A stretch of 64,000 bases of DNA from a virus. The notes beneath the pieces were generated by a model, which worked only from the letters and a program-made list of their open reading frames with translations, did not search any database and had not been told where the DNA came from. Where the stretch lies: positions 1 through 64,000 of the IMG/VR virus record IMGVR_UViG_3300007734_000753, one strand, 5' to 3'. Made by a program: the position numbers and the translations under genes. Of the stretch, positions 1-64,000 are shown one piece after another (position 1 is the first letter of the stretch; the number at the start of each line of letters is the position of its first letter).

Positions 1-1
1 T

Positions 2-985
2 CCCACTAGAGATATAAACATACCTGATTCACAAATTGGCAGAAACGTTTGGGTAAAAAGACCAGTAAATATAGCCAACATACAATATACAACAGCTTCT
101 AATTTTATTGGCAACTATACAAAAAGCTATCAGTTTTACCAAACTAGTAATAGAAAAACAAACAACCCAGCGTTTGTACAAAGAGGCGGCTATAGTGTCC
201 AATACGTTGAATCAGTATATACTTCTGGAACTTACGACTATGCATTACCAAACCGTTCACTTCCTAACGGAACTTACGATCAATCTGTAATTGTTGAAAG
301 ATTCAGCGCCCCCGGTGGACCAGAAGTTATGTCAGAAGGCTTTTTAGATGCCGAGTCTGGACAATTTTCTGTTTACAATGCTTTGCCATATAGAAATTTA
401 TCTGTTCGTGTTCCCCTGACTAGCCTATTGAGTATTCCGATGGAAATACTTGGCGGTTATCAATCGGGTTCAACAGTTACTGCTTCTTATCACAAAACCA
501 ATCAAAACCCAAGAAGAGTCATGATTTATAGCAATGTTGTAACTCCAACATATGCTACATCTTCAGAAAAAGATAATGCCTTTATAAATCACTCGATACC
601 TAGAAGCGATTCGCAATATACTTGGATAACTGCCTCAATTGAGAAAACGAATCAAGAAATTTTATTCTTTCTAAATGTTTTGTCAATGTCAGTTACTAAC
701 GAACGAACATCATCTTATGATGGCGTAAATTCTTTTTATGGTTGGTCAACTTGGAGACAGATAAGAAACTATGAGAGAAGAAGTGCAACATATTTGAGAA
801 GAAATAATTTATTTGCTTCAAGTATTGGTAATCCTGCAACAGATACAGATGAAAATAATACAAGTCAAAATTCAAGAAATTATGTATTTACTATAAGTGA
901 TGCAAGGACTATAGTTCCTCTGACTATAAAATATAAACCAATAATTGCTACAATTGAATCTGAAGAAGGGGTGGCGAGAATATAA
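2..985 (+). CDS. Large virion protein, 3' end only (fibre/baseplate type)
   Basis: The reading frame is open from base 2, so the gene starts outside the window; about 327 codons are visible. The first in-frame ATG (329) is not the likely start, because the coding sequence just before it (FSAPGGPEV) runs continuously into the part after it (FSVYNALPYRNLSVR). I know this Gly/Pro-rich stretch followed by an 'SVYNALPYRNL' block from large structural proteins of T4-like environmental phages; the exact role is unknown. The protein is rich in Ser, Thr, Asn and Tyr and has no signal peptide or enzyme motif. Its TAA stop overlaps the ATG of the next gene (TAATG), so the two are probably translationally coupled. 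Inference: outer baseplate or fibre-attachment component. Confidence 0.7.
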   Translation, partial: PTRDINIPDSQIGRNVWVKRPVNIANIQYTTASNFIGNYTKSYQFYQTSNRKTNNPAFVQRGGYSVQYVESVYTSGTYDYALPNRSLPNGTYDQSVIVERFSAPGGPEVMSEGFLDAESGQFSVYNALPYRNLSVRVPLTSLLSIPMEILGGYQSGSTVTASYHKTNQNPRRVMIYSNVVTPTYATSSEKDNAFINHSIPRSDSQYTWITASIEKTNQEILFFLNVLSMSVTNERTSSYDGVNSFYGWSTWRQIRNYERRSATYLRRNNLFASSIGNPATDTDENNTSQNSRNYVFTISDARTIVPLTIKYKPIIATIESEEGVARI

Positions 986-3720
986 TGGCTTTTGTACAAA
1001 AACAAAATACGGCTAAAAAAATATATAGATTGGTATTTTCGCACGATAACAACTATTGTTCCATGCCAACCTATCTTTACAATACTTCTAGCAATAAATT
1101 AGAAGCTTTTTCAGTCGATACAAATTTTCGCCTAAAAGATAAATCAGATTCGTTATTGTCTTATGTCGCAGAACTTGAACGACAAAAAAATGCAGGTTTG
1201 CAAAATAAAATTGATGTATTGAACATTTCTTTGCGCCAAACAATTTTTCCAAGAGAGGAAAATACATTTTTGAGCGGAACCATAAAAAGAGAAAATTATT
1301 CTTTTCCTTGGAAAGATTCTGCATCTGATAGGTATCTGAAGGTATCATCTTCACAACTTGATTCAACTACAATCAGTTATTTCAGCGCCTCTCCAAGTAC
1401 AAGACTTTTTTCTTATTGGCCAATGGATTGTAACATTGGCACGGCTCCCGCTGAAGCAAAATATGGCGAGCTTATGAATAAAGTCGAGGAAATTGTTTAT
1501 AACATTTTATACGCTAGATTCGGAAGAAATCTACTCGTCTCATCTTGTACGCCAGACAATGCCGTTCATATTCAAGCAGGAAAAGGTCCATTTCCAAATT
1601 CCTATGATGACTTCGTAAAAGATATAAAACTAATTTATAAGGACTATTCTGTTATTCCTGAATATACTTTTAGTGATAAGTTTAGAAACATTTTGGTATC
1701 TGGTTCTTCGATATATGATAACAGTTTCAATGTTTTGTCCTTACAAGGCTCTCCTTCTTATACAAATAATAATCTGTTCTTGGAAAGACATGTTCACAGC
1801 GATTATATAGAATCTTCCGGAGAAATACCAAGAGAATTTACAAACTATGATCTAAAGAAAATAAAAATTTCTGTAAATGGGGTAAAAAAGTTTTTACCCT
1901 ATGAAGGTTTATATCCACAGCAAAGAAGCTTACAATTATCAACTTTATTTTCACAATCAATAGCTCCAACCACAACTTTGAGTGGCGGTGGCACTTTTAG
2001 AACTGTTAGTAATTGGGTGTTTTCAAGAGGACTATATAACTCAATTCGTGCTGGAGTTGCTTGCGATATACCGCTTTGGAGATCTGGTGTGTTGAGCGAT
2101 ACTAGTACTTCATATGAACGTTTTCCATTTTTATCACTTATAAATCCAAATTCACAAATACAAAATGGATATGAAATTTATGACAACGAACCTTATAATG
2201 ATTCTTTTCCAAACAACATAATAGGCACAACCGCCAGCTTTGGTCAGTCAGATGGTATATATGATTTAGCAATAAACAACTTTGTAGCTGAAACTTGCAA
2301 CTTTTTTCTTGATGGCTCAAAGCTAACCACAATAAAATCAAAACCACGAAATGAGTGGAAGTTTGATTTTGGAAAGTATTCTTGTTTTGCAATGAACGTT
2401 GTTTTGAGAAAAAATTCTAACTTTACCAACCATGATGCTGTTGGATACTATGGTTATCCTTATAACTATTTTGCACCACCATATTATGGTCTTTATTCAA
2501 CCACCGCAACGACTCTATGGTCAACTGGCACAGTGGATTGTTCAATTGCACCAAGCGCTTCATGGTATGGAAATCGCGCAGTAGCAACAATTCTATTTGA
2601 TGCGTATAAGTGGTCACAAACAGTCCCTTCACAAGATAACATTCCAATTCCAACAATACAAGACATTATATCTTATAGCACCATATCTTTTGTGAATCAA
2701 AACATAAAAGATCAAGCAAGCAGCATACACTCCGCTGGTGCCTTCATGCCACTTACTGCTTCTGTAAATCTATTTGATTATTCAGAAAAGAAAGATCAAT
2801 GGAACATCCATACCATCTGGGAGTGTCCAGTACATAATTTTGTTGGTGTTTCAACATTGACCACTGCCAGCACAGATGGTGGAACGGGCGAGCGCCCCGG
2901 CAATGTACACAGGGGAACATGGCATCAATATAGCACGAACACTATTTCTGGACTAAGCTTGTCTTTGGAATACTCCAGTTCTATATCTGGCAGAGCAGAC
3001 AAGGTTGGCTCTTTGATAGAATCTTGCGGCTTTGATCTTGCTCCACAGAGAGTTGGAAACTTGGCAGACAAAAAGAGCGTCAAAGAATATGTCGTAGTTA
3101 TTCCATATATTGTTGATGATTGTGAAATTGAAAAATACTTCAAGATTCCATTGGATAAATTTGAGCAAGAATATAAAAGAGCGGATTTGACAGAAAATGA
3201 CAATTCCATTAGAGATATGATTAGAAAATCTAGGAAATGCGTATTGCCTCCTAGATTGAACTTTACTTATCACAGAGACAAGGTAAACCAAGAAATTTTG
3301 GACGAAGGAGGCTATTCAGATACATTGCCTCCGTTTGCAATGTATATATATGAATTTTCGTCTACTTTATCACGGCAAGATTTATCCAACATTTGGCAAG
3401 GAGTTTCGCCATCTTTATCAGACATCTCTGAATTTCAGAATGTAAACATAGAACATATAATAAGTGAGACTGAAGTGTTGAATCCTTCCAATTTGGAACC
3501 ATTTGGTGGTAATTTACCAGAAAATGTTAGATTCAAGGTATTCAAGGCAAAAGCACGTTCGTTGAGTTCTTATGAACAATTAGTCAAAAAAACAATCGGA
3601 GAACGATACGAGTCGGAAACTTATTCTTTCAATTGGCCATATGATTATTTTTCTTTGGTTGAAATGGCTAAAGTTGATGTGGAATTGTCTTATGAAGAAC
3701 AGACGGAAACACCACAATAA
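985..3720 (+). CDS. Large virion structural protein, 911 aa
   Basis: The start ATG overlaps the upstream stop. The protein is long, rich in Tyr, Ser and Asn, and has no signal peptide, membrane segment or catalytic motif that I recognise. The composition and the neighbourhood, in a run of eight large genes followed further on by the head and tail module, fit a virion protein of the baseplate rim or tail-fibre base. The C-terminal 200 residues are more charged, with several Glu-rich helices, and could be an anchoring domain. I cannot tie it to a numbered T4 gene. Confidence 0.6.
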   Translation: MAFVQKQNTAKKIYRLVFSHDNNYCSMPTYLYNTSSNKLEAFSVDTNFRLKDKSDSLLSYVAELERQKNAGLQNKIDVLNISLRQTIFPREENTFLSGTIKRENYSFPWKDSASDRYLKVSSSQLDSTTISYFSASPSTRLFSYWPMDCNIGTAPAEAKYGELMNKVEEIVYNILYARFGRNLLVSSCTPDNAVHIQAGKGPFPNSYDDFVKDIKLIYKDYSVIPEYTFSDKFRNILVSGSSIYDNSFNVLSLQGSPSYTNNNLFLERHVHSDYIESSGEIPREFTNYDLKKIKISVNGVKKFLPYEGLYPQQRSLQLSTLFSQSIAPTTTLSGGGTFRTVSNWVFSRGLYNSIRAGVACDIPLWRSGVLSDTSTSYERFPFLSLINPNSQIQNGYEIYDNEPYNDSFPNNIIGTTASFGQSDGIYDLAINNFVAETCNFFLDGSKLTTIKSKPRNEWKFDFGKYSCFAMNVVLRKNSNFTNHDAVGYYGYPYNYFAPPYYGLYSTTATTLWSTGTVDCSIAPSASWYGNRAVATILFDAYKWSQTVPSQDNIPIPTIQDIISYSTISFVNQNIKDQASSIHSAGAFMPLTASVNLFDYSEKKDQWNIHTIWECPVHNFVGVSTLTTASTDGGTGERPGNVHRGTWHQYSTNTISGLSLSLEYSSSISGRADKVGSLIESCGFDLAPQRVGNLADKKSVKEYVVVIPYIVDDCEIEKYFKIPLDKFEQEYKRADLTENDNSIRDMIRKSRKCVLPPRLNFTYHRDKVNQEILDEGGYSDTLPPFAMYIYEFSSTLSRQDLSNIWQGVSPSLSDISEFQNVNIEHIISETEVLNPSNLEPFGGNLPENVRFKVFKAKARSLSSYEQLVKKTIGERYESETYSFNWPYDYFSLVEMAKVDVELSYEEQTETPQ

Positions 3721-3744
3721 ACTAAATACTAATAGGACTTACTG

Positions 3745-4557
3745 ATGGAATTCTTCAACCAAAAAGAAGAAGTGCTTGATCTGGTGCTAACCACACGCGG
3801 CAAAGAACTTTTTACTCAAGGTAAATTCAAGCCACATGGTTATAAATTTTTTGATAACGAGACGGTTTATGAAGCCGAAAATGGCGAGCAACAAAACTCT
3901 ATAGTCTCAAGAATAAAAACAACTCCTTATCTAAAACAGGAAGTACCAAACGATTTTATTCCTAGTAAAGTAAATGTTTCAATTGTTGCACCTTATGGTT
4001 ATATCAACAATGCGGATTTATCAAATGAATTAGGGCAAAGCGATCAATTTACTGAGTATGCGCCATCATGGAATATACAATTCTTAGAATCTTCAGCGTC
4101 ATATAAAAGCGCTTTTCTGTCAGCAAGTATATCTGGCAAAACAAAATTAGACGAAAGAATTCCTCAGTTCAACATAAATGTAAATTATAAAGTTGCTTTG
4201 GTATATGCATATTATGACGAACAAAAGCAACAATACTTTTATAGTGAACAATATAAAGATAAATTCAACTATGTACAGTTAGTTTTACAAAAAGAATCTA
4301 ACGATGTTTTTGTGAAAGCACTAGAAAATAACTCTTTCTTACCAACTGAAAAACAAGAGCTTACTTTACAAATGTATCAATACAAAAATGTAAATGGTTA
4401 TCAGCAAGAACTAAAGCCAGTGAATTTAGATCCCTTACAAGAAGATTCTTATTCTAAATACTTCACAATTCTTTTTGATGATGTAGCTGAAGAATCTAGT
4501 AAGTTCAACACAAAGAATATATACGGAGAACCAGAAACAGAAAATGTTTGTGAATAA
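3745..4557 (+). CDS. Baseplate-associated structural protein with LT..GR-like N-terminus
   Basis: The 270-residue protein begins with EEVLDLVLTTRGKELFTQGKF, followed by a phrase like 'YKFFDNETVY'. This is the same layout as the start of the protein at 9223 (LDAVLTDVGRKRLAQGNGSF ... FALGDDEINY). That N-terminal block recurs in baseplate or tail proteins of T4-like environmental phages; its biochemical role is unknown. No membrane or catalytic signatures are seen. It overlaps the next gene by 14 bases, typical of coupled translation in a structural operon. Confidence 0.6.
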   Translation: MEFFNQKEEVLDLVLTTRGKELFTQGKFKPHGYKFFDNETVYEAENGEQQNSIVSRIKTTPYLKQEVPNDFIPSKVNVSIVAPYGYINNADLSNELGQSDQFTEYAPSWNIQFLESSASYKSAFLSASISGKTKLDERIPQFNINVNYKVALVYAYYDEQKQQYFYSEQYKDKFNYVQLVLQKESNDVFVKALENNSFLPTEKQELTLQMYQYKNVNGYQQELKPVNLDPLQEDSYSKYFTILFDDVAEESSKFNTKNIYGEPETENVCE

Positions 4558-6766
4558 TCTAAAAATAGAAAATGACACTGGTTTTGCCTTATTTATTGGT
4601 AACGTATCAATAAATAAATATAGTATTCATTTGGATAGAATTTCTATTGAAGGTGTCATAAATGCAGATGAAAATCTTCTAGAAGAAAAGCCAACAATTG
4701 CCAGAATTTTATTTGCTAATAATGAGCGCGACTATGCCGACTCTCTAGCAAATGACAATATATTTGCACCATCTCAATTTTATTATAAAGATCAAGAACT
4801 AGTCGTTGATGGAAAGAACTTTTCACAAAGAACTATTAGTGGCAACAATTTTTTCTTTGAGATTCCTTATACATCAAATTTGGAAAATACAAAAATAATT
4901 ATTTCTTTTATTTCATCATTTCAAGATAGAAATGAAATAAATTATTATCAAAGTTCCGTTTCCGCTCTTCTATCCAGCGATTTGATAATCAACAAGGAGG
5001 TTTCCGATAAAACATACCTCCCAATCATGTTTGATGATAAATTTTTATTAGAACAAACCCCAGTACAGAGCACCGAGGAAAAACCTTATCTATCTGATGT
5101 GTTTTACAATTTAGACGCAAACAATAACTTCTCTGCAAATGTTTTTTATAATGTTGAAAGCTTTTTCAAGTCAAGAGTCATATTTCATAATTTGATAAAT
5201 TTCCCTGACTTTGACAATTATTTTATTGCAAATTATATTGTTTTAGTTGAGCCAAGCTTACTAAAAGATGAAAACATCTTACCACTATCTTATGAAGTTT
5301 CAGCAAACGCTTTCCTAGAAAGTGGAAAGGCAAACAAAGCTATCATTGTTTCTTCTCCAAGCATAGATACTATAAAATACGATGAAAGTTCTCTGAATAT
5401 AAAATTCACCTATAATGAGAGTAGCACTCAATATATTATAAACAATGTTATACCCTTATTTGACAATCTTACATCGGCAACAAAAGAGGGAACAAACCTT
5501 TCTAGTTTTATAAGAGCTTTAGCGCTTTATAAAATAGCTAGAGAAACAAATTCCAACAGAGAGTCAATAAATACTCTTTTGTCATTTTTAGACGCAAATA
5601 ATGCGATTGCATTAGATAAACAAAATGTACAAGAGCTATTGCATATTTTAGATGTTGCAAAACAAAAATACGTGACAGCCATTTCCGGTTTAGAAACAGG
5701 AAATTTAGCGAACACTCAATATACAATAACAAGCGAGCAGAAATTAGATCTAAAATATAATAACGCCAGAGTTAGCTTTACAGATCTTATATCAAACAAT
5801 TCTAATTTTCCAATATATTCTAGTTCAAGTTTTGCTGGTTCTTTTACAAACGAAGTATCTAGATTTTTTGGAACAAGCACTCCAACTGTTGATGAAACAA
5901 CTATAGATTTCAATTCTTTGAGAGTTTCATTTGCGGCAAATACAATAAATCTGACTGGTCAAGAAACTTATAAAAATGCCTTTGATTTCAATCTCTATGT
6001 TTCATCCTCTATCTCTGAAGATGTGCTAACAAGAAACTCTTATGATTTCACAAAAGTGTTGTCATACTTTTCTTTGGGAAGACAACAAAAAGTTGTAAAT
6101 GCGTATGATTTTAGAAATTTGCTAGTAAGCAGTTTGGCATACAACAACTTGACTGTTGAAAGAAGAACACAGAGCGCAATAGCAAAAAACTTACCAAGTT
6201 TCACAGTTTCACAAAGAGACGACGTGAATTCATATAATTCATTTCCAACAAACATGAGAAATGATGTATGTCTGGATACAACCGAAAGACAAATCCCAGA
6301 AAGCATCATCGCAAGAGAATCGGCAGAAGATATACCAGAAAATTTGCTAAATAACATTTCAACAAACTATTCAATAAAAAATAATAATTTTTACTCAAAT
6401 AGCTACAAAAATGTATCTGTAAGTTCTGAATTGCCAGTGCAAGTTTTGTATCCATATTCACAATTTGCAGAAAGAACAAATACATTATTCTCTGAGCAAG
6501 AACCAGTTGTTGCAAACAGTAAATTATTTTCTATTTTTTATACCAACTTTAGATTGTTATCATCTGTGGAGTATTTAGATGACTTGACTGACGGCATGTT
6601 TGCGACTTGGAAACCATTGACTTTTAGTACGATAAATAAGCTCGCAATCTCACAAAGAATTTTTTGCAGGTTTAGTTTTTATCGCAATTCAGAGGTTGAT
6701 ATATTAGAACAAGATTTCGATCAGTTTTCTATTTATAATAAGCATTTCTATATAGAGGCGCAATAG
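4544..6766 (+). CDS. Large structural protein, 740 aa, function unknown
   Basis: The start ATG lies 14 bases inside the upstream gene. The sequence is acidic and rich in Asn, Ser, Phe and Tyr, with no signal peptide, zinc motif or nucleotide-binding loop. It ends three bases before the next gene. Its position between two genes carrying the baseplate-type N-terminal motif makes a virion role likely, but this is inference from context only. A CTATTTAT octamer at 6729-6736, inside its 3' end and about 34 bases before the next start, may serve the downstream gene. Confidence 0.55.
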   Translation: MFVNNLKIENDTGFALFIGNVSINKYSIHLDRISIEGVINADENLLEEKPTIARILFANNERDYADSLANDNIFAPSQFYYKDQELVVDGKNFSQRTISGNNFFFEIPYTSNLENTKIIISFISSFQDRNEINYYQSSVSALLSSDLIINKEVSDKTYLPIMFDDKFLLEQTPVQSTEEKPYLSDVFYNLDANNNFSANVFYNVESFFKSRVIFHNLINFPDFDNYFIANYIVLVEPSLLKDENILPLSYEVSANAFLESGKANKAIIVSSPSIDTIKYDESSLNIKFTYNESSTQYIINNVIPLFDNLTSATKEGTNLSSFIRALALYKIARETNSNRESINTLLSFLDANNAIALDKQNVQELLHILDVAKQKYVTAISGLETGNLANTQYTITSEQKLDLKYNNARVSFTDLISNNSNFPIYSSSSFAGSFTNEVSRFFGTSTPTVDETTIDFNSLRVSFAANTINLTGQETYKNAFDFNLYVSSSISEDVLTRNSYDFTKVLSYFSLGRQQKVVNAYDFRNLLVSSLAYNNLTVERRTQSAIAKNLPSFTVSQRDDVNSYNSFPTNMRNDVCLDTTERQIPESIIARESAEDIPENLLNNISTNYSIKNNNFYSNSYKNVSVSSELPVQVLYPYSQFAERTNTLFSEQEPVVANSKLFSIFYTNFRLLSSVEYLDDLTDGMFATWKPLTFSTINKLAISQRIFCRFSFYRNSEVDILEQDFDQFSIYNKHFYIEAQ

Positions 6767-6769
6767 TTT

Positions 6770-9172
6770 ATGGCAAAACCATCTTCAACAAATCCAACAA
6801 CAGCCACCGAACTCGGCAAACAAATAGATAAAGCGTCTCAACAAACTGTCATTGAGGCAAAAATTGAACAACTAAAAGAAAAAGCCCCGGCGTACAATAA
6901 AATTACAGTCTTTTTTGATTCTCATATTTATACTAAACCAACAGCGCAAAGCGCCTATGATGTTCCTTCGATTTATAAAGTAACAGATAACAAAAATGCT
7001 TTACTAAAACTTTCTGATTTACAAAAAGTAAGTGTAGATGAAAAAAATATATTCTTGAATTATAACAAATTTATCCTTTCTATTGGTTCTGAATTTGATA
7101 TAAAACTTGGTGTTTCTAATAGAAAATTTGATAAATTCAAGAACATTGTTGAAAAAATGTTTGAGTTCTACTATGAAAATAATCTAGAGACAACTTTTTC
7201 CATAGAGACAACACAGCAAAATTTTACTTTCGGGAATCTAATTGCTTCAGGCAATTTATCAAAAAGCCAGCTTCTTGATTGTTCTGTAGCCGCTCTTTCT
7301 TTAGAATCTGGAACTCTTTCCATAAGATTTCCAATTGGTTTTGTTATAAACAAATATAATGGAAAAAAAGATAGTCAAAGCACAATTGATGCTCCACTAC
7401 AGAAATTTTTCATATCACTAAATGACATAAATTACGCGAATTCCGTTCCAGTTACTAATGGTATTTTTTATGATGGTCAAATCGCAGTTGATGGAACATA
7501 TTCTTATTTTGTGCAAACAGTGGATTTGATTATAAATTATGTAAAAGACGTGCCTCAAAGCGTAACCTTTATAACAGAATACAAAGAGCAAAATTTTTCT
7601 TCTTATGATGCTTCCGTCCCTCCAATGCCTCCAAGCGTTGATATAAGGAATTATGCCAATGCAAATAACAAACTTCTTATACTTCTAAATGTCAACGAAG
7701 GATCAGACGCCTTCAAGGCAAAAGACATAAATCTTTTTACACAAAAACAAAAAGATCTTTTTGCCAAAATATATAAAGATAAAGGAATAAATTATCCAAA
7801 CAATGACTATATTTTTTCATATAGTCAAAACCAAGAGAGATTTTTCCTTGTTTATAGAGTGGATTCTAGACCAACTTCATATGATCAAATAATTTTAGAA
7901 AAGAACATCATAAAAAAACTAGACATACAAAAGTTAGAAAATTCTTTTGATGATAAGATTAGTCCAAACAAAAAGTATTATTACTGCTTTTTAGTGCAAG
8001 ATTCTTCTGGAATACTATCTGACGCCAGCCTTGTATACGAAACCGAAATGGTTGATCAGGGTGGAACTGTTTATCTAAAACAAAGCGCATTTATACCAGA
8101 ACTAAAAACTAATTTTATTTCAGCTAAAGATTTTCAAGATAGAGTAAGAATCTTTCCAATAGACGCACAGATAAACATACCAGATAAATTACAACAATAT
8201 GTTGAACTAATTTATGATGGGGATGATAATAAATATAATTTAGCTTATCCCGGCGTATTAGATTTTATATCTAATAAACTTGGTTTCAAGTCCAAAACAG
8301 TAAAAACTCCAGTTATTACTCAGGAATTTATTCCACCTTTGTTGCAACAAACTCCAATTGTTATTACCCAAGAATTTATCCCGCCTTTATTGCAAGCACA
8401 AGGTGCTCAATTTACTGGGCAAAGCCAAGTAACGGAATCTGAAGAGATAGCAGCACAAGCTGGACTACAAATTCAACAAAATGCCGCTAATGAATTACCA
8501 CCAAAATTTGTAACTACTTTAGATTTATTATCTGTAAATCCGGTTTTGTTAGGCTTTTCGTTGGAACTAGAACCAAGCGAAGCTGGTCAAGAAATAAATA
8601 CCATAGCAGAAACTCTAAAAAATAAAGTTCTCAAGTTCGTAACTGCCGAACAAGCGCAAGCAAATTTTGAGAAATTTTTACAAGACAATTTTGCTTTCTT
8701 TTCTAAAACAACCCAAGGTAATAATACTGTTTGGTCTGATATAGCTTCTGATAGACTCAAAAATAAAACATTAGACTCAAATAAAGAAATGGAATTTTTA
8801 TCAGAACAGATAAAACAATTATTTTCTTATATAGTAAAAAACCCCAACGAACCATTGACTATACAAAAGCAAAACTCTTTAGAGATTCTTGTGACAAAGT
8901 TTTTCGAGATAGCATCTACGCTTTTATTTATTAATATTTTGACAGTAAAATTTACTTACAACAAGAAGCTGTCAGAAGTTATTTTGCCATTAGAAACAAT
9001 GTTCAGCAATAATAATAATGTCGTTTATAAAGTAAGAGTGGAGAGCCAAAATTCCAAAAAGAAATTTGATCTAAACATTACTTATAATTTGCAAATTTCC
9101 GAAAAAATTCAACTTTTACAAAATTCTGGAATAACAAAGCAATTTGAGGTTCTAAAATCAGAACCATACTAA
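6770..9172 (+). CDS. Large structural protein, 800 aa, with a duplicated VITQEFIPPLLQ motif
   Basis: I do not recognise a family. The first 60 residues form a Gln/Lys/Ala-rich helical start, followed by a long region typical of phage structural proteins. Around residues 515-526 and 531-542 the 12-residue motif VITQEFIPPLLQ occurs twice, 16 residues apart, next to a Gln-rich stretch; the codons of the two copies differ. The C-terminal 150 residues look helical. The gene sits directly between other large virion genes. Role in the baseplate rim or fibre attachment is inferred from position alone. Confidence 0.55.
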   Translation: MAKPSSTNPTTATELGKQIDKASQQTVIEAKIEQLKEKAPAYNKITVFFDSHIYTKPTAQSAYDVPSIYKVTDNKNALLKLSDLQKVSVDEKNIFLNYNKFILSIGSEFDIKLGVSNRKFDKFKNIVEKMFEFYYENNLETTFSIETTQQNFTFGNLIASGNLSKSQLLDCSVAALSLESGTLSIRFPIGFVINKYNGKKDSQSTIDAPLQKFFISLNDINYANSVPVTNGIFYDGQIAVDGTYSYFVQTVDLIINYVKDVPQSVTFITEYKEQNFSSYDASVPPMPPSVDIRNYANANNKLLILLNVNEGSDAFKAKDINLFTQKQKDLFAKIYKDKGINYPNNDYIFSYSQNQERFFLVYRVDSRPTSYDQIILEKNIIKKLDIQKLENSFDDKISPNKKYYYCFLVQDSSGILSDASLVYETEMVDQGGTVYLKQSAFIPELKTNFISAKDFQDRVRIFPIDAQINIPDKLQQYVELIYDGDDNKYNLAYPGVLDFISNKLGFKSKTVKTPVITQEFIPPLLQQTPIVITQEFIPPLLQAQGAQFTGQSQVTESEEIAAQAGLQIQQNAANELPPKFVTTLDLLSVNPVLLGFSLELEPSEAGQEINTIAETLKNKVLKFVTAEQAQANFEKFLQDNFAFFSKTTQGNNTVWSDIASDRLKNKTLDSNKEMEFLSEQIKQLFSYIVKNPNEPLTIQKQNSLEILVTKFFEIASTLLFINILTVKFTYNKKLSEVILPLETMFSNNNNVVYKVRVESQNSKKKFDLNITYNLQISEKIQLLQNSGITKQFEVLKSEPY
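8306..8401 (+). repeat. Two tandem 48-bp coding repeats (protein motif VITQEFIPPLLQ)
   Basis: Two adjacent 48-base units inside the 800-aa structural gene each encode a 16-residue unit ending in the motif VITQEFIPPLLQ plus short linkers. Several codons differ between the copies (CAG/CAA, ATT/ATC, CCA/CCG), so the duplication is old or selected at the protein level. Confidence 0.7.
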
Positions 9173-9192
9173 AAGCAAATAAATTTCAAGCT

Positions 9193-9201
9193 ACTATTTA
9201 C
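9193..9201 (+). promoter_or_regulatory. Candidate late promoter element ACTATTTAC
   Basis: ACTATTTAC lies about 21 bases upstream of the ATG at 9223, before an AGGAG ribosome site. It matches a motif repeated upstream of many structural genes in this window. Function is inferred from recurrence and position. Confidence 0.45.
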
Positions 9202-9222
9202 ATTTAGGATTAGGAGAACAAA

Positions 9223-10173
9223 ATGGCATTTTTAGATAACAATATAATCACATTGGATGCAGTTCTAACTGATGTTGGCAGAAAAAGACTTGCACAAGGC
9301 AACGGTTCTTTCAAGATTACTCAATTTGCTTTGGGCGATGATGAAATAAATTATGGTCTTTACAACCCCAACAATACAAGTGGTTCTGCTTACTATGACC
9401 TAAACATTTTGCAAACTCCAGTGTTTGAGGCAATTACAAATGCTAGTACGGCACTCAAATATAACTTAGTGACATTGAACAACAATACAACACTATATTT
9501 GCCAGTTCTAAAACTAAACACTCTTCTATCAGGTAAATCTCAATACAATGGCTCTTATGTCGTTATTGCTAATGACACCGCCTATACAACAATAGTTGGC
9601 TCAAGCAATACAAGCCCATTGACAAATCAAGTTGGATTTACTGATGGTCGCGGTATTACAACAACTAATCCATCTGGCGCTCCAACGATTGTTGTTCAAG
9701 TTGATCAAGGCATAGACAATGCTGGTGCTGGTGGTGCAAGTAGCGCTTTGCCAGTCGATCTTACTGAAACTCAATTTGCTGTTTATGTGAACAATCTATT
9801 CCTAGAGCCAGTTGACTTCTCTGGTGTTCCAGCGACTTCTATTGTAACCAACAATGTATTCAACTCTCTAGATAATACAGCGGTTTATAACTTCACAACT
9901 TCAACCGCGATTCCATATTTTACAGATGCTCCAGTTAGCAACCTTTCTCCAGTAGCAGGACCAAAAGGAACTTCTTTCCAATTTGGCGTGAAAGGTTCTT
10001 CAACTCTATTGAATAACTTGAGCTATTACTTCAACAAGTATGGTGTTTCACAAACTAACTTTGCAAGCGTTTCTGGCTTGAACGTAAAAGTTATTAGCAC
10101 TTCTGTAAAGATAAAAGGCATTTCGCTCGGCTACGAACTAAACATACCAATTCAATTGATAGCACAACTATAA
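9223..10173 (+). CDS. Baseplate/tail structural protein with FALGDDEINY motif
   Basis: This 316-residue protein starts with a stretch containing LDAVLTDVGRKRLAQG and then TQFALGDDEINYGLYNPNN. This conserved N-terminal signature is found in baseplate-associated proteins of environmental T4-like phages. The remainder is Ser/Thr/Asn-rich beta-type sequence. A strong ribosome site (AGGAG) stands at the right distance from the ATG, and a candidate late promoter (ACTATTTAC) is just upstream, so the gene probably heads its own late transcript. The same N-terminal plan is seen in the 270-aa protein at 3745. Confidence 0.65.
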   Translation: MAFLDNNIITLDAVLTDVGRKRLAQGNGSFKITQFALGDDEINYGLYNPNNTSGSAYYDLNILQTPVFEAITNASTALKYNLVTLNNNTTLYLPVLKLNTLLSGKSQYNGSYVVIANDTAYTTIVGSSNTSPLTNQVGFTDGRGITTTNPSGAPTIVVQVDQGIDNAGAGGASSALPVDLTETQFAVYVNNLFLEPVDFSGVPATSIVTNNVFNSLDNTAVYNFTTSTAIPYFTDAPVSNLSPVAGPKGTSFQFGVKGSSTLLNNLSYYFNKYGVSQTNFASVSGLNVKVISTSVKIKGISLGYELNIPIQLIAQL

Positions 10174-10192
10174 TAAGGATACGGAGTAAAAC

Positions 10193-11269
10193 ATGGCAAA
10201 CGTTTATAAATCAATTGGCGATTCTTCCCAAACAAAAACAGATTTGTATGAAAGCATTTCTATTTCTAGCTCTGTAACTTTAGGATACAGCAATAACAAT
10301 TGGAAAACCTACTCTCATGGTATGTTTACCACAGTTTATGATTATCCTTATTTGAGTTCTTCAGCTAATCAATTGTTTGATGTTACAATAGCAAACAGAG
10401 ATGGTTCATCATATGAGCCTTCTTCTAGCGCTCAATTTGCCACACAAAAACAAAATCTTTATGTGCAATACGAACAGATGTTGTTTGGTTATAATGCCAG
10501 CGGTTCTTTGATTCCAATCAATGCAAGCGGTTCACTTACACCAGCTTCTGGTGATTATATAAACAATCCCATATTCTTGAATTTCTCTAGATTGCTAACA
10601 AAAGACGAAATAAAGAAAGGTACTTTTACAATCACCGTAGATAGAACAGGCAGTTACACAAGCGTCCTCACCAGCGCAACTCCCCGTCTAACTTTATCAG
10701 ACTATGCTGCAACGGGTTCTAATCCTACTTTCTATACAAACTCCCCAGCGGGCGAGTATGGTATTCTTTATAGAACTCCAACCGCTTTAGAAACTTTACC
10801 CGGTTTGGAAAGAGGATTGATTTTTTATCAAGCTGGCGTTGTAGTATTAGATGGAAATAAGCTTTTTGATACAAGCTATGATGGCGGAACAATGAATTTT
10901 ACATCTGCTTCATCTGGTTATAGAACATACGAGCAGTCAATCGTTTCTTCTTCAATAGATCAATTAGCATCTGGCTCAATCAGAAGAATTAGCTCTGTCT
11001 CTTTCAATAATACCACTGAATTGAACTCAACAATTTATTTCTGCAGAGTAAACAATACAGATTTCAATTATAGCGCCAATCCTTCTTATTTGAGTTCAAG
11101 CCAAATTATTGTAAAAAACAATAATGCGAATAATGATCCCGCCTCTTACATCACAACAATTGGCTTGTATTCGCCAGATAATGAACTATTAGCTGTTGCT
11201 AAACTTTCACAACCAGTGAAGAAAACTCCAGCAGAAGAAGTAACATTTAGAGTTCGTTTGGATTACTAA
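10193..11269 (+). CDS. Tail/baseplate structural protein, paralogue of the next gene
   Basis: The 358-residue protein is Ser/Tyr/Asn-rich. Its last 70 residues contain 'FNYSANPSYLSS' and 'ITTIGLYSPDNELLAVAKL', ending in 'TFRVRLDY'. The downstream protein ends with a clearly related block ('LNWSNNPSYLQSG', 'INTIGVYSEDGELIAIAK', 'TFKLKIDL'), so the two share a C-terminal domain. This domain is widespread in structural proteins of T4-like environmental phages; its role is not known to me. A CGGAG ribosome site precedes the ATG by about 8 bases. Confidence 0.6.
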   Translation: MANVYKSIGDSSQTKTDLYESISISSSVTLGYSNNNWKTYSHGMFTTVYDYPYLSSSANQLFDVTIANRDGSSYEPSSSAQFATQKQNLYVQYEQMLFGYNASGSLIPINASGSLTPASGDYINNPIFLNFSRLLTKDEIKKGTFTITVDRTGSYTSVLTSATPRLTLSDYAATGSNPTFYTNSPAGEYGILYRTPTALETLPGLERGLIFYQAGVVVLDGNKLFDTSYDGGTMNFTSASSGYRTYEQSIVSSSIDQLASGSIRRISSVSFNNTTELNSTIYFCRVNNTDFNYSANPSYLSSSQIIVKNNNANNDPASYITTIGLYSPDNELLAVAKLSQPVKKTPAEEVTFRVRLDY

Positions 11270-11301
11270 AACAATAGTTTCAGTATTGACTACTTATTGT
11301 A

Positions 11302-12516
11302 ATGTATAAATTTACTGAAAACGATATATTTTTCAATACTGTAAAAACGTATCCAAAATACTCTTTTATGATGTATAATGATGGTCTATACATCAACAAT
11401 CAGATAAAAGAAGGCAACAACAAAACATCCAGTTCTATAAATGTTTTTGAGACAAACAATACTGTTTCAGCAGATGGTAATTGGATTATTTACGATAAAA
11501 CTTATTCTAATGGAAATGTTTCACTAACACCAATAACATTTTCCCAAGGACAAGCAACATCTTCTATCTCTAGAAGTTTTATTAGAAAAAGTGGAGATGG
11601 CTATAACACTCAATACACAACAGCAAAAGCGCCCTTCAAGCTTCTAGCTGCATCAAATGCAATAAATTATTATAGACCACTAAGCCCTTATTATAACACA
11701 AGTTATTTTCTAAATACTTTTACACAAGCTTTCAATAAACCCGTTCCAAATTACTTACCATCTGGTAGCACAAGTTCCGATTTGTTGAATCCAGCTTCCG
11801 ATGTAAATATAATAGAAATACCATCCATATTTTACAAAGAAGCAATAAACCCCGGTTCTGTTGACTTACAATTTTATTTTACGGGTTCTTTGATTGGTCG
11901 AGCGCAAGATATAAAACTAAACGGCGAACTAATCCAAACAACAGGCTCCACGACTGGAAGTGTTGTTGGTATTGTTTTATATAATGAAGGAATTTTGCTC
12001 ATATCGGGAAGTGACTACATTTCATCAGATCCTTTTGTGCAAGATTATTATATACAACCAACAGCCTCTAGCGCGATAGCCGTAACAGCCCGCGCTGCTT
12101 GGAAGTATTTTGGTTCGTACAAAAATATAGCAACAGGCTATTCAATCGCTTCATCTTCATTTATTATGAATTTTGAGGGCACGAACACCATACCAACTTT
12201 GACCATGTTAGCTCATGCAAACAAGAACGATCTGAATTGGAGCAATAATCCATCATATTTACAAAGCGGATCTTTTGCTAAATACCTAGCTGTGACAAGC
12301 TCAACAAAATATATTGAGAATAGCACACTGAACATAAAAAATACTGTTAGCTCTTCTTTTGCAAACTATTCTGCTTCTTTTTATCCTCAAACATTTATCA
12401 ACACAATTGGTGTTTATAGTGAAGATGGCGAACTTATTGCGATTGCAAAAACTGCTAATCCAGTTAGAAAAACTAATGAACAAGATTATACTTTTAAGCT
12501 TAAAATAGACCTTTAG
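11302..12516 (+). CDS. Tail/baseplate structural protein, paralogue of the previous gene
   Basis: The 404-residue protein shares its C-terminal domain with the 358-aa protein upstream (NPSYL block, then an IGVYSEDGELIAIAK block, then a Lys/Asp-rich end). The N-terminal part differs. No clear ribosome site precedes the ATG. A variant of the window's late motif (ACTACTTAT, 11289-11297) ends only four bases before the start, so if it is a promoter the transcript would be nearly leaderless. This is the last gene of the first structural block; DNA-processing genes follow after nine bases. Confidence 0.6.
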   Translation: MYKFTENDIFFNTVKTYPKYSFMMYNDGLYINNQIKEGNNKTSSSINVFETNNTVSADGNWIIYDKTYSNGNVSLTPITFSQGQATSSISRSFIRKSGDGYNTQYTTAKAPFKLLAASNAINYYRPLSPYYNTSYFLNTFTQAFNKPVPNYLPSGSTSSDLLNPASDVNIIEIPSIFYKEAINPGSVDLQFYFTGSLIGRAQDIKLNGELIQTTGSTTGSVVGIVLYNEGILLISGSDYISSDPFVQDYYIQPTASSAIAVTARAAWKYFGSYKNIATGYSIASSSFIMNFEGTNTIPTLTMLAHANKNDLNWSNNPSYLQSGSFAKYLAVTSSTKYIENSTLNIKNTVSSSFANYSASFYPQTFINTIGVYSEDGELIAIAKTANPVRKTNEQDYTFKLKIDL

Positions 12517-12525
12517 AGAGGTTAT

Positions 12526-13050
12526 ATGATTTTAGGTTTAGACATTAGTACAAGCATCATTGGTTATACAATTCTTGATAAAGACAATAAAATAATTGAA
12601 TGCGATTGTATTCGTTTGGAAAAGTTCAAGGATTTTTTTGTAAAAGCCAAAAACGTCAAAAACAAACTAGTTTCAATCGCCAAGCAATATGATATAAGTT
12701 CGGTTTATATTGAGGAAAGCTTACAAGCGTTCAAGCCCGGTTTCTCTTCAGCCTCAACGATTCAGTCACTTTCTAAGTTCAATGGTGTTGTTTCGTGGTT
12801 GTGCAGTGAAATTTTCGATCTTACTCCTGAATATATTTCGGCTGGCACTGCAAGAAAATTTTGCGGAATAAAAGTTCCAAAGGGAGAGAAGGCAAAAATC
12901 TTCGTCTTCAACTTTATACTTGACACGATCCCCGAGTTCAACGTAGAATATACTGCTAAAGGCAATCCTGTCCCCGGTTCTTTTGACCGAGCTGACAGTT
13001 ATGTTATTGCCAAGGCAGGAAATGTTTTATGTCAAATGAACAAAAAATAA
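12526..13050 (+). CDS. RuvC-like Holliday junction resolvase / RNase H-fold nuclease
   Basis: The 174-residue protein has the RNase H-fold pattern of RuvC-type resolvases. It begins ILGLDISTSIIGYTIL with the first catalytic Asp at residue 5, has an acidic strand end 'VYIEES' near residue 65, and ends in a helix with 'FDRADSYVIA' that supplies the final Asp residues. Such enzymes cleave branched DNA intermediates; in a T4-like phage this would help resolve replicative DNA before packaging, the job T4 gives to endonuclease VII. A ribosome site AGAGG precedes the ATG. It overlaps the following primase gene by 22 bases, which supports a coupled DNA-processing operon. Confidence 0.75.
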   Translation: MILGLDISTSIIGYTILDKDNKIIECDCIRLEKFKDFFVKAKNVKNKLVSIAKQYDISSVYIEESLQAFKPGFSSASTIQSLSKFNGVVSWLCSEIFDLTPEYISAGTARKFCGIKVPKGEKAKIFVFNFILDTIPEFNVEYTAKGNPVPGSFDRADSYVIAKAGNVLCQMNKK

Positions 13051-13967
13051 AAATAATTTCCTCAATCTTTGGTGAGTATTCCAAGTCAGGAAAAGAGTTT
13101 TTATTCTATTGCCCAGCTTGTAAACATCACAAGAAAAAACTGAGTGTCAATCTTGAGAAAGATAAGTTCAAGTGTTGGATTTGTGACTACTCTGGAAATA
13201 GTATTCGCCGTCTTGTTCGTCGCTATGGCGATGCGACTCAAAAACAAGAGTGGTACAAGATCGATAATCGGATTGAACTAGCCGATTTTGATTTAGATTT
13301 CTTTGACGAGAAGGAAGAAGAATCTCAAGAAACGATTGAGTTACCAAAACAATTTATGTCACTCTGTAACAAGGAAACTCTGGCTTCCACGGTACCGCTT
13401 TCCTATCTAAAAAATCGCAGAATAAATAAGCAAGACATTTTACAATGGAAAATTGGTTATTGTTTTGAGGGCGATTATGAAGGTCGTATTATAATTCCAT
13501 CTTTCGACATGAAAGGTGAGCCAAACTTCTTTGTGGCGAGAGCCTACTCAAAAAGTTATTATCCCAAATACAAGAATCCTCCAGCATCAAAAAACATCAT
13601 CTTCAATGAATTGTATCTTGATTTTGATGAAGATTTGATTATAACAGAGGGAGTATTTGATGCAATTGTGGCAGGAAATAATTCTGTTCCAATCCTTGGC
13701 TCCACAATCAACGAGAAAAGCCGGTTGTTTCAGAAGATTGTCACATACGACACGACAGTTTATTTGGCTCTTGATCCAGATGCGAAAGACAAAGAAAACA
13801 AAATAATTGAGAATCTTCTCAAATATGGTATTGAAATTTATAAAATCAAAGTCGATCCTTTCAAGGATGTTGGCTCAATGACCAAAGAGGACTTCCAATC
13901 CAGAAAGAAGGATGCTATACTGATCGACAACGATAACTATTTTGTTTATCAGACAATGTGTGCATAA
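13029..13967 (+). CDS. DNA primase with zinc ribbon and TOPRIM domain
   Basis: The 312-residue protein has an N-terminal zinc ribbon with two Cys-x2-Cys pairs (FYCPACKHH and KCWICDYSG, about residues 28-52). A TOPRIM domain follows, with the acidic first motif 'LIITEGVFDAIVAG' around residue 205 and 'VYLALDPDAKDKE' around residue 248. This is the architecture of DnaG-type and T7/T4-like primases, which make RNA primers on single-stranded DNA with the replicative helicase; a gp41-like helicase is encoded at 59903. It is shorter than bacterial DnaG, which also has a helicase-binding domain. The start overlaps the nuclease gene; an AGGAAA site lies upstream. Confidence 0.8.
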   Translation: MSNEQKIKIISSIFGEYSKSGKEFLFYCPACKHHKKKLSVNLEKDKFKCWICDYSGNSIRRLVRRYGDATQKQEWYKIDNRIELADFDLDFFDEKEEESQETIELPKQFMSLCNKETLASTVPLSYLKNRRINKQDILQWKIGYCFEGDYEGRIIIPSFDMKGEPNFFVARAYSKSYYPKYKNPPASKNIIFNELYLDFDEDLIITEGVFDAIVAGNNSVPILGSTINEKSRLFQKIVTYDTTVYLALDPDAKDKENKIIENLLKYGIEIYKIKVDPFKDVGSMTKEDFQSRKKDAILIDNDNYFVYQTMCA

Positions 13968-13977
13968 CGGAGAATAG

Positions 13978-16900
13978 ATGAAATTTAGTCATATCAGCGA
14001 TATTCATATTCATAATCTAAAGTATCACAAAGAGCAGAAACAAGTCTTTGAGAAAGTTTATGAACACCTGAAAGCCAATAAAGTTGACATAAACATCCTT
14101 ACTGGCGATCTATTTCATATCAAAGGAAATGTTACGCCAGAAGCATATCAAGCCGCTGCTGACTTTCTAAAAAACTTGGCAGACATTGCACCAACGCATA
14201 TTATTCTTGGCAATCACGATCTAATCTTATCAAACAAGAATCGACTTGACAGCGTATCGCCAGTTGTTGATGCGTTGAATCATCCGCTTTTGTTTTTACA
14301 TAAGAATTCAGCAGAGATTACGATTGGCGATGGCAAGTTTGCTCTAAACGTAATGTCTATTGTTGATGAACAAGAGGACTGGATTCCAGTATCAAATCCA
14401 AACGCTGTGAACATTGGTTTGTATCATGGTTCAGTTGCTGGAGTTCTAACTGATCAAAATTGGGTTATGACTCATGGCGAAATAGACGTTGAGAAGTTTG
14501 CTGATTTTGATTATGTTTTGCTTGGCGATATTCACAAAGCAAATCAAATTTTAGACACAGAAGGTCGTGTTCGTTATGCAGGAAGCCTGTGTCAAAACAA
14601 CTTTGGGGATCTAGACGATAAAGGCTTTTTGATCTGGGATATAAAAGATAAAAACAACTTTACCGTTGAACATATTCATATTCCAAATCCAAAACCATTT
14701 ATAAATCTAGATCTTGAAAGCGATGGAACTGTTCCAGCTAAATTTGCTTGCCCAATTGGTTCGCGTATTCGTGCAATTGGTCACACTGATTTATCATCTG
14801 ATAAAATTAAAAAAACTCTTGAGCTTATTAGAAAAAAATACAAACCAGAAAGTTTGTCGTTTCAGAATAAATCAAAAACAAGTGACACTCGTTTGCTTTT
14901 GTCTGACTCATTGAAAAATACAAATTTACGAGACGAAGACACACAAAAGAAACTAATCAAAGAATATCTAAAAGAACACACCGTTACTGATGATGTGTTT
15001 GATGAAATTTATACTCTCAATGCTAAATATAATAGAGAGGCAGAAGCCAATGAAGAGGTATCGCGCAATGTTCAATGGAAGCTGAAGAAGCTAACATGGG
15101 ATAACCTTTTCAATTATGGGGAGGGAAACGAAATTGACTTCACCAAAATTAAAGGCACTGTGGGTATTTTTGGTAAAAACTTCTCTGGTAAGTCTAGCAT
15201 TATTGATAGCTTACTATTCGCGATTTATAATAACACTTCTAAAAATATACGAAAAAATCTCTTTGTCATCAACCAAAACAAAAAGACTGCAAGTTGCTGT
15301 GTGGAAATCGAGGTTGATAGCAAAGTATACAAGATTGAGCGCAACTTATCCAGATACACCAAAAAGCTCAAAGGAGAGGTCACGGAAGAGGCGAAGGCGA
15401 CGGTAGACTTTTCTTATTTTGATATGCTCTCAAATGAAACTGTTAGCCTAAATGGTGTTGACGGCAACGAAACAAATAAAAATATACGCAAACTATTTGG
15501 CACCATTGAAGACTTTTTTGCTACTTCAATGTCATCACAGACTGGCGCACTTGATTTTATCAACGAAGGTTCGACTCGGCGCAAAGAAATATTTGCCAAG
15601 TTCCTTGATTTAGAAATATTTGAGACAAAATTCAAGCTTGCCAAAGATCAATCTTCTGTTATCAAGGCGGCATTGCGTCGTCTTGAAAATAAGAATTTTG
15701 ATTCTGAAGCCTCTGAAATCAGGCAACTTGTTATTGATAACGAAGAGAAAACAAAGAATAAAGTTGACGAGATAGAAAAAAACAAAGTTATTATCTCTGA
15801 CCTATCAAAAGAGATTCAATCGCTTGAAGATAAAATCTCAAAGATTGATTCTGAAAACATTGATATTGTATCAGTAAAATCAGAGATAAAGAGTCTAGAG
15901 GAGACTAGAGATACTTTATTACAAGACAATTTTGCTAAAAACAAGAAAATCGAAGAGTCAGAAGCCTTCATCCAGAAAGCACAAGCCTTTTTATCTGAGT
16001 TTAATATTGACGATGTAAAGAGCAAAAAACAAAATCTAGCTTCTCTAATAAACCAACTTGACGCTCTAAACGCTTCAACTGCCGAACAAAAGAATCTTTT
16101 ATCAATTTATAAAACCCACACCGATGGGCTAAACAATCTTCCTTGTGGTAAAACTTATCTTGATTCATGTTCTTTTATCAAAGAAGCAAATGAGTATTTG
16201 AGTAAAGTTGATGTTGTCGAGCTGGCTATTCAACAGGGCGAAACAAATGGTCAGCAGCTTGCTGCCCAAATTGCAGAAATAGATGAAAACAAACTCAACA
16301 ACTATATTGAAAAATTCGAGAAGCTTCGGCTAAAGAAAAACGACGAAGAAAAAAATATCATCAATTTCAATCTTGTGATTGAGAAAAACAAAAATATAAT
16401 CACAGGTCTATCAGAAAAATTACGTCTTTTTTCTGAAAAGTTAAAGTTTTACGAAGAGCACAAAGATGCAATAGAAAACAAGAAAAACCTACTTGTTGAA
16501 CTTACAACCAAAAAAGTTGCAGTAGAAAATACTAAAGTTCTTGTAAAAAGTCTTGAGCTTGAGTTAGCATCTTTATATAAAGAACATGGTTCGCTTGAGC
16601 AAAAGATTGAGACAATAAAACAAAATGAAAAAGAAAAAGTATCCCTTGAAAAACAATATGCAGCTTATGAACTATTCATGCGTTGTATGCATAGCAACGG
16701 AATTGCATTTGATTTGATCAAAAAGAATTTACCAGTTATTAATCAAGAGATCGCCAAAGTTCTATCAAACATTGTAGAATTTGAGATATTCTTCGAGAAT
16801 ACGGATAATAAACTTGATATCTTTATCAAACACCCAAAATATGATGCTCGTCCTCTAGAAAACGGTTCCGGCGCAGAAAAAACATTAGCTGCAATGGCTA

Positions 16901-17136
16901 TTCGCATTGCTTTGATCAATATTACAAATATGCCAAAGCCAAATATTTTTATTCTTGACGAACCGGGAACTGCCCTTGATAATGATAATATGGAGGGTTT
17001 TATCCGTATTCTAGATTTGGTCAAGAACTATTTTGATATCACGGTGCTAATTAGTCATATAGATCAATTGAAAGATGCAGTTGATACAAACATTGAAATT
17101 TCGCGAAACGAAGGTTTCGCATTTGTAAAATGCTAA
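13978..17136 (+). CDS. Fused Mre11-Rad50 (SbcD-SbcC; T4 gp47-gp46) nuclease-ATPase
   Basis: One 1052-residue chain carries both halves of the Mre11/Rad50 complex. The N-terminal third is a calcineurin-like phosphoesterase: DIHIH (D8, H10), a GD motif near residue 42, GNHD (78-81) and later conserved His residues. From about residue 365 a Rad50-type ATPase begins, with Walker A GKNFSGKSS at 399-407, a long Lys/Glu coiled coil split by a hinge, the signature 'SGAEK' (964-968) and Walker B 'FILDEP' with D994 and E995. The usual CxxC zinc hook is replaced by two Cys eight residues apart (C723, C731). T4 encodes the two subunits as gp47 and gp46; they process DNA ends in recombination-dependent replication. 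The start has a GGAG site. No stop or second start separates the halves. Confidence 0.85.
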   Translation: MKFSHISDIHIHNLKYHKEQKQVFEKVYEHLKANKVDINILTGDLFHIKGNVTPEAYQAAADFLKNLADIAPTHIILGNHDLILSNKNRLDSVSPVVDALNHPLLFLHKNSAEITIGDGKFALNVMSIVDEQEDWIPVSNPNAVNIGLYHGSVAGVLTDQNWVMTHGEIDVEKFADFDYVLLGDIHKANQILDTEGRVRYAGSLCQNNFGDLDDKGFLIWDIKDKNNFTVEHIHIPNPKPFINLDLESDGTVPAKFACPIGSRIRAIGHTDLSSDKIKKTLELIRKKYKPESLSFQNKSKTSDTRLLLSDSLKNTNLRDEDTQKKLIKEYLKEHTVTDDVFDEIYTLNAKYNREAEANEEVSRNVQWKLKKLTWDNLFNYGEGNEIDFTKIKGTVGIFGKNFSGKSSIIDSLLFAIYNNTSKNIRKNLFVINQNKKTASCCVEIEVDSKVYKIERNLSRYTKKLKGEVTEEAKATVDFSYFDMLSNETVSLNGVDGNETNKNIRKLFGTIEDFFATSMSSQTGALDFINEGSTRRKEIFAKFLDLEIFETKFKLAKDQSSVIKAALRRLENKNFDSEASEIRQLVIDNEEKTKNKVDEIEKNKVIISDLSKEIQSLEDKISKIDSENIDIVSVKSEIKSLEETRDTLLQDNFAKNKKIEESEAFIQKAQAFLSEFNIDDVKSKKQNLASLINQLDALNASTAEQKNLLSIYKTHTDGLNNLPCGKTYLDSCSFIKEANEYLSKVDVVELAIQQGETNGQQLAAQIAEIDENKLNNYIEKFEKLRLKKNDEEKNIINFNLVIEKNKNIITGLSEKLRLFSEKLKFYEEHKDAIENKKNLLVELTTKKVAVENTKVLVKSLELELASLYKEHGSLEQKIETIKQNEKEKVSLEKQYAAYELFMRCMHSNGIAFDLIKKNLPVINQEIAKVLSNIVEFEIFFENTDNKLDIFIKHPKYDARPLENGSGAEKTLAAMAIRIALINITNMPKPNIFILDEPGTALDNDNMEGFIRILDLVKNYFDITVLISHIDQLKDAVDTNIEISRNEGFAFVKC

Positions 17137-17145
17137 AGGAGTAAA

Positions 17146-19020
17146 ATGAAAAAGTATTTATTATTAATGCCGCTTCTAATAATTGGTTGTGGTGACGATC
17201 TTGGCTGGAAAGAAAAGAAAACCGACCATGATTGTGCAGATTCAATGGTAGCCGACGCTGGTTCTTCCGACGTTGCACAACCACAAGATGTAAGTGAGGT
17301 GAACGATGTTCAATCAGACACAAATCAAGTTGTTGAAGATTCTGTTGACGCCACCGAAACTGATATATCCGATAGCAGTGGGAGCGACGACACTAGCGTT
17401 TCCGTCCCTGATAGCGTTACAGGAGAAGATGCAGGAGATTCACAAGACGCAGCGGAAGACGTAACACAAGACGTTGCACCACCACCAGAGTGCGTGACTT
17501 CAACAGATTGCGCCGCCGCCGCACTCCCTTGCATCGCTCCTGATTGTGAAGCGGGTAAATGTGTAACAGTTCCAGCGGATACACCATGCTCAGACAACGA
17601 TGAGTGTACTGTTGGCGATCAATGCCAAGTTGGTCAATGTGTTGGAGGCGCTCAGGCAAACTGTGACGATCTAAATCCATGCACAGATGATTCATGTGAT
17701 CCAGCTAAAGGCTGCGTTCATTTACCAAATCAAGTAACCTGTGTAGATGGAAATGGTTGCACTACTGATGATATTTGCAAAGATGGAGCTTGCGTAGCTG
17801 GTGTTCCATTCAATTGCGACGATGGAAATGTTTGCACAGATGATAGCTGTGAATCTATTGGTAAAAGCGAAATGCATGTTTGCAAGCATTTACCAAATCA
17901 AGCAACTTGCACTGATGACAATGTTTGCTCTTTAGACGATGCCTGTGAAGGTATGTCTTGCAAATCAAAATCAGCTGCTATTTGTGATGATAGTAACATT
18001 TGCACAAACGATTCTTGTGATCCTGTAGCTGGTTGTGTATTTTTACCAAATGAAGTAACTTGCACCGATAATGATGCTTGCACCTCAGATGATAAATGTG
18101 CCGATAAAGTTTGTAAATCTGGTGCTCCGCTAAATTGTGCAGACACAAATGATTGCACAACTGACTTATGTAAGCCAGAAACGGGCTGTTATTTTGATAA
18201 TAATCAAAATGTTTGCAGTGATAATAATGTTTGTAGCGTAGATGATAAGTGTGAAGCTGGTGTTTGTGTCGCTGGTCTTCCAAAAGTTTGCGATGATGCA
18301 AATATATGCACGGTTGATTCTTGCGATCCTGTAAATGGATGCAAAGCTGTAAATGCTGCTGATGGGACAAAGTGTGCTGAAGGTATTTGCCAAAATGGCG
18401 CTTGTGCTTGCGTAAGCGGATTTGGCTGTGCTTCACCTAGCTTCTCATACGCCTCAGAAACAAATGCAGGCATGTTAGGCGGCATGGGTGGGCAAGTTGG
18501 ACCAAAGATGGGTTGCAACGCTACTGATGTAATTATTGGTATCGGTTTTGATTTCAGTAATGGTCAAAAGAATGCAACAAAAACAACTGTCGTTTGTGGT
18601 AAAGTTTCTGTAGCACAAGACAGCACAGTTTCAACTGTTCAGACAACAACACAAAAGAACGGTGGTTCTGGCTGCTTTGGTTGGGATCCATCAACTCCAA
18701 CTCCGCTTGTTGTTTGTCCAAATGGCTGGGCTGTGGTTGGTATTGAAGGAACAAAAGCGGGTTCAACATTGTTCAATAATGTTAAGCTTGTTTGTGGTAA
18801 GTTGGGAATTAATGGTAAATCAACAGGAGAGACACAAACTCTAACTGTTAATGGAACCACTGGTCCCGGCACCCAAGCACAAGTTGTTGCTTGTGCCGCT
18901 GGAACAATCGCTCGTTATTTTGAGACGAGAGCTGGTTGTGGTCAAGATGCTTTGACTTTGTATTGTGCTACACCTTCACCAGATTGCACTGGTCAAGAAT
19001 TAATTTGTAAGGATCTATAA
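17146..19020 (+). CDS. Cys-rich repeat lipoprotein, myxobacterial style
   Basis: The protein starts with a lipoprotein signal: KKYLLL..., hydrophobic core, and lipobox LIIGC with the acylated Cys at residue 15. An Asp/Ser/Val-rich linker of about 90 residues follows. Then come about five and a half copies of a 40-50-residue Cys-rich repeat (CDD.N.CT.DSCD...GC...PN..TC.D.N.C..DD.C..G.C..G). The final 190 residues form a separate Gly/Thr-rich domain with paired Cys. This plan (lipobox, acidic linker, Cys repeats) is common in surface lipoproteins of Myxococcota and related lineages and unusual in a phage. It is preceded by AAGGAG and lies 9 bases after the Mre11-Rad50 gene. Role unknown; surface display or superinfection exclusion are guesses. 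Confidence 0.7.
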   Translation: MKKYLLLMPLLIIGCGDDLGWKEKKTDHDCADSMVADAGSSDVAQPQDVSEVNDVQSDTNQVVEDSVDATETDISDSSGSDDTSVSVPDSVTGEDAGDSQDAAEDVTQDVAPPPECVTSTDCAAAALPCIAPDCEAGKCVTVPADTPCSDNDECTVGDQCQVGQCVGGAQANCDDLNPCTDDSCDPAKGCVHLPNQVTCVDGNGCTTDDICKDGACVAGVPFNCDDGNVCTDDSCESIGKSEMHVCKHLPNQATCTDDNVCSLDDACEGMSCKSKSAAICDDSNICTNDSCDPVAGCVFLPNEVTCTDNDACTSDDKCADKVCKSGAPLNCADTNDCTTDLCKPETGCYFDNNQNVCSDNNVCSVDDKCEAGVCVAGLPKVCDDANICTVDSCDPVNGCKAVNAADGTKCAEGICQNGACACVSGFGCASPSFSYASETNAGMLGGMGGQVGPKMGCNATDVIIGIGFDFSNGQKNATKTTVVCGKVSVAQDSTVSTVQTTTQKNGGSGCFGWDPSTPTPLVVCPNGWAVVGIEGTKAGSTLFNNVKLVCGKLGINGKSTGETQTLTVNGTTGPGTQAQVVACAAGTIARYFETRAGCGQDALTLYCATPSPDCTGQELICKDL

Positions 19021-19022
19021 TC

Positions 19023-20036
19023 ATGAAAAAGCTGCTGATACTTTTATTATTATTTATTCCAAAAGTTGCTGACGCTTGGGAATCAACTATAGGCGTTGGT
19101 GCTTATGCGAGAAGATTTAATGAAAAGGATCAGCTTGGTGCTCTTTCTAAAGATGAAGGTCTAAAACCAGAGAGTTCGGCTGGGTTGGCACTGAACGGTT
19201 CATTTCTGTTCAATGTCAGCCCTTCCCTATTATTTGGTCCAGATTTAACAATAACTTATTCTTGGTTATCTGCGCCACAACAAGACAATTTACAAACTCA
19301 AAGTCTTATCGCTGCTGGTAATTTACAATATAATGATAACGGCTTTAGTTTGGCTCTAAAATCCGGTTTTATTCTAAACTCACTTACTACTGAATATGAT
19401 ATAAAGATTGATTTTGATACAGGTTTTATAACTTCTGTGAAGGTTGGTTCAGAGGTTATGGATTCCGCAAGATTTTATTTTGAGCCACAGCTAATCATAA
19501 CTCCATCAACTGAGGCGAAGAATGTTTTTGTAAATTCATTTGCTTTGGTTATTGGTATTGAAAATGTATTTAGACCAAAGAAAAAGATTGAGGTTGTGAA
19601 AGTTGTAGAGGCTATTGTTGAACCTCCTAAAGAAATAACTCCCGTAAAATTACCAGAAGTTATTACACCAGTTGCCGCTCCACCTATTATTGTTGTAGCT
19701 CCAATCGTCGTTGAGCCACCAAAAGAAATAACGCCAGTAAAATTGCCAGAACCTCCAACGCCAGTTCAGCCTGTCGAAAAACCAAAGCCATTAGTTCTAA
19801 AATTTGATGGAAATGAACTATCACCAGAATCTATTGGCTTTTTAGAGAATATTGTAAAAATTCATAATAGTGTTGCCTCTGTTATCAAAGTCAATCACAG
19901 CAGAGGAAATAATGCTAAAAAGAAAGCAGAAATATTATACACTTGGTTTACTAATCATGGAGCGAAGAAAAAAGAGGTATTGGTAGTTCCCGGTCTAAAA
20001 GGCAAGGAAATAAGAATCGAAGTCGTTCCAAAGTAG
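19023..20036 (+). CDS. Exported outer-membrane-like protein with Pro-rich linker and OmpA-like tail
   Basis: A signal peptide (KKLLILLLLFIPKVADA, probable cleavage after residue 18) leads into about 170 residues of alternating hydrophobic strands ('TIGVGAYARRF', 'SLLFGPDLTITYSWL', 'FSLALKSGFIL') that could form a small beta barrel. Residues 199-250 are a Pro/Val-rich linker with the unit VEPPKEITPVKLPE present twice (from residues 199 and 230). The last 80 residues ('LVLKFDGNELSPESIGFLENI ... IKVNHSRGNNAKKKAEILYTWF') loosely follow the OmpA C-terminal peptidoglycan-binding pattern, but I do not see all its key residues. It is two bases after the Cys-rich lipoprotein and in front of a second lipoprotein. 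Probable envelope location; function unknown. Confidence 0.6.
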   Translation: MKKLLILLLLFIPKVADAWESTIGVGAYARRFNEKDQLGALSKDEGLKPESSAGLALNGSFLFNVSPSLLFGPDLTITYSWLSAPQQDNLQTQSLIAAGNLQYNDNGFSLALKSGFILNSLTTEYDIKIDFDTGFITSVKVGSEVMDSARFYFEPQLIITPSTEAKNVFVNSFALVIGIENVFRPKKKIEVVKVVEAIVEPPKEITPVKLPEVITPVAAPPIIVVAPIVVEPPKEITPVKLPEPPTPVQPVEKPKPLVLKFDGNELSPESIGFLENIVKIHNSVASVIKVNHSRGNNAKKKAEILYTWFTNHGAKKKEVLVVPGLKGKEIRIEVVPK

Positions 20037-20042
20037 GGCAAA

Positions 20043-22127
20043 ATGAAAAAATTATCTTTATTATTATTGTTGGTGGCTTGTTCTAACGCCGATCCAACAA
20101 CTCAATCTTCTTTATCTATTGGCGGTAGTTTTATATTTGATGCCGGAACTCAAACGGAAAAAGACGCCGAAGAAGATACCAAAGAACAAACTTTTGATAC
20201 TGTATCGTCTGAAGATATACAGGATATAGTTGAGGACATACAACAAGATATAACAGAAGATTCACAGACAGATGTAGTAGAACAAATAGACACTATAAAA
20301 GATACCAAACCAATTTGCGTCGATGAAGATGGTGATGGATATGGTGAAAATTGCTCTAAGGGCAGCGACTGCGATGATGCCAATCCAAATTTCACAACGT
20401 ATTGCCCAGACTGTAAAAAAGGCAATTATCCCGGCTGTATTTGCTCTGGTAAATCCGCTCCATGCTATTCAGCAGATCCAACAACAAAAGCCGTTGGTCA
20501 ATGTAAAGCAGGAACGCAAGCTTGCAAATCTGGTATTTGGCAAGTTTGTATTGGTGAGATAACACCTTCACCAGAAGTTTGTGATAACATTGATAATGAC
20601 TGTGATGGTCAAATCGACGAAGGCGTAAAATCTTCTTGCGGAACTTGTGATCTTACTTGCGTAAAACAATCAGTCGGAGTCAATGAACCTATTATTCTCA
20701 ACTCCGAGAACTCTTCTGGTGTCGGTATTGATCCAAATACAGGCTTTATAAAGATTGATTCAAGCCAAATCTCATTGAAGCTCAAGTTCTTGTGGGCTTC
20801 TAATTCAAGTGAAAATACTGTATCAAAAGTTGATTGTAAGACAATAAAAGAATCTGGTCGTTATCAAGTATGTAATAATCCCTCAAGAACATCTGTAGAT
20901 CTTGATGGAAATGTATTTGCTGCCTGTCGTGGTGATGGTAAGGTAGCAAAAATTATTGCGGATAAAAAGAACTGTATTGATAAAAATGGAAATGGTGTTA
21001 TTGAGACAAGCGAAGATCTAAATGGTGATGGCAATATATCTGGTAATGAAATGGCGAATAATGATGAATGTATCCAATTTATCGTTCAGCCATTAGGCAA
21101 TCAATCCTCTTATCCCGGCTCAAGAGGTGCGGCAGTTGATAAGTTCAATAATGTTTATATTGGTTATTGGAATGAAGCCAAAGTTGCCTATGTTGATGGA
21201 AAAACAGGGGCAACGATAAAAATAATTGATTGGCAATGCCCGACTTATGGTCTAGTTGTTGATCAAAAAGGAACTCTATGGGGTCAAGGTAATGGCTGCG
21301 GTTGGCTAATGTCCTACAATCCAACCAGCGGTCAATGGGCAAAAGCTTCCTCATATGGGGCAAATGGAATTAGTGCTTATGGAATCAATGTTGATGGTAA
21401 AGGTCGTATTTGGGTTGGAGGAAGTTTGGCTCGCTATAATCCAGCAGATGGAAGCTGGATGAAATGTAATATAGGTTGTGCTGGTATTGCTACGGCAAAC
21501 GACGGCATGGTTTGGCTAGCAAAAGATGGAAGCGGTATTGGAAAAGTTGATGGTGAAAATTGTGCTCAACTTGGAACTGTGAATAGTGGTGGCGCTCCGC
21601 ATGGTTGTGCTGTTGATTTTGATGGTTATGTTTGGGGTGTGAATCTTGGCGGAAACTCCGTTGATAAAATTGAACCCGGCAAGACAGGGCAACAAATAGG
21701 ACCATTATTAGGCTCTAGAAAAATAGGAAGCGGTCCATACACATATTCAGACATGACTGGATATACACTCAATTATTTTACCGCTCCAAAGGGCTTATTT
21801 ACAACAACCTTCTTCGCTGGTGGAAATGGTAATCCCATTTCGCAGATGAAGCCAAAGGCTGTATGGCAAGAACTAAATGTCGAAGCTATGTTGCCCCCTG
21901 CCACAAAAGTCCATATTCGTGTTCGTGCGGGCGATACAAAAGATCAATTAGATAATGGAAACTGGATAGACATTATGGATTTGACAGATATGGCGCAAAT
22001 GCCAGTTGATTTATCACAGAAAAACATTATTGGAATAATGCTTCAGATAGAGATAAACCTCATCACAGAAGATAAAAAGGTAAGTCCTTCTGTTGGCTCA
22101 ATAACAGCTAAGGCAAAACTACAATAA
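20043..22127 (+). CDS. Lipoprotein with MopE-like metal motifs, EF-hand loops and beta-propeller
   Basis: The signal peptide ends in lipobox LVAC (Cys13, then Ser, which favours outer-membrane sorting in Gram-negatives). After an acidic linker comes a MopE-type motif pair: 'VDEDGDGYG...GSDCDDANP' (from residue 93) and 'EVCDNIDNDCDGQIDEG' near residue 180. Two tandem EF-hand-type calcium loops, DKNGNGVIETSE (313-324) and DLNGDGNISGNE (325-336), precede repeated blades such as 'GLVVDQKGTLWGQGNG' and 'GINVDGKGRIWVGG' that resemble NHL/streptogramin-lyase beta-propellers. The C-terminus is a beta-type domain. The combination is typical of Myxococcota-like surface proteins and probably needs calcium. 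Third gene of the exported cassette; role in infection unknown. Confidence 0.65.
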   Translation: MKKLSLLLLLVACSNADPTTQSSLSIGGSFIFDAGTQTEKDAEEDTKEQTFDTVSSEDIQDIVEDIQQDITEDSQTDVVEQIDTIKDTKPICVDEDGDGYGENCSKGSDCDDANPNFTTYCPDCKKGNYPGCICSGKSAPCYSADPTTKAVGQCKAGTQACKSGIWQVCIGEITPSPEVCDNIDNDCDGQIDEGVKSSCGTCDLTCVKQSVGVNEPIILNSENSSGVGIDPNTGFIKIDSSQISLKLKFLWASNSSENTVSKVDCKTIKESGRYQVCNNPSRTSVDLDGNVFAACRGDGKVAKIIADKKNCIDKNGNGVIETSEDLNGDGNISGNEMANNDECIQFIVQPLGNQSSYPGSRGAAVDKFNNVYIGYWNEAKVAYVDGKTGATIKIIDWQCPTYGLVVDQKGTLWGQGNGCGWLMSYNPTSGQWAKASSYGANGISAYGINVDGKGRIWVGGSLARYNPADGSWMKCNIGCAGIATANDGMVWLAKDGSGIGKVDGENCAQLGTVNSGGAPHGCAVDFDGYVWGVNLGGNSVDKIEPGKTGQQIGPLLGSRKIGSGPYTYSDMTGYTLNYFTAPKGLFTTTFFAGGNGNPISQMKPKAVWQELNVEAMLPPATKVHIRVRAGDTKDQLDNGNWIDIMDLTDMAQMPVDLSQKNIIGIMLQIEINLITEDKKVSPSVGSITAKAKLQ

Positions 22128-22131
22128 GCAA

Positions 22132-22143
22132 ACTACTTATAGT
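22132..22143 (+). promoter_or_regulatory. Variant late promoter element ACTACTTATAGT
   Basis: This differs by one base from the ACTATTTATAGT copies at 30050 and 58272. It lies 18 bases upstream of the endolysin start and before a GGAGG ribosome site, so it may drive the lysis module. Confidence 0.35.
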
Positions 22144-22161
22144 ACAAACGGAGGATAAACA

Positions 22162-23100
22162 ATGCTAATAAAAAGAGGTATGACAGGTCCATTAGTTGCT
22201 GCTCTACAGCAAAACTTGGAAGATCTAGGATATGAACTAGGAAATGTTGATGGTGCTTTTGGTAAGAACACCGAAGCTGCTGTAAAAGATTTTCAAGGTA
22301 AAAAAGGACTTGGTGCCGATGGCGTTGTTGGTCCAAAAACATTACAAGCAATTGATGCTGCCCTAAAAGCTGCTGGCAAAGAAGGCGCTGAATTTGATGA
22401 TCAACCAGAAGAAGCCCCAGCAGTTATTCAAGAAGTAAATGTAAAAATGGGTTGGGTCACTTGCCCTGCTGATAAATATCCCGGCAAAGACGGCTATGGC
22501 TCAACAATTTTGAGAACTGATGCTGCGGCAGCATATAAAGAACTAAAAGCCGAAGTAAATGCTCTCGGTGGCGTTGTAACTTCTGCTGGTGGTCGTCGTG
22601 CTCTAAGCTCTGGTGCCGGTCCAGCAAGATCAAAAACCTCAATGCATTATACAGGTTTAGCTTTTGATATGTCATTAGCAACTGGTATGCAAAGCACAGA
22701 AAGAGATCCTTTCTTATGTGTGAGAGTTCCAGATAGCCGCAAATGGACTGTTTGGTGTAAATCAGACAAAGCCTCAGAAGTAGAATTAGATGTTGTAACT
22801 TGCTCAACTGTAAAAGGCAAGACACAACTAAAAACAACCAAAATAAAAGTAAAAGCTTTCAACTTTACCGAAGTTGCTGAAAAACATGGCTTCTACAGCA
22901 TTTCAGCTCGCAAGTCCTTCTTTGAGGGTGGTGCTTATGGTGGAGCCGAGTGGTGGCACTTCCAATACAACAAGGCTCTTACAAAGGGTCAAAGCAAGTT
23001 CGGTGAAGAACTATTAAAAGTTTATTCTCTAAATGAGGCTCAAAAGTTCGTTTATTGGAACGAAGTAAAAGACAATGTTTACGGCGTAAACTGGTTCTAA
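22162..23100 (+). CDS. Endolysin: peptidoglycan-binding domain plus M15-type peptidase
   Basis: Residues 1-70 form a PG_binding_1 domain ('MTGPLVAALQQNLEDLGYE', 'DGAFGKNTEAAVKDFQ', 'GVVGPKTLQAI'). The C-terminal part is a peptidase of the M15 (VanY/D,D-carboxypeptidase-like) type: SMHYTGLAFD gives H162 and D169 of the zinc site, and GGAEWWHFQ gives E263 and H266. M15 enzymes cleave peptide bonds in the cell-wall stem or cross-link, so this is the lysis enzyme. There is no signal peptide, so release would depend on the holin-like protein at 24321. GGAGG precedes the ATG at good distance. A 50-residue insertion between the metal ligands is longer than in compact M15 endolysins. Confidence 0.85.
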   Translation: MLIKRGMTGPLVAALQQNLEDLGYELGNVDGAFGKNTEAAVKDFQGKKGLGADGVVGPKTLQAIDAALKAAGKEGAEFDDQPEEAPAVIQEVNVKMGWVTCPADKYPGKDGYGSTILRTDAAAAYKELKAEVNALGGVVTSAGGRRALSSGAGPARSKTSMHYTGLAFDMSLATGMQSTERDPFLCVRVPDSRKWTVWCKSDKASEVELDVVTCSTVKGKTQLKTTKIKVKAFNFTEVAEKHGFYSISARKSFFEGGAYGGAEWWHFQYNKALTKGQSKFGEELLKVYSLNEAQKFVYWNEVKDNVYGVNWF

Positions 23101-23111
23101 GGAGTAAAAAT

Positions 23112-23456
23112 ATGGATAACAAGTTATTAAAAAAATTAATCATGGAAGAATTAAAAGTATTATTGAAAGAGGAAGTAGGAGGTTCTACCGCAAATCATCC
23201 TTGCGTAAAAGGCGATCCTATTCGTCCCGGCTATAGAAGTGTAAATGATGATACAAGCTCTCTTCAGCCAGCAGAAGCACAATTATCAAAAGCAAGATGC
23301 TTTAGAGCCGCAATCAATCTTACAGAACAAGCAAAAAAAACAACACCAACTGGCGGCGGGGCAGATCGTGGCGCGTATGTGCCAACCCCACAGGGAGAAA
23401 AACTTCTCAACATGGCGAAGCAAGCAATTGAAACTTATTTCCAACTGCAGAAATAA
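23112..23456 (+). CDS. Small protein with prohead-targeting-like N-terminal helix
   Basis: The start is the ATG at 23112, preceded by AAGGAG; an upstream in-frame start inside the endolysin gene is unlikely. The 114-residue protein begins MDNKLLKKLIMEELKVLLKE, an amphipathic helix of the same style as the starts of proteins at 24760, 31912, 32766 and 55864. Both IME and LKE fit the [LI]xE cleavage preference of T4-type prohead protease. The rest ('HPCVKGDPIRPGYRSV', then a helix) has no known motif. Possibly an internal virion protein; its lysis-module position leaves other roles open. Confidence 0.6.
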   Translation: MDNKLLKKLIMEELKVLLKEEVGGSTANHPCVKGDPIRPGYRSVNDDTSSLQPAEAQLSKARCFRAAINLTEQAKKTTPTGGGADRGAYVPTPQGEKLLNMAKQAIETYFQLQK

Positions 23457-23466
23457 AGGGTAAATC

Positions 23467-23880
23467 ATGACTAACTGGCTAAAAAACAATTGGGCTACTT
23501 TGCTTGTGTTTGTTGTTGTATTATCCGCTGCTTTATGGATCAAAGGTAAATTTGATGAAAGCAATACAGAGGAAGTAAAGCAACAATATATAAAGCAAAT
23601 GGAAGATCAAAGAAAGTCTTTTGATTCTCAAATAAAAGAGATAAATAAGATTAATGAAGAAGCTTTATCAAAACAAAAAGAGTTGGCTTTACAACATCAA
23701 CAAACTTTAGAGAACCTACAACAGCAATTTGATGAAAAAGTATCTGAACTTGAAGAGTTGAAAAAACTAAAAGTAAAAGAACTTACAAAGCAGCTTACTG
23801 ATGATCCAGAAGTTGCTGTTCATGAAATGGCTCATAAGTTTGGTTTTGATGTTGTCGTTGTTCCCGAGGAAGAACCATGA
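23467..23880 (+). CDS. Membrane-anchored coiled-coil protein, i-spanin (Rz)-like
   Basis: Residues 5-25 form one membrane segment (WATLLVFVVVLSAALWI), followed by about 85 residues of charged coiled coil rich in Gln, Glu and Lys. That is the layout of Rz-type inner-membrane spanins, which span the periplasm in Gram-negative hosts at the last step of lysis. It lies between the endolysin and a holin-like gene and overlaps the next gene by four bases (ATGA). No lipoprotein o-spanin is embedded in it. Similarity is structural, not by sequence family, so the call is moderate. Confidence 0.55.
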   Translation: MTNWLKNNWATLLVFVVVLSAALWIKGKFDESNTEEVKQQYIKQMEDQRKSFDSQIKEINKINEEALSKQKELALQHQQTLENLQQQFDEKVSELEELKKLKVKELTKQLTDDPEVAVHEMAHKFGFDVVVVPEEEP

Positions 23881-24308
23881 ATAAAATAATAGCATTTATA
23901 TTATGTTTCTTGTTTCCTCTATCAGCGTTCGCAGATAACGGCAAAGTTGCTTCAATTAGAGAAAGCCAGAAAGCTCCATTTACAGGCTTTCTTTTTGATG
24001 CCGCAGCATTTGCTAAGATAGAAGTTGATAAACAAACCATTATTGAGAAATATGAACTTGAGAAAAAGTTATTAATTGAAAAATGCGAGGCAGAGAAAAA
24101 GTTTCTAAATGAAACTTGTATCAACGAAAAAGATGTTTTAGTCAAAACAAACGACGTTGTTCTCAAAGGAAAAGATGAAGAAATAACAAGGCTAAATAAA
24201 ATTATTGCTGATATGGCTCCACCAAATAGAGGCTTATGGCTTGGGCTTGGTGCGGCAGCAGGAATAGCAATTAGTCTTACAACAGTCTATTTAGTAAAGA
24301 ACTTATAG
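23877..24308 (+). CDS. Exported coiled-coil protein with C-terminal membrane anchor
   Basis: The protein has an N-terminal signal (KIIAFILCFLFPLSAFA, probable cleavage before Asp20), a helical Lys/Glu-rich middle with three Cys ('KLLIEKCEAEKKFLNETC'), and a C-terminal membrane segment (LWLGLGAAAGIAISLTTVYLV). It would be periplasmic and anchored by its C-terminus. It has no lipobox, so it is not a classical o-spanin or u-spanin, but its place between the Rz-like and holin-like genes argues for a part in lysis. The ATGA overlap with the gene before indicates coupled translation. Confidence 0.55.
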   Translation: MNKIIAFILCFLFPLSAFADNGKVASIRESQKAPFTGFLFDAAAFAKIEVDKQTIIEKYELEKKLLIEKCEAEKKFLNETCINEKDVLVKTNDVVLKGKDEEITRLNKIIADMAPPNRGLWLGLGAAAGIAISLTTVYLVKNL

Positions 24309-24320
24309 GAGTGCTAATGT

Positions 24321-24773
24321 ATGGGAATCAAAGAAACAATTTCAGACGCAATAAAGAAAGAGGGTCAAGTGCAAGTCCCAGAAGATAAACAAAATCGTTT
24401 TAATGTAATCTTCCAAAAAATGATGAGTGTGAGATGGTATATCACATTTATCACAATGATTACTTTACTTGCTATTCTCTGCGGTATTGTGCTTTCTATT
24501 ATGGTAAAAGCTGATATGGCTCAAGAGTGGAAAGAGATTTTATTGCTTATTCTTGGCGCTTTTATTGGTTCTTATAACAGAGTTATTGACTTTTGGTTTA
24601 ATAATTCACAAAGAGATCAGATAATGCTACAGAAGATTGATGAAGAAGACGATCCACCGGGAACTCCAAAATCAGATACACTTACTGTCTCCCCAGCGCA
24701 AGACGCAATTGAAGTTAAAATGCCCGAACCTACACCAGTAAAATCAAAGGAAGAAAAAAATGAAGATAAGTGA
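24321..24773 (+). CDS. Holin-like membrane protein
   Basis: The 150-residue protein has two membrane segments at about residues 40-62 (WYITFITMITLLAILCGIVL) and 71-87 (ILLLILGAFIGSYNRVI), followed by 'DFWFNNSQRDQ' and a Pro/Asp/Glu-rich cytoplasmic tail. The 'GAFIGSYNRVIDFWFNNS' block resembles the three-TM holin group known from gene transfer agents and marine phages (pattern G.f...v..fWF..S). Holins time lysis by opening the inner membrane; the endolysin at 22162 lacks a signal peptide and would need one. The start is the ATG at 24321 after AGGAG. Confidence 0.6.
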   Translation: MGIKETISDAIKKEGQVQVPEDKQNRFNVIFQKMMSVRWYITFITMITLLAILCGIVLSIMVKADMAQEWKEILLLILGAFIGSYNRVIDFWFNNSQRDQIMLQKIDEEDDPPGTPKSDTLTVSPAQDAIEVKMPEPTPVKSKEEKNEDK

Positions 24774-25098
24774 ACTCAAACAAATAATAAAAGAAGAACT
24801 ACAAAAAGCCCTAGCGGAAGAAAAAGAACTAACAGCAAGAGAAAAGAAACTAGCAGCGATGCGTCCACCAGAGGATAAAATTACTAGAGGTGATGTTATT
24901 GCAGCCGCACAAAAAAAGAAAGCTGGTCAACTAGATGAAGAAGAAGCACAACATCTTTCTAAAGCTGAAAAGAAAGAAAAAGAAAAAATTGTAAAAGGCA
25001 TGAAAGACAAGAAGTCAGATTTTGAGAAAAGATACCCCGGTCGTGGTGAAGAAGTAATGTATGCAACTGCTACAAAAAAAGCTAAAGAAATGAAATAA
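24760..25098 (+). CDS. Small charged protein with prohead-targeting-like helix
   Basis: The 112-residue, very Lys/Glu-rich protein begins MKISELKQIIKEELQKALAE, one of the shared N-terminal amphipathic helices of this phage. Its C-terminal end ('DFEKRYPGRGEEVMYATATKKAKEM') is a motif I know from many phages, often annotated only as hypothetical. IKE and LAE sites fit gp21-type processing. It overlaps the holin-like gene by 14 bases. Inference: internal or DNA-associated virion protein. Confidence 0.6.
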   Translation: MKISELKQIIKEELQKALAEEKELTAREKKLAAMRPPEDKITRGDVIAAAQKKKAGQLDEEEAQHLSKAEKKEKEKIVKGMKDKKSDFEKRYPGRGEEVMYATATKKAKEMK

Positions 25099-25134
25099 AA
25101 ACTATATAATATACACAAAGGAGGTGATGACAAT

Positions 25135-25236
25135 ATGGCTACTAAACCAAGCAAAATTCCAGTAAAGAATCCCGGTCCAAATGAGAAATCAGGCGGCAAG
25201 CTCAAGCCACTCGGCGGCGGCAAGAAAGGCAAATAA
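25135..25236 (+). CDS. Tiny basic protein, 33 aa
   Basis: A very strong ribosome site (AAAGGAGGTGAT) stands directly before an ATG that opens a 33-codon frame encoding a Lys/Gly/Pro-rich peptide ending in LGGGKKGK. A strong intrinsic terminator follows 16 bases after the stop. The near-perfect ribosome site and the terminator argue that it is really expressed. Function unknown. Confidence 0.55.
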   Translation: MATKPSKIPVKNPGPNEKSGGKLKPLGGGKKGK

Positions 25237-25251
25237 TCTAGAAATAGATTG

Positions 25252-25290
25252 AATCCCCTGCAAGTTACTATTTACTTGCAGGGGATTTTT
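25252..25290 (+). terminator. Intrinsic terminator with promoter-like motif in its loop
   Basis: The arms AATCCCCTGCAAGT (25252-25265) and ACTTGCAGGGGATT (25274-25287) pair perfectly over 14 bp and run into five T. The loop contains the late motif ACTATTTAC (25267-25275). Confidence 0.9.
25267..25275 (+). promoter_or_regulatory. Candidate late promoter element in terminator loop
   Basis: ACTATTTAC sits in the loop of the terminator, 23 bases before the ATG at 25299. That is the same distance as for other copies of this motif. A transcript starting here would lack the left terminator arm and escape termination. Confidence 0.4.
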
Positions 25291-25298
25291 GTATATAA

Positions 25299-25559
25299 AT
25301 GAAACTAGAGATTCTGATAGAAATGTGTAAAGCAATGGGCGTATCATACGCATATCCACTTCCTCTTTCTTATACAGAAGATGAGCCAAGCGATGATGAA
25401 CAATGTGATACAAAACATGCTACAATTTCTGTAAAAGAAGTGCCATATGATAATGTGCCAGATGGTGCTGCATATCTAATGAACTACCAAATTTTTGAGA
25501 AAAATGAAAAACAAAGACCCAAACTTCGTACCAAAATTAGAAAAAGCCATAGAAAATAA
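25299..25559 (+). CDS. Small acidic hypothetical protein, 86 aa
   Basis: The ATG follows the terminator closely and has no clear ribosome site. The product is acidic in the middle ('YTEDEPSDDEQCD') and basic at the end, where it overlaps the next gene by 56 bases in another frame. It does not look like a simple shadow, since its first 200 bases contain no other plausible gene. No family recognised. Confidence 0.45.
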   Translation: MKLEILIEMCKAMGVSYAYPLPLSYTEDEPSDDEQCDTKHATISVKEVPYDNVPDGAAYLMNYQIFEKNEKQRPKLRTKIRKSHRK

Positions 25560-25866
25560 ATATGGCGAGATTGCTACGAGAAATCCTTCTTACTTCTGGG
25601 ATGAAGAAAAAGAGAAGGCGTATATTGAACAACTCAAAGAAGAGACAGAAAAACCACCAGAATATACAACTATTCAATCAGATGGTTTTTTTATCAAAAA
25701 GAAACTATTTATGAAAGCGAATCAAAGAACATGCTCGCAATGCGAAAAATACTCTTTTGATTCCAAGGACGACTTATACATAAACAAATTTGAGACTTGT
25801 TTCAAGTGTTATGTAATTTACATTGAAGGCAGAGAAGAAAAATGGCTGAAAAAGAAAACTCCGTAA
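25504..25866 (+). CDS. Zinc-ribbon protein upstream of the terminase genes
   Basis: The likely start is the ATG at 25504; a TTG nine bases upstream is in frame. The 120-residue protein has two Cys-x2-Cys pairs ('RTCSQCEKYSF' and 'ETCFKCYVIY', about 22 residues apart), a typical zinc ribbon, followed by 'YIEGREEKWLKKK'. Such proteins are found near packaging genes of environmental T4-like phages, with unknown role. Nucleic-acid binding is plausible but inferred. It overlaps the next gene by 25 bases. Confidence 0.6.
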   Translation: MKNKDPNFVPKLEKAIENKYGEIATRNPSYFWDEEKEKAYIEQLKEETEKPPEYTTIQSDGFFIKKKLFMKANQRTCSQCEKYSFDSKDDLYINKFETCFKCYVIYIEGREEKWLKKKTP

Positions 25867-26405
25867 CCACTTATGATATAGTAAAAGCGCTATCACAAGC
25901 TGCCTCTGTATATGATGGTGCTCATGATAAAGATGGCGAACCAGTAAAAGCTGGTCTTTCCAGAGAAGAAGGAAACCCTCTTCTTGACAAAAGATGCATT
26001 GATGGCTTCAAGGTAAAGTTTGGCGGTCAACACATGATCCTAACCTATCATACTGAATGCCTTCTCTCTGATATACACAAGATGGGCATTGAAAAGTACG
26101 AAAATGAGATCGAAGGTCACATAAAAGACATTATAAATTTTATCAAGAAAGATTATAAGAATCATGCCAAAGGTTCAGTCTCCCTTACTCAAGAAGGCGA
26201 GACAGACATTTTGATCGAGCCAGTATCAAGAATTCGCACCACGGTTAGAGCAGTTGCTAAATTCAAGATCGGCTCTATAAAAGATATGGATGAAATGCCC
26301 GGTAAAAGAGATGATAGAAAAGATGTAAAGTCTCACAACGAATTAGGCGGGCTTGGTGGTAAAAGACCATCAAATGATACAAGAAAGAAAACAGATGAAG
26401 ATTAA
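25842..26405 (+). CDS. Conserved protein next to TerL, possible small packaging subunit
   Basis: This 187-residue protein is encoded just before the large terminase gene and overlaps it by one base (TAATG). It has a charged C-terminus rich in Asp, Lys and Arg, and a central alpha/beta region ('FKVKFGGQHMILTYHTECLLSDI'). The position is where T4-like phages carry the small terminase subunit gp16, but I do not see the expected helix-turn-helix plus coiled-coil layout. A virion or packaging role is therefore only inferred. GAGAAGAAAA precedes the ATG. Confidence 0.5.
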   Translation: MAEKENSVTTYDIVKALSQAASVYDGAHDKDGEPVKAGLSREEGNPLLDKRCIDGFKVKFGGQHMILTYHTECLLSDIHKMGIEKYENEIEGHIKDIINFIKKDYKNHAKGSVSLTQEGETDILIEPVSRIRTTVRAVAKFKIGSIKDMDEMPGKRDDRKDVKSHNELGGLGGKRPSNDTRKKTDED

Positions 26406-27982
26406 TGGATACAATTTTTACCAAAGAAGATATAAAGAGAGAGATTGTTCGCTGCGGTAAAGATCCAGTTTACTTCATTAGTAATTTTGCACGTATTTCA
26501 CACCCAATAAAAGGCACCATCCAATTCAACCTGTATCCCTTTCAACAACAAGTTGTAAGAGATTTCGTATCTCATCGTTTCGTTGTTGTCAACAAAGGTC
26601 GTCAGCTTGGTCTTTCAACCACAACAGCAGCTTATGTTGCTTGGATGATGCTTTTTTATAGAGAAAAAAGTATTCTTGTTGTTGCAACAAAATTGGCAAC
26701 TGCTGCCAACTTGGTTAGAAAAGTAAAATCTATTATAAAGAACTTGCCACCTTGGTTGGCTGTATCAAAGATAAAATTTGACAATAAGAATTCATTTGAG
26801 TTAGAAAATGGCTCATGGGTAAAGGCTTCTTCTACTTCTGGCGATGCTGGTCGTTCTGAAGCTCTTTCTTTGCTAATCGTTGACGAAGCTGCACACATTG
26901 AAAACATGGATGAAATGTGGGCTGCTATGTATCCAACGCTTTCTACTGGTGGTCGTTGTATTGCCATTTCAACACCGTATGGCGTTGGTAACTGGTTCCA
27001 TAAAACTTATACAGATGCAGAATCTGGAAAGAACGATTTCTATCCAGTAAAACTATTTTGGAATGTTCATCCCGACAGAGATCAAGCATGGTTTGAGAAA
27101 GAAACCAAAAACATGCCAGAACGTCAAATTGCTCAAGAACTTGAGTGTTCTTTCAACGCATCTGGTGGAACGGTTGTATCTGGCAGAGATTTGGAAAGAT
27201 TAGAAAAACTTACCAAAGAACCAAAATATAAAACAGGTTTTGATAGAAACTTCTGGATTTGGGAAAACTACGATCCCAGCAAAAAATATATGTTAGTAGC
27301 AGACGTTGCCCGAGGTGACGGAACAGACTATTCAACTTTCCATATATTTGATATAGAGTCAATGGAGCAAGTTGCTGAATACCAAGGCAAACTTCCACTA
27401 GATGAATTTTCTAGACTAATAAATGATTGTGGTAGAGAATATGGTTCTTGTTTGGCAGTTGTAGAAAACAATTCATTTGGCGTTGGCGTAGCCAATAAAA
27501 TAAAGGAACTTGGTTATCCTAATATATTCTACTCAAATAAAAATTTTGAATTTATAGACCAAATGACAGCGGAAGGATTATCAATCAATTCCCCCGGCGT
27601 CTATGTTTCAATGAAAACAAGACCGCTCATTATTGCAAAATTTGAGGAATTTATTAGAAACAATTATCTAAAAATAAACTCAAAAAGATTGATGAACGAA
27701 TTGACAACATTTATTTGGAATCACGGCAGAGCAGAAGCGCAAAGAAGCTATAATGACGACTTGGTTATGCCTTGCGCTATCGCATGTTGGATAAGAGATA
27801 CTGCTATACAAACAGGCATAAAAGATTTACAATATAGAACTGCAATGATAAACTCAATTTCAGTTGGTTCTTCTTTTATAAATACAAAAATTGCAGGTAT
27901 GCAAGGATATAGACAGCCAAAAACTGATCTGATGAATAAGTACTTAGAGTACCAACAACACTCTTGGATTATAAAGGCGTAA
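26405..27982 (+). CDS. terL: Terminase large subunit (T4 gp17-like)
   Basis: The 525-residue protein is the DNA-packaging motor. The ATPase half has a variant Walker A GRQLGLST (residues 65-72) and Walker B LLIVDEAAHI (D160, E161), then a coupling motif 'AISTPYG' near residue 190. The nuclease half has the RNase H-fold acidic residues: D300 in 'VADVARGDGTDYS' and Glu in 'VVENNSFG' near residue 353, with a final acidic site near 'YNDDLVM'. T4 gp17 is 610 residues; this one is shorter. It sits directly upstream of the portal gene, its binding partner. Confidence 0.93.
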   Translation: MDTIFTKEDIKREIVRCGKDPVYFISNFARISHPIKGTIQFNLYPFQQQVVRDFVSHRFVVVNKGRQLGLSTTTAAYVAWMMLFYREKSILVVATKLATAANLVRKVKSIIKNLPPWLAVSKIKFDNKNSFELENGSWVKASSTSGDAGRSEALSLLIVDEAAHIENMDEMWAAMYPTLSTGGRCIAISTPYGVGNWFHKTYTDAESGKNDFYPVKLFWNVHPDRDQAWFEKETKNMPERQIAQELECSFNASGGTVVSGRDLERLEKLTKEPKYKTGFDRNFWIWENYDPSKKYMLVADVARGDGTDYSTFHIFDIESMEQVAEYQGKLPLDEFSRLINDCGREYGSCLAVVENNSFGVGVANKIKELGYPNIFYSNKNFEFIDQMTAEGLSINSPGVYVSMKTRPLIIAKFEEFIRNNYLKINSKRLMNELTTFIWNHGRAEAQRSYNDDLVMPCAIACWIRDTAIQTGIKDLQYRTAMINSISVGSSFINTKIAGMQGYRQPKTDLMNKYLEYQQHSWIIKA

Positions 27983-27986
27983 AAAA

Positions 27987-30044
27987 ATGGCAAGAAATAT
28001 AGCTGGTGATAATAATACTAAAAATAGTCTTTCGCCTTTATTCAAGAAGCTTACAAAGCTTTTTTCGGGTCCAATTGTAAATTATAACCAACAATACCAA
28101 AGAGCATTTAGAAGAAACCAATTAGATAAATTTGCTTCTAAATTCAATTCAATGGCTGGATTTGAGTTGCGAAAGACAACTTATAATCCTTTTGATGCAA
28201 TGAGAACAAATCTCATGGCAAATCAAAACCGTGGTGAAAGATATAGTGATTTTGATCAAATGGAATTTTACCCAATACTTGCCTCTGCACTAGATGTTTA
28301 TGCAGACGAAATGACGACTCACAGTGAATTGTCGCCATTGTTGAATATAAAATGTCCAAACGATGAAATAAAAGAAATTATTAAAATCTTGTTCCATGAT
28401 GTTCTGAACATTGATTCCAATCTATTCGGTTGGTGCAGAACAATGTGCAAATACGGCGATTTCTTTCTTTATTTAGATGTTGATGAAACCGTAGGCATAA
28501 AATCTGTAATTGGTTTGCCTCCTGAAGAAATTGAAAGATTAGAAGGTGAGGACGAAACAAATCCAAATTATGTTCAATTTCAATGGAACTCTGGTGGTAT
28601 GACATTTGAGAATTGGCAAATGGCTCACTTCAGAATTCTTGGTAATGATAAGTTTGCTCCTTATGGCACTTCTGTCCTTGATCCTGCTAGAAGAATTTGG
28701 CGTCAGTTGTCCATGATGGAAGACGCAATGATGAGCTTCCGTATTATTCGTGCTCCAGACAGAAGATTGTTCAAGATTGACGTTTCTGGTATTCCTCCGG
28801 AAGATGTTGAACAATACATGCAAAAAGTTATTACTCAACTAAAACGCCATCAAGTTGTCGATCCAGATACAGGTCGTGTTGATTTGCGTTATAACCCAAT
28901 GAGCGTGGAAGAAGATTATTATATTCCAGTTCGTGCTGGTTCTTTGTCTGACATTTCAAGTGTTGCTGGTCAATCAAACGCAATGAACGTTGATGACATT
29001 AATTATCTAAAAGAAAACCTATATGCCGCAATCAAGATTCCTAAATCTTATCTTACAAGAGGTGAAGGTGGCGATGCAAAAACGAATCTTTCTCAATTAG
29101 ATGTTAGATTTGCTAGAACAGTTTTGCGCCTCCAAAGGGCAATTGTTGCTGAATTAGAAAAGATCGCAATGATTCACCTATATGTTCTTGGCTATAGAGG
29201 CGAGGACATTTTATCTTTCAAGCTTGAACTAAACAATCCATCCAAGATTGCACAAATGCAAGAGCTTGAATTCTGGAAAGTCAAATTTGAGACAAACAAT
29301 GCCGCCAAAGAAGCTGGATTTAGCAGCAGATGGTCAGCTAAACACGTTCTCAATCTTACTGAAGAAGAATTTGTCAGAAATATTTATGATAAGTTCTATG
29401 ATAAGAAGATAAATGCTGCATTAGAAGGTGAATCAGGTGCAGGCGAAGGCGAAGTTCCCGGTGCAGCCTCAACTGGCGCTGGCGGCACATTAGGTGGTTT
29501 AGGTGGTCTAGGCGAACTTGGCGGTGAGGGCGAAGTACCCGCAGAAACTCCAGCGGGTCCAACACCAGAGGGAACCCCACCAGCAGGCGAAACAGAAGCC
29601 CCAGCAGCCCCAGAAGCTCCAGAGGCACCAGAAGCTCCAGCCGCTCCAGCAGGCGGCGGCGAAGAATCGCCACTTCTAATAACTCCAGCAGGCAGAAGAG
29701 GTTATAATTGGGATGCCATAATGAATTTTGATTCAGGTGTCAAATATGAAAATAGTAAAGGTCAAACAACAACCACAGCCTCAAAAGGTAAAATATACAC
29801 ACCAGTAAAAAATGATCAAAGAGGTGGTTCTGGTCCAAGAAAGAAAAACATGTCAAGCGCTGGTGGCAAAATTGAAACTTCCAGCAGAGCCATGAACCCA
29901 AGCGCTTCTGAAGAGAGAAGAGTGGCAAGAGGTTTAATGGAATCTGATTCTAGAGAAACATTATATATGCTGTTAGAACAACGCATGAATAAAATAAATC
30001 AAGAAGTGAAAGAGATTTCTAAAAAAGTAGATCCCGAAGATTAG
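27987..30044 (+). CDS. Portal protein (T4 gp20-like) with long low-complexity tail
   Basis: Residues 1-480 match the gp20-type portal: 'YPILASALDVYADEMTT', 'MAHFRILGNDKFAPYGTS', 'DARRIWRQL'-like and 'IKIPKSYLTRGEGGDAKTNLSQLD' blocks. The portal forms the dodecameric ring through which TerL pumps DNA. From about residue 483 to 570 follows a Gly/Ala/Pro/Glu-rich linker with repeated GGLG and EAPEAP units, then a basic C-terminal segment of about 110 residues ending in a coiled coil. T4 gp20 (524 residues) has no such extension, which may reach into the head or bind scaffold. The gene lies four bases after terL. Confidence 0.9.
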   Translation: MARNIAGDNNTKNSLSPLFKKLTKLFSGPIVNYNQQYQRAFRRNQLDKFASKFNSMAGFELRKTTYNPFDAMRTNLMANQNRGERYSDFDQMEFYPILASALDVYADEMTTHSELSPLLNIKCPNDEIKEIIKILFHDVLNIDSNLFGWCRTMCKYGDFFLYLDVDETVGIKSVIGLPPEEIERLEGEDETNPNYVQFQWNSGGMTFENWQMAHFRILGNDKFAPYGTSVLDPARRIWRQLSMMEDAMMSFRIIRAPDRRLFKIDVSGIPPEDVEQYMQKVITQLKRHQVVDPDTGRVDLRYNPMSVEEDYYIPVRAGSLSDISSVAGQSNAMNVDDINYLKENLYAAIKIPKSYLTRGEGGDAKTNLSQLDVRFARTVLRLQRAIVAELEKIAMIHLYVLGYRGEDILSFKLELNNPSKIAQMQELEFWKVKFETNNAAKEAGFSSRWSAKHVLNLTEEEFVRNIYDKFYDKKINAALEGESGAGEGEVPGAASTGAGGTLGGLGGLGELGGEGEVPAETPAGPTPEGTPPAGETEAPAAPEAPEAPEAPAAPAGGGEESPLLITPAGRRGYNWDAIMNFDSGVKYENSKGQTTTTASKGKIYTPVKNDQRGGSGPRKKNMSSAGGKIETSSRAMNPSASEERRVARGLMESDSRETLYMLLEQRMNKINQEVKEISKKVDPED

Positions 30045-30049
30045 GATAC

Positions 30050-30058
30050 ACTATTTAT
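30050..30058 (+). promoter_or_regulatory. Candidate late promoter element ACTATTTAT
   Basis: ACTATTTAT is part of the near-palindrome ACTATTTATAGT and lies 18 bases before the ATG at 30077, in the short gap after the portal gene. Confidence 0.45.
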
Positions 30059-30076
30059 AGTAGCGGAGTTTATTAG

Positions 30077-30907
30077 ATGAAATTCAAGCATAATAAAAGA
30101 AGAAATAGTGCCTTTTTGTATGAAGCTCTTGTAAGAGAGCTTGTAAAGAGCGCCATGAAAAAAGATGATAACAGAAAGCAAATCACAATTGATTTGATGA
30201 AGAAGTATTTTCATGCTGATTCTCCGCTTGGTAAAGAGCTAAAAGTTTATAAAGCACTTTATGAAACAACCAATCTTTCTCCAGAAGATGCCGAAAGATT
30301 ACTTTATGAAGCTAAAAGAACATTTTTTGGTGTTGGTTTCGCTAGCCCGCAAGAAATATATGACGAACAAAGCCAGTTGATTGCTGCCGTAAACAAAAAA
30401 CTATCTCCTTCAGTATTTTCTAATTTTGTTCCGAACTATAAAAGTATTGCCACAATCCAACAAATCTTCTCAAAAGAAGTTTCTATTCCAAATAGAATAA
30501 TGCTTGAAAGAAAAATTCTCGATGATCTTTGCTCTAAGAAACTAATTGTTGAAAAGAAAGAAGAAAAGCTAAAGATAAACGATCTTGTTATGAAAACAGC
30601 CATAAAGTCTTTCAATAAAAAATATGATAAACTCAATGAAAATCAAAAGAAACTAATTTCCAAGTTTCTTGTAAAGAGCGAAGAAACGGAAGCAGATTTA
30701 CGCTTGTTTGTTTCAGAAGAGTTATCAAGAATAAAGAATAAATTATCTTCGTCTCTTACAATAAAAGAATTTGCTGAAGATAATATAATGAAACAAAAAG
30801 CTCAAAAGACTTTATTATTGATTGAAGAAACATTAAAAAGCGAAATAGATGAAGAAGAAGTTTCTTTGGTATTGAAACTTCAAGAACTAGAAAAGGAACT
30901 AGGCTAA
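30077..30907 (+). CDS. Conserved helical head-region protein, 276 aa
   Basis: The protein begins with 'KFKHNKRRNSAFLYEALVRE', a start I know from hypothetical proteins of T4-like environmental phages. The whole sequence is helical and Lys/Glu-rich, with no catalytic motif. It lies between portal and prohead protease, where T4 has the small core proteins gp67 and gp68, so a role in head core assembly is possible but unproven. CGGAG precedes the ATG; its stop region overlaps the next start. Confidence 0.6.
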   Translation: MKFKHNKRRNSAFLYEALVRELVKSAMKKDDNRKQITIDLMKKYFHADSPLGKELKVYKALYETTNLSPEDAERLLYEAKRTFFGVGFASPQEIYDEQSQLIAAVNKKLSPSVFSNFVPNYKSIATIQQIFSKEVSIPNRIMLERKILDDLCSKKLIVEKKEEKLKINDLVMKTAIKSFNKKYDKLNENQKKLISKFLVKSEETEADLRLFVSEELSRIKNKLSSSLTIKEFAEDNIMKQKAQKTLLLIEETLKSEIDEEEVSLVLKLQELEKELG

Positions 30908-31527
30908 TGGCTATAGAGATTGTTGTCGGTAATAAAGAAATAGAGGCAACAAAAATGCCACCAGATTCTTTGGGGCTAAACCCTATCCAGCCGGATGCAC
31001 CAGTTGCTGATGGTGGAAAAGGTATAAAACTTATACTTAATGGGTATTTCTTTTCTATAAAACTAAACGCCAGAAAAACCTTAGATGGCAACATCATGGT
31101 CTATGATCATCCAAACATAGACATTGTTATCATGCCAACAAAAAATAAAATAATCTCAATGCCAAAGAAAAGCTATTATCACGACACTTATCCAGTGCAA
31201 AAGCGTTTCTTTGACTTTCTTGAAAGCAGAGGTGCAACCGTTTTAGGTTCGACTAGAGGCGGCGTTGTTTATAACTCTTTAGAAACATATTATCCAACCA
31301 ACGAAGAGTTGGATGTTTTACAAGTTATATTATTATTAACAAAGAAGTTTCTCGAAGAAGAAACAGAAAATTCCATGACTGAAAGAGAATACGAAGAAGA
31401 GGTCGAACAACTTTATACAAATCCAGATGATGATGACTCTACTGAATTAGGCGAAGTTCCTCAAGCCAAAAAGAAGGGCGCAATCGATCCAAATTACAAA
31501 CCATACAACTTGTTATACAGGTTCTAA
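30907..31527 (+). CDS. Conserved hypothetical protein in head cluster, 206 aa
   Basis: The product has an alpha/beta first half ('GIKLILNGYFFSIKLNA', 'YDHPNIDIVIMP') and a Glu-rich acidic C-terminal third. I recognise no family. It is coupled on both sides by one-base overlaps (TAATG) with its neighbours. Likely head assembly or a phage-specific accessory, on context alone. Confidence 0.55.
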   Translation: MAIEIVVGNKEIEATKMPPDSLGLNPIQPDAPVADGGKGIKLILNGYFFSIKLNARKTLDGNIMVYDHPNIDIVIMPTKNKIISMPKKSYYHDTYPVQKRFFDFLESRGATVLGSTRGGVVYNSLETYYPTNEELDVLQVILLLTKKFLEEETENSMTEREYEEEVEQLYTNPDDDDSTELGEVPQAKKKGAIDPNYKPYNLLYRF

Positions 31528-31829
31528 TGCAATTATTATATTTTATTCTGATCTGCTATGGTCTTACGCAGATAATTTGTTATGGTAAGATTTTTGATAA
31601 CATAAGACCAAAAGCAGAAAGTTATAATGGACTAGGCTTATTGTTTCACTGTTCAATGTGCATGGGATTCCATGTCGGACTTTTTGTATATCTATTTTCA
31701 GTTTTTAGCAAACTATTTACTTTTGATTTCAGTTTTATAGACATGTTTTTTATGGCATGTATTAGTTCTGGAACTAGTTATATTTTAGACAAACTCATAG
31801 ATGATAATGGATTGAGGATAAACAAATGA
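31527..31829 (+). CDS. Small membrane protein with FHCSMCMGFHVG motif
   Basis: The 100-residue protein has about three hydrophobic segments and the motif 'FHCSMCMGFHVG', which resembles the Cys-x2-Cys-x-GFW-x-G signature of DUF1360-type phage and bacterial membrane proteins. Function is unknown. It is odd to find it in the head cluster; inner-membrane assembly of proheads, as in T4, is one possible link, but this is speculation. Its stop overlaps the next start by ATGA. Confidence 0.55.
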   Translation: MQLLYFILICYGLTQIICYGKIFDNIRPKAESYNGLGLLFHCSMCMGFHVGLFVYLFSVFSKLFTFDFSFIDMFFMACISSGTSYILDKLIDDNGLRINK

Positions 31830-31909
31830 ATATAAGAAAAAAAGGTTTCAATCTTTGGGTACAAAAGTGGATGAAAAGACCACCAACTAATTGCAAGGGC
31901 GGGTGCTGA
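31826..31909 (+). CDS. Tiny basic protein ending in CKGGC, 27 aa
   Basis: The ATG overlaps the previous stop (ATGA), a typical coupled start. The 27-codon frame encodes an aromatic and basic peptide ending 'MKRPPTNCKGGC'. The Cys-x3-Cys end could bind metal. Supported only by position and coupling. Confidence 0.4.
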   Translation: MNIRKKGFNLWVQKWMKRPPTNCKGGC

Positions 31910-31911
31910 CT

Positions 31912-32169
31912 ATGAATAACAAGATAAAAATTCCTGTTGCTCGTTTGAGACAAATAATCCAAGAAGAAGTTTCTAGATTTTATGAATTAGATGAAGAGGA
32001 ACAACAAGAAAACGAAAGTCTTCTTGAGGAAGATGAATTAGAAGAACAAGTTTCTTCAACTGAATTGACCAATAGACAAGTAGGAGCAGAAATCAGCACC
32101 GCATTACAAAAACTAAATTCAATGCCAGCTGATCAAGCAAGAGCAAAATTAAAAGGTCTAGGATTATAA
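31912..32169 (+). CDS. Small prohead core-like protein with targeting helix
   Basis: The preferred start is the ATG at 31912, three bases after the tiny upstream gene. The 85-residue acidic protein begins with 'KIPVARLRQIIQEEVSRF', again the shared amphipathic helix, followed by a Glu-rich stretch. It is placed immediately before the prohead protease, as T4 gp67/gp68 core proteins are. IQE and LDE are possible protease sites. Role as an internal core protein is inferred. Confidence 0.6.
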   Translation: MNNKIKIPVARLRQIIQEEVSRFYELDEEEQQENESLLEEDELEEQVSSTELTNRQVGAEISTALQKLNSMPADQARAKLKGLGL

Positions 32170-32170
32170 C

Positions 32171-32761
32171 ATGTCAGAGAAATTTGTACTAACAGAGTTT
32201 CTAGAACTATCAAATGATTCTTCACTATTGACTGAAGCTGAAAAGCAAAAAGTTAATGAAGGCGAAGAATTTATTCTTGCTGGTGTAATGCAAAGAGCTG
32301 ACGCCGAAAATGGCAATGGTCGTATCTATCCTCTTGATATATTAGAAAGAGAAGTTGAAAATTACAAGAAACTTGTAAGAGACAGCCGTGCTCTTGGCGA
32401 ATTAGACCACCCAGACTCGCCCGTAATTGAGCTAAAAAATGCCTCCCATATGGTTACATACATTGAGATGCGTGGTAGAGATGTTGTAGGTAAAATTAGA
32501 GTTCTTGATACTCCAGCAGGGAAAGTTGCAAAAGAACTTCTAAAAGGTGGCGTAAAGCTAGGAATTTCTTCTAGAGGTCTTGGTTCAACAAAACAACAAA
32601 ATGGTAAGACAATGGTTCAAGAAGACTTTCAATTGGTCTGCTTTGATCTTGTATCTGAACCATCAACAACTGGTGCCTTCATGTTGAAAGAAGGTATGCA
32701 ACCCAATCTTTTCACAAAAGCAGATAGAATCAATAGAATACTAAACAGTATAATAAAGTAA
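32171..32761 (+). CDS. Prohead maturation protease (T4 gp21-like)
   Basis: The 196-residue protein shows the herpesvirus-protease-like phage family pattern: 'LGELDHP' with the catalytic His at residue 80, and 'GISSRGLGS' with the nucleophile among Ser133/Ser134. T4 gp21 has 212 residues. It cleaves scaffold, core and capsid proteins after [LI]xE. A near-N-terminal LLTE/A sequence could be its own processing site. It is encoded between core-like genes and the scaffold and capsid genes, in T4 order. Confidence 0.85.
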   Translation: MSEKFVLTEFLELSNDSSLLTEAEKQKVNEGEEFILAGVMQRADAENGNGRIYPLDILEREVENYKKLVRDSRALGELDHPDSPVIELKNASHMVTYIEMRGRDVVGKIRVLDTPAGKVAKELLKGGVKLGISSRGLGSTKQQNGKTMVQEDFQLVCFDLVSEPSTTGAFMLKEGMQPNLFTKADRINRILNSIIK

Positions 32762-32765
32762 TAAA

Positions 32766-33218
32766 ATGAAAAAAGAAGAACTCAAAAAAGTACTGAAGCC
32801 CGTTATTGAAGAGTGCCTGAAAGAGCTAATCTTTGAGAAAGGCGTTCTTTCTTCTATTATAAGCGAAGTGCAAGGCTCTCCTGCACAAGTTGTAACAGAA
32901 AACAAACAAGTTGCAAAACAATCATATCAGGAAAATGAACAAGAATTCATTAGAAAGAAATCAGCTGAAGCTCATAATAAACTTTATGAGCACAAAAAGA
33001 AGCTAATGGATGCTGTTGGCAAACAAGCATACGGTGGCGTGAACATTTTTGAGGGAGTTCAGCCAATTGATGAACCACCCGCCCCATCTCAAAGAAGCAC
33101 CCCAAGCGCAATTGAAGTATTAGATCCCGGCAATACTGGTGGTATAAATTTAGGAAACATTCCCGGTATGGGCAAGTGGGGAAAAATTTTACAAAAAGTA
33201 AATGAATTGAAAGATTAG
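32766..33218 (+). CDS. Virion-associated helical protein with targeting-like start
   Basis: The 150-residue protein begins KKEELKKVLKPVIEECLKEL, a helix like those of the other candidate core proteins, and contains 'EKGVLSSIISEV', a block I know from hypothetical head-region proteins of environmental T4-like phages. The C-terminal part is Gly/Pro-rich ('GNIPGMGKWGKIL'). It follows the protease after four bases. Probably a prohead core or internal protein; not experimentally grounded. Confidence 0.55.
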   Translation: MKKEELKKVLKPVIEECLKELIFEKGVLSSIISEVQGSPAQVVTENKQVAKQSYQENEQEFIRKKSAEAHNKLYEHKKKLMDAVGKQAYGGVNIFEGVQPIDEPPAPSQRSTPSAIEVLDPGNTGGINLGNIPGMGKWGKILQKVNELKD

Positions 33219-33227
33219 TCTATTTAT
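33219..33227 (+). promoter_or_regulatory. Candidate late promoter element TCTATTTAT
   Basis: This one-base variant of the ACTATTTAT motif overlaps the end of the upstream stop codon. It lies 14 bases before the S21-like start at 33242, with AAGAGG between them. Confidence 0.4.
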
Positions 33228-33241
33228 AAGAAGAGGTTTTT

Positions 33242-33478
33242 ATGAAGAAAGGTCATGTACAAGTTAGTTTGGCAGAGTGTCATGGCGATACAAATCGTAT
33301 GATCAAGAAGTTTATGAAGAAAGTCAAAAACGAAAAAATCATTGAAGATTATCGCAGAAAAGATTTCTTTGAGAAACCTTCAATTACAAACGCTAGAAAG
33401 CGCAAAAGAAGAAAGAAAGTCATGCAAAAACTAAATATGCAAAGACTTGCTTTAGATAACAGAACGGAGAAAAAGTAA
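33242..33478 (+). CDS. rpsU: Ribosomal protein bS21-like
   Basis: The 78-residue basic protein follows bS21 over its length. 'RMIKKFMKKVKNEKIIEDYRR' aligns with the E. coli '[20 protein letters not shown]', and 'KDFFEKPS' aligns with 'REFYEKPT', followed by the same Lys/Arg-rich helix. bS21 sits near the Shine-Dalgarno helix on the 30S subunit and helps initiation. Phage-encoded bS21 is known in several environmental phages and is thought to redirect host ribosomes. It lies in the head cluster, two bases before a virion gene, under a candidate late promoter. Confidence 0.75.
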   Translation: MKKGHVQVSLAECHGDTNRMIKKFMKKVKNEKIIEDYRRKDFFEKPSITNARKRKRRKKVMQKLNMQRLALDNRTEKK

Positions 33479-33479
33479 A

Positions 33480-33923
33480 ATGCCCGGAAAAGTATTTCAA
33501 AATGATACAGGCATGTTGATGCACCAACCCGGTTTATCCAGCGTTGGCTCTTACCAAATGAGTGCAATTCCGTTTGCAACTTCTAGCTTGACTGTACCAG
33601 TAAATTCAGCTGCTCCATTGAAAATTCAATTTCCTTATGTGACAAAATTTGTGACCGTGGTAAATGAAAATACTGGAACCAACGTCAATATGAGAGTGGG
33701 GTTCAGTGTGCTTGGTATTTCAGGATCAGGCACTAATTTCTTCTTATTAGACAATGGCGAATCATATACTGGAGAATGGAGAGTTGAAGACATATTTTTA
33801 ATCTCTAATTCAACATCACAAACATCAGCATCTGTTATTGCCGGTTTGACTCCAATCCCAAGAGGTATTCCCTCTTTTGTTTCCACTGGTAATAACTGGT
33901 CTGGTTCTGCTGGAGTGGGATAA
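33480..33923 (+). CDS. Probable head decoration-type structural protein, 147 aa
   Basis: The protein is beta-rich with many Ser/Thr/Asn and no charged coiled coil ('VTKFVTVVNENTGTNVNMRVGFSV', 'LDNGESYTGEWRVEDIFL'). Its compact single-domain pattern and location between S21-like and a larger structural gene suggest a surface or decoration protein of the head. The family is not recognised. Confidence 0.55.
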   Translation: MPGKVFQNDTGMLMHQPGLSSVGSYQMSAIPFATSSLTVPVNSAAPLKIQFPYVTKFVTVVNENTGTNVNMRVGFSVLGISGSGTNFFLLDNGESYTGEWRVEDIFLISNSTSQTSASVIAGLTPIPRGIPSFVSTGNNWSGSAGVG

Positions 33924-33926
33924 TGT

Positions 33927-34913
33927 ATGAGAAGTGGATTTGGTGGATTTAATAAATTATCTCCTTCTGTTGGTAAATCAATAGCAATTGATTCTTACGG
34001 TAATCTTGAAACCGCATTACAATCAATTCTTGGCAATACAAATATACAAGTATTCACAACTGCTGTTCCAAGTTCAATAACTACAATAATAAGCGGCTCG
34101 ACAACCGTTGTTAGTCGTTGGGATTCAATAACCAATCCAACGGCAAATTGTCATCTAACTCAATCTACTTTGGCAAGTATGCCAACCTTTGATTCAAGTA
34201 AGCAATTAGGAAAGTATAATGGAGTTAGATCTGTCGTAGATGATTCTTTAGCTCAATCAGCCACAACGGTGAATTCGGCGACACACACTTATATAATTTA
34301 TGGTGTACATACATCTTATGCTGTATCAGGCGAAGATTATATATCATCTTATTGGATTGAGCCAGCAGCCCCATCACAAGTTATTTATGGTACGCCAAAA
34401 ATTAGCAGTTATAATGCTGCTGCTGGTAATGCGAATATCGCACTCGCAACAAAAACTGTCGCATTAAATTTAGGCTATAGAGCATATTCAGGTTTTGCTG
34501 GCAGCGCAGCAACAACCATTTTACCTAAAACTAATTATTATAGAGTATTTGAATCAAGAATATTACCAAACAGAACTGGATCTATGGGAATATATGATTC
34601 TAATATGAATACCATAAATATAACAAATATGGGAATTGTTTTTCCAGCTGGCAGTGCAACTCTTTTAACTTCAAATAAATCATATGTTACTTTTTCACCT
34701 TCTTCTTATTCGGCTTCATTGGCTGTAAATCTCTTTACTAATGCTGATTGGGATAATTCTTTTGCTGGCGACACCTTCAGAGCAACAAGGCTTGGATTTT
34801 TACAAAGCTGTGTAGATGCTTCATTATTTACAGCTATTTTTATTCCAGCAGTTATTACAGCAAATCAATCGGCAACAATAAAAACTCTACTAGATAAAGT
34901 ATATGGTGCATAA
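33927..34913 (+). CDS. Structural protein with lectin/LamG-like features, 328 aa
   Basis: The ATG at 33927 follows the upstream stop by three bases. A segment of the type 'RWDSITNPTANCHLTQSTLASMPTF ... GKYNGVRSVVDDSL' resembles the beginning of concanavalin/LamG-like domains found on phage capsids and fibres. The rest is Ser/Ala/Thr-rich beta sequence. Possibly a head fibre or carbohydrate-binding decoration. The TAATG overlap joins it to the next gene. Confidence 0.5.
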   Translation: MRSGFGGFNKLSPSVGKSIAIDSYGNLETALQSILGNTNIQVFTTAVPSSITTIISGSTTVVSRWDSITNPTANCHLTQSTLASMPTFDSSKQLGKYNGVRSVVDDSLAQSATTVNSATHTYIIYGVHTSYAVSGEDYISSYWIEPAAPSQVIYGTPKISSYNAAAGNANIALATKTVALNLGYRAYSGFAGSAATTILPKTNYYRVFESRILPNRTGSMGIYDSNMNTINITNMGIVFPAGSATLLTSNKSYVTFSPSSYSASLAVNLFTNADWDNSFAGDTFRATRLGFLQSCVDASLFTAIFIPAVITANQSATIKTLLDKVYGA

Positions 34914-35143
34914 TGGAAATAACTTATTTTATAAGAGACAATAATAATGAATATCCAGAACTTTGTTCTAAAGCTACTATAAAATTACAAAAAAACAATC
35001 AGATATATTATGGCGGCGTACAGTGGGGAAGTATACAACCATCAAATTGTGTCATTTATATATCAACTTTATTGGATAGTTTATCTTTTGATGATTGGAT
35101 TGAAACAAACGGTTACAAAAGAGTTATAGAAGAACCAATGTAA
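34913..35143 (+). CDS. Small hypothetical protein, 76 aa
   Basis: The start overlaps the stop of the lectin-like gene. The sequence ('YGGVQWGSIQPSNCVIYISTLLDSL') has no motif that I recognise. Probably a chaperone or accessory of the gene before it, by coupling only. Confidence 0.45.
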   Translation: MEITYFIRDNNNEYPELCSKATIKLQKNNQIYYGGVQWGSIQPSNCVIYISTLLDSLSFDDWIETNGYKRVIEEPM

Positions 35144-35159
35144 TTTACAAAAACAACAT

Positions 35160-35168
35160 ACTATTTAT
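35160..35168 (+). promoter_or_regulatory. Candidate late promoter element ACTATTTAT
   Basis: The element stands in the 54-base gap before the scaffold gene, 29 bases upstream of the ATG at 35198, with GTGGAG in between. Confidence 0.45.
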
Positions 35169-35197
35169 TATGTTATTTTATACGTGGAGATTAGTAC

Positions 35198-36487
35198 ATG
35201 AGTTCATTGATCGAACAAGCTATTCTAGATGCCAAAGAATTAAAAGAGGCTGCCATTAAAAATGCGGAGCAACTTATCATTGAGAAATATGCCAATGAAA
35301 TAAAAAGCAATTTAGAGCAGCTTCTTGAGCAAGATTTAGGCGCAATGCCAGCGATGCCCGCTGCACCAGCAATGCCGGGAACTGTTGCACCATCTCCACC
35401 ACCAGTTGATCCAGCCAAAGCAAAAGCAGACAAAGATAAGATTCCAAATCAATTGGAATATGCTGCTTTTGATGGTATGACAATTGGTAAAACAAAATAT
35501 GCAGATCTAAATGAAGAAGTTGAAATTGATCTAACTTCTCTAACAGAATATGAATTGAATCCAGAAAAAGGTCCAACCAAAAGAAATCTTCAAGAATCTT
35601 TTGACATATCAGAAGAAGCACTACAAGAAATGCTTTCTGATTTAGACGCAGGTGGTGCAGATTATATGCACGAAGAAGAAGAGCTAGAAGAAGAAATGAC
35701 TGGCATGGAAGATACAACCATGCCTATGTACGAAGAAGAGGAAGAAATCTCAACAGATGATGACATGGATTTAATGTCGGCTGACGATTCTATGGATGAT
35801 TTAGGCACCGATGAAGGTGCAGAGAGTGATAGTTTATTGGCTTCTTTGTCCTCTGAAGAACCAGAAGAAGAAGAAATGGGAGACATTTCTGCTGAAATAG
35901 CCGAAGCTCTAAAGATTGATTACAACGAGAACTATATCGCTGGTCGTGATTATGGGCTAGGCGCAAATACAGCCGAAGATACACATACTCTTATGCTTTC
36001 TAATCTCTATGATGAAGTTCAAGAGAAAGAAAAAGAAAATAAAGAACTAAAAGAACAAAATGAATTATTGAAGAAGAAACTTGCAGAAGCCGGTAAACTT
36101 ATTGCTGAAGCTCACAAACAGCACTCTTCAATCAAAGAATCCTTTCACTCGATGAAAGGTAAATTGGCAGAAGTTCAGCTTATGAACGCTAAACTTCTAT
36201 ATTCTAATAAGGTATTGACAGATGCCTCCTTGAATGAGCGACAGAAAAATAAGATTGTCGAGTCATTGTCAACTGCCGATTCATTAGAAAAAGTAAAAAT
36301 CGTTTATGAAACCCTTCAGAGCGCAGTGGAGGACAACACCTCTTGGGCACCTAAATCACTGAGCGAAGCTGTATCAAAACGTTCTTCTTCTCTATTGATC
36401 AAAGCCAATAGAAAAGAAGATAAGGATGCAAATCCTGTAAGTGAAACACTTTCTAGAATGAAGATTCTAGCAGGTATTAATAAATAA
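35198..36487 (+). CDS. Prohead scaffold / core protein (T4 gp22-like)
   Basis: The 429-residue acidic protein has helical ends and a middle that is extremely Glu/Asp-rich (residues about 150-230). A long coiled coil follows ('EKEKENKELKEQNELLKKKL'), then 'LLYSNKVLTDASLNERQKNKIVESL', a block shared by gp22-type scaffolds. Scaffold guides capsid shell assembly and is then degraded by the prohead protease. Several [LI]xE sites are present, for example LKE/A near residue 16. The gene is directly upstream of the major capsid protein, as in T4. Confidence 0.8.
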   Translation: MSSLIEQAILDAKELKEAAIKNAEQLIIEKYANEIKSNLEQLLEQDLGAMPAMPAAPAMPGTVAPSPPPVDPAKAKADKDKIPNQLEYAAFDGMTIGKTKYADLNEEVEIDLTSLTEYELNPEKGPTKRNLQESFDISEEALQEMLSDLDAGGADYMHEEEELEEEMTGMEDTTMPMYEEEEEISTDDDMDLMSADDSMDDLGTDEGAESDSLLASLSSEEPEEEEMGDISAEIAEALKIDYNENYIAGRDYGLGANTAEDTHTLMLSNLYDEVQEKEKENKELKEQNELLKKKLAEAGKLIAEAHKQHSSIKESFHSMKGKLAEVQLMNAKLLYSNKVLTDASLNERQKNKIVESLSTADSLEKVKIVYETLQSAVEDNTSWAPKSLSEAVSKRSSSLLIKANRKEDKDANPVSETLSRMKILAGINK

Positions 36488-36512
36488 CCATTATTTTAAG
36501 GAGTAAATCAAA

Positions 36513-38336
36513 ATGGCTACTATTGTTGAAAGTTTAACAAGAGATATAGTCGATCGCGATCTCCGTAAAGAAGGTGCCAATCTCATTAAGAAATGGGAAA
36601 AGACTGGTCTTCTTGAAGGTTTGAGCGACGACAGAGTAAAAAATACAATGTCGGTTCTATTAGAGAACCAAGCAAAAGAACTACTACGTGAAGCTTCTTC
36701 AATGTCCGCTGGTGACGTTGAAGGTTTCGCCGCTGTAGCATTTCCAATTGTACGTCGTGTATTCGGCGGTCTAATTGCAAATGAATTAGTTTCTGTACAA
36801 CCAATGTCATTACCATCAGGTCTAATCTTCTTCCTAGATTTTACCTTCTCGGCTGACACTGGCGCTAGAACTCAATCAGGGTTTACTGCTGTAACTGCTT
36901 CTTCAGTATACGGTGGCGGCGTTGTTGGTCAACAAATCACTGGCGGTGTAAGCCTAACTGGTGCTAATGCCGAAACGAGCTTCTATGCTCTAAATAACGG
37001 CTACTCAAGCGCCACTGGCTCTGCGGCAACAACTGTTGCTGCTGCAACCCCAGATGACCTTTTTGGTAGTGGTGATACAACATCACTACAAAATAGAACA
37101 CTTGCTGTTATTACAGCAAGCGATGTTTTATATTCTGCCATTCTAGGTTATGATGCCGATGAAGCTGCTCTAAATTCCGGAACAATCTATTCTGTTGTAA
37201 GCATTCCATTATCAAACCTAACTGGTTCTGGTGGTAATCCTTTTGACACCAACAACTTGATCGCACTCAATGTTGCCTCTTCTTCTAATGGTTTGATTAC
37301 AAACCAAGCTGCTGGCACAACTCACAGCGTTGTAAGAAGATTGACAAGACTCAGTGCAGACAAGACCAAGGTTATTCTAACTGTAAAAAGCGCTGGTACC
37401 ACACCAGCCAATCCAGTAAATACTTCTGGTACTCCTGCATGTACTTTTGCAGTCAAAGATAAGTTCACCGCTGATACAACTAGATTCTCAATTTCTGAGC
37501 TTCTAGCTGCTGAAGGCGCTGGTTCTGGCTCTGTTGGTCCCGGCTTAGGTCAATCCTCTGGTGCAAATGCAACAATCCCCGAGATCGACATTAAGGTGGA
37601 TTCAATTGCTGTAACTGCTCAAACCAAGAAACTAAAAGCAAAATGGACTCCTGAGCTAGCTCAAGATCTAAATGCTTATCACAACTTGGATGCAGAAGTA
37701 GAATTGACTGGTATTCTCTCAGAGCAAATTGCTCTAGAAATCGACCAAGAGATTCTAAACGATCTAGTTAAGGGTGCCACCGCTGGTACACTTTACTGGT
37801 CACGTCGCCCCGGTAAGTTCGTAAACCGTGAAACTGGCGCATCAATTGCTTCAGCAGTTGCTCCTCCAGACTTCACTGGTAACGTGTCCGAATGGTACGA
37901 AACACTTGTAGAAACTCTAAACGACGTTTCTGCTCGTATTCACCGTAAGACACTACGCGGTGGTGCAAACTTCATGGTTTGCTCACCAGAAGTTGCTAAC
38001 ATCCTAGAGTTCACCTCTGGTTTCCGCGCTTCTGTATCTGCTGAAGAACTCAAAGGTAATTCAGTGGGTGCCGTAAAGGTTGGCTCAATGAGCAAGAAGT
38101 GGGACGTATATGTTGATCCATATTTCCCACGTAACGTAGTACTAATCGGTCGTAGAGGCAAGGCGTTCTTAGAGAGCGGCTATGTCTACGCTCCTTATGT
38201 ACCACTACAAGTTACCCCCACCATCTTTGGTGTCGAGGACTTCGTACCACGTAAAGGCGTAATGACTCGTTATGCCAAGAAGATGGTGCGCCCCGATATG
38301 TACGGTTTAGTAATCTGCGAAGATCTATTAGGCTAG
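36513..38336 (+). CDS. Major capsid protein (T4 gp23-like)
   Basis: The 607-residue protein matches gp23: 'LLENQAKELLREASS', 'GDVEGFAAVAFPIVRRVFGGLIANELVSVQPMSLPSGLIFFLDF', and a C-terminal region with 'VDPYFPRNVVLIGRRG' and 'YAPYVPLQVTPTIF'. T4 gp23 is 521 residues, so there is extra sequence, mostly in residues 110-300. The N-terminal propeptide would be cut at LRE/A (after E60), close to E65/A66 in T4. AAGGAG precedes the ATG. Codon use is richer in CGT/CGC and other strong codons than in neighbours, as expected for the most abundant protein. A terminator follows. Confidence 0.93.
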   Translation: MATIVESLTRDIVDRDLRKEGANLIKKWEKTGLLEGLSDDRVKNTMSVLLENQAKELLREASSMSAGDVEGFAAVAFPIVRRVFGGLIANELVSVQPMSLPSGLIFFLDFTFSADTGARTQSGFTAVTASSVYGGGVVGQQITGGVSLTGANAETSFYALNNGYSSATGSAATTVAAATPDDLFGSGDTTSLQNRTLAVITASDVLYSAILGYDADEAALNSGTIYSVVSIPLSNLTGSGGNPFDTNNLIALNVASSSNGLITNQAAGTTHSVVRRLTRLSADKTKVILTVKSAGTTPANPVNTSGTPACTFAVKDKFTADTTRFSISELLAAEGAGSGSVGPGLGQSSGANATIPEIDIKVDSIAVTAQTKKLKAKWTPELAQDLNAYHNLDAEVELTGILSEQIALEIDQEILNDLVKGATAGTLYWSRRPGKFVNRETGASIASAVAPPDFTGNVSEWYETLVETLNDVSARIHRKTLRGGANFMVCSPEVANILEFTSGFRASVSAEELKGNSVGAVKVGSMSKKWDVYVDPYFPRNVVLIGRRGKAFLESGYVYAPYVPLQVTPTIFGVEDFVPRKGVMTRYAKKMVRPDMYGLVICEDLLG

Positions 38337-38362
38337 TCTACAGGGTAAATGAGTAATGGGTG

Positions 38363-38399
38363 AGGCACCGAGGGAAACTTCGGTGCCTTATCTATTTTT
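38363..38399 (+). terminator. Intrinsic terminator after the major capsid gene
   Basis: The arms AGGCACCGAG (38363-38372) and TTCGGTGCCT (38379-38388) pair (last pair G-U) around a GGAAAC loop and are followed by a T-rich run (TATCTATTTTTA). Confidence 0.8.
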
Positions 38400-38410
38400 A
38401 TAATAAAGAA

Positions 38411-38419
38411 ACTATTTAC
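38411..38419 (+). promoter_or_regulatory. Candidate late promoter element ACTATTTAC
   Basis: The element lies between the capsid-gene terminator and the neck gene, 15 bases before the ATG at 38435. It would restart transcription for the neck and tail genes. Confidence 0.45.
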
Positions 38420-38434
38420 CTTGAGGGTCTATAA

Positions 38435-39679
38435 ATGTCAGCATTTCCTTTATTAACTCCAGTAAGCAATACAAACATATCTGCTTTATCTTCCTCTGCA
38501 ACTCCAGCAAATGCAGCATCTTTTACATATCCAATGGGAGTCTATACGACTAATGCTGCTTTCTTGAGTGGTGCTGCTGCTCAAGTTGCATTTGTATATC
38601 AAAGACTCGGTGGTGACATATTAGATATAGAATTGAAGAATGAAATGGTTTATTCTTCTTATGAAGAAGCAACTCTTGAGTATTCTTATCTTGTAAACCT
38701 TCACCAAGCAAAGAATTCATTACCCAGCCTATTGGGCAACACAACTGCCTCTTTCAATCAATTGGGCGAAGTTACAACTGCTGGTTTGACGAATACACAC
38801 GTTGAACTAAAATACCCCAATTTCCAAATACAAATGGCTCGCAAAATTGCGAGAGGCTTAGAAACAAGTATTGGCATAGGCGGAACAACAACAATTTATA
38901 CAGCCTCTTTTAACATTACCAATGGTCAACAACAATATGATTTACAAAGTGTAATGTCGGCTTCTTATCCAAGCGTTGTTGGTAATAAAAGAGCAATTGT
39001 TACAAAAGTATATTACAAGACGGCAGTCAACATCTGGAGATTCTTTGGTTATTATGGTGCCCTCAATGTTATTGGCAACTTATCAAATTACGGCATGTTT
39101 TCAGATAACACAACATTTGAGGTTGTTCCAACTTGGCAAAATAAACTTCAAGCCATAATGTATGAGGATTCAATCAATACCAGAATCTCCCATTATTCTT
39201 ATGATATAAGAAACAATATGATTCGTTTATATCCAACACCAGATACATTTAGCCCCGGAAAATTCTACTTTGAGTTTTATGTTCCACCAGAAGGCTGGGA
39301 TGAAGACGAAACAAGAGTTGATGGTGTATCTGGTATAAACAATATGAATACTTTGCCATTTGCAAATATACCATATGAAAGTATCAACTCGATTGGTAAG
39401 CATTGGATTCGTCGTTATTCATTGGCAATTTGTAAAGAAATGCTTGGTCAAGTTCGTGGTAAATTCCAAGGAGTTATTCCAATTCCCGGTGACAAGATCA
39501 CAATGAATGCTTCAGATTTATTAGGTCAAGCCAAAGAAGAAAAGCAAGCTTTGCGTGATGAACTTATGAAGATTCTTGATGAATTGACTTACGCAAAGAT
39601 TGGTGAAACAACAGCCAAGATGATTGAGGATACAAACAAAACTCTCAATGGTGTTCCATTGGGCATATTTGTAGGATAA
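38435..39679 (+). CDS. Neck protein (T4 gp13-like)
   Basis: The 414-residue protein ends with the block typical of gp13-like neck proteins: 'IGKHWIRRYSLAICKEMLGQVRGKFQGV', then 'IPIPGDKITMNASDLLGQAKEEKQAL' and a helical tail. Neck proteins close the filled head at the portal vertex and form the tail-docking site. It is the first gene after the capsid terminator. The N-terminal half is Ser/Ala/Thr-rich and less conserved. Confidence 0.75.
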   Translation: MSAFPLLTPVSNTNISALSSSATPANAASFTYPMGVYTTNAAFLSGAAAQVAFVYQRLGGDILDIELKNEMVYSSYEEATLEYSYLVNLHQAKNSLPSLLGNTTASFNQLGEVTTAGLTNTHVELKYPNFQIQMARKIARGLETSIGIGGTTTIYTASFNITNGQQQYDLQSVMSASYPSVVGNKRAIVTKVYYKTAVNIWRFFGYYGALNVIGNLSNYGMFSDNTTFEVVPTWQNKLQAIMYEDSINTRISHYSYDIRNNMIRLYPTPDTFSPGKFYFEFYVPPEGWDEDETRVDGVSGINNMNTLPFANIPYESINSIGKHWIRRYSLAICKEMLGQVRGKFQGVIPIPGDKITMNASDLLGQAKEEKQALRDELMKILDELTYAKIGETTAKMIEDTNKTLNGVPLGIFVG

Positions 39680-39684
39680 AATAG

Positions 39685-40173
39685 ATGGCAAACAACAAAT
39701 GGACAAGACCAGATGTTCGACCACCGAGGCTTTTTGCGGGGCAAAAAGAGAAAGATCTTGTCAAACAAGTCAACGACGAAGTTCTTGAAAGAGTTGTTGG
39801 ACAGCCAATTCTTTATTATCCGCTGGATCTAACAACTTCTAATTATCATCCTTTGTATGGTGAGGCAATTGTAAAAAACTTTTTACCACCAATTAGGGTT
39901 TATGCTCTAGTTGATTATGAAAACTATATCACTGAAATGACAGATTTTGGTCCAGATAAAAAGGTATCAATAACTGTGCGCTTCCAATATAGAAGACTCA
40001 CTGAAGATCAAGACCTATTTGTTAGAGAAGGTGATATGGTTCTATACGACGGCTATTTCTTTGAGATTGTTTCATTAGATCAAAAAACAGTTCTTTATGG
40101 TGATTCTTATCCTCCATTTGATACCATTGCTAAATGCGTTCTAGCAAGAAAGGGAACTTTCAATGCAAGCTAA
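39685..40173 (+). CDS. Head-tail connector protein
   Basis: This 162-residue protein ('QPILYYPLDLTTSNYHPLYGEAI', 'VKNFLPPIRVYALVDYENY', 'VREGDMVLYDGYFFEIV') lies between the neck and tail-terminator genes. I know this pattern from connector or neck proteins of environmental T4-like phages. It may take the place of T4 gp14, but sequence similarity to T4 gp14 is not evident to me. It overlaps the next gene by 11 bases. Confidence 0.6.
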   Translation: MANNKWTRPDVRPPRLFAGQKEKDLVKQVNDEVLERVVGQPILYYPLDLTTSNYHPLYGEAIVKNFLPPIRVYALVDYENYITEMTDFGPDKKVSITVRFQYRRLTEDQDLFVREGDMVLYDGYFFEIVSLDQKTVLYGDSYPPFDTIAKCVLARKGTFNAS

Positions 40174-40993
40174 TATACTTACACCCTCAACGCTTGAAAC
40201 AGTTGATATGGCTTTTTATAACTTTATCAACGATAAAATAAATGTATTTGCGACAACAAATGAAGGCTTCAAAAAAGTTCCAATTATTTGGATAACAGCC
40301 GAGAGAGCTTTTCATATAAAAAATGAAAAAGAGATTAGAGAGATTGATTCACAGACTTTGGTTTATCCACTTATATCCATAGAAAGAATCTCAACAACAA
40401 AAACAAAACCAAACGACAGACCTTTACCGGGAAATAAATTTCCATATCCCGATTATAAAAAAGGCGTTGTCACAATTGCCAGACAGATAAATGCTGAAAA
40501 ATCAAGAAACTTTACTAATGCTTTATCAAAACAAATAAATGGTCAGCAAAATTCTAAAAATGTCCCACCAAGAACTGTGTATCAATATATCTCAATTCCA
40601 TTACCAGTTTATGCAACAATGAATTATGAGGTCAAAATTCGCTCACAATACCAGCAACAAATGAACGAAATGATGTTGCCGTTCATAAACTACTCATCTG
40701 GTTGGAATTATTTTATGATTGATTATGAGGGTTTCAAGTATGAAACGTTTTATGATTCGGAGAGTGAATTCAAGTCAAATTCTTCTAATCAAGCAAACGA
40801 TGAAAAGAAATATGATGCCAAGTTCAAGTTCAAGGTTATGGGGTATACAACAACTATAGGTGAGAATCAGCAGACTCCAACAAATGTGTATAGAGAAAAT
40901 GCTGTTGTTGTTAGATTCCCAAGAGAAAGAGTTGTTCTAAACGAAACAAATGAATTTGTCAGCAATCCTCAAAACAAATCTTTTCGCCCCTAG
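40163..40993 (+). CDS. Tail terminator / sheath stabiliser (T4 gp15-like)
   Basis: The 276-residue length is close to T4 gp15 (272). Shared features in the same order are: 'FKKVPIIWITAERAFHIKN' against T4 'FIRVPITYASKEHFMMKLN', a 'LVYPLISIERIS' strand, then 'YEVKIRSQYQQQMNEMMLPFINY' against 'YELSIFTRYEDDMFQIVEQILPYF', and a final 'YDAKFKFKVMGYT' strand. gp15 forms the hexamer that caps the finished tail and joins it to the neck. It is directly upstream of the sheath gene. Confidence 0.75.
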   Translation: MQANILTPSTLETVDMAFYNFINDKINVFATTNEGFKKVPIIWITAERAFHIKNEKEIREIDSQTLVYPLISIERISTTKTKPNDRPLPGNKFPYPDYKKGVVTIARQINAEKSRNFTNALSKQINGQQNSKNVPPRTVYQYISIPLPVYATMNYEVKIRSQYQQQMNEMMLPFINYSSGWNYFMIDYEGFKYETFYDSESEFKSNSSNQANDEKKYDAKFKFKVMGYTTTIGENQQTPTNVYRENAVVVRFPRERVVLNETNEFVSNPQNKSFRP

Positions 40994-41011
40994 TATTTAG
41001 CCTAATAATAA

Positions 41012-41020
41012 ACTATTTAT
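41012..41020 (+). promoter_or_regulatory. Candidate late promoter element ACTATTTAT
   Basis: The element stands 39 bases upstream of the sheath gene start at 41060 in a 66-base intergenic gap; AAGGGAG lies closer to the ATG. Confidence 0.45.
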
Positions 41021-41059
41021 AAAAGCAAATAAGCTTCTATAAAAGGGAGATCTTCTAAT

Positions 41060-44008
41060 ATGGCAGTGTCAGCAAAAAATTATCGTTTCGTATCCCCCGG
41101 CATCGTGACTCAAGAAATTGATCGTTCGCGTATTCCAAACGCCCCCGCTCCAATCGGACCAGTTGTGATTGGTCGTGCAGAGAGAGGTCCAGCTTTTACA
41201 CCAGTAACAGTTACTTCTTTTGATGAATTTACAAGCACATTTGGTAATCCAGTTCCCGGTGGTGTTGGTGGCGATGTTTGGAGAGATGGAAATAAAACCT
41301 CTCCAATGTATGGTACATATGCTGCACAAGCTTGGTTGAAAAATGGTCAAGCATTGACTTATGTTAGAGTACTCGGTGATCAGTCTGATTCGGCTACAAC
41401 GAACGGTAAAGCAGGTTGGAGCTTTGATGCGCCAACAACTACTAATTTCAAGGGTGCTTATGGTTTATTCGTTGCCCCTTCTGGTGCTGCCCCCGTAACT
41501 GGTGCTTTGGCAGCGGTTTGGTATTGTGGTACTGGCAATGGCTCTACCGACAGAGTTCCTGTTTTAGTGGGGACAACCCCCGGTTTGGCAGCCAATGTAG
41601 CTGGCACTTGTGGTTTTGTATCTACAACCGATGGAACATTTACTGCTTACTTGTCTGGTTCTAGTGGCGCTGCTTTAGGACCATATAAATTCAGTTTAGA
41701 TAAAACAAAGCCAAATTATATTAGAAAAGTATTCAACACCGATCCAACTCTTGTTGGTAAGTCTACTGCGTTTGGTGGAACTTCATACTTCTTAGGTGAA
41801 ACCTTTGAGGACGTATATACTAACAATACAAATACAGCTGGTTGGTCTTCAACTACAAATTACTATGCTGTAATTTTACCATTGACTGATGGTACTACAA
41901 ATTTTGCAAATCGTAAGTTTGCATATCAGCCAGCAAAATCTGGTTGGATTATTAGCCAAGATACCAGCGCCGATACCAGCTCATTTACAATAACTGGTGC
42001 AAATGGCACAGTAACAGGCTCTTTCTTCAATAGCGGAAGAGTAAAGAAGCTATTTAGATTTGCTGCTCTAAACTCTGGCGAGTGGATACAAAACAATCTA
42101 AAAATTGCCATTACAAACATTACTGCTCCAACCAACATCAATGTAAATCCTTATGCTACATTTGATGTAGAATTGAGACTATTATTCGATCAAGATACAA
42201 ATAAGAAAGTAGTTGAATCATTTAGTGGTTGTACTCTAAACGCTAATTCTGATTCATTTATTGCCAAAGTAATAGGTGATAAGTATGTAGACTATGATGA
42301 AACAAACGGCAGATTAGTTGAATATGGAAGCAATGAAAACAAATCAAGATATGTTCGCGTTGAAATGAATGACGAATTTATCAATGGTACATCCGATTAT
42401 GTTCCATTTGGTACAACTTTCCCCGTTGTTTACAAAAGCGCAACTATATCTGCGGCGAATGTCGGTGGCGCAGGCACACTAGCTGGAAATAAATACTTTG
42501 GTGACAAAACATATGCAGCAGCTTCTGCTTCCGCAACTGTTGCAATAACTGGTGCCATTTCTTCACAATGGGACTATCCAATTCCTTTATATAGAACTAC
42601 AACCTCTGGTTTGAGTTCTCTAAAGTTTGCCTATTTCGGCGCTCAACCAGTTTCTGATTCTGGCGTTGTTGCAGGTTCTGTGATTGATGTTCTAAGAATG
42701 AATGCGGCGTTAGCGGGTGCGGCTTCTTATGACCCCGATGATACTAATACTGCTTATTCTGCAATTATCACTTTAGATAATGTCAAATATAGCACAACCT
42801 TGGGGTCTAATAGCAACCCATATTCTGATTTATCTTACGCTAACAATGCAAGATCGAGTGGCGTTTCTTTGACCGCAACTGGCTCTTTACCAAGCACGTT
42901 ACCACAAGCAGCAACTGTTTCTGGAACATACAAAGCCCCGTTGGCTCTTGGTATAAATAAATTCTGTTCATATTTCTATAATGGTTCTGATGGTTTTGAC
43001 ATAATAGAGTCAAATCCTCTAAGAAATGGTTTGATTGCAACAAATGCAACTGCTCAAAATGATTACAGATTTTTCTCATATCAAAGAGCAATTGACACTG
43101 TAAAGAACCCTGAAATTGCACAATACAACGCAATTACTGTTCCCGGCTTAACAATTCAATCATTGCACAACCGTCTAATCAATAATACAGAAACAAGAGC
43201 AGATGCCTTGGCAATCGTTGATGTTCCTAAAGGTTACAATCCAGAAGCCGAATGGCAATGGTTTACCCAAACAAACACAACCGATGTACCAACCAAGGGC
43301 ACTGCGTATATGGGCAATGTAAACGATGCTGTATCCTTATGGACAACTCGCGCTTATAATAGCAATTATGCCTGCGCCTACTATCCATGGGTACAAATTA
43401 GAGATGCTGTAAATGGCACAAATGTATGGGTTCCACCTTCAGTTGTTGCTTTCGGCGCAATGGCTTATACAGACGCAGTTCAAGCTCCTTGGTTTGCTCC
43501 TGCTGGTTTCAACCGTGGTGGTTTATCAAGTGGTATTGCTGGCTTACCAGTAATCAATACTGCTCTCAAGCTATTCCAAACTGATAGAGATACTCTTTAT
43601 AACATCAACATCAATCCAATTGCTTCGTTCCCCAATGAAGGCGTTGTGATCTTTGGTCAAAAGACTCTACAGGTTGAGAGAAGTGCTCTCGATAGAATCA
43701 ATGTCCGCAGACTATTGATTTACGTCAAGAGCGGTATTTCTCAAATTGCTTCAAGAATTCTATTTGAGCAAAACATCCAAGACACTTGGAATAGATTTAT
43801 TGGTCAAGCAGAACCCTTCTTGGCTGATGTGAAATCAAGATTCGGCTTGGTTGATTACAAGTTCCTATTAGATCAAACAACAACCACACCAGATTTGATT
43901 GACCAAAATACTCTATATGCTAAAGTATACTTGAAGCCAGCCAGAGCAATTGAATTTATTGCACTTGACTTCATCATCACAAATACTGGCGCTTCTTTTG
44001 AGGACTAA
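41060..44008 (+). CDS. Tail sheath protein (T4 gp18-like), enlarged
   Basis: The 982-residue protein starts with the sheath signature 'SPGIVTQEIDRSRIPNAP', 'GPVVIGRAERGPAFTPVTVTSF' and 'FGNP'. It ends with the conserved core: 'RINVRRLLIYVKSGISQIASR', 'FEQNIQDTWNRFIGQAEPFLADVKSRFGL' and 'YLKPARAIEFIALDFIITNTG'. Contraction of the sheath drives the tube through the host envelope. T4 gp18 is 659 residues; the surplus lies in the Ser/Thr/Gly-rich middle (about 120-650), probably extra surface domains. Confidence 0.92.
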   Translation: MAVSAKNYRFVSPGIVTQEIDRSRIPNAPAPIGPVVIGRAERGPAFTPVTVTSFDEFTSTFGNPVPGGVGGDVWRDGNKTSPMYGTYAAQAWLKNGQALTYVRVLGDQSDSATTNGKAGWSFDAPTTTNFKGAYGLFVAPSGAAPVTGALAAVWYCGTGNGSTDRVPVLVGTTPGLAANVAGTCGFVSTTDGTFTAYLSGSSGAALGPYKFSLDKTKPNYIRKVFNTDPTLVGKSTAFGGTSYFLGETFEDVYTNNTNTAGWSSTTNYYAVILPLTDGTTNFANRKFAYQPAKSGWIISQDTSADTSSFTITGANGTVTGSFFNSGRVKKLFRFAALNSGEWIQNNLKIAITNITAPTNINVNPYATFDVELRLLFDQDTNKKVVESFSGCTLNANSDSFIAKVIGDKYVDYDETNGRLVEYGSNENKSRYVRVEMNDEFINGTSDYVPFGTTFPVVYKSATISAANVGGAGTLAGNKYFGDKTYAAASASATVAITGAISSQWDYPIPLYRTTTSGLSSLKFAYFGAQPVSDSGVVAGSVIDVLRMNAALAGAASYDPDDTNTAYSAIITLDNVKYSTTLGSNSNPYSDLSYANNARSSGVSLTATGSLPSTLPQAATVSGTYKAPLALGINKFCSYFYNGSDGFDIIESNPLRNGLIATNATAQNDYRFFSYQRAIDTVKNPEIAQYNAITVPGLTIQSLHNRLINNTETRADALAIVDVPKGYNPEAEWQWFTQTNTTDVPTKGTAYMGNVNDAVSLWTTRAYNSNYACAYYPWVQIRDAVNGTNVWVPPSVVAFGAMAYTDAVQAPWFAPAGFNRGGLSSGIAGLPVINTALKLFQTDRDTLYNININPIASFPNEGVVIFGQKTLQVERSALDRINVRRLLIYVKSGISQIASRILFEQNIQDTWNRFIGQAEPFLADVKSRFGLVDYKFLLDQTTTTPDLIDQNTLYAKVYLKPARAIEFIALDFIITNTGASFED

Positions 44009-44024
44009 ATAAATTTGTCAGGGA

Positions 44025-44033
44025 ACTATATAT
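44025..44033 (+). promoter_or_regulatory. Weak variant late promoter element ACTATATAT
   Basis: This variant of the ACTATTTAT motif lies in the gap between sheath and tube genes, 27 bases before the tube start and upstream of AAGGAG. Confidence 0.25.
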
Positions 44034-44060
44034 TTTATAAAGTAAGGAGAAAGTAAAAAC

Positions 44061-44648
44061 ATGGCAAGCCCCCTAACACCTTGGACTCCCGGCTTTGAGC
44101 CAAAAAGAGAACATAAGTTTATATTGGAACTACAAAACATCAGCGCATATTTTATTACTGATGTTACTATTCCAAAAGCAACTATCACAGATACAGCGAA
44201 GCATAATTTTCTTTCTCATACTTTCAAGTTCCCCGGCAAATTATCTTGGGGTGATTCAACATTTACTCTTGTAGATCCAATCGATCTCAATGCAGTGGAT
44301 TTATTTATGAGACACCTAAAAGCTTCTGGCTACGTATTTCCAAGCAGCTTTGAGATAAACGACCCAACAAATTCAACTTATTACCTAAAAACAATAAAGA
44401 AGAGTTTTGTTAGCGCAAATAATCAGATTCAAGGTATGACAATAAAATCCATAGACTCTGATGGCAATCCAATCGAAGCTTGGACTCTAAAAAATGCTTT
44501 CATAAAAGATTTAGATTTTGGTAATTACAAGTATGACACAGAAGGTCTAAAGAACGTGAAAACAATTGTTTCATGTGATTGGGTTGATTACGAGAGCTTC
44601 CGTTCTATTGATGGTGTCCTCATAAATACCAAAACTATAGGTGGGTAA
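44061..44648 (+). CDS. Tail tube protein (T4 gp19-like), copy 1
   Basis: The 195-residue protein has the gp19 fold pattern: 'KREHKFILELQNISAYFITDVTIPKATI', 'FKFPGKLSWGDSTFTLVDP' and 'YDTEGLKNVKTIVSCDWVDYES'. T4 gp19 is 163 residues. Hexameric rings of this protein form the inner tube. A second, diverged copy follows three bases later. AAGGAG precedes the ATG, fitting high expression. Confidence 0.85.
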   Translation: MASPLTPWTPGFEPKREHKFILELQNISAYFITDVTIPKATITDTAKHNFLSHTFKFPGKLSWGDSTFTLVDPIDLNAVDLFMRHLKASGYVFPSSFEINDPTNSTYYLKTIKKSFVSANNQIQGMTIKSIDSDGNPIEAWTLKNAFIKDLDFGNYKYDTEGLKNVKTIVSCDWVDYESFRSIDGVLINTKTIGG

Positions 44649-44651
44649 TAG

Positions 44652-45278
44652 ATGGCTGAAATAAAGCCCGAAAAAGTTGTTTCCAGCTTATTTGGTGCTT
44701 ATCTTGATGCTCCATTAGTTCCAGAATATGCTTTCAAGAGCGCTCAACAATCTCACAGATTTATACTTGAAGTTCAAGGTCTAAATGTTGCATTTGTTAA
44801 AGAGGTAAAGCGCCCATCTTTTTCAATAGAGTATCAAGAATTTGATCATTTAGGATATATAACCAAATTTCCTAAAAAAATAAAATGGGATAACATTTCG
44901 TTTACAGTTATTGAAACCTATGATTATAGAGCCTTGGGTACTGTTTTGGGCAATATGATACATAAAGCACAAACAACGGCATATAGATACCCAACAAACA
45001 TCATATCATCTCAATTTTTTAACTTATCAAAGAAAAATCTGATAAACGATTTTGGTAATATAAATATAAAAACTATTGATCCAGATGGCAATGTTGTCGA
45101 TACGTGGCGCATATACAATCCAATGGTATCAAAAATTACACCATCACAGTTGAGTTATGCTTCTGATGACTTAACAAATACACAAGTTGAGCTAACATAT
45201 GATTGGGCAGAATACTATCTATCTAGCGACATTAGACCCGGTAAATTAGCTCAAGTAGGCATAGATAGAATTTTTTAA
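44652..45278 (+). CDS. Tail tube-like protein, copy 2 (diverged paralogue)
   Basis: The 208-residue protein repeats the same plan as its neighbour: 'QSHRFILEVQGLNVAFVKEVKRPSFSI', 'TKFPKKIKWDNISFTVIE', 'IKTIDPDGNVVDTWRI' and 'LTNTQVELTYDWAEYY'. Identity by eye is low except at these strands. It could be a second tube subunit, or a specialised ring at the tube end, in the manner of T4 gp48 and gp54. The adjacent position and shared motifs point to an old duplication. Confidence 0.75.
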   Translation: MAEIKPEKVVSSLFGAYLDAPLVPEYAFKSAQQSHRFILEVQGLNVAFVKEVKRPSFSIEYQEFDHLGYITKFPKKIKWDNISFTVIETYDYRALGTVLGNMIHKAQTTAYRYPTNIISSQFFNLSKKNLINDFGNINIKTIDPDGNVVDTWRIYNPMVSKITPSQLSYASDDLTNTQVELTYDWAEYYLSSDIRPGKLAQVGIDRIF

Positions 45279-45290
45279 TAAGAGGTTATA

Positions 45291-46148
45291 ATGAGTAGCA
45301 GAAATAACGGGAGCAGATTTTCTGCTCCTTTGATGCCAGAAGATTTGAGAAGTCAAATGATGGCAGCCAGTGTTCATCAACAAAATCAAGCATCATATCA
45401 AACACCAACGGAAGTTGTTGAATTACCATCAAAAGGATTGTTTTATCCAGAAGGGCATCCTTTGCATAATGCAGAAACAGTTGAAATAAAGTTCATGACA
45501 ACCAAAGAGGAAGACATTTTGACTTCACCAACATTGGTGGAAAAAGGTATTGTCTTTGATAAACTTATTGAGAGTATTTTGGTTGATAAAAGAATTGATG
45601 TTTCCAGCCTAATAACTGGTGACAGAAATGCGATTTTATCAAGAGCAAGAATTTCAGCATATGGTCCCGAGTATTCATTTGCAGCATCGTGCCCTTCCTG
45701 CTCTACAATACAAAAAGTTGATCATTTATTTACAGAGCTAAAGAATAAAGAAATTTCCTACGATGAACTTGAAATAGAAAATGGTCTTTTCAAGCTTACT
45801 CTTCCAAAAAGCGGTGCAGTTGTGCATATGAAACTTTTGACAGGTAGAGATGAAAAAGAGATTGCCGAAGAACAAAAAAGAAGAATAAAAGCAAACCTTC
45901 CAGAAGAGCAGCTTGTTTTGACTTATAGAAAAATGATTGTGAAAGTAAATGGTAATGATGATATATTTGCAATTGCTAATTTCGTCACTTCAATGCCAAT
46001 TTTGGACTCAAGATATATACGTAAGACTTATGCAGAAATAAAACCAGATCTAGATTTGACATATCGCTTTCAGTGCCAAAAATGTGGTCATGTCGATGAT
46101 GGAGGTGTTGTCTCTATTACTGGAGACTTTTTTTGGCCTCAACTCTGA
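45291..46148 (+). CDS. Baseplate hub/tail assembly chaperone (T4 gp26/gp51 type), 0-frame product
   Basis: The 285-residue protein has 'VELPSKGLFYPEGHPL' followed by 'VEIKFMTTKEEDILTS', 'DRNAILSRARISAYGPEYSF' and a split zinc site (CPSC near residue 142, CQKC near 263). This is the pattern of T4-like gp26/gp51 hub assembly proteins. The gene lies exactly between tail tube and tape-measure genes, the standard place of tail assembly chaperones in other tailed phages. Its last codons run over a T7 tract and end FFWPQL. A +1 shift there would join it to the overlapping frame (see next entries). Confidence 0.75.
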   Translation: MSSRNNGSRFSAPLMPEDLRSQMMAASVHQQNQASYQTPTEVVELPSKGLFYPEGHPLHNAETVEIKFMTTKEEDILTSPTLVEKGIVFDKLIESILVDKRIDVSSLITGDRNAILSRARISAYGPEYSFAASCPSCSTIQKVDHLFTELKNKEISYDELEIENGLFKLTLPKSGAVVHMKLLTGRDEKEIAEEQKRRIKANLPEEQLVLTYRKMIVKVNGNDDIFAIANFVTSMPILDSRYIRKTYAEIKPDLDLTYRFQCQKCGHVDDGGVVSITGDFFWPQL

Positions 46149-46302
46149 TTATATTCATAGTGTTTATGACAAGATTTTTTATATGATTCAATTGGGTAAT
46201 TGGCGCTTTTTTGAGGTTCACGCTATTCCTGTTACCTTGAGAAACTGGTTTTTTGATAAATTGCTTGAATATATGCAGAAGCAAAATACAACAAATAATT
46301 AG
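46084..46302 (+). CDS. Overlapping chaperone extension (frameshift product C-terminus)
   Basis: This frame overlaps the end of the previous gene. Its first 15 codons look like a shadow, but from 46129 on it encodes FFGLNSDYIHSVYDKIF, then 'FFEVHAIPVTLRNWFFDKLLEYM', which has the look of a real conserved helical domain (Pro-x-x-LR near the middle). In related phages I know similar C-terminal blocks attached to gp26/51-type proteins. A +1 shift at 46128-46134 would give a 336-residue fusion. Independent initiation at the internal ATG 46084 is the alternative. Confidence 0.6.
   Translation: MVMSMMEVLSLLLETFFGLNSDYIHSVYDKIFYMIQLGNWRFFEVHAIPVTLRNWFFDKLLEYMQKQNTTNN
46128..46134 (+). promoter_or_regulatory. 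Candidate +1 frameshift site: T7 run
   Basis: In the 0 frame the codons read GAC TTT TTT TGG. Slipping one base forward gives GAC TTT TTT GGC and continues into a second open frame for 55 codons. A homopolymer before a rare Trp codon is a plausible slip site; no experiment is available. Confidence 0.5.
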
Positions 46303-46309
46303 TTTCTCT

Positions 46310-46318
46310 ACTATTTAG
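46310..46318 (+). promoter_or_regulatory. Candidate late promoter element ACTATTTAG
   Basis: The element lies eight bases after the chaperone-extension stop and 18 bases before the tape-measure candidate at 46337, with GAAGGG in between. Confidence 0.4.
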
Positions 46319-46336
46319 GTATTGAAGGGATAAAAA

Positions 46337-47908
46337 ATGGCTGAAATTAGTGCGGAAGAAAAAGTACTTTCATCAAGTAAAGCTCTTTTTGATTTAGCCA
46401 AAGGCACCAAAGACGCTTTTTCTGATATTGTAACCAAAATTGATGATTCAACAACTGCAGCAAATGGTCTAAGAATACAATTTCAGCAAGCGTTTGGCAT
46501 ATTTGATGCCCAACAGGGCAGAGATTTGGTAAAAAGATTTGCCGATATAAGCAGTGAACTAATGTCACAAGGTATATCCGCAGAAAAATTAGGAGAAGCT
46601 TATAAAGTAGTAGGCACTGGAATCAATAATTTTATTATTAATAGAAGCAGTGAAGCTGTTGAGTCTTTTTCTAAATTAGCTGCCATAAACAGTAAATTTG
46701 GCGTGGATATGCAAAGCACAGTTGGTGTAATTAATTATTTATCAACTGGGTTTAACAAAAGCACCGAAGATATAACTAAATTCTCAAATAAACTGATGCA
46801 GTTTTCTAGAGAAACTGGTCAAGAATTTCGAAAAGTTTTTCAAGACTTTAATGAATCTATTAGAAGTTTCTATACAATTTTAGATCCAGACAAAGCAGCG
46901 ACTCAATTTATGTCTTTTCAACAAATGGCAAAAGGCTTTGGAAGCACTATTGATAAGTTGATGGATACCGCTGCAAAATTCGACAACATTGAAGAAGGTG
47001 TGGAATTTGGCGCAAAACTAAACAATGTTTTATCAGCCGTTGGCGGTTCATTTGATGCAATGTATGCATCAACAGCAAACTATGATGATAGAATAAAACT
47101 TATTATTCAAAGTATCGCCAATTCTAGAGATCAAATAACTGCAATGTCCGAAGTTTCTCAAAGAGCGTATGTCAGGCAGCTAGAGCAGACAACTGGTCTT
47201 GGTGGGCAAACAATTCAAGCGATCCTGAGAAACGATAAATTGGTTGAAAGTATGGATCAACTTACCAGCAAACAGTTTGACCAAATAAAAGAAGCACCGG
47301 TTGATCAAATGGCTGATAATTTTACAACGTTTCAAGATCGTGCAAACTTATTTATGAATCAGTATTTGAAAGTTGGTGCGCGCCTAGAAGGCTTCTTTGA
47401 CCAATCAAGTAAAAATGTTAGAGATACACAAAAGAAAATACTAGATACAACAACAGCAATGGTTACCTCCGCAAGAACCGCACAAGAATTACTATTAAAT
47501 TTAAAATCCGCTTTCTCTAAAGATAAATTAGAAGATCTTTATAATAAAGCAGTATCAGAAGTTGAAAAAAATGCAGAAAGTTTAAGAAAATCTATTAAAA
47601 GCTCTCTAGGCGAAGGTTCTTCGGGGGGCGTAGAATATAAAGTAAAACAACCCGGCAAACCAGAATCGCCCGCTGGGGGCGGAAAGATTCCAGTATATAA
47701 TCCAAATACAATGAGAGAAGATGTAAAGCAAGGAGCCACTGATGGTATTGCTGCGGGCACAAAACAAGCACTAATAGATATATCAAAAGCAGCTATTGCC
47801 AAACATGAAATTGTTGTTCATGTCAAGCCAACAGATGTAATGATAGCACTAATACAAGGCGGAACAGCCTCTAGAGCATTAGGTGCCGCCATAGGTCAAA
47901 CGCCATAG
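46337..47908 (+). CDS. Tape-measure / tail length regulator candidate (T4 gp29 position)
   Basis: The 523-residue protein is largely helical ('RIQFQQAFGIFDAQQGRDLVKRFADISSELMSQG', 'KFSNKLMQFSRETGQEFRKVFQ') with a Gly/Pro-rich gap near residue 430 and a small C-terminal domain. T4 gp29 has 590 residues and a similar helical make-up. Its place directly after the chaperone frames is the standard tape-measure position. It lacks the long hydrophobic segment often seen in tape measures of siphoviruses. Called by context and secondary-structure style. Confidence 0.6.
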   Translation: MAEISAEEKVLSSSKALFDLAKGTKDAFSDIVTKIDDSTTAANGLRIQFQQAFGIFDAQQGRDLVKRFADISSELMSQGISAEKLGEAYKVVGTGINNFIINRSSEAVESFSKLAAINSKFGVDMQSTVGVINYLSTGFNKSTEDITKFSNKLMQFSRETGQEFRKVFQDFNESIRSFYTILDPDKAATQFMSFQQMAKGFGSTIDKLMDTAAKFDNIEEGVEFGAKLNNVLSAVGGSFDAMYASTANYDDRIKLIIQSIANSRDQITAMSEVSQRAYVRQLEQTTGLGGQTIQAILRNDKLVESMDQLTSKQFDQIKEAPVDQMADNFTTFQDRANLFMNQYLKVGARLEGFFDQSSKNVRDTQKKILDTTTAMVTSARTAQELLLNLKSAFSKDKLEDLYNKAVSEVEKNAESLRKSIKSSLGEGSSGGVEYKVKQPGKPESPAGGGKIPVYNPNTMREDVKQGATDGIAAGTKQALIDISKAAIAKHEIVVHVKPTDVMIALIQGGTASRALGAAIGQTP

Positions 47909-47932
47909 GTAAATAACGAAGGAAATAAATAA

Positions 47933-48697
47933 ATGTCTGTTCTTTCAGATCCAAAACTTCAATATGCTCTGCCAATGGAAAACGAGATTCGTCTCACTTA
48001 TCCATTTGCAAATCTATATTTTACATTTCCAACAAAGCCATATGATGGCAATGAAATTTACTTTGCATCTTATCTAAAAAAAATAACCGATACAGTATCT
48101 CCCGAATACACTCCAACGCATGTATTTGGTCGTTCAGATCCTGTTGCAACTTATAAAAAGACAAGCAGAAAAATTTCTGTAGAGTTTGACATTCCAGCAT
48201 ATACAGAATTCGATGCTAACGAAATAATGAAAAAGCTAAACATTCTGATCAAAAATTTGTATCCCGGTTATTTAGAAAACCGAGGGCAATCAATAATAAA
48301 TTCCCCTCCTTTGGTTAGACTAAAATATGCAAATATAATAAACAATCCTTTCAATGGCGATTCTGGGCTTCTTGGCTATCCAGATAATGTTGCTATTTCT
48401 CATGCGTTCGATACTGCTGGTGTATTTGTATTTGCAAATGAAAATACAAAAGACGGTTTCTTGTTTGCAAAATCATATTCTCTTACTTTTGGTTTTACAG
48501 TGCTGCATGAAGAAGTTGTTGGGTGGGATGATAAAAATCAGAAATTCAAGACTGATAATTATCCTTATAAAACAGTTCAGCAAGAACTAATACCAGCATC
48601 TGCTAAAATTGGTACAGCAATCTCTAATTTGAGAGGCTCTTTAGTACAAAGTCCAGCGGCTGCAAAAGGTCTTACATTGGTTTTCGGGGCGGGCTAA
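47933..48697 (+). CDS. Baseplate tube-cap-like protein (gp48/gp54 type)
   Basis: The 254-residue protein contains 'HVFGRSDPVATYKKTSRKISVEFDIPAYTEFDANEIMKKL', then 'LYPGYLENRGQSI' and 'PPLVRLKYANIINNPF'. I know this series from baseplate proteins of environmental T4-like phages at the baseplate-to-tube junction. It lies between the tape-measure and gp53-like genes. The family link to T4 gp48 or gp54 is inferred from position. Confidence 0.55.
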   Translation: MSVLSDPKLQYALPMENEIRLTYPFANLYFTFPTKPYDGNEIYFASYLKKITDTVSPEYTPTHVFGRSDPVATYKKTSRKISVEFDIPAYTEFDANEIMKKLNILIKNLYPGYLENRGQSIINSPPLVRLKYANIINNPFNGDSGLLGYPDNVAISHAFDTAGVFVFANENTKDGFLFAKSYSLTFGFTVLHEEVVGWDDKNQKFKTDNYPYKTVQQELIPASAKIGTAISNLRGSLVQSPAAAKGLTLVFGAG

Positions 48698-48700
48698 CAC

Positions 48701-49048
48701 ATGGCTGATTCAAGATATAGAAAAGTATTTCCTGTTTATAACGTTGATGAAGGCTATCAAAAGCTTTATACATATTCTAGGTTTAGCCCAAAAGGTATCA
48801 AACAGTTACCAACGTTGAACCTAAAATACCCATCACAAAAACAAATTTTATCTTACACAATTCAATCAGAAATTTGGTCTGTTGGTCAAAGACTATACAA
48901 GCTAGCTGATAAGTATTATGGTGATCCGCAATACTGGTGGGTTATTTCATTTTTCAACAAGAAGCCAACAGAACAACATTTTGCTCTTGGCGATGCTGTG
49001 CAAATACCTCTTCCTTTGAGTCAAGTTTTGAGTGATTTAGGATTATAA
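48701..49048 (+). CDS. Baseplate wedge protein, LysM-like (gp53 type)
   Basis: The 115-residue protein includes 'SVGQRLYKLADKYYGDPQYWWVISFFNKKPTEQHF', followed by 'LGDAVQIPLP'. This is the LysM-like pattern of the gp53 / baseplate protein family: a helix with LADKYYGD, WW, N and a final 'G-x-x-IPLP' strand. In T4, gp53 joins wedges round the hub. The gene sits within the baseplate cluster. Confidence 0.75.
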   Translation: MADSRYRKVFPVYNVDEGYQKLYTYSRFSPKGIKQLPTLNLKYPSQKQILSYTIQSEIWSVGQRLYKLADKYYGDPQYWWVISFFNKKPTEQHFALGDAVQIPLPLSQVLSDLGL

Positions 49049-49049
49049 A

Positions 49050-51746
49050 ATGTCAACTTTCAAGTTAGATCCTTTCTTTCCAGACAAAAATCTAAATCCA
49101 CAAGGTTGGGTTACTGATTTTATTACAAGTCGCCTCCAAAGAGTTGGTCAGCAAAGAAGTGACTTGGCAAGCTTGTTATATGACGAAGTATTGTCGGAAG
49201 ATGCTAAAAAGCTTGTAAAAAATGATGCACTTGTAAAAGATATAGAAACTGCAAGAAAAAAGAATCCGAAAGATAAAACAATATATCTGAATCCTTTGTA
49301 TTATGATGCTGTTGAGAGAAACACAGCAATTTCATCACAGGTTGTAGAAGATGAAAGAGCTTTGAGAGATTATTTCAATTACATGATCAATATAAAGCCA
49401 AATGAACTTTCTTCTTTTGTTCCATACGTAAAGATGAAATTTGGTTACAAAGAACCGAATGAAAAGAAATATGAGGAAGTAGAAATCCCTTTTGTGCAAA
49501 ATCTAAAAACAGAAGTTAGTTCAATACTGGCTGATAAATTCTCCAGAGGTCAAGGTGCAGGTATAACTGGAATAACAGCAGACAGGTCTTTTCCCGGTCT
49601 TGGTTTGACACTAAATGTTAGTGTAAATGTGAAATACTTCTTTAGCAGTATCTCTATCATCACTAAAAAAATCTCAAGTGCATTTATTCCGGACGATCTA
49701 AACTTTACTTATACTAAATTATTTTCTTTTTTACCATCCAGAAAACAAAAATTGTTTCTAGAATATGGTTATCATGCGAATCCGCAAGATGAAAATTTGC
49801 GATTTGCGGGCAATAAAACAACATCAATTTCTACAATAAATGATATATTGAAAGCAGAAACCAAAAGAGTGCCACTCGCTTATAAAAGTCATAAGCTAAA
49901 TATACAAGAGGACGGTACAATTACAGTTGATGTAACTTATCTAGCAGAATCTGAAGCTAAATACTTCCAAAAAAACGATGTTACATCTCCGAGTTTGGAT
50001 TATATAAGTAAAATAAAAAATGAATCTTTGAGATCTGTTTTCAAGAATTATGCGGAATTGAATCAAAAGTATTATAAGATTCAAGATCAGCTAAAAGATT
50101 ATACAGAGCAAGAAGTTGAGCTTCAGCAAATTGGAAGTAACAAGAAAAAACTTGATTCAATCCGTAAAAAGAAAGAGGCAAAACAGAAAGAAAGTGTGCA
50201 AATCTCTAAAAATTTAACGATTGTAAAAGAAAAAATTGCGCCATTTGTCAAAGATTTATTTATAGACGCTCTAATAAAAAGAAATCAAGTATTTTCTGTT
50301 TCTTTTACTTCTGAAAGAAAACAAGATGAATTCAACATCACAAGTTATTTGAGCTTGATAAAATTCAATAAAGACACTAACAAGCAAGAATTTGTTGATG
50401 TTGCTCCACCCTTTGTGACAAAAAAGAATCTAAGCGATTATAAAAAGTTTGATATAGGTGTTCTTGAAAATAATACAGTGGGTCTAACAAAAGAAAATTT
50501 ATTTCAACAAATCTTAGTCAATCTCTTTGATGGAGTAGAAAGAGCAAAAGGCTCCAACAGATTTGGTTATATTACATTCTTTCCACTAAAAGCATTATTA
50601 TCAATAATGTATGAATTTTTACCAGATGAAAAAGATCCATCAATAAAGCAATCAATTCCATATATTTGTATTGGAAATGCAGTTGCTAGAAGCCTTGGAA
50701 AAGAATACTCAATAAACATTGGCGACATACTTGTTGAGATGGAAACCTTTAGAACTTGGCTTCATAAAAATTATGTGCAGAAGAATAGAACTGAATACTC
50801 TTTCTCCTCATTTATGATTGATGTTGTTGAAGATTTAGTACCGGAAATTTTATATAGAAGGAATACTGGCTTTTACAGACAAAATGCTTTAGGTACAATA
50901 AGACACCTAAATTATTTCAAGAAGCCAAACATTAGCCAAGAAACATTTGATAAGGTTTATAAAAATAATGTTGATTTTACAACACTAAAGAGTATCTTCT
51001 CATCAGAAAAAGAAAAAGATGCAGAAGCGATGATTTATTATACACAAATGCTAAATCCTCTAAATGACTATACTTCTCCTTATCATAAAAAATATATTGC
51101 CAAAAGAGTTCTTCAACAAGATTCATATGATTTAGCCCAAGATAGCGCATTAGGCATTCCTCACGTAAGTATTGGTGCTTCTAGAGGTCTAATAAAGAAA
51201 ATAAATTTCAGTGCAATTGAGCAACCATTTTTAGCTACTTCTCTTATCACTCAAGCCATGGTTGATGGGAATACTAGACTTCCAAGATATGCCTATAACA
51301 TAAGTGTTGATATGTTTGGAAATAACCTTTTCAACCAAGCTGGATTCCTAGCCGTGCCTCCTTTTGGCGTGGAAGGGGATACAGATGTTATACTAGGATT
51401 GACTGGTTATTATGTCGTTACAAAAGTTTCCGATTCGTTGTCTATTGATGGTGGATATAGCACAAGCATAAATGCAATATGGCATGAAGATCCTTTGAGA
51501 AACAAACTAAAGGGTGAAGTGGCAACAACCAAAGATGCCAAACAATTTCCAGATCTGTTAGAATATATACAGTTTTCTGTTGATAATTATATAAAAGATT
51601 TGCTGGAACTAGATCCAAATACTCTAAAAGCTCTAGGTATAACAGCCAATCCAGTCAAACAAGATAAGAAAACTGATGCAGAGAAGAAGCAAGATTCCAA
51701 AAAGCAGCCAAAGAGAGATAGAAAAGAAAACGTGGGAGCTAAATAA
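49050..51746 (+). CDS. Baseplate hub-type structural protein, 898 aa
   Basis: The long, charged protein starts two bases after the gp53-like gene. A central coiled coil lies around residues 325-395, and the C-terminal third contains 'IPHVSIGASRGLIKKINFSAIEQPFLATSLI', 'YAYNISVDMFGNNLFNQAGFLAVPPFG' and 'LTGYYVVTKVSDSL', blocks I know from large baseplate proteins of environmental T4-like phages. The tail end is Lys-rich and disordered. No lysozyme-type active site is seen. Confidence 0.6.
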   Translation: MSTFKLDPFFPDKNLNPQGWVTDFITSRLQRVGQQRSDLASLLYDEVLSEDAKKLVKNDALVKDIETARKKNPKDKTIYLNPLYYDAVERNTAISSQVVEDERALRDYFNYMINIKPNELSSFVPYVKMKFGYKEPNEKKYEEVEIPFVQNLKTEVSSILADKFSRGQGAGITGITADRSFPGLGLTLNVSVNVKYFFSSISIITKKISSAFIPDDLNFTYTKLFSFLPSRKQKLFLEYGYHANPQDENLRFAGNKTTSISTINDILKAETKRVPLAYKSHKLNIQEDGTITVDVTYLAESEAKYFQKNDVTSPSLDYISKIKNESLRSVFKNYAELNQKYYKIQDQLKDYTEQEVELQQIGSNKKKLDSIRKKKEAKQKESVQISKNLTIVKEKIAPFVKDLFIDALIKRNQVFSVSFTSERKQDEFNITSYLSLIKFNKDTNKQEFVDVAPPFVTKKNLSDYKKFDIGVLENNTVGLTKENLFQQILVNLFDGVERAKGSNRFGYITFFPLKALLSIMYEFLPDEKDPSIKQSIPYICIGNAVARSLGKEYSINIGDILVEMETFRTWLHKNYVQKNRTEYSFSSFMIDVVEDLVPEILYRRNTGFYRQNALGTIRHLNYFKKPNISQETFDKVYKNNVDFTTLKSIFSSEKEKDAEAMIYYTQMLNPLNDYTSPYHKKYIAKRVLQQDSYDLAQDSALGIPHVSIGASRGLIKKINFSAIEQPFLATSLITQAMVDGNTRLPRYAYNISVDMFGNNLFNQAGFLAVPPFGVEGDTDVILGLTGYYVVTKVSDSLSIDGGYSTSINAIWHEDPLRNKLKGEVATTKDAKQFPDLLEYIQFSVDNYIKDLLELDPNTLKALGITANPVKQDKKTDAEKKQDSKKQPKRDRKENVGAK

Positions 51747-53011
51747 TGGCAGTATCTAATGCGACAAATCTATCAAATGCAAAAGATATGTATGAGGGTA
51801 GATCTGCCTATAAAGAAGAGTTTCCTAAAACCGATATACAATTCGATTCAGGTTACACAAATAGACTTTTTGGTAGAGTGGATACGCTTGGAAACGTAAT
51901 ACAGGTCAATGAGTCTTTTCTTTCCTTCTTTGCAACAGCAATAGACAAAAGCAATGCTTCTTGCATACATTTTGTGGCTGATGCCTTTTTAGATTGTAGA
52001 AAACAATATAATATACAAGCTGCAAAAGGCAATATAAACACAGCATCTCCTTTCTTTCAGGATACCTTTCCTGTTTATCAAGGCTGGAAAAAACAGGAGT
52101 CCTTATTCGGCACAAACAACAACAACGTTTATACGTCTTTTACAAATTATATTTTTAATAATTCCTATAAAGTTTCTAAATTTGAGAATTACACGGAGTT
52201 ATTGTTGAAATTTCTGAAAGAAGCGGATTTGCCATTGACAAGAGTTGGGTTTTATGAAAGCCCTTTCAATCCACCATATACAAGCGGAATTGTTTTGGAC
52301 GTTTTTGAGGGAGATGCAGGCGACGATTCGACAAGAGAGCAGTTTATTTCAGATCCAAATTATCCTTTAGTTTCTGAATTGCTTGCTGATAGAGGTTTGA
52401 GATTTGATGCTCAAGTTCCTTGGAGAATTATTGCAAACATACAATCTGGCAATCTACAGCCTTATATCCAAAAGAGGCTAAATAAATCTAATTTTGTTCT
52501 TCAAGACATATTTGATAGATTTTATTTCAAGTCTTTTGAGGGAGTTGAGTTTACATCATTTCAAGAGTTCAAGAACACAATAAAAGCCTTTTATAATGCT
52601 TATAAAGTTGTCTTTCCAAAATTCAATCAGTTTGTTTATCACCCTTCTCCAATACAGCAAACATTTGCAAAAGGAGCTTACGCCAACACTAACTCTTGCA
52701 GCGGCGTAAAGAACGTATTTGTTTACGCTGAAGATATAAAACTTGTCCCTGATTCTAAAGAAGATGATTTATTCTTCCTTGACTTGTATTATCAAACAAG
52801 ATTATTGGAAACCAAAACAATTCTGAAAGATTCTGTTCAAGAATTTCATAGAGGTAATTATCGTGGATTTTATCTCAACGATAAAAATAGACAAAATGGT
52901 ATAAAAAAGGCTGTGAGCTATATCAACTATAATTTGGGTACCCTAGCTTTCAGAAGTCCAAGCGTGGACGAAATAAACTTGACGAGAACTGGCAACGCTG
53001 TTACCATGTAG
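51746..53011 (+). CDS. Baseplate-associated structural protein, 421 aa
   Basis: The start overlaps the previous stop (TAATG). The protein is Phe/Tyr/Asn-rich with no catalytic motif. It is the last gene of the tail cluster before the replication genes. The last codons contain a sigma70-like promoter for the downstream polymerase gene (52979-53007). Function unknown; a virion role is inferred from linkage. Confidence 0.5.
   Translation: MAVSNATNLSNAKDMYEGRSAYKEEFPKTDIQFDSGYTNRLFGRVDTLGNVIQVNESFLSFFATAIDKSNASCIHFVADAFLDCRKQYNIQAAKGNINTASPFFQDTFPVYQGWKKQESLFGTNNNNVYTSFTNYIFNNSYKVSKFENYTELLLKFLKEADLPLTRVGFYESPFNPPYTSGIVLDVFEGDAGDDSTREQFISDPNYPLVSELLADRGLRFDAQVPWRIIANIQSGNLQPYIQKRLNKSNFVLQDIFDRFYFKSFEGVEFTSFQEFKNTIKAFYNAYKVVFPKFNQFVYHPSPIQQTFAKGAYANTNSCSGVKNVFVYAEDIKLVPDSKEDDLFFLDLYYQTRLLETKTILKDSVQEFHRGNYRGFYLNDKNRQNGIKKAVSYINYNLGTLAFRSPSVDEINLTRTGNAVTM
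52979..53007 (+). promoter_or_regulatory. Candidate sigma70-type early promoter
   Basis: TTGACG, a 17-base spacer, then TACCAT stands inside the end of the last tail gene, ten bases before the polymerase start. The spacing equals that of the three better promoters at 56886, 58286 and 59849; the -10 box is weak (4 of 6). Confidence 0.35.
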
Positions 53012-53016
53012 CTGCC

Positions 53017-54189
53017 ATGTACTTCCAAACTATTGAACGTAACAAAAACTGCTTTGGTTTTTATGCGGATGGATCAATCAAAATCGATCTGCTGCCATCG
53101 CATCCATCAAAAACTTGGGATTACACACACCTATGCGATGACAGCACAGAACTTGCCAAGATCTATTGTGGTGGCAAGACACTTCTTGAGGTGTGTCCCG
53201 AGGAACTAAAGGACGAAGCCGTACAAAGTTTTGATAAACTGAAGGCTTTTATGCGTAGTATGGTTCACGCCAAGATAGATTTTGATGTGAATTGTTTTTA
53301 TGATCTGCTTCCAGAAAAGTTCTTGTTAGAACACTTTGAGATACGTAATAAAATCACTAAATATGTGCTTGAAAATTACGAAAAGCCAAAGAACTATGAA
53401 ACTCTACGTGACGCCTCAGAGCTAATTTATAACATCGAACAACACAAGCTAAACATCGACCTAGAATCGGTCAAGAAAAAGCTGCCAAATCCAAAAGCGC
53501 AAAGATTTATAAAAAACAAGTATCCAAATCGTATCAAATATAATGTATTTGGTGCAGTTACGGGTCGTCTGACGCTAGGCAAAGACAGTTTTCCAATTCT
53601 GAATCTCGATAAAGAGCTTCGTGATTGTATCAAACCGAACAATCATCGTTTTGTTGAGCTAGATTATAATTCAGCAGAGCTTCGTGTTTTGCTTGCCATA
53701 TGCAATAAAGAGCAGCCAACCATTGATTTGCATGAGTGGAACTCAATAAACATCTTTGGTGGTAAGTTAGACCGCTCAAAAGCCAAACAGAAGATCTTTT
53801 CATGGCTTTATGACAAGAAAACTAACGATTTGGCTGAAAAAGTTTATGATAAACAGATAATTATAGATAAATTCTATGATGGAAATAAAGTGAAAACTGT
53901 TTATAATCGAGAGATTGAGTGCGACCAAGAACATGCTGTAAATTATGTCATTCAGAGCACAGCAACTGATTTGGTCGTGGAACAAGCACACAAGATTCAG
54001 AAGATTTTGCAAGGCAAGAAGTCTTTTATCGCATTTTATCTATATGATTCTGTTGTATTGGACTTCCACAAGGAAGATATGCATCTGCTGAAACAAATTG
54101 CAAATACATTTTCTAATACTCGGTTTGGAAACTTTTTGACCAATGTTTCTGTTGGCAAGAACTTTGGCGAAATGGAGAAGAACAAATGA
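53017..54189 (+). CDS. Minimal family A (PolI-like) DNA polymerase
   Basis: The 390-residue protein has the polymerase motifs in order. 'FGAVTGRLTLGKDSFPILNL' (near residue 176) is followed by motif A 'LDYNSAELR' with D216. A Lys-rich helix 'DRSKAKQKIFSWLYDKK' is a probable motif B. Motif C is 'YLYDSVVLDF' with D344. The normal motif C His-Asp-Glu is Tyr-Asp-Ser here, so one carboxylate is missing. No 3'-5' exonuclease motifs occur in the first 170 residues, unlike full-size PolI (928). It could be a gap-filling polymerase or a divergent replicase. It overlaps the next gene by four bases. Confidence 0.7.
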   Translation: MYFQTIERNKNCFGFYADGSIKIDLLPSHPSKTWDYTHLCDDSTELAKIYCGGKTLLEVCPEELKDEAVQSFDKLKAFMRSMVHAKIDFDVNCFYDLLPEKFLLEHFEIRNKITKYVLENYEKPKNYETLRDASELIYNIEQHKLNIDLESVKKKLPNPKAQRFIKNKYPNRIKYNVFGAVTGRLTLGKDSFPILNLDKELRDCIKPNNHRFVELDYNSAELRVLLAICNKEQPTIDLHEWNSINIFGGKLDRSKAKQKIFSWLYDKKTNDLAEKVYDKQIIIDKFYDGNKVKTVYNREIECDQEHAVNYVIQSTATDLVVEQAHKIQKILQGKKSFIAFYLYDSVVLDFHKEDMHLLKQIANTFSNTRFGNFLTNVSVGKNFGEMEKNK

Positions 54190-55022
54190 TTTTTATGGGG
54201 CTTGGCGGTGGTGGTTGCTCGTTGGCAAAAAGATTTTATGAAGTTGCCGAGGAAGGCAATCAACTATTTCTTTTCGACACAAATGAAAAATATAAGCTTC
54301 CCAAAACCAAGTCAATGGAGGAAGCGGAACAAAAAACGCCAGACTTCAAGCTCAACATAAAAGATGAAGACATATTGTTTATTCTTTGTGGGGGTGGAAA
54401 TACATCTGGTCATGCTTTGAGAATTCTTGAGCAGATAAAAGATAATAACATTGACATTATTTATGTGCGCCCAGATCTTTCTTTGGCAAATTCAGAAGAG
54501 AAGCTTCGTGAAAAAGTTGTTTTCAATATATTTCAGGAAATGACTCGTTCTGGATTGTTCAACAAGATGATTCTGGTTTCCAATGAGCATATTGCAAAGT
54601 CAAACGAAGATATAGCTCTTGACAATTATTACGATAAAATCAATGAAACGGTTGAATATGTTTATGGTCACATCAACTTCTTTCTTTCTAAGAAAGCAAT
54701 TAGAAGCAACTTGACAAGCCCGAAAGAAGCATGTAGGCTTGTCACTATCGGCATGGTAGATTACGAATCTGGTGAAGAGCAGATGTTATTCCCGATGGAA
54801 AATATAAGAGAAAAACAGTTTCTTTTCGGCTTGTCGCCTGAATCTGTAAAAAATCGTAAATCGTTACAAAAAATTCAAGACCACTTGACAAAAATTGAAA
54901 AGCAGGGTATCATCTGTTCCCATAAGATTCTTTCACTAGAAATAAGTGACAATCTCGTTTTTACTATTAATTACACTAATTTTATACAAAACCAACTTAT
55001 ACTAAACAACGGAGAAAACTAA
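54186..55022 (+). CDS. Tubulin/FtsZ-like GTPase, divergent
   Basis: The 278-residue protein has tubulin-superfamily landmarks in order. The N-terminal Gly loop is 'MGLGGGGCSLAKRFYE' (residues 4-19). The signature loop 'CGGGNTSGHALRI' (69-75) matches GGGTGSG. 'IDIIYVRPDLSLANSEEKLRE' parallels the FtsZ 'VTRPF' strand and helix, and 'MILVSNEHI' parallels 'IVIPNDKL'. 'RSNLTSPKEACRLVTIGMVDY' sits where the T6/T7 Asn and synergy-loop region is expected. Phage tubulins (PhuZ, TubZ-like) centre or move phage DNA. It is coupled by ATGA to the polymerase gene and followed by the gp32-like gene. It is shorter than FtsZ (about 380) and the C-terminal half is diverged. Confidence 0.65.
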   Translation: MIFMGLGGGGCSLAKRFYEVAEEGNQLFLFDTNEKYKLPKTKSMEEAEQKTPDFKLNIKDEDILFILCGGGNTSGHALRILEQIKDNNIDIIYVRPDLSLANSEEKLREKVVFNIFQEMTRSGLFNKMILVSNEHIAKSNEDIALDNYYDKINETVEYVYGHINFFLSKKAIRSNLTSPKEACRLVTIGMVDYESGEEQMLFPMENIREKQFLFGLSPESVKNRKSLQKIQDHLTKIEKQGIICSHKILSLEISDNLVFTINYTNFIQNQLILNNGEN

Positions 55023-55023
55023 A

Positions 55024-55761
55024 ATGGCTATTGATCTAAAAGCAATGCGTGCAAAACTATCACAACTAAACTCAAAAGGTGCAAATTCGGCTGGTCCGAA
55101 GTTCTGGAAGATTCCCGATGGCGAGAGCGTGATTCGCGTCCTGCCTGCTAAGGATGGAGATCCTTTTAAGGAATTCCATTTCCACTATAATGTCGGTAAA
55201 GAGAACGGCTTTCTCTGTCCCAAGAAGAACTTTGGTGAGAAATGCGCCGTTTGTGATTTCGTATCGAAACTCTACAAAGAGGGTGACGATGAAAGCCGGG
55301 CAATGGCGAAAAACTTCTCAAGCCGTCAACGCTTTGTAACACCAATCATTGTGCGTGGCGAGGAAAAGGAAGGAACTAAGCTTTGGTCTTACAGCAAAAA
55401 GGTTTATGAGAGTCTGTTACAGCTTGTTCTGAACCCAGACTATGGCGATATTGCTGACGAAAAAGAGGGTATTGATCTTGTCATAGCTTATGGTAAAGCA
55501 CCCGGCATGTTATTCCCTGCTACCAGCGTCACGCCTCGTCGTAAAAGCTCACCACTAACAACCGATCGAGAACTTCTCGATGAGCTTCTTGAGGCTAACG
55601 TAGATTTTGCTACATTGTTTGAGCGTAAAACCTCAGAGCAAGTTGAACAAATTCTTGACCGTCACCTACTTGGTGATGATAAAGAAGAGGTTGTGAAAGG
55701 TGGAAAGGCTGATGACAGCGAAGATGATATCGACCGTAAATTCAGCGAGATGCTTTCATAA
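55024..55761 (+). CDS. Single-stranded DNA-binding protein (T4 gp32-like)
   Basis: The 245-residue protein has a basic start ('DLKAMRAKLSQLNSKG'), a core with a zinc site (His in 'FHFHYNVG', then C-x8-C-x2-C in 'FLCPKKNFGEKCAVC') similar to the T4 gp32 H-C-C-C ligands, and a highly acidic C-terminal tail ('DDSEDDIDRKFSEML') of the type that recruits replication proteins. T4 gp32 is 301 residues. It is followed by a strong terminator. It works with UvsX, primase and helicase on exposed single strands. Confidence 0.88.
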   Translation: MAIDLKAMRAKLSQLNSKGANSAGPKFWKIPDGESVIRVLPAKDGDPFKEFHFHYNVGKENGFLCPKKNFGEKCAVCDFVSKLYKEGDDESRAMAKNFSSRQRFVTPIIVRGEEKEGTKLWSYSKKVYESLLQLVLNPDYGDIADEKEGIDLVIAYGKAPGMLFPATSVTPRRKSSPLTTDRELLDELLEANVDFATLFERKTSEQVEQILDRHLLGDDKEEVVKGGKADDSEDDIDRKFSEMLS

Positions 55762-55786
55762 AGCCTTCTAAAAATTAAGATAATTG

Positions 55787-55827
55787 GAAAGCCCATCCGA
55801 GGAAACTTTGGTGGGCTTTCTGTTTTT
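55787..55827 (+). terminator. Intrinsic terminator after the SSB gene
   Basis: The arms at 55787-55797 (GAAAGCCCATC) and 55810-55820 (GGTGGGCTTTC plus one G-U pair) are followed by TGTTTTTT. The loop region (GAGGAAACTTT) is nearly the same as in the capsid-gene terminator. Confidence 0.85.
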
Positions 55828-55831
55828 TGCG

Positions 55832-55840
55832 ACTATTTAT
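55832..55840 (+). promoter_or_regulatory. Candidate late promoter element ACTATTTAT
   Basis: The element lies between the SSB terminator and the ATG at 55864, 23 bases upstream of the start, with GAGGAG in between. The gene it precedes is a candidate internal virion protein, so late expression makes sense. Confidence 0.5.
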
Positions 55841-55863
55841 TGTTGTTGAGGAGTTTTTATAAT

Positions 55864-56880
55864 ATGAATATTCGCAAGTTAATTGAAGAAGAGTTGAATA
55901 AAGTTTTGAAAGAAGCAGAAGTCCCTCCCTCGGTCACTCCAACAGAAAAAGGTTTTTCTGCTCAAAATCCTTTTGATTCCGTTCAAGAACTTCAAGCTTA
56001 TTATGCAAAACCTGAAAACAAAAAAGAACAACAAGAAATAGCCTTTTATAAAACCGATAAAGGTGGGATAGTCAAAGCGTATGTTGTTGATGGTAACATT
56101 ATAGAAACATCCTCGGCACAACTAAAATACCCAAGCCCATTAGATTATGCCGATCAACAAACGCTAGCTAAACAAAGTCTTACAAGAAGATTCGGAGCAA
56201 AATGTGAATTTGCTTCTTTTGTTCAGAATCTAATAAGAGAAAAAATTAAATTTGACGATCCAATTCTCGTTAAAAAATTATCTGATGGCAAAATGGGTTT
56301 TGTAACAGCGACAGCTATAAATTATATGATAAATTATGCGACCAAAGCCGGTATACAAACAAATATAAAGCCGATCGCTTATAATAAACAGGCATATATG
56401 AACGCCTGCAAAACAGATAAAGCTACTATGCAAGAATTTCAGAAGTTATTTTATGCTGTACCAGCAGAAGAAATAAAAAAAGTGATACAACAAGCTGCGG
56501 CGCAACCAGCGGCGCAACAAGCTGATACCAATGATGTAACCCTTGAATTGTCTATGATTAGACAAATTATAGCAAAAAGATTAAGTTTATTACTAAAAAA
56601 TCCTTCTGACATTAAAAGAGTTTCTGATACAATATATACACAGTATTTACCAAATGAGATATATAAGAGCCGTATGAAACCTGAAGGCATTACAACAGAT
56701 GAAATGTATCGAATTGTAGGTGTTGTACTTGATCGATTTGACGCTGATTTTCCCGGCGCACTAGAAGATAAACCCAGCGCAACAGGCGCAGGAGCACCAG
56801 TGGGTAGTTTCGGGGGTGTGCAAGAATCCAAATCCCTCCGAAGTATGATCCTCAAAGAGATCCTTGCTGCTCTAAAATAA
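55864..56880 (+). CDS. Candidate internal virion protein with targeting helix
   Basis: The start is the ATG at 55864 with GAGGAG; an upstream TTG is in frame but lies before that site. The 338-residue protein begins NIRKLIEEELNKVLKEAEV, the shared amphipathic helix, with LKE/A as an ideal gp21-type cleavage site. The middle has an Ala/Gln-rich hinge (residues about 215-225), and the last residues SLRSMILKEILAALK form a second similar helix. No enzyme family is recognised. It is the only late-motif gene inside the replication block. The role, carried into the head and perhaps injected, is inferred. Confidence 0.6.
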   Translation: MNIRKLIEEELNKVLKEAEVPPSVTPTEKGFSAQNPFDSVQELQAYYAKPENKKEQQEIAFYKTDKGGIVKAYVVDGNIIETSSAQLKYPSPLDYADQQTLAKQSLTRRFGAKCEFASFVQNLIREKIKFDDPILVKKLSDGKMGFVTATAINYMINYATKAGIQTNIKPIAYNKQAYMNACKTDKATMQEFQKLFYAVPAEEIKKVIQQAAAQPAAQQADTNDVTLELSMIRQIIAKRLSLLLKNPSDIKRVSDTIYTQYLPNEIYKSRMKPEGITTDEMYRIVGVVLDRFDADFPGALEDKPSATGAGAPVGSFGGVQESKSLRSMILKEILAALK

Positions 56881-56885
56881 GTTTC

Positions 56886-56914
56886 TTGACATTATAGACA
56901 ATAAGCCCTATACT
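56886..56914 (+). promoter_or_regulatory. Sigma70-type early promoter for uvsX
   Basis: TTGACA, a 17-base spacer, then TATACT matches the bacterial consensus at 11 of 12 positions. The -10 box lies in the left arm of the following terminator hairpin. UvsX starts at 56955. Confidence 0.75.
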
Positions 56915-56939
56915 TGTGCAAAACTTGTATAGGGTTTTT
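56906..56939 (+). terminator. Intrinsic terminator overlapping the uvsX promoter
   Basis: CCCTATAC (56906-56913) pairs with GTATAGGG (56927-56934), with extra G-U and A-U pairs, and is followed by TTTTT. It would stop readthrough from the late gene upstream while leaving the nested promoter free. Confidence 0.75.
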
Positions 56940-56954
56940 GTTTATAGGAGAAAT

Positions 56955-58109
56955 ATGGCTAGAGCTACAAAACAAAAAGAAGAAAAAGGTCGCATTGGTA
57001 TATCTCAATTGCGCGAGATGATAAATAAAAAAGCAGGCGCAAATGTTGCGTTTGATTTGACACAAGACAATCCATCAGATGTTACAGAGTGGATTAGTAC
57101 TGGTTCTCATGTTCTAGATTCTATTATTTGTCGTGGTAAAAAAGCAGGTATTCCTGCTGGTCGTATTACAGAATTAGCTGGTCTAGAAGCCTCTGGCAAG
57201 TCTTATCTTGCAGCACAAATTGCAGCAAATGCACAGAAACAAGGTTTTGACGTTGTTTATTTTGATTCAGAATCTTCACTTGATTCAGACTTCCTTGCGA
57301 AAGCAGGCTGTGATGTAAGCAACATTATTTATGCTCAAGCAACTTCAATCGAGTTTGTTCTTGAAACCATTGAAGAGCTTTTGGGTAGCAATCAGAATAA
57401 GATGTTGTTTATTCTAGATTCATTTGCTTTTACACCTTGCCTTGCAGATCTAAATGGTGATTTCAATCCACAGTCTAGTATGGCGATGAAGCCTCGTATC
57501 ATGTCAAAAGGTTTGACGAAGCTTATTCAGCCAATTGCTAACTCTGGTTCTGCATTTTTGGTATTGAATCAGCTAAAACAAAACATCGTGACAGGTCCAA
57601 CTGCTCACGTTGAAATGATGATTAATCCATATATCGTTCCCGGTGGTAAAGCTCTTGCTTATGCTTATTCATTGCGTATCTGGTTGACTGGTCGCAAGAG
57701 TAAATCAAGCTATGTTATTTCAGAAAATGGCTTTCGTATTGGCAGCGAAACAAAATGTACACTAAAGAAGAGCCGTTTTGGTACAGAAGGTCGTGAGTGT
57801 TCTGTAAAACTTCTATGGGGTGGTGAACAAATTCACGTTCAAGATGAAGATGCTTGGATGGAAATTCTAAAGAATTCTGAGCATGTAACTGTCGGACCTT
57901 GGTGGACATTAAAGTACGCCGATGGTTCTACTGTTAAATTCCGTTCAGCCGATTTTATGCAAGAGCTATCCAATGCCAAATTCCGTAATCGTGTTGTCGA
58001 GATCGTAGAGGAAGAGCTTATTACAAAATTTGATCAACAAAAAGGAAATGCAGCTAATTATTATAATGTTGATGGCTCTTTAGACGGCATCACAGAAGAA
58101 GAGGAATGA
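56955..58109 (+). CDS. uvsX: UvsX/RecA-type recombinase
   Basis: The start is the ATG at 56955 after AGGAG. The 384-residue protein has the RecA core: Walker A GLEASGKS (residues 76-83), a Walker B strand 'KMLFILDSFAF' near residue 150, an 'NQLKQNI' DNA-binding-type loop near 210 and an acidic C-terminal tail. T4 UvsX is 391 residues. It forms filaments on single-stranded DNA and drives strand invasion for recombination-dependent replication, together with the gp32-like SSB and the Mre11-Rad50 fusion. It has its own nested early promoter. Confidence 0.9.
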   Translation: MARATKQKEEKGRIGISQLREMINKKAGANVAFDLTQDNPSDVTEWISTGSHVLDSIICRGKKAGIPAGRITELAGLEASGKSYLAAQIAANAQKQGFDVVYFDSESSLDSDFLAKAGCDVSNIIYAQATSIEFVLETIEELLGSNQNKMLFILDSFAFTPCLADLNGDFNPQSSMAMKPRIMSKGLTKLIQPIANSGSAFLVLNQLKQNIVTGPTAHVEMMINPYIVPGGKALAYAYSLRIWLTGRKSKSSYVISENGFRIGSETKCTLKKSRFGTEGRECSVKLLWGGEQIHVQDEDAWMEILKNSEHVTVGPWWTLKYADGSTVKFRSADFMQELSNAKFRNRVVEIVEEELITKFDQQKGNAANYYNVDGSLDGITEEEE

Positions 58110-58110
58110 T

Positions 58111-58269
58111 ATGGCAAAGACAGAAGCTTCACTTTCTAAGAATAGCAAACGTGGACGCACAAAACCCAAAAAGACTCGTCAAGGGCGTAGCTGCAATACC
58201 AAGTATGCATTACATAAGAACTCAAAGCTTTATAAGAAAAAGTATCGCGGTCAAGGTAGAAAAAGATAA
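58111..58269 (+). CDS. Small, highly basic protein downstream of uvsX
   Basis: The start lies one base after the uvsX stop; GAGGAA upstream serves as ribosome site. The 52-residue product is about 40% Lys/Arg ('SKRGRTKPKKTRQGRSCN', 'KKKYRGQGRKR') with no acidic patch except at the start. I know similar small basic ORFs next to uvsX in other phages. Nucleic-acid binding is probable by composition only. Confidence 0.6.
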   Translation: MAKTEASLSKNSKRGRTKPKKTRQGRSCNTKYALHKNSKLYKKKYRGQGRKR

Positions 58270-58271
58270 AG

Positions 58272-58280
58272 ACTATTTAT
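58272..58280 (+). promoter_or_regulatory. Candidate late promoter element ACTATTTAT
   Basis: The element is part of ACTATTTATAGT (58272-58283), located between the small basic gene and a sigma70 promoter. A transcript from it would pass the terminator at 58303, so its role here is unclear. Confidence 0.35.
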
Positions 58281-58285
58281 AGTAC

Positions 58286-58314
58286 TTGACTCGATGAAGA
58301 AGATCCCCTATAAT
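58286..58314 (+). promoter_or_regulatory. Sigma70-type early promoter, consensus -10
   Basis: TTGACT, a 17-base spacer and a perfect TATAAT. As at 56886, the -10 box forms part of the ascending arm of an intrinsic terminator. It would drive the deformylase and 5' nuclease genes. Confidence 0.8.
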
Positions 58315-58345
58315 GAACTCAACATTTGTTATAGGGGATTTTTTT
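58303..58345 (+). terminator. Intrinsic terminator overlapping an early promoter
   Basis: ATCCCCTATAA (58303-58313) pairs perfectly with TTATAGGGGAT (58329-58339), followed by seven T. The right arm also carries the AGGGGA ribosome site of the ATG at 58346. Confidence 0.9.
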
Positions 58346-58510
58346 ATGAGTGAAGAACAGAAAGAGAAGCAGTGTCTGCAAAATATGCAAAACCCTGACT
58401 TTTTATGGGAGATTCCTAAAAATGGTTCAGAGCAACATCTTGTACAGCAAGTGCAAGAAGTCGGAAGATCCGGAGAGGATACAACAAGTAATAAGGATCT
58501 TGAGAAGTGA
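58346..58510 (+). CDS. Possible small leader ORF before the deformylase, 54 aa
   Basis: The ATG follows AGGGGA by eight bases and opens a 54-codon frame (EEQKEKQCLQNMQNPDFL...) that overlaps the deformylase reading frame. It may be a real small gene, a leader coupling translation into the deformylase, or the original N-terminus separated by a shift. I see no known motif. Confidence 0.35.
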   Translation: MSEEQKEKQCLQNMQNPDFLWEIPKNGSEQHLVQQVQEVGRSGEDTTSNKDLEK

Positions 58511-58850
58511 ATTGAATATAAGTGAAAGCGGTGTTGGTCTTTCGGCAAATCAAATTGGTATCAACGAAAGTATTTGTATCGTAAATGCCATTAGAGAAAT
58601 AGTGTTTGTAAATCCAGAGATTGTTGAGGCATCTGAAGAAATGTTTACATTTCATGAAGGATGCCTTTCTTTTCCAAATACTTTTGTAAAGACTATAAGA
58701 CATAAAAGAATTGTGGTAAAATCAGACAACAATGAACTTATGGAATTTGTTTATCATGATTTTGATGATAAAAACAACTTGGAGCTTGTCTGTGTTCAAC
58801 ACGAAATAGATCACCTAAACGGTATAACAATGTTTGATAGGAAACAATGA
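58422..58850 (+). CDS. def: Peptide deformylase
   Basis: The three hallmark motifs are present: 'GVGLSANQIG' (motif I), 'HEGCLSFP' (motif II, with metal-binding Cys) and 'QHEIDHLNG' (motif III, HExxH). The enzyme removes formyl groups from new proteins. Phage versions are known and may keep translation products, including phage proteins, maturing during takeover. The ATG at 58422 with GGGAG ten bases upstream gives 142 residues beginning just before 'NILYSKCKK', where deformylases normally start; a GTG at 58350 would add 24 untypical residues. It overlaps the 5' nuclease gene by four bases. Confidence 0.85.
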   Translation: MVQSNILYSKCKKSEDPERIQQVIRILRSELNISESGVGLSANQIGINESICIVNAIREIVFVNPEIVEASEEMFTFHEGCLSFPNTFVKTIRHKRIVVKSDNNELMEFVYHDFDDKNNLELVCVQHEIDHLNGITMFDRKQ

Positions 58851-59785
58851 GATACATGATCGTAGACAGCCTCAATCAATTTTTGAGGTCACTTGTCGTC
58901 AATCCAACTTTATCGCCAAACGGTCAGCGAATTGGTGGCATCGTTGGATATATGAAAACATTGCAGAAACTCTGCCGCGAAATCAAACCAGACCGTGTTA
59001 TCATCTGTTGGGATGGTCAAGGCGGCTCTCAACGACGACGTTCGGAAAACAAAAACTATAAAGAAGGGCGCAAACCTTTGCGTCTAAATTGGAATAACGA
59101 TCTAAACGAGGAAGATACCCTCAAGAATAAACTTTGGCAAACAAGCCGCTTGATGGAGTATATGAACAACCTTCCAGTTTGCCAGCTTATGTATGCTGCT
59201 ACAGAAGCAGACGACATTGTTTCTATGGTTTGTAAAGAATTGCCAGAAGATCAAAAGATTATTATTTCATCAGATAAAGACTTTTATCAATTATTGGACG
59301 ACAAAACAATAATCTTTCGTCCCGTGCAAAATGAGTTTGTAAATCGCAAAAAAGTCTTGGAAGAGTTTGGCATTCATCCAAACAATTTCGCAATTTCTAG
59401 AGCCATTTGCGGTGATAATTCAGACAATCTTTCTGGCATCAAAGGAGCCGGTCTGGCAACTGTTGCAAAGCGCCTGCCTTTCTTGAAAGAAGACAAATCA
59501 GCCACTTTCCAAGACATTTATGATTATTGTGAAGGTCAAGATAAGATCAAACTATATGACAATATATTAGAATCAAAACAAGTTATTGAAAACAATTATA
59601 AACTGATGCAGCTTTATGCGCCTTCGGCTGCACCATACATAAAACAAGGAATTCGGGACTCTTTAGAGAATTATCCAAAGAGCCTAAATAAGACAGAAGT
59701 GCGTAAAATGTTCATGATTGATGGGATAGGGGAGCTAGATTGGAGCGATCTTTTTTCAGTAATGACAAAGATTTCTTTCTCCTAA
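58847..59785 (+). CDS. rnh: 5'-3' exonuclease / RNase H (T4 Rnh-like, FEN family)
   Basis: The 312-residue protein shows the FEN/5' nuclease metal sites in order: 'MIVDSLNQFLR' (Asp6), 'VIICWDGQGG' near residue 56, 'EADDIVSMV' near 122, 'IISSDKDFYQLL' near 142 and 'GDNSDNLSGIKGAG' near 190, the last joined to a helix-hairpin-helix. T4 Rnh (305 residues) removes RNA primers from lagging-strand fragments. Start is coupled by ATGA to the deformylase stop. A terminator follows. Confidence 0.88.
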   Translation: MRYMIVDSLNQFLRSLVVNPTLSPNGQRIGGIVGYMKTLQKLCREIKPDRVIICWDGQGGSQRRRSENKNYKEGRKPLRLNWNNDLNEEDTLKNKLWQTSRLMEYMNNLPVCQLMYAATEADDIVSMVCKELPEDQKIIISSDKDFYQLLDDKTIIFRPVQNEFVNRKKVLEEFGIHPNNFAISRAICGDNSDNLSGIKGAGLATVAKRLPFLKEDKSATFQDIYDYCEGQDKIKLYDNILESKQVIENNYKLMQLYAPSAAPYIKQGIRDSLENYPKSLNKTEVRKMFMIDGIGELDWSDLFSVMTKISFS

Positions 59786-59800
59786 AAGCTAATTATATAC

Positions 59801-59845
59801 AAATCCACCATTTGATAGTTCTCTATTGAGTGGTGGATTTTTTTT
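59801..59845 (+). terminator. Intrinsic terminator after the 5' nuclease gene
   Basis: AAATCCACCA (59801-59810) pairs with TGGTGGATTT (59831-59840), followed by a run of eight T including the stem end. Confidence 0.85.
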
Positions 59846-59848
59846 ACC

Positions 59849-59877
59849 TTGATCAATCTAGGACAGTGTGTTACGAT
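59849..59877 (+). promoter_or_regulatory. Sigma70-type promoter for the helicase gene
   Basis: TTGATC, a 17-base spacer, then TACGAT comes directly after the terminator and 25 bases before the helicase ATG at 59903. It matches the consensus in 8 of 12 positions. Confidence 0.5.
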
Positions 59878-59902
59878 GCCAACATCATTTGCAGGAGAAT
59901 TT

Positions 59903-61303
59903 ATGACAGCCCAAAATGAAAAAGTGGACTTTTCCAAATTCGGTAAAAATTTTCAAGAAAAACTAGTACATATCATGTTTCGTGACCGATTATTCTGCGA
60001 CCAAATGCGCGAAGTAATCGATCTAAATTTCCTAGAAAACGCTTATACTCGCGTCTTTGTTGAGAAGATGTTCGATTATAAGGATAAGTTTCAATCGCAT
60101 CCAGCTGAAGCTACAGTCGCAACTATTTTGCGTTCAGACTTGGATAATGAAAATGAGGCAACACAAAAGCAAGTACGTGAGTATTTTGCTCGTATTGTTG
60201 CGGATAAAGAAGTTGAAGATGCAGACTTCGTAAAGACAACTGCCCTAGACTTCTGCAAAAAGCAGAAGCTCAAGGAAGCTATTATCAAGTCAGCAAAACT
60301 GCTGCAAAAATCTGCATCTTATGATGAAATCAAAAATGTTGTCGATTCCGCTCTTCGTTTGGGCAGCGACAATAACTTTGGTTATGATTATGAAAAAGAC
60401 TTTGACAAACGCTTTGAGCATCACTCTCGCAAAGCCATTTCAACTGGCTGGTCTGAGATTGATGAAATCACCCAAGGCGGTCTTGGTCGTGGCGAAATGG
60501 GCGTTGTAATTGCAGGAACTGGCGGTGGTAAATCGTTTAGTCTTGTTCATATCGGCGCTAATGCAATTTTATCAGGTAAAACTGTTGTTCACTATACGCT
60601 TGAGCTTTCTGATGTAAGTGTCGGTAAACGCTATGATAGTTGCATTACTGGTATCGAGCTAAATGAACTTACTAAAAACAAGCTAAAAGTTTTTGATACA
60701 CTAAAAGAGGTTGTGAAAGGCAAGCTTATCATCAAAGAATACCCAACTCGTACAGCTAGCGTTCTTACGTTGCGTAATCACTTGATGAAGCTAAAAAATT
60801 CTGGTAATGATCCCGATGTTATTATCGTGGATTATGGCGATCTTTTGGTAACAAAAAATGGTTCTGGTCAGAAATGGATTGACATGGAGACTATTTACGA
60901 AGAGTTGCGTGGTCTAGCACAGGAGTTTCAGTGCCCCATCTGGACAGCCTCTCAAGTAAACCGTAGTGCCTCGGAATCAGAGGTCATTACAATGGACGGT
61001 ATCGCTTCGGCGTTCAGTAAGTGCTTCGTGGCAGACTTTATTTGTTCAATGGCTCGTAATTCTAGTGCCCGCAATGGCAATTCTGCTCGTATGTATATTG
61101 CTAAAAATCGTAACGGTCCAGATGGCGGCATCTTCCCGATGTATATCGACTTATCCCGCGCCAAGCTAGAGGTATTACCAAAAGCTACGGAGACAGTTGA
61201 TTCTGTTCGTGAAGAGTCTGCCAAACGTCAAGCTGATTCACTGAAAGAAAAGTATAAGAAATTCAAGAAGTCCATGGATATGGACGATGACGACGAGGAA
61301 TAA
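59903..61303 (+). CDS. Replicative DNA helicase (T4 gp41 / DnaB-like)
   Basis: The start is the ATG at 59903, preceded by GCAGGAG; the longer frame from 59849 would begin in the promoter. The 466-residue protein has an N-terminal helical domain, the RecA-like core with Walker A AGTGGGKS (204-211), Walker B 'DVIIVDYGDLL' near residue 310, 'TASQVNRS' near 350, and an acidic tail (MDDDDEE). T4 gp41 is 475 residues. It unwinds the lagging-strand template in a hexameric ring and works with the primase at 13029. Confidence 0.9.
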   Translation: MTAQNEKVDFSKFGKNFQEKLVHIMFRDRLFCDQMREVIDLNFLENAYTRVFVEKMFDYKDKFQSHPAEATVATILRSDLDNENEATQKQVREYFARIVADKEVEDADFVKTTALDFCKKQKLKEAIIKSAKLLQKSASYDEIKNVVDSALRLGSDNNFGYDYEKDFDKRFEHHSRKAISTGWSEIDEITQGGLGRGEMGVVIAGTGGGKSFSLVHIGANAILSGKTVVHYTLELSDVSVGKRYDSCITGIELNELTKNKLKVFDTLKEVVKGKLIIKEYPTRTASVLTLRNHLMKLKNSGNDPDVIIVDYGDLLVTKNGSGQKWIDMETIYEELRGLAQEFQCPIWTASQVNRSASESEVITMDGIASAFSKCFVADFICSMARNSSARNGNSARMYIAKNRNGPDGGIFPMYIDLSRAKLEVLPKATETVDSVREESAKRQADSLKEKYKKFKKSMDMDDDDEE

Positions 61304-61304
61304 A

Positions 61305-63164
61305 ATGGATATATCACAAAAAATACTTAGCGACATTACTCATCACATGAAGTATGCTCGCTATATCAAGCAAGAACTACGCAGAGAAAGTTATGAAGAT
61401 ACTGTAACTCGTAATATGTTAATGCATATTGCTAAGTTCCCACAGTTAGAACAAGAAATCCGGGATGCTTATAAATTTGTACTTGATCGCAAGGTTTTAC
61501 CTTCAATGCGTTCAATGCAATTTGGCGGGCGTCCCATTGAAGTAAATCCAGTTCGTATATTTAATTGTGCGTTCTTGGCTCTTGATGATGTTCGTGCTTT
61601 TAATGAGATCATGTTCCTTCTTCTTGGCGGAACTGGTGTCGGTTATTCAGTACAAAAACATCATGTAGAAAAGCTACCAGAGATTCGTAAGCCAAATCCA
61701 AAACGTACTCGTCGTTTTCTAGTTGGCGATAGCATTGAAGGTTGGGCTGATTCTGTAAAAGCCCTGATGCGTTCTTATTTTGATGGTGGATCAAAAGTTA
61801 TATTTGATTTTAGAGACATTCGTCCAAAAGGTGCTCGTCTTGTAACTGCTGGTGGCAAAGCCCCCGGTCCACAACCATTAAAAGAGTGCCTAATCAAACT
61901 AGAAGGCATTTTGGAGGGTAAAGAAGATGGTGACAAGCTTGAACCAATTGAAGTACATGACATTGTATGCCATATCGCAGATGCCGTATTGGCTGGTGGA
62001 ATTAGACGTTCTGCTCTTATTTGTCTCTTTAGCGCAGACGATGATGAAATGATCGCCTGCAAATCAGGTGCTTGGTGGGAAACCAACCCTCAACGTGGTC
62101 GTGCCAATAACTCCGCTGTTATTTTGCGTCACAGAATAACAAAAGAGTATTTTATGGATTTGTGGGCACGCATCAAAGCCTCTGGTGCTGGTGAACCCGG
62201 TATTTTCTTTACAAACGATAAAGAATGGGGCACAAACCCATGTGCAGAGATTGCTCTTCGCAGTAATCAGTTCTGCAATTTATGTGAAGTAAACGTAAGC
62301 GACCTAGAATCACAGGAGGATTATGAAGCAAGAGTCAAAGCGGCAGCGTTTATTGGTACGCTTCAAGCATCGTATACTGATTTTCACTACCTACGCGATG
62401 TATGGCGTAGAACAACTGAAAAAGAGGCTCTTCTTGGGATTGGAATGACAGGTATTGCTTCTAACAAAGTGCAAAAGCTTGATATGAAAAAGGCTGCGAA
62501 AGTTGCAGTTGAAGAAAATAAAAGAGTTGCTGCTTTGTTAGGTATCAATCCTGCTGCCCGCGTCACCACTGTAAAGCCTTCAGGCACAACTAGTTTGATT
62601 CTTGGTACTTCTAGCGGCGTTCATGCTTGGCATAATGATTATTATGTTCGCCGCATTCGTGTTGGTAAGAACGAAGCCATTTACAAGTATCTACTAGATA
62701 ATCATCCAGAGTTAGTTGAAGACGAATACTTCCGCCCACATGATACGGCTGTTATTTCGGTTCCACAAAAGGCTCCAGAAGGTGCTACTATGAGAACGGA
62801 AAGTGCCCTAGAAATGCTTGAGCGAGTAAAGGACATTCATAGCCGCTGGGTAAAGCCGGGACATATTAGAGGACAAAACACTCATAATGTTTCAGCTACA
62901 GTCTCAATCAAAGAAGATGAGTGGGAACAAGTTGGTGAATGGATGTGGGAAAACCGCGATTCATACACTGGCTTGAGTGTATTGCCTTTTGATACAGGAA
63001 CATATAAACAGACCCCTTTCCAAGACTGTACAAAAGAAGAATTTGAAAGACTTTTTAATGAACTAAAAAATGTGGAACTAACTCATGTTCTTGAAGTAGA
63101 AGATAATACCGATCTTCAGAATGAATTAGCGTGTACGGGACCAAATGGATGTGAGATAAAATAA
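61305..63164 (+). CDS. nrdJ: Class II (B12-dependent) ribonucleotide reductase
   Basis: The preferred ATG at 61305 follows GAGG and the helicase stop. The 619-residue chain has 'FNCAFLALDD' (first redox Cys), 'NPCAEIALRS' with the radical-site Cys at about residue 313, 'VKPSGTTSLILGTSSGVHAWH' near 425, and a C-terminal tail with two Cys (ACTGPNGCEIK). The short single chain with no NrdB partner nearby fits class II enzymes, such as the Lactobacillus monomeric reductase (739) and phage NrdJ. It uses adenosylcobalamin and supplies deoxynucleotides with or without oxygen. The host must make or import B12. Confidence 0.82.
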   Translation: MDISQKILSDITHHMKYARYIKQELRRESYEDTVTRNMLMHIAKFPQLEQEIRDAYKFVLDRKVLPSMRSMQFGGRPIEVNPVRIFNCAFLALDDVRAFNEIMFLLLGGTGVGYSVQKHHVEKLPEIRKPNPKRTRRFLVGDSIEGWADSVKALMRSYFDGGSKVIFDFRDIRPKGARLVTAGGKAPGPQPLKECLIKLEGILEGKEDGDKLEPIEVHDIVCHIADAVLAGGIRRSALICLFSADDDEMIACKSGAWWETNPQRGRANNSAVILRHRITKEYFMDLWARIKASGAGEPGIFFTNDKEWGTNPCAEIALRSNQFCNLCEVNVSDLESQEDYEARVKAAAFIGTLQASYTDFHYLRDVWRRTTEKEALLGIGMTGIASNKVQKLDMKKAAKVAVEENKRVAALLGINPAARVTTVKPSGTTSLILGTSSGVHAWHNDYYVRRIRVGKNEAIYKYLLDNHPELVEDEYFRPHDTAVISVPQKAPEGATMRTESALEMLERVKDIHSRWVKPGHIRGQNTHNVSATVSIKEDEWEQVGEWMWENRDSYTGLSVLPFDTGTYKQTPFQDCTKEEFERLFNELKNVELTHVLEVEDNTDLQNELACTGPNGCEIK

Positions 63165-63186
63165 TCCTCTAATAATGGTGTTTATT

Positions 63187-63236
63187 TTTACCACCTCTTT
63201 TTGTAGATATAACTATTTATATTAAGAGGTGGTAAA
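63187..63236 (+). promoter_or_regulatory. Hairpin that hides a ribosome site, late motif in the loop
   Basis: TTTACCACCTCTT (63187-63199) pairs perfectly over 13 bp with AAGAGGTGGTAAA (63224-63236). The right arm contains the ribosome site AAGAGGTGG of the ATG at 63238. The loop holds ACTATTTAT (63212-63220). Readthrough RNA would mask the site; RNA begun in the loop would expose it. Confidence 0.65.
63212..63220 (+). promoter_or_regulatory. Candidate late promoter element in hairpin loop
   Basis: ACTATTTAT lies 17 bases upstream of the ATG at 63238, inside the loop of the ribosome-site hairpin. Confidence 0.45.
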
Positions 63237-63237
63237 G

Positions 63238-63819
63238 ATGAAAAGCAAGTTTGATAATACCTATGAAATAGGACATTTATTTGGTGAATGGAAACTATTA
63301 AATAATATTCCATTACGAATTCCAAAAAAGTCATCTACAACTAAAGATAAACATACGTTGAAATTTTTATGTTTATGTACAAGCTGCAATACAGAACATT
63401 TAGTTGATTGTTATAATCTAGAAAAAAGCATAAGTAAAAGGTGCTATAAATGCTCTATGAAAAATACTAAAGGGTGTAATAATCCATTTTGGAAAGGATA
63501 TGGAAAAATTGGTGCAAAGTTTTTAAGTCGTGCTAAACACGGTGCTTCTTTAAGAAAAATAAATTTTAATCTAACTTTGGAAGAGCTGGACAGAAAATGG
63601 CATGAACAAAAAGAAATTTGTGCTTTATCTGGTAAGCTCTTAACTTTAGAAGAAGCATCTATAGATAGAATTGATAGCGACGGAATATACGAATATAATA
63701 ATATTCAATGGGTCCACAAAGACATTAATCTTATGAAAAACCACTTAAATCAAGAATATTTTATTGAGATGTGTAGACTAGTTTCTGGCTATGCGGGCGG
63801 CGCTTGTGAAATCAAATAA
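63238..63819 (+). CDS. HNH-type homing endonuclease-like protein
   Basis: The start is the ATG at 63238; the upstream GTG at 63229 lies inside the ribosome site. The 193-residue protein has a zinc-type N-terminal part (Cys pairs 'LCLCTSC' and 'RCYKCS') and a C-terminal nuclease-like block 'SIDRIDSDGIYEYNNIQWVHKDINLMKNHL' that follows the HNH pattern of free-standing phage endonucleases. It sits right behind the reductase gene, a typical homing target. The last residues YAGGACEIK resemble the reductase C-terminal tail rather than a nuclease. Confidence 0.7.
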   Translation: MKSKFDNTYEIGHLFGEWKLLNNIPLRIPKKSSTTKDKHTLKFLCLCTSCNTEHLVDCYNLEKSISKRCYKCSMKNTKGCNNPFWKGYGKIGAKFLSRAKHGASLRKINFNLTLEELDRKWHEQKEICALSGKLLTLEEASIDRIDSDGIYEYNNIQWVHKDINLMKNHLNQEYFIEMCRLVSGYAGGACEIK

Positions 63820-63827
63820 CTATTTAC
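63819..63827 (+). promoter_or_regulatory. Candidate late promoter element ACTATTTAC
   Basis: The element overlaps the stop codon of the endonuclease gene by one base and is only three bases before the next ATG at 63831, so a transcript from it would be almost leaderless. Confidence 0.35.
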
Positions 63828-63830
63828 GGT

Positions 63831-64000
63831 ATGCCTCTTCCGTTTAGAATACCAAAAACAGACAATACAATAACTAGCCCTCTAACTTCTTTCAACGAGG
63901 TCAGCGTTGCTGAATTATATCCGGCAGCTCAAGGAGACTTTATTTATGGTATAAATAATGTTGTATTTATATCCAGCTCGTATTCTGGCGGTTCAATTTC
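63831..64000 (+). CDS. Gene start cut by the window end, product unknown
   Basis: The frame from the ATG at 63831 is open to the end of the window (56 codons; begins PLPFRIPKTDNTITSPLTSF). Ser/Asn/Tyr-rich style and the late motif upstream suggest another structural gene. No clear ribosome site is present. Confidence 0.5.
   Translation, partial: MPLPFRIPKTDNTITSPLTSFNEVSVAELYPAAQGDFIYGINNVVFISSSYSGGSI

What the first reader, a model, noticed from the sequence alone, without database searches (positions are those of the whole stretch)
17146..22127. Three-gene exported surface-protein cassette of Myxococcota style in a phage
Two lipoproteins and one outer-membrane-like protein with signal peptides lie head to tail between the Mre11-Rad50 and endolysin genes, with 2- and 6-base gaps between them. 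Their designs (Asp/Ser linkers, Cys repeats, MopE motifs, EF-hand loops, propeller) are those of bacterial envelope proteins, not virion proteins. They could remodel the host surface, block superinfection, affect predation or adhesion of a host such as a myxobacterium relative, or act as receptor decoys. All functions are inference.
Basis: partly seen in the sequence, partly recalled or inferred. Interest (0 to 1): 0.75.

Follow-up and report, generated by a model that had tools for sequence, protein, structure and literature searches.

The report
Phage-borne host-like outer-membrane protein trio
This uncultured T4-like phage carries three adjacent genes for exported outer-membrane proteins (a lectin on a cysteine-rich stalk, an OmpA-like protein and a beta-propeller lipoprotein) that look like surface proteins of myxobacteria, recur in other phages next to their cell-lysis genes, and probably rebuild the surface of the infected cell rather than the virus particle.

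Summary
ORFs 17146-19020, 19023-20036 and 20043-22127 lie head to tail (2- and 6-bp gaps) between Mre11-Rad50 and an endolysin. P0001 is a lipoprotein with an acidic linker, 49-Cys stalk and a beta-prism (jacalin/VMO-I-type) lectin domain. P0002 has a signal peptide and an OmpA/Pal-fold C-terminus. P0003 is a lipoprotein with MopE-like motifs and an NHL-type propeller. None matches a PHROG. P0003 has full-length homologues in 6 of 9 genomes of one Myxococcota class; phage copies form one clade.

The trio is not unique. It is intact in a second phage, moved between capsid and head-tail genes. P0001+P0002 occur in an otherwise unrelated phage between endolysin and a holin-like gene. In all three lineages a peptidoglycan hydrolase is adjacent or nearly so. 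Codon use is late-gene type; selection is purifying. The lectin domain is the most conserved part.

Best reading: a host-derived, late, lysis-linked outer-membrane module that remodels the infected cell's surface, probably masking receptors against superinfection and re-adsorption to debris. Rivals: an outer-membrane lysis factor; a TraAB-like adhesion pair. Localisation is inferred, function untested. Separately, MopE-VWA lipoproteins occur at 441 IMG/VR places.

The parts
17146..19020 (+). P0001: 624-aa lipoprotein; lipobox Cys15 followed by CGDDLGW (identical in all three phage lineages), acidic linker 16-114, Cys-rich repeats 115-424, beta-prism lectin domain 425-624
   Evidence: fold
18418..19017 (+). 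C-terminal beta-prism I (jacalin/VMO-I type) domain of P0001, with GXXXD motif GCGQD identical in the three lineages
   Evidence: AlphaFold pLDDT 72, pTM 0.75; VIA-align Z 12.4 ipomoelin, 11.8 VMO-I; 74% and 67% identity to the other two lineages; motif
19023..20036 (+). P0002: 337 aa, signal peptide 1-18, probable outer-membrane barrel 19-185 (unproven), Pro-rich linker, OmpA/Pal-like C-terminal fold ~259-337
   Evidence: conserved next to P0001 with a 2-bp gap in L106 and L232
20043..22127 (+). P0003: 694-aa lipoprotein; Cys13, acidic linker 14-91, MopE/EF-hand-like Cys motifs 92-206, NHL/Vgb-type beta-propeller ~245-560, C-terminal domain ~561-694
   Evidence: cellular homologues; phage homologues
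22131..22144 (+). Copy of the intergenic motif AACTAYTTATAGTA between P0003 and the endolysin; the same motif follows P0003 in G001 (63629)
22162..23100 (+). Endolysin (PG_binding_1 plus a C-terminal domain with HxxxxxxD...WWH motif, M15-like by inspection)
23467..23880 (+). Rz-like i-spanin candidate (N-terminal TM + coiled coil); weak match to phrog_89, E 0.004
23877..24308 (+). Exported coiled-coil protein overlapping the spanin candidate by 4 bp; a homologue pair stands close upstream of P0003 in L229-L231
24321..24773 (+). Holin-like small membrane protein (by topology only); homologue directly follows P0002 in L232 (50%)
13978..17136 (+). Upstream flank: fused Mre11-Rad50-like protein (replication-class codon use)

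Best explanation
A host-derived, late-expressed outer-membrane module carried with the phage's lysis genes. Shown: three proteins with export signals (two lipoproteins), built from cellular envelope domains, kept under purifying selection, with late-class codon use, recurring beside peptidoglycan hydrolases. Inferred: late in infection the host's Sec/Lol machinery places them in the outer membrane; P0001 presents a beta-prism lectin on a Cys-rich stalk, P0003 presents a propeller on a Cys/metal-motif stalk, and P0002 sits in the outer membrane with an OmpA-like foot. Most likely action: they coat the surface of the dying cell and occupy the surface glycans or receptors that phages use, so that new virions neither re-enter infected cells nor stick to debris. 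This would work like T5 Llp or Cor but through large, host-mimicking, probably surface-exposed proteins. About 0.75 for 'envelope module, not virion'; about 0.4 for this action.
For: Export signals and lipoboxes conserved across three lineages. Lectin-fold tip with the jacalin-type GXXXD motif. Cellular counterparts: P0003 full length in one Myxococcota class; lectin domain in Myxococcota. Phage P0003s form one clade, support 100/99, so one old acquisition fits. Codon use of the late class: LLR +14.9, +10.5, +22.9, against -3 to -42 for replication genes. Lectin domain 67-74% identical between phages, one of which has an endolysin only 48% identical: a conserved host ligand fits better than a phage-specific receptor. 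A trio-bearing relative also carries GDP-mannose dehydratase, epimerase, aminotransferase and cytidylyltransferase genes, compatible with a surface-glycan theme.
Against: No localisation, host, receptor or expression data. The T5 Llp paper describes superinfection-exclusion proteins as expressed early (PMC9586334), while the trio looks late. Repeated nearness to peptidoglycan hydrolases is explained at least as well by a role in lysis. P0003 is not always with P0001+P0002, so the three need not act together.
Confidence: 0.4

Rival explanations
1. Outer-membrane stage of lysis/egress: the proteins weaken the outer membrane or its link to the cell wall, as partners of or substitutes for spanins. 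P0002's OmpA-like foot could compete with host OmpA/Pal, and P0001/P0003 could cluster outer-membrane glycans or proteins.
For: A peptidoglycan hydrolase is adjacent, or one small ORF away, in all three P0001+P0002 lineages, and the hydrolases are of two unrelated types (PG_binding_1/M15-like, and an SLT lipoprotein). A holin-like gene directly follows P0002 in L232; P0003 stands close to a spanin-like pair in L229-L231. The otherwise unrelated phage G202 shares little else with the window phage. Late codon use. No spanin-like pair was recognised around the trio or pair in G001 and L232.
Against: None of the three has the size or design of known spanins. The window copy of the OmpA-like domain lacks the usual Asp/Arg ligands (inspection). 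P0003 in L225/L226 and the MopE-VWA lipoproteins are not next to recognised endolysin genes. A conserved lectin tip is hard to explain this way.
Confidence: 0.28
2. TraAB-like adhesion pair: P0001 (lectin on a Cys-rich stalk) and P0002 (outer-membrane part plus OmpA-like domain) bridge infected and uninfected cells or promote outer-membrane contact, helping spread.
For: Same two-gene plan as traAB: lectin-like domain, Cys-rich repeat stalk, partner with C-terminal OmpA-like domain, tight operon. The traAB paper itself notes that PF00526 repeats, the family P0001 matches, resemble TraA's (PMC3325183). Relatives are in Myxococcota.
Against: No PA14, TIGR04201 or MYXO-CTERM match; opposite topology (N-terminal lipid anchor); the lectin is conserved, whereas TraA's recognition domain is variable (PMC5562445 abstract).
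Confidence: 0.1
3. Structural/virion or adsorption role: the proteins decorate the particle or act in tail adsorption.
For: In G001 the trio lies between the major capsid and head-tail genes.
Against: Signal peptides and lipoboxes would export them away from cytoplasmic assembly; no PHROG match; P0001+P0002 are present in a phage with unrelated structural genes.
Confidence: 0.05
4. Fitness cargo for the living host (metal or polysaccharide capture, attachment) without a direct infection role.
For: Mimics abundant host-type surface proteins: dozens of partial matches per genome in the related class.
Against: Late codon class and lysis linkage do not suit help to a living host; lysogeny genes were not sought.
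Confidence: 0.08

Closest known systems
Phage superinfection-exclusion lipoproteins (T5 Llp, T1-type Cor)
   Same: Phage-encoded outer-membrane lipoproteins; same proposed purpose
   Different: Those are small; Llp is periplasmic and jams a TonB-dependent receptor (PMC9586334). Here 624- and 694-aa multidomain proteins with lectin/propeller tips and late codon class
Myxobacterial TraA/TraB outer-membrane exchange pair
   Same: Two-gene operon; lectin-like domain with Cys-rich stalk; partner with C-terminal OmpA-like domain (PMC3325183)
   Different: No PA14, TIGR04201 or MYXO-CTERM; lipid anchor at the N-terminus; lectin is beta-prism I; found in phages
Myxococcota MopE/propeller surface lipoprotein family (e.g. 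JAFDKH010000077, L111)
   Same: P0003 aligns from residue ~92 to the end: Cys/MopE motifs, propeller, C-terminal domain; 35-38% overall identity
   Different: Phage copies form a separate clade, add an acidic linker of about 60-80 aa, and sit with P0001/P0002 in some phages; no trio seen around the cellular genes examined
Beta-prism I lectins (jacalin family, VMO-I, ZG16)
   Same: Fold (Z up to 12.4) and a GXXXD motif
   Different: 7-20% identity; Cys-rich; larger; on a lipid-anchored stalk; sugar binding untested

Membership tests
Llp/Cor-type superinfection-exclusion lipoproteins | N-terminal lipobox | tested here: met
   P0001 and P0003 sequences and homologues
Llp/Cor-type superinfection-exclusion lipoproteins | Small single-domain protein | tested here: not met
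   624 and 694 aa, multidomain
Llp/Cor-type superinfection-exclusion lipoproteins | Early expression | tested here: inconclusive
   Codon use is of the late class; no expression data
Llp/Cor-type superinfection-exclusion lipoproteins | Binds and blocks the phage receptor | not testable with these tools
   Host and receptor unknown
TraA/TraB outer-membrane exchange | PA14 domain in TraA | tested here: not met
   Pfam scan shows only PF00526; the tip models as beta-prism I
TraA/TraB outer-membrane exchange | TIGR04201 repeats and MYXO-CTERM tag | tested here: not met
   No NCBIfam match for P0001 or its homologue; no C-terminal TM
TraA/TraB outer-membrane exchange | Partner with C-terminal OmpA-like domain in a tight operon | tested here: met
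   Fold; 2-bp gap in three lineages
NHL/Vgb-type beta-propeller | Propeller repeat profile | tested here: met
   Profile of A1 vs PDB, 1rwi E 1e-18; Vgb_lyase in 9 of 9 members
MopE (PF11617) | Profile above curated cut-off | tested here: inconclusive
   P0003 22.9 bits against 27; 5 of 9 family members match at E<0.001
Beta-prism I lectin (jacalin-like) | Three-fold beta-prism fold | tested here: met
   AlphaFold model; Foldseek E 6e-5; VIA-align Z 12.4 over 132 residues, rmsd 3.2
Beta-prism I lectin (jacalin-like) | GXXXD sugar-binding motif | tested here: inconclusive
   GCGQD is present in all three lineages but its place in the binding loop was not checked residue by residue
OmpA-C/Pal peptidoglycan-binding domain | Beta-alpha-beta-alpha-beta-beta fold | tested here: met
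   pLDDT about 70-84 at 270-337; best Foldseek hits are OprF/Pal/OmpA, E 4e-3
OmpA-C/Pal peptidoglycan-binding domain | Conserved Asp and Arg that hold diaminopimelate | tested here: not met
   By inspection the window copy has NHSRG and KKKAE where the remembered consensus has GHTD and SxxRA; no PF00691 match
Two-component spanin (Rz/Rz1) | i-spanin with N-terminal TM plus small o-spanin lipoprotein | tested here: not met
   None of the trio has an N-terminal anchor beyond an export signal, and none is small; a separate Rz-like gene lies at 23467

The most novel reading that the evidence does not exclude
A mobile lysis-linked phage module that builds a host-mimicking lectin/OmpA-like surface apparatus late in infection (a phage counterpart of the TraAB design), used to join infected cells to neighbours or to pass outer membrane or receptors to resistant cells.
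Probability: 0.1. Interest if true: 0.88.

Novelty: new variant of a known kind. Interest (0 to 1): 0.62.

Why it matters
The well-known phage outer-membrane lipoproteins (Llp, Cor) are tiny. Here, phages with no match for these proteins in the annotated phage collection carry large lectin- and propeller-tipped envelope proteins of host type. One pair is shared between otherwise unrelated phages together with lysis genes, and a parallel MopE-VWA lipoprotein family has relatives at 441 places in IMG/VR. If the reading holds, remodelling the infected cell's surface with host-mimicking adhesins is a common phage strategy against a large uncultured group of bacteria, and superinfection/debris shielding can be tested directly against an outer-membrane role in lysis.

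Tried and rejected
Recent insertion from the host: rejected; codon use is phage-late-like and homologous trios exist at ~50-71% identity. Assembly chimera: rejected. Bacterial operon captured whole: not supported; P0003 homologues in the Myxococcota class stand without P0001/P0002, and the P0002 profile found nothing in nine genomes (no positive control). Defence genes: no PADLOC match. Known phage families: no PHROG match and no tblastn match in INPHARED for P0001 or P0003. P0002 barrel by AlphaFold: failed, pLDDT about 25. Viral structure library for the P0001 tip: nothing below E 0.001. Sigma-70 promoter scan: not informative (59 found, 42 expected). A CRISPR-based host link was considered and not tried. 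The T4 late-promoter octamer TATAAATA is enriched but lies on both strands, so it was not used.
Full report
Observation. P0001 and P0003 have lipoboxes and long acidic linkers; P0002 has a cleavable signal peptide. The record is a 76.7-kb IMG/VR virus record with a T4-like portal, terminase, capsid and sheath. An independent contig carries the same arrangement.

What the proteins are. P0001 matches the Dictyostelium Cys repeat PF00526 (E 1.9e-20). Its last 200 residues model in AlphaFold (pLDDT 72, pTM 0.75) as a beta-prism I domain: the best VIA-align matches are plant and animal lectins of the jacalin type (Z 12.4, rmsd 3.2 over 132 residues) and VMO-I (Z 11.8), and a jacalin-type GXXXD motif is kept (GCGQD). 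P0002's last ~78 residues model as OmpA-C/Pal, but the usual Asp/Arg ligands are missing by inspection; its N-terminal half is probably a barrel (weak hit) but was not resolved. P0003 has Cys/MopE-like motifs and an NHL-type propeller.

Origin. P0003 has full-length homologues in a class of Myxococcota MAGs: of 9 held genomes of that class, 7 match at E<1e-20 and 6 of them over nearly the whole protein. Several of these cellular genes look like lipoproteins too, without the long acidic linker, and are not next to P0001- or P0002-like genes. The phage copies form one clade with 100/99 support. The P0001 lectin domain has a 37% match in a genome of the same phylum, there following an Asp/Pro/Ala-rich linker. 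So the parts are of host type; whether the trio was ever a host operon is not shown.

Distribution. Trio: the window phage, its sibling, and the IMGVR_3300042477_000445 group, in which Rad50 is followed by the terminase region and the trio stands instead between the major capsid and a head-tail gene. There a 171-aa lipobox protein with an SLT transglycosylase domain follows directly. P0001+P0002 without P0003: IMGVR_3300032224_001305, locus GC 0.50, whose other genes show almost no similarity to the window phage; the order there is endolysin (48%), a small ORF, P0001 (48%), P0002 (25%, 2-bp gap), holin-like gene (50%). P0003 without the other two: L225 and L226 at the capsid site, L229-L231 at the Rad50-terminase site close to a spanin-like pair. 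P0001 and P0002 were not found in those records (some records are fragments). The module is therefore divisible, mobile and repeatedly linked to envelope-breaking genes.

Selection and timing. Against the second lineage, dN/dS is 0.20-0.27 for the trio, like the capsid's 0.21 (synonymous sites near saturation). The window genome has two codon classes; the trio falls with structural and lysis genes (LLR +14.9, +10.5, +22.9), not with replication genes. One of 14 structural genes, the capsid gene itself, falls on the other side, so the split is not perfect. Against the sibling, 127 substitutions lie between 17646 and 21437 while 3.7 kb before and 3.3 kb after are identical: a recombination tract has replaced most of the trio, mostly by synonymous changes. 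Within P0001 the lectin tip is the most conserved part: 66% to the unrelated phage against 46% for the stalk and 35% for the linker.

How it most likely works. Shown: export signals, host-type domains, purifying selection, late-type codon use, lysis linkage. Inferred: outer-membrane display late in infection. The conserved lectin tip across phages with different particles points to a conserved host glycan rather than to a phage-specific receptor, which fits a surface coat that blocks superinfection and re-adsorption to debris. A lysis role explains the gene neighbourhood at least as well and is the main rival. The TraAB resemblance (PMC3325183) is one of design only: its defining domains were tested and not met.

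A wider class. Many other phages (among L003-L024) carry a single lipoprotein with MopE repeats and a VWA domain with a MIDAS motif. A last scan found relatives at 441 stretches of IMG/VR; of 77 examined genes, 73 have the DxSGSM motif and 54 passed a simple lipobox test, which misses some clear cases. No window-endolysin homologue was seen within 6 kb of them, so the class as a whole need not be a lysis factor.

Limits. No host, no expression data, no localisation. Signal peptides were read by eye and with simple patterns. The holin-like and spanin-like labels rest on topology and weak matches.

Noticed in passing
L245-L323 (IMG/VR), L003-L024: Widespread phage lipoproteins with MopE repeats plus a VWA (MIDAS) domain: 441 related stretches in IMG/VR; 73 of 77 examined have DxSGSM.
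   Followed up: partly
window 11288, 22131, 30049, 41011, 58271, 63211, 63818; G001 58708, 63629: Strand-biased motif AACTATTTATAGTA (9 hits within 2 mismatches, 1.6 expected; 26 of 29 weight-matrix hits on the + strand), often just upstream of genes: candidate phage promoter or processing site.
   Followed up: partly
window 12526-17136, 53017-63164: Replication/recombination genes use a distinct codon set (GC3 0.29-0.40) from structural and lysis genes (mostly 0.17-0.32).
   Followed up: yes
window 17646-21437: Recombination tract against the sibling contig IMGVR_3300007735_000920: 127 substitutions inside, none in 3.7 kb before or 3.3 kb after; other divergent blocks at 25299-26405, 55024-55761 and 56916-58109.
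   Followed up: yes
L195:238-8649 (G001): The second trio-bearing phage carries sugar-nucleotide genes: GDP-mannose 4,6-dehydratase (E 1e-125), epimerase, class-III aminotransferase, cytidylyltransferase, mannose-P isomerase domain.
   Followed up: partly
L113 (DYRY01000035.1): A MAG titled Anaeromyxobacter dehalogenans has 31% GC on this stretch, far from that species; probable misnaming or contamination, yet it encodes a P0003-like protein.
   Followed up: no
window record 75159-75665 and L240:3299-3754: A 168-aa protein of unknown function is shared (52%) with the otherwise unrelated phage G202.
   Followed up: no

Follow-up and report, generated by a model that had tools for sequence, protein, structure and literature searches.

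A probable +1 ribosomal frameshift that extends a predicted tail assembly chaperone in T4-like phages

A gene located between the tail tube genes and the probable tape measure gene of a T4-like virus very probably gives rise to two forms of a tail assembly chaperone (TAC), a short form of 285 residues (TAC-N) and a long form of 336 residues (TAC-NC) reached by a +1 ribosomal slip on a run of seven T residues (T7). Within this explanation, we infer the efficiency of the slip, the exact slip step and the chaperone action of the products. The gene lies in a window of 64,000 nucleotides that makes up positions 1 to 64,000 of the 76.7-kb IMG/VR virus record IMGVR_UViG_3300007734_000753, the tail module of which is T4-like. 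The features of the locus are as follows.

41060-44008: tail sheath gene, part of the T4-like tail module
44061-44648, + strand: first gp19-like tail tube gene (Phage_T4_gp19, E = 0.035; phrog_4542)
44652-45278, + strand: second gp19-like tail tube gene (Phage_T4_gp19, E = 1.1e-8; phrog_4542)
45291-46148, + strand: TAC-N, short tail assembly chaperone, 285 aa (PF12322; phrog_150 'baseplate hub')
46101-46106, + strand: Shine-Dalgarno (SD)-like GGAGGT, 24 nt 5' of the slip codon
46128-46134, + strand: T7 slip tract, from the sequence
46131-46133 and 46134-46136, + strand: proposed P-site slip codon TTT and A-site codon TGG
46135-46302, + strand: +1-frame extension (TAC-C), a conserved open frame of 55 aa plus stop
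First 281 codons of the 45291 gene plus TAC-C, + strand: TAC-NC, 336 aa, predicted
46337-47908, + strand: probable tape measure gene, 523 aa (by position and a weak PhageMin_Tail match)

The TAC-N gene is directly 3' of the tube genes and 5' of the probable tape measure gene. The latter matched PhageMin_Tail in Pfam with an E value of 0.0018, which is under the gathering cut-off, and the gene at the corresponding place is annotated as the tape measure in phages LIS04 and immuto. The two tube genes stand in tandem, with only one clearing the Pfam cut-off, and may represent a divergent duplication. The sheath protein, at 982 aa, is longer than those of LIS04 (~505 aa) and SP-15 (~494 aa).

The 3' end of the 45291 gene reads GGA GAC TTT TTT TGG CCT CAA CTC TGA, with the stop codon TGA at 46146-46148. 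Over the same bases, the +1 frame reads TTT TTT GGC CTC AAC TCT GAT and then stays open until TAG at 46300-46302, such that a forward slip by one base joins 281 residues to 55. An earlier sequence-only reading of this DNA had noted a T7 at 46128-46134 under the gene end, a +1 product of 336 rather than 285 residues, and a chaperone gene set between tube and tape measure genes. The tract and the arithmetic were confirmed, and the layout agrees, with 46337-47908 directly downstream. TTT TTT TGG occurs a single time among the 19,710 codons of the window, which also has T runs of 7-8 at 12633, 25686, 58339 and 59838. The window does not have its extension in the -1 frame, as a canonical heptamer X XXY YYZ would require; a -1 shift at the T7 misses the +1 frame of the extension. 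As around 2% of simulated sequences contain a 55-codon open frame, such a frame is by itself weak evidence; we consider it more than chance because both the site and the extension are conserved in 175 distinct loci.

TAC-N matched the T4_baseplate family (PF12322; E = 2.9e-11, 43.9 bits; cut-off 24.5) in an alignment that runs to residue 282, which is the slip point, and also matched phrog_150 (E = 6e-14). T4 gp51 itself scores 177.5 bits against PF12322, spanning residues 1-201 of 249. Using HHalign, the profile of the family aligned to T4 gp26 (E = 3e-8) as far as the slip, and to T4 gp51 (E = 3e-4) across it; gp26 and gp51 are related to one another (E = 3e-17), with the C terminus of gp51 being about 46 residues longer. 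The fusion profile had no sequence relative in the PDB. The AlphaFold2 model of TAC-N had a pLDDT of 91. Its top two matches among 604 PDB chains were the HK97 tail assembly chaperone (2OB9, Z = 5.5) and YqbN (3KLU, Z = 5.2), which we take to be an XkdN-type chaperone, both below the guide value of 8 and spanning TAC-N residues 23-127; Foldseek also ranked 2OB9 first (E = 1.1). That both of the best matches are tail chaperones, despite weak Z scores, is suggestive of a TAC fold for the model. The pairing of a short with a C-terminally extended form, a trait of TACs, is represented here by the conserved overlap and extension at the level of sequence. Because the alignment to gp26 stops at the slip and that to gp51 passes beyond it, and because the best, albeit weak, PDB matches are two tail assembly chaperones, we regard the locus with high confidence as the TAC-N/TAC-NC pair of a T4-like contractile phage, in which the proteins would act as chaperones. 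The gp26/gp51 alignments and the structural matches likewise support the earlier suggestion that gp26/51-type proteins are the tail assembly chaperones of T4-like phages.

The extension itself has the properties of a protein domain. Excluding codons that overlap the first gene, the median dN/dS was 0.12 and the maximum 0.41 over 45 non-independent pairs of relatives, indicating that the extension evolves under purifying selection. Its consensus is FFGLxxxYxxxVYExxFxLKYxGGWSFxExYNLPxxLRxWFxxRL, and when the short form and the extension were folded apart in AlphaFold2, the extension was predicted to form three helices with a mean pLDDT of 91. Selection and the confident fold together back the initial impression that the second frame encodes a real domain. 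Among 57 relatives of the extension, 17 matched phrog_20255 and 4 matched phrog_634 ('baseplate hub assembly catalyst'); the extension of the window matched neither. Profile comparison of the extension alone with gp51 gave no significant match, and neither did a Foldseek search of its model against a viral library, in which P-HM1 Gp51 and a KPV15 baseplate protein appeared as weak hits. We also weighed T4 gp28 as the protein corresponding to the extension but rejected it (HHalign E = 0.14).

To assess conservation, we collected more than 300 homologous loci by scanning viral contigs and searching the proteins of a phage collection, and added selected records. In the 286 loci long enough for frame classification, the extension was in the +1 frame in 204, in the -1 frame in 76 and in a separate gene in 6. 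We tabulated P- and A-site codons for 175 distinct +1 loci, each with a +1 frame that runs open through this point. Aligning homologues had been proposed as a check by the sequence-only reading, and this showed conservation of both frames and of the slip site. The codons leading up to the shift read TTT TTT TGG in 127 loci, TTT TTT TAC in 21 and TTT CTT TGG in 5, with TTT or TTC followed by TTT CGN making up the remaining common sites; overall, YTT nearly always precedes TGG, TAC or CGN. At nearly all sites, the P-site tRNA can re-pair one base 3' (TTT to TTT, CTT to TTT or TTT to TTC). The P-site codon of the 158 TGG and TAC sites is TTT in 152, CTT in 6 and TTC in none, and the Phe codons of the same genes are 77% TTT and 23% TTC; as the loci share ancestry, we attach no formal probability to these counts. 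The arrangement is also found in isolated phages of Microcystis, Flavobacterium, Rhodothermus, Bacillus, Listeria and Streptococcus. One subclade (loci L218, L221, L223 and L227) has the overlap without a good TTT slip codon (TTA/CTA TTY AAT); a CCC AGT common to its members may permit a +1 slip from CCC to CCA.

Several other routes could lead to the same product. The ribosome could instead slip by -2, as in gpGT of phage Mu, reaching the same frame with one extra Phe. At TTT TTT TGG, including the T7 of the window, re-pairing at -2 is as good as at +1, and Mu gpGT has been described as the sole known natural case of programmed -2 frameshifting (PMC3498833). The variants of the family separate the two: TTC TTT NNN sites (six, and others such as L209, L215 and L225; Streptococcus phage GXN1 has one of this type) mismatch at the middle position at -2 and keep good pairing at +1, excepting sites where other slips are possible, and AAC TTT CTA in LR756508, judging from its letters, should be unable to re-pair at -2. 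We accordingly rate a -2 slip as highly improbable. Transcriptional slippage, in which RNA polymerase on the T7 would yield mRNA lacking one U or carrying two more, draws on the 7-base T run present at most sites, and we rate it as highly improbable: T runs are only 3-4 long at six distinct CTT TGG sites (including that of immuto), at the TTC TTT variants and in LR756508, and the extension is conserved at short-run sites as well. Of these, CTT TGG (immuto), TTC TTT CGT (GXN1) and AAC TTT CTA (LR756508) have no more than three T in a row. A +1 ribosomal slip is favoured because of these variants, some without a long T run and some breaking the -2 re-pairing.

The extension could also be a separate small gene starting inside the first, as it is annotated in phage Mel-JY01. 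The +1 frame of the window does have start codons 5' of the slip, from GTG 46084 onwards, and the L021/L024 group has a genuine separate gene with an ATG 14 nt past the stop. However, 45 of the 175 loci lack any ATG, GTG or TTG between the opening of the +1 frame and 10 codons beyond the slip, the frame opens merely 8-14 nt ahead of the slip in many loci, and the clade with split genes is nested within the +1 clade, making an internal start very improbable as the general explanation. The earlier reading had named a second frame that always has its own start as the outcome that would speak against it; a separate start codon was found in one small nested clade only. A sequencing error in a tract of truly six T, with one continuous frame, is extremely unlikely even for an error-prone homopolymer, because the identical T7 recurs in metagenome assemblies made independently (L002-L005) and in the isolated phages Mel-JY01 and RM378, and the same frame change occurs at non-homopolymer sites.

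For the +1 slip, we propose the following sequence of events. Most ribosomes would terminate at 46148 and release TAC-N. In a minority, the P-site Phe-tRNA would be paired with UUU 46131-46133 while UGG waits in the A site, and would move forward by one base onto UUU 46132-46134. Reading in the +1 frame would then add the three-helix domain to give TAC-NC. The junction peptide expected for +1 is ...GDFFGLNSDYIHSVYDK (..DFFG..), and that for -2 is ...GDFFFGL..., with its extra Phe. By analogy with lambda gpG/gpGT, the coat around the tape measure protein would consist of many copies of TAC-N and few of TAC-NC, with the additional domain of the latter bringing in tube subunits. Across the family, a P-site slip of Phe- or Leu-tRNA with UGG, UAC or CGN waiting appears to be the parsimonious reading. 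The A-site codon is conserved as one of these (TGG, TAC or CGN), that is, as a sense codon. A search for a stimulatory RNA structure past the slip found none, the predicted folding there being weak (mean z of about -0.6).

Upstream of the slip, ~45% of 110 de-duplicated loci had an SD-like GGAGGT at -25 to -20 relative to the slip codon, compared with ~3% in gene bodies. The Glu codon inside it is GAG in 60 loci, a strong preference over GAA, given that GAG makes up 29% of the Glu codons in the same genes. The element lies 19 nt from the slip codon in relatives and 24 nt in the window, where a second GGAG is located 5 nt 5' of the slip codon (46122-46125). In prfB, which encodes release factor 2, the SD sequence is located 3 nt upstream of the shift site; a spacing of 19-24 nt does not fit a stimulator of the prfB type and is not known from any other.

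In a sister clade, the T-rich stretch at this point of the protein lies in the other phase (T TTT TTC or T TTT TTT), and it is the -1 frame that encodes the extension, in keeping with the canonical -1 heptamer X XXY YYZ. RaK2, GAP32, PA5oct-like Cassandra, RAS14 and numerous environmental phages belong to this clade. We built a tree of 119 representatives by a quick method with SH-aLRT support. Uncertain in deep placements such as those of L038 and L207, it needs four changes among the +1, -1 and split states, and the starred branches require two or more for the +1 label. In the split clade (L021, L022 and L024-L027), the slip codon has been lost (TTC TTT TTC) and the domain starts from an ATG of its own, which we read as a case in nature of gene splitting taking the place of frameshifting. 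We give an even chance to the broader proposal that, within one orthologous T4-like chaperone gene, the direction of the shift has switched between deep clades, +1 at YUU before UGG, UAC or CGN and -1 at U UUU UUC, depending on the phase in which one and the same T-rich tract lies at that position of the protein, and that one branch has split the gene instead; the +1 site would then be an unusually widespread recoding site that relies on a sense codon and lacks evident structure.

Frameshifting is reportedly conserved in several T4-like groups, with T4 itself using genes 26 and 51. That gp26 and gp51 represent the T4-like TACs is not new, having been proposed by Vladimirov, Gautam & Davidson 2022 (Virology 566:9-15), which PMC10885494 and PMC12846349 cite for the identification of the TAC genes of T4-like phages. 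As that study is cited, T4-like phages have a short gene alongside a longer, fused one (PMC10885494), and their TAC-N genes carry poly-T -1 signals (PMC12846349). The locus described here resembles these in belonging to the gp26/gp51 family, in its place before the tape measure gene and in a long form that equals the short form plus a C-terminal domain; it differs from T4, where the short and long proteins come from the separate genes 26 and 51, and from the poly-T sites as cited in that its shift is +1 rather than -1. The training set of PRFect includes 350 forward slippery sites, mostly from TAC genes (PMC10885494), and therefore +1 shifts in TACs are not unheard of. Two points may be new: the +1 direction among T4-like phages and, within one orthologous gene, the deep division between +1 and -1.

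Among more distant systems, lambda gpG/gpGT and SPP1 gp17.5/17.5* also consist of a short chaperone and a frameshift-extended form encoded 5' of the tape measure gene, and the putative SPP1 site is similarly U-rich (UUUUUUC; PMC6316719), although lambda gpG/gpGT and its relatives use a -1 shift. Phage Mu gpGT is a tail assembly chaperone fusion made through the same net frame (-2 equals +1), but Mu goes -2 whereas the variants of the present family favour +1. The prfB site (CUU UGA) re-pairs at +1 in the same way as the members of this family, which have a P-site CUU or UUU with a U after it, and in the prfB context the slipperiest +1 codons are CUU, CCC and UUU (PMC10885494). By contrast, prfB has a stop codon in the A site where this family has a sense codon (UGG, UAC or CGN), its SD has no conserved equivalent 3 nt upstream in the family, and it serves autoregulation rather than a product ratio. 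Influenza A PA-X shifts +1 at UUU_CGU (PMC3498833), and part of the SP-15/GXN1-like branch likewise has UUU in the P site and CGU in the A site, a mechanistic parallel only, as the gene is unrelated and the ribosome eukaryotic.

These findings point to an unannotated, predicted long isoform in a large and mostly environmental group of T4-like phages. One stoichiometry problem appears to have been solved in the same gene in several ways: by shifting +1, by shifting -1, by splitting the gene and, in T4, by having two complete genes. Small reporter constructs would therefore allow a direct test of how recoding evolves. The findings also correct the annotations of Mel-JY01, immuto, SP-15, LIS04, RM378, RaK2 and GAP32, in which the extension was missed or called a separate short gene. 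In Mel-JY01 and GAP32 it is annotated as a separate hypothetical protein, and in RaK2 it is unannotated (L029 4345-4581; L325 2361 onward; L326 2379-2555).

Follow-up and report, generated by a model that had tools for sequence, protein, structure and literature searches.

A shortened tubulin/FtsZ-like protein predicted in the polymerase-SSB slot of uncultivated T4-like phages

A gene for a protein with a predicted minimal tubulin/FtsZ fold, here termed TUB, lies between the genes for a family-A DNA polymerase (polA) and a gp32-like single-stranded DNA-binding protein (SSB) in a large group of uncultivated T4-like phages, and is in all likelihood a core gene of their replication module. This clade-defining position in a fixed slot is our strongest finding and is new beyond an earlier sequence-only reading of the same DNA, in which the gene product had been described as a divergent tubulin/FtsZ-like GTPase. 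The window analysed here is a stretch of 64,000 nucleotides (positions 1 to 64,000) of the IMG/VR virus record IMGVR_UViG_3300007734_000753, a record of 76.7 kb. The tubulin family is known for cytoskeletal motors and for the rings of cell division; TUB is an obligatory replication-module gene in a phage group without any cultivated member that we could find, and the elements responsible for filament turnover have disappeared from its product. Together, our results suggest that in these phages a tubulin fold was recruited as a permanent part of the machinery that copies their DNA.

The gene and its fixed slot

The TUB reading frame is complete, with an ATG start, 278 codons, a stop and a GGAG 5' of the ATG (Table 1). 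Its start overlaps the polA stop by 4 bp (ATGA), and a single base pair separates its end from the ATG of SSB, which is preceded by a GGAG of its own. Further downstream, the translations indicate a 346-aa ORF of unknown function, a RecA/UvsX-like protein and a peptide deformylase, and PHROGs adds a 5'-3' exonuclease, a DnaB-like helicase and a ribonucleotide reductase. Upstream of polA (window 49050-53011) lie ORFs of 898 and 421 aa, which have no Pfam or PHROG match and keep their order in related loci.

Table 1. Location of the genes and residues discussed. Positions are those of the window except for X140; residue numbers are those of the window TUB, and percentages refer to 123 TUB members.
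Feature	Position	Strand	Basis
polA, family-A DNA polymerase, 390 aa	53017..54189	+	Pfam PF00476 3.6e-12, phrog_17 1.6e-16
TUB, 278-aa minimal tubulin/FtsZ-fold protein (predicted)	54186..55022	+	ORF, translation, AlphaFold2, Foldseek, family of at least 595 contigs
T1 glycine loop, residues 5-11	54198..54218	+	G5, G7, G10 in 123/123
E45, in the short helix remaining of the T3/H3 region	54318..54320	+	99% conserved, AlphaFold2 model
T4 loop, residues 69-75, GGGNTSG (family GxGKxSG)	54390..54410	+	profile-aligned with FtsZ GGGTGTG
T5 strand end YVRPD, residues 93-97	54462..54476	+	P96 88%, D97 89% (E 10%)
Family-specific QxxxRSG, end of H5, residues 117-123	54534..54554	+	Q117, R121, G123 invariant in alignment A1 and in 123 members
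N133, at the place of the FtsZ IPN asparagine	54582..54584	+	97%, alignment with FtsZ
N153, start of H7, tubulin guanine-contact position	54642..54644	+	95%, helix 145-168
T7 region without catalytic NxDxxD, residues 169-184	54690..54737	+	R184 91%
SSB, gp32-like single-stranded DNA-binding protein, 245 aa	55024..55761	+	Pfam PF08804 1.4e-16, phrog_1192 8.7e-29
X140, sister lineage	L239:1186-1599 and 49 similar ORFs in L195-L274; MW353176.1 1346-1801; PP395634.1 51674-52063; LR756508.1 243784-244170		

The sequence-only reading had placed the gene between the polymerase and SSB genes of a T4-like phage; Pfam and PHROG matches of both neighbours bear this out, and the association extends to related genomes. 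Loci were collected with two baits, and the following counts apply to these samples rather than to all viruses: among loci holding both neighbours, the order polA-TUB-SSB was found in 54 of 54 SSB-baited and 67 of 67 TUB-baited ones, TUB was present in all 34 SSB-baited loci in which SSB lies at least 4 kb into the locus, and, of loci extending far enough, 37/37 and 51/52 had polA upstream. At the sole exception, L143, TUB is preceded by an unrelated 663-aa ORF of unknown function (L143:1-1992) that is open at the contig end, and polA may sit past that end. Many TUB loci carry a small gene of 85-95 aa (GTFTKxxGxxRTMxF) between TUB and SSB (e.g. L143:2840-3097 and L024:1401-1688), which the window lacks, and in L019 and L020 (L020:3345-5033) a gene for a 563-aa GHKL/HATPase_c_3 (Hsp90/MORC-type) ATPase is inserted between polA and TUB.

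TUB relatives were found on at least 595 contigs of IMG/VR. Terminase and capsid mark the TUB-bearing records, which reach 191 kb, as T4-like. Eleven records of 58-191 kb hold one full TUB copy each, and the median dN/dS of the gene, about 0.06 over 60 pairs, points to purifying selection. The record of L033 holds, in addition, a broken C-terminal TUB fragment with two stops (G037:C1:69499-69648, profile positions 196-245) about 900 bases from the intact copy. A further candidate locus, L002, was rejected as a chance DNYYDKIN match inside an unrelated ORF among structural genes. Four diverse TUB members had no match in 50,697 phage records and one member had none in 72,556 plasmids; among 84,980 species genomes a single match was obtained, in a WOR-3 MAG (L089, CP070664.1, 2245201-2258034). 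This match is a phage fragment with the order polA-TUB-SSB-UvsX sitting between runs of N, for which reason we do not take it as evidence of a prophage or host gene; its presence in the MAG chromosome is most simply an assembly or scaffolding artefact. We found no description of the family in the open-access literature.

Fold, retained residues and losses

The kinship of TUB to tubulins is nearly invisible by sequence, and it is structure prediction that decides the assignment. The AlphaFold2 model of one member, folded with 49 relatives (pLDDT 93, pTM 0.90), has the complete two-domain tubulin/FtsZ topology, with a Rossmann-type N-terminal domain, H7 and a C-terminal alpha/beta domain, and its best 50 Foldseek matches in the PDB are all FtsZ, CetZ, TubZ or tubulin (best E 9.7e-12, TM-scores of about 0.6-0.7 along the whole length). 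The viral library gave as its top match a phage protein annotated as FtsZ, with 12% identity. By sequence, PHROGs gave no clear family and the Pfam Tubulin match of the window TUB (E 0.0016) was under the cut-off. A profile of 123 TUB members aligns with FtsZ over 159 co-linear columns with a score of 38.2, compared with at most 22.9 for 60 column shuffles and 12.8 for the reversed profile. On this predicted structure, we consider a tubulin/FtsZ fold very probable.

The main competitor for the fold is an NAD(P)-type Rossmann protein that merely resembles tubulin and whose role in the replication operon would be that of a sensor or enzyme that binds dinucleotides. It draws on the GxGxxG of the T1 stretch, which alone fits FtsZ and NAD-binding families equally well and is followed by a conserved aspartate at the end of strand 2 (D31, 84% over 123 members), on Pfam matches, all of them weak, to TrkA_N in 23 of 50 members against 7 of 50 for Tubulin, and on a TrkA profile score (39.5) slightly above that of FtsZ. 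However, the TrkA match spans just the 31 columns of the glycine loop rather than a whole Rossmann domain, and without this loop the FtsZ alignment still extends over 111 columns (E 0.0016) and that of TrkA over 36 (E 0.015). With the predicted fold being that of tubulin over its full length, including H7 and the C-terminal domain, and with no better Rossmann match at the whole-fold level, an NAD(P)-type protein is very improbable.

Residue conservation was assessed over the 123 TUB members and in an alignment (A1) with 9 invariant columns that combines the window TUB with 49 relatives of 23-45% identity, collected by way of their SSB genes rather than by TUB itself. The motifs on which the sequence-only reading was built are present: GLGGGGCS (5-12), GGGNTSG (69-75), YVRPDLSL (93-100) and asparagines at 133 and 153. 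The model contains S1-H1-S2, S4-T4-H4, S5-T5-H5, S6-H6 and a long H7 (145-168), element names that we take over by comparison with FtsZ, and both guanine-contact asparagines (S6/H6 and H7) are placed by the profile together with predicted secondary structure. At T4, G69 is conserved to 99%; the strict tubulin signature GGGTG[TS]G is absent and replaced by the altered form GxGKxSG, which is itself degenerate in one subclade.

Other parts of the tubulin fold are gone. S3/T3/H3 is reduced to one small helix in the model, a shortening also seen in the alignment, so that the T3 loop, the gamma-phosphate sensor of FtsZ, is missing, as are H8 and H9 of the C-terminal domain in the model. The T7 motif NxDxxD occurs in 1 of 123 TUB members as compared with 17 of 17 FtsZ proteins, and most members stop a few residues past Q268, without a long C-terminal tail. 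The earlier description as a GTPase has therefore fared unevenly: the fold stands, and the enzymatic part is doubtful given the loss of T7 in 122/123 members and of the T3 loop. The family has instead its own QxxxRSG motif, which presumably sits away from the nucleotide, judging by the known topology of the tubulin fold. The search pattern used to collect TUB relatives from IMG/VR included this motif, but its invariance is not an effect of the pattern, since it holds also in A1. Other residues, such as its Q117 and R121, could perform catalysis in place of T7.

In the subclade formed by L017, L018, L019 and L021, the T4 Ser/Gly, N133 and N153 are lost and QxxxRSG, E45, R184 and Q268 are kept. 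These proteins have lost both guanine-contact asparagines, yet dN/dS between L018 and L019 is 0.07, so selection in this subclade must be preserving something other than canonical guanine binding, and they probably represent a tubulin fold without its nucleotide.

Possible roles of TUB

As a shortened member of the tubulin/FtsZ superfamily, TUB may serve as a static structural subunit of the phage replication machinery, a reading that we favour but hold tentatively. The losses of T3, H8/H9 and T7 make a static nucleotide-binding subunit likelier than a PhuZ-like motor filament, and the tight coupling with polymerase and SSB, together with universal retention, favours a role in replication itself, although a shared operon is only indirect evidence for contact with either protein. 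As we envisage it, TUB would be made in step with the polymerase and SSB from one operon, would probably bind a nucleotide through the conserved face formed by T1, T4, T5 and the asparagines, and would carry out little or no hydrolysis of the tubulin type. Its conserved QxxxRSG/R184 side would serve for association, whether among TUB molecules that form static oligomers or with the polymerase or SSB themselves, and the resulting subunit would hold or load the replication complex.

PhuZ and phage TubZ of phiKZ-like jumbo phages are tubulin-fold proteins encoded by tailed phages (PMC3678025, PMC4244570). On a different proposal, which takes up the DNA positioning suggested in the sequence-only reading, TUB would polymerise with nucleotide and position or segregate phage DNA during its replication, much as PhuZ acts in nucleus-forming jumbo phages and TubZ on plasmids. 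Phage relatives of the fold do position DNA (PMC4244570), such a task would fit the location in a replication operon, and the nucleotide loops T1, T4 and T5 and both asparagines are largely retained. However, PhuZ has the catalytic T7 aspartate as well as an extended C-terminus that its three-stranded filament needs, and mutation of that aspartate abolishes dynamics, leaving stable filaments, and impairs the positioning of DNA (PMC4244570). TUB has lost this T7 motif, which makes filament turnover unlikely for it. It also has no long tail of the type on which PhuZ filaments depend, lacks T3 and H8/H9 as well, and differs from PhuZ in being the middle gene of polA-TUB-SSB in a T4-like group; we regard a DNA-positioning filament as an unlikely role. 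Still less probable, in our view, is the other role suggested in the sequence-only reading, an action on host FtsZ, in which TUB would mimic an FtsZ subunit and cap or poison host FtsZ filaments, so that division is blocked during infection. Anti-FtsZ proteins are common in phages, and a kept upper, nucleotide-binding face combined with an altered lower T7/H8 face is what might be expected of a cap for one filament end. In the loci collected, however, TUB was never seen outside the polA-SSB slot, which is unusual for a host-takeover gene, and the invariance of Q117, R121 and G123 across very divergent phages is unlike an adaptation to varying hosts. Since plasmids were searched with one member and phages with four, TUB may be used more widely than these loci show.

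Comparison with other members of the superfamily leaves TUB well apart from each of them. It shares with FtsZ, its best PDB match, the two-domain fold with H7 and the same order of T1, T4, T5 and the two asparagines, but is only 10-14% identical, is about 270 aa long as opposed to more than 300 aa for the FtsZ core, and is found without a context of division genes. Plasmid TubZ (of TubZRC) and archaeal CetZ are among the 50 best fold matches (2xka, 3zid), whereas the plasmid search with one TUB member gave no match. Three FtsZ/tubulin-like proteins of uncultured phages in BFVD (A0A6J5RW92, A0A8S5UFG9 and A0A8S5USZ9) are alike by structure, but with about 12% identity and lengths of 347-452 aa they evidently belong to other families. 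If TUB still forms filaments, it would be a natural hydrolysis-deficient tubulin, and if it serves replication directly, the known range of tubulin-fold roles widens.

The sister lineage has a different gene between polA and SSB

Judged from terminase, helicase and SSB, the TUB-bearing phages have as their nearest named relatives Flavobacterium phage immuto, Microcystis phage Mel-JY01 and the uncultured LR756508. In loci collected with the Mel-JY01 SSB as bait, polA and SSB occur together in 41 and TUB in none, and no distant TUB homologue was found near polA or SSB of immuto, Mel-JY01, SPO1 or LR756508. The slot is instead occupied by X140, a protein of about 130 aa with invariant HR, N and W residues, which was found as 50 ORFs in this lineage and in immuto, Mel-JY01 and LR756508. 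Among 166 loci with polA and SSB, 122 have TUB, 43 have X140, one (SPO1) has neither and none has both. Whole records agree with this, as eleven TUB records lack X140 and one X140 record (181.6 kb) lacks TUB; a search of the record that holds the window likewise gave no X140.

X140 resembles TUB in being the core gene of its own lineage in the same polA-SSB slot, but differs from it in predicted fold, and no homology between the two was found. Its AlphaFold2 model is confident (pLDDT 92) and has no fold match in the PDB, and therefore provides no clue to the function of the slot. On both the SSB and the polA trees the TUB/X140 exchange is one change, which suggests, and does not prove, that one of the two replaced the other. 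It is possible, if rather doubtful, that a hydrolysis-lacking TUB is an integral replisome subunit, namely a polymerase accessory, a loader or a static scaffold, that took the slot of X140; if so, TUB would to our knowledge be the first member of the tubulin superfamily to be employed for DNA synthesis proper instead of as cytoskeleton. The TUB/X140 pair in one slot offers a concrete test of what the polymerase-SSB unit needs in these phages.

The idea that polA was swapped or accelerated along with TUB is unsupported, the ratio of between-group to within-group distances being 2.7 for polA and 1.7-3.0 for neighbouring genes. Family-A polymerases usually carry HDE in motif C; the TUB group (window 53017-54189 and related loci) mostly has HDS, HDA or YDS at this motif, and the sister group has YDA or YDS.
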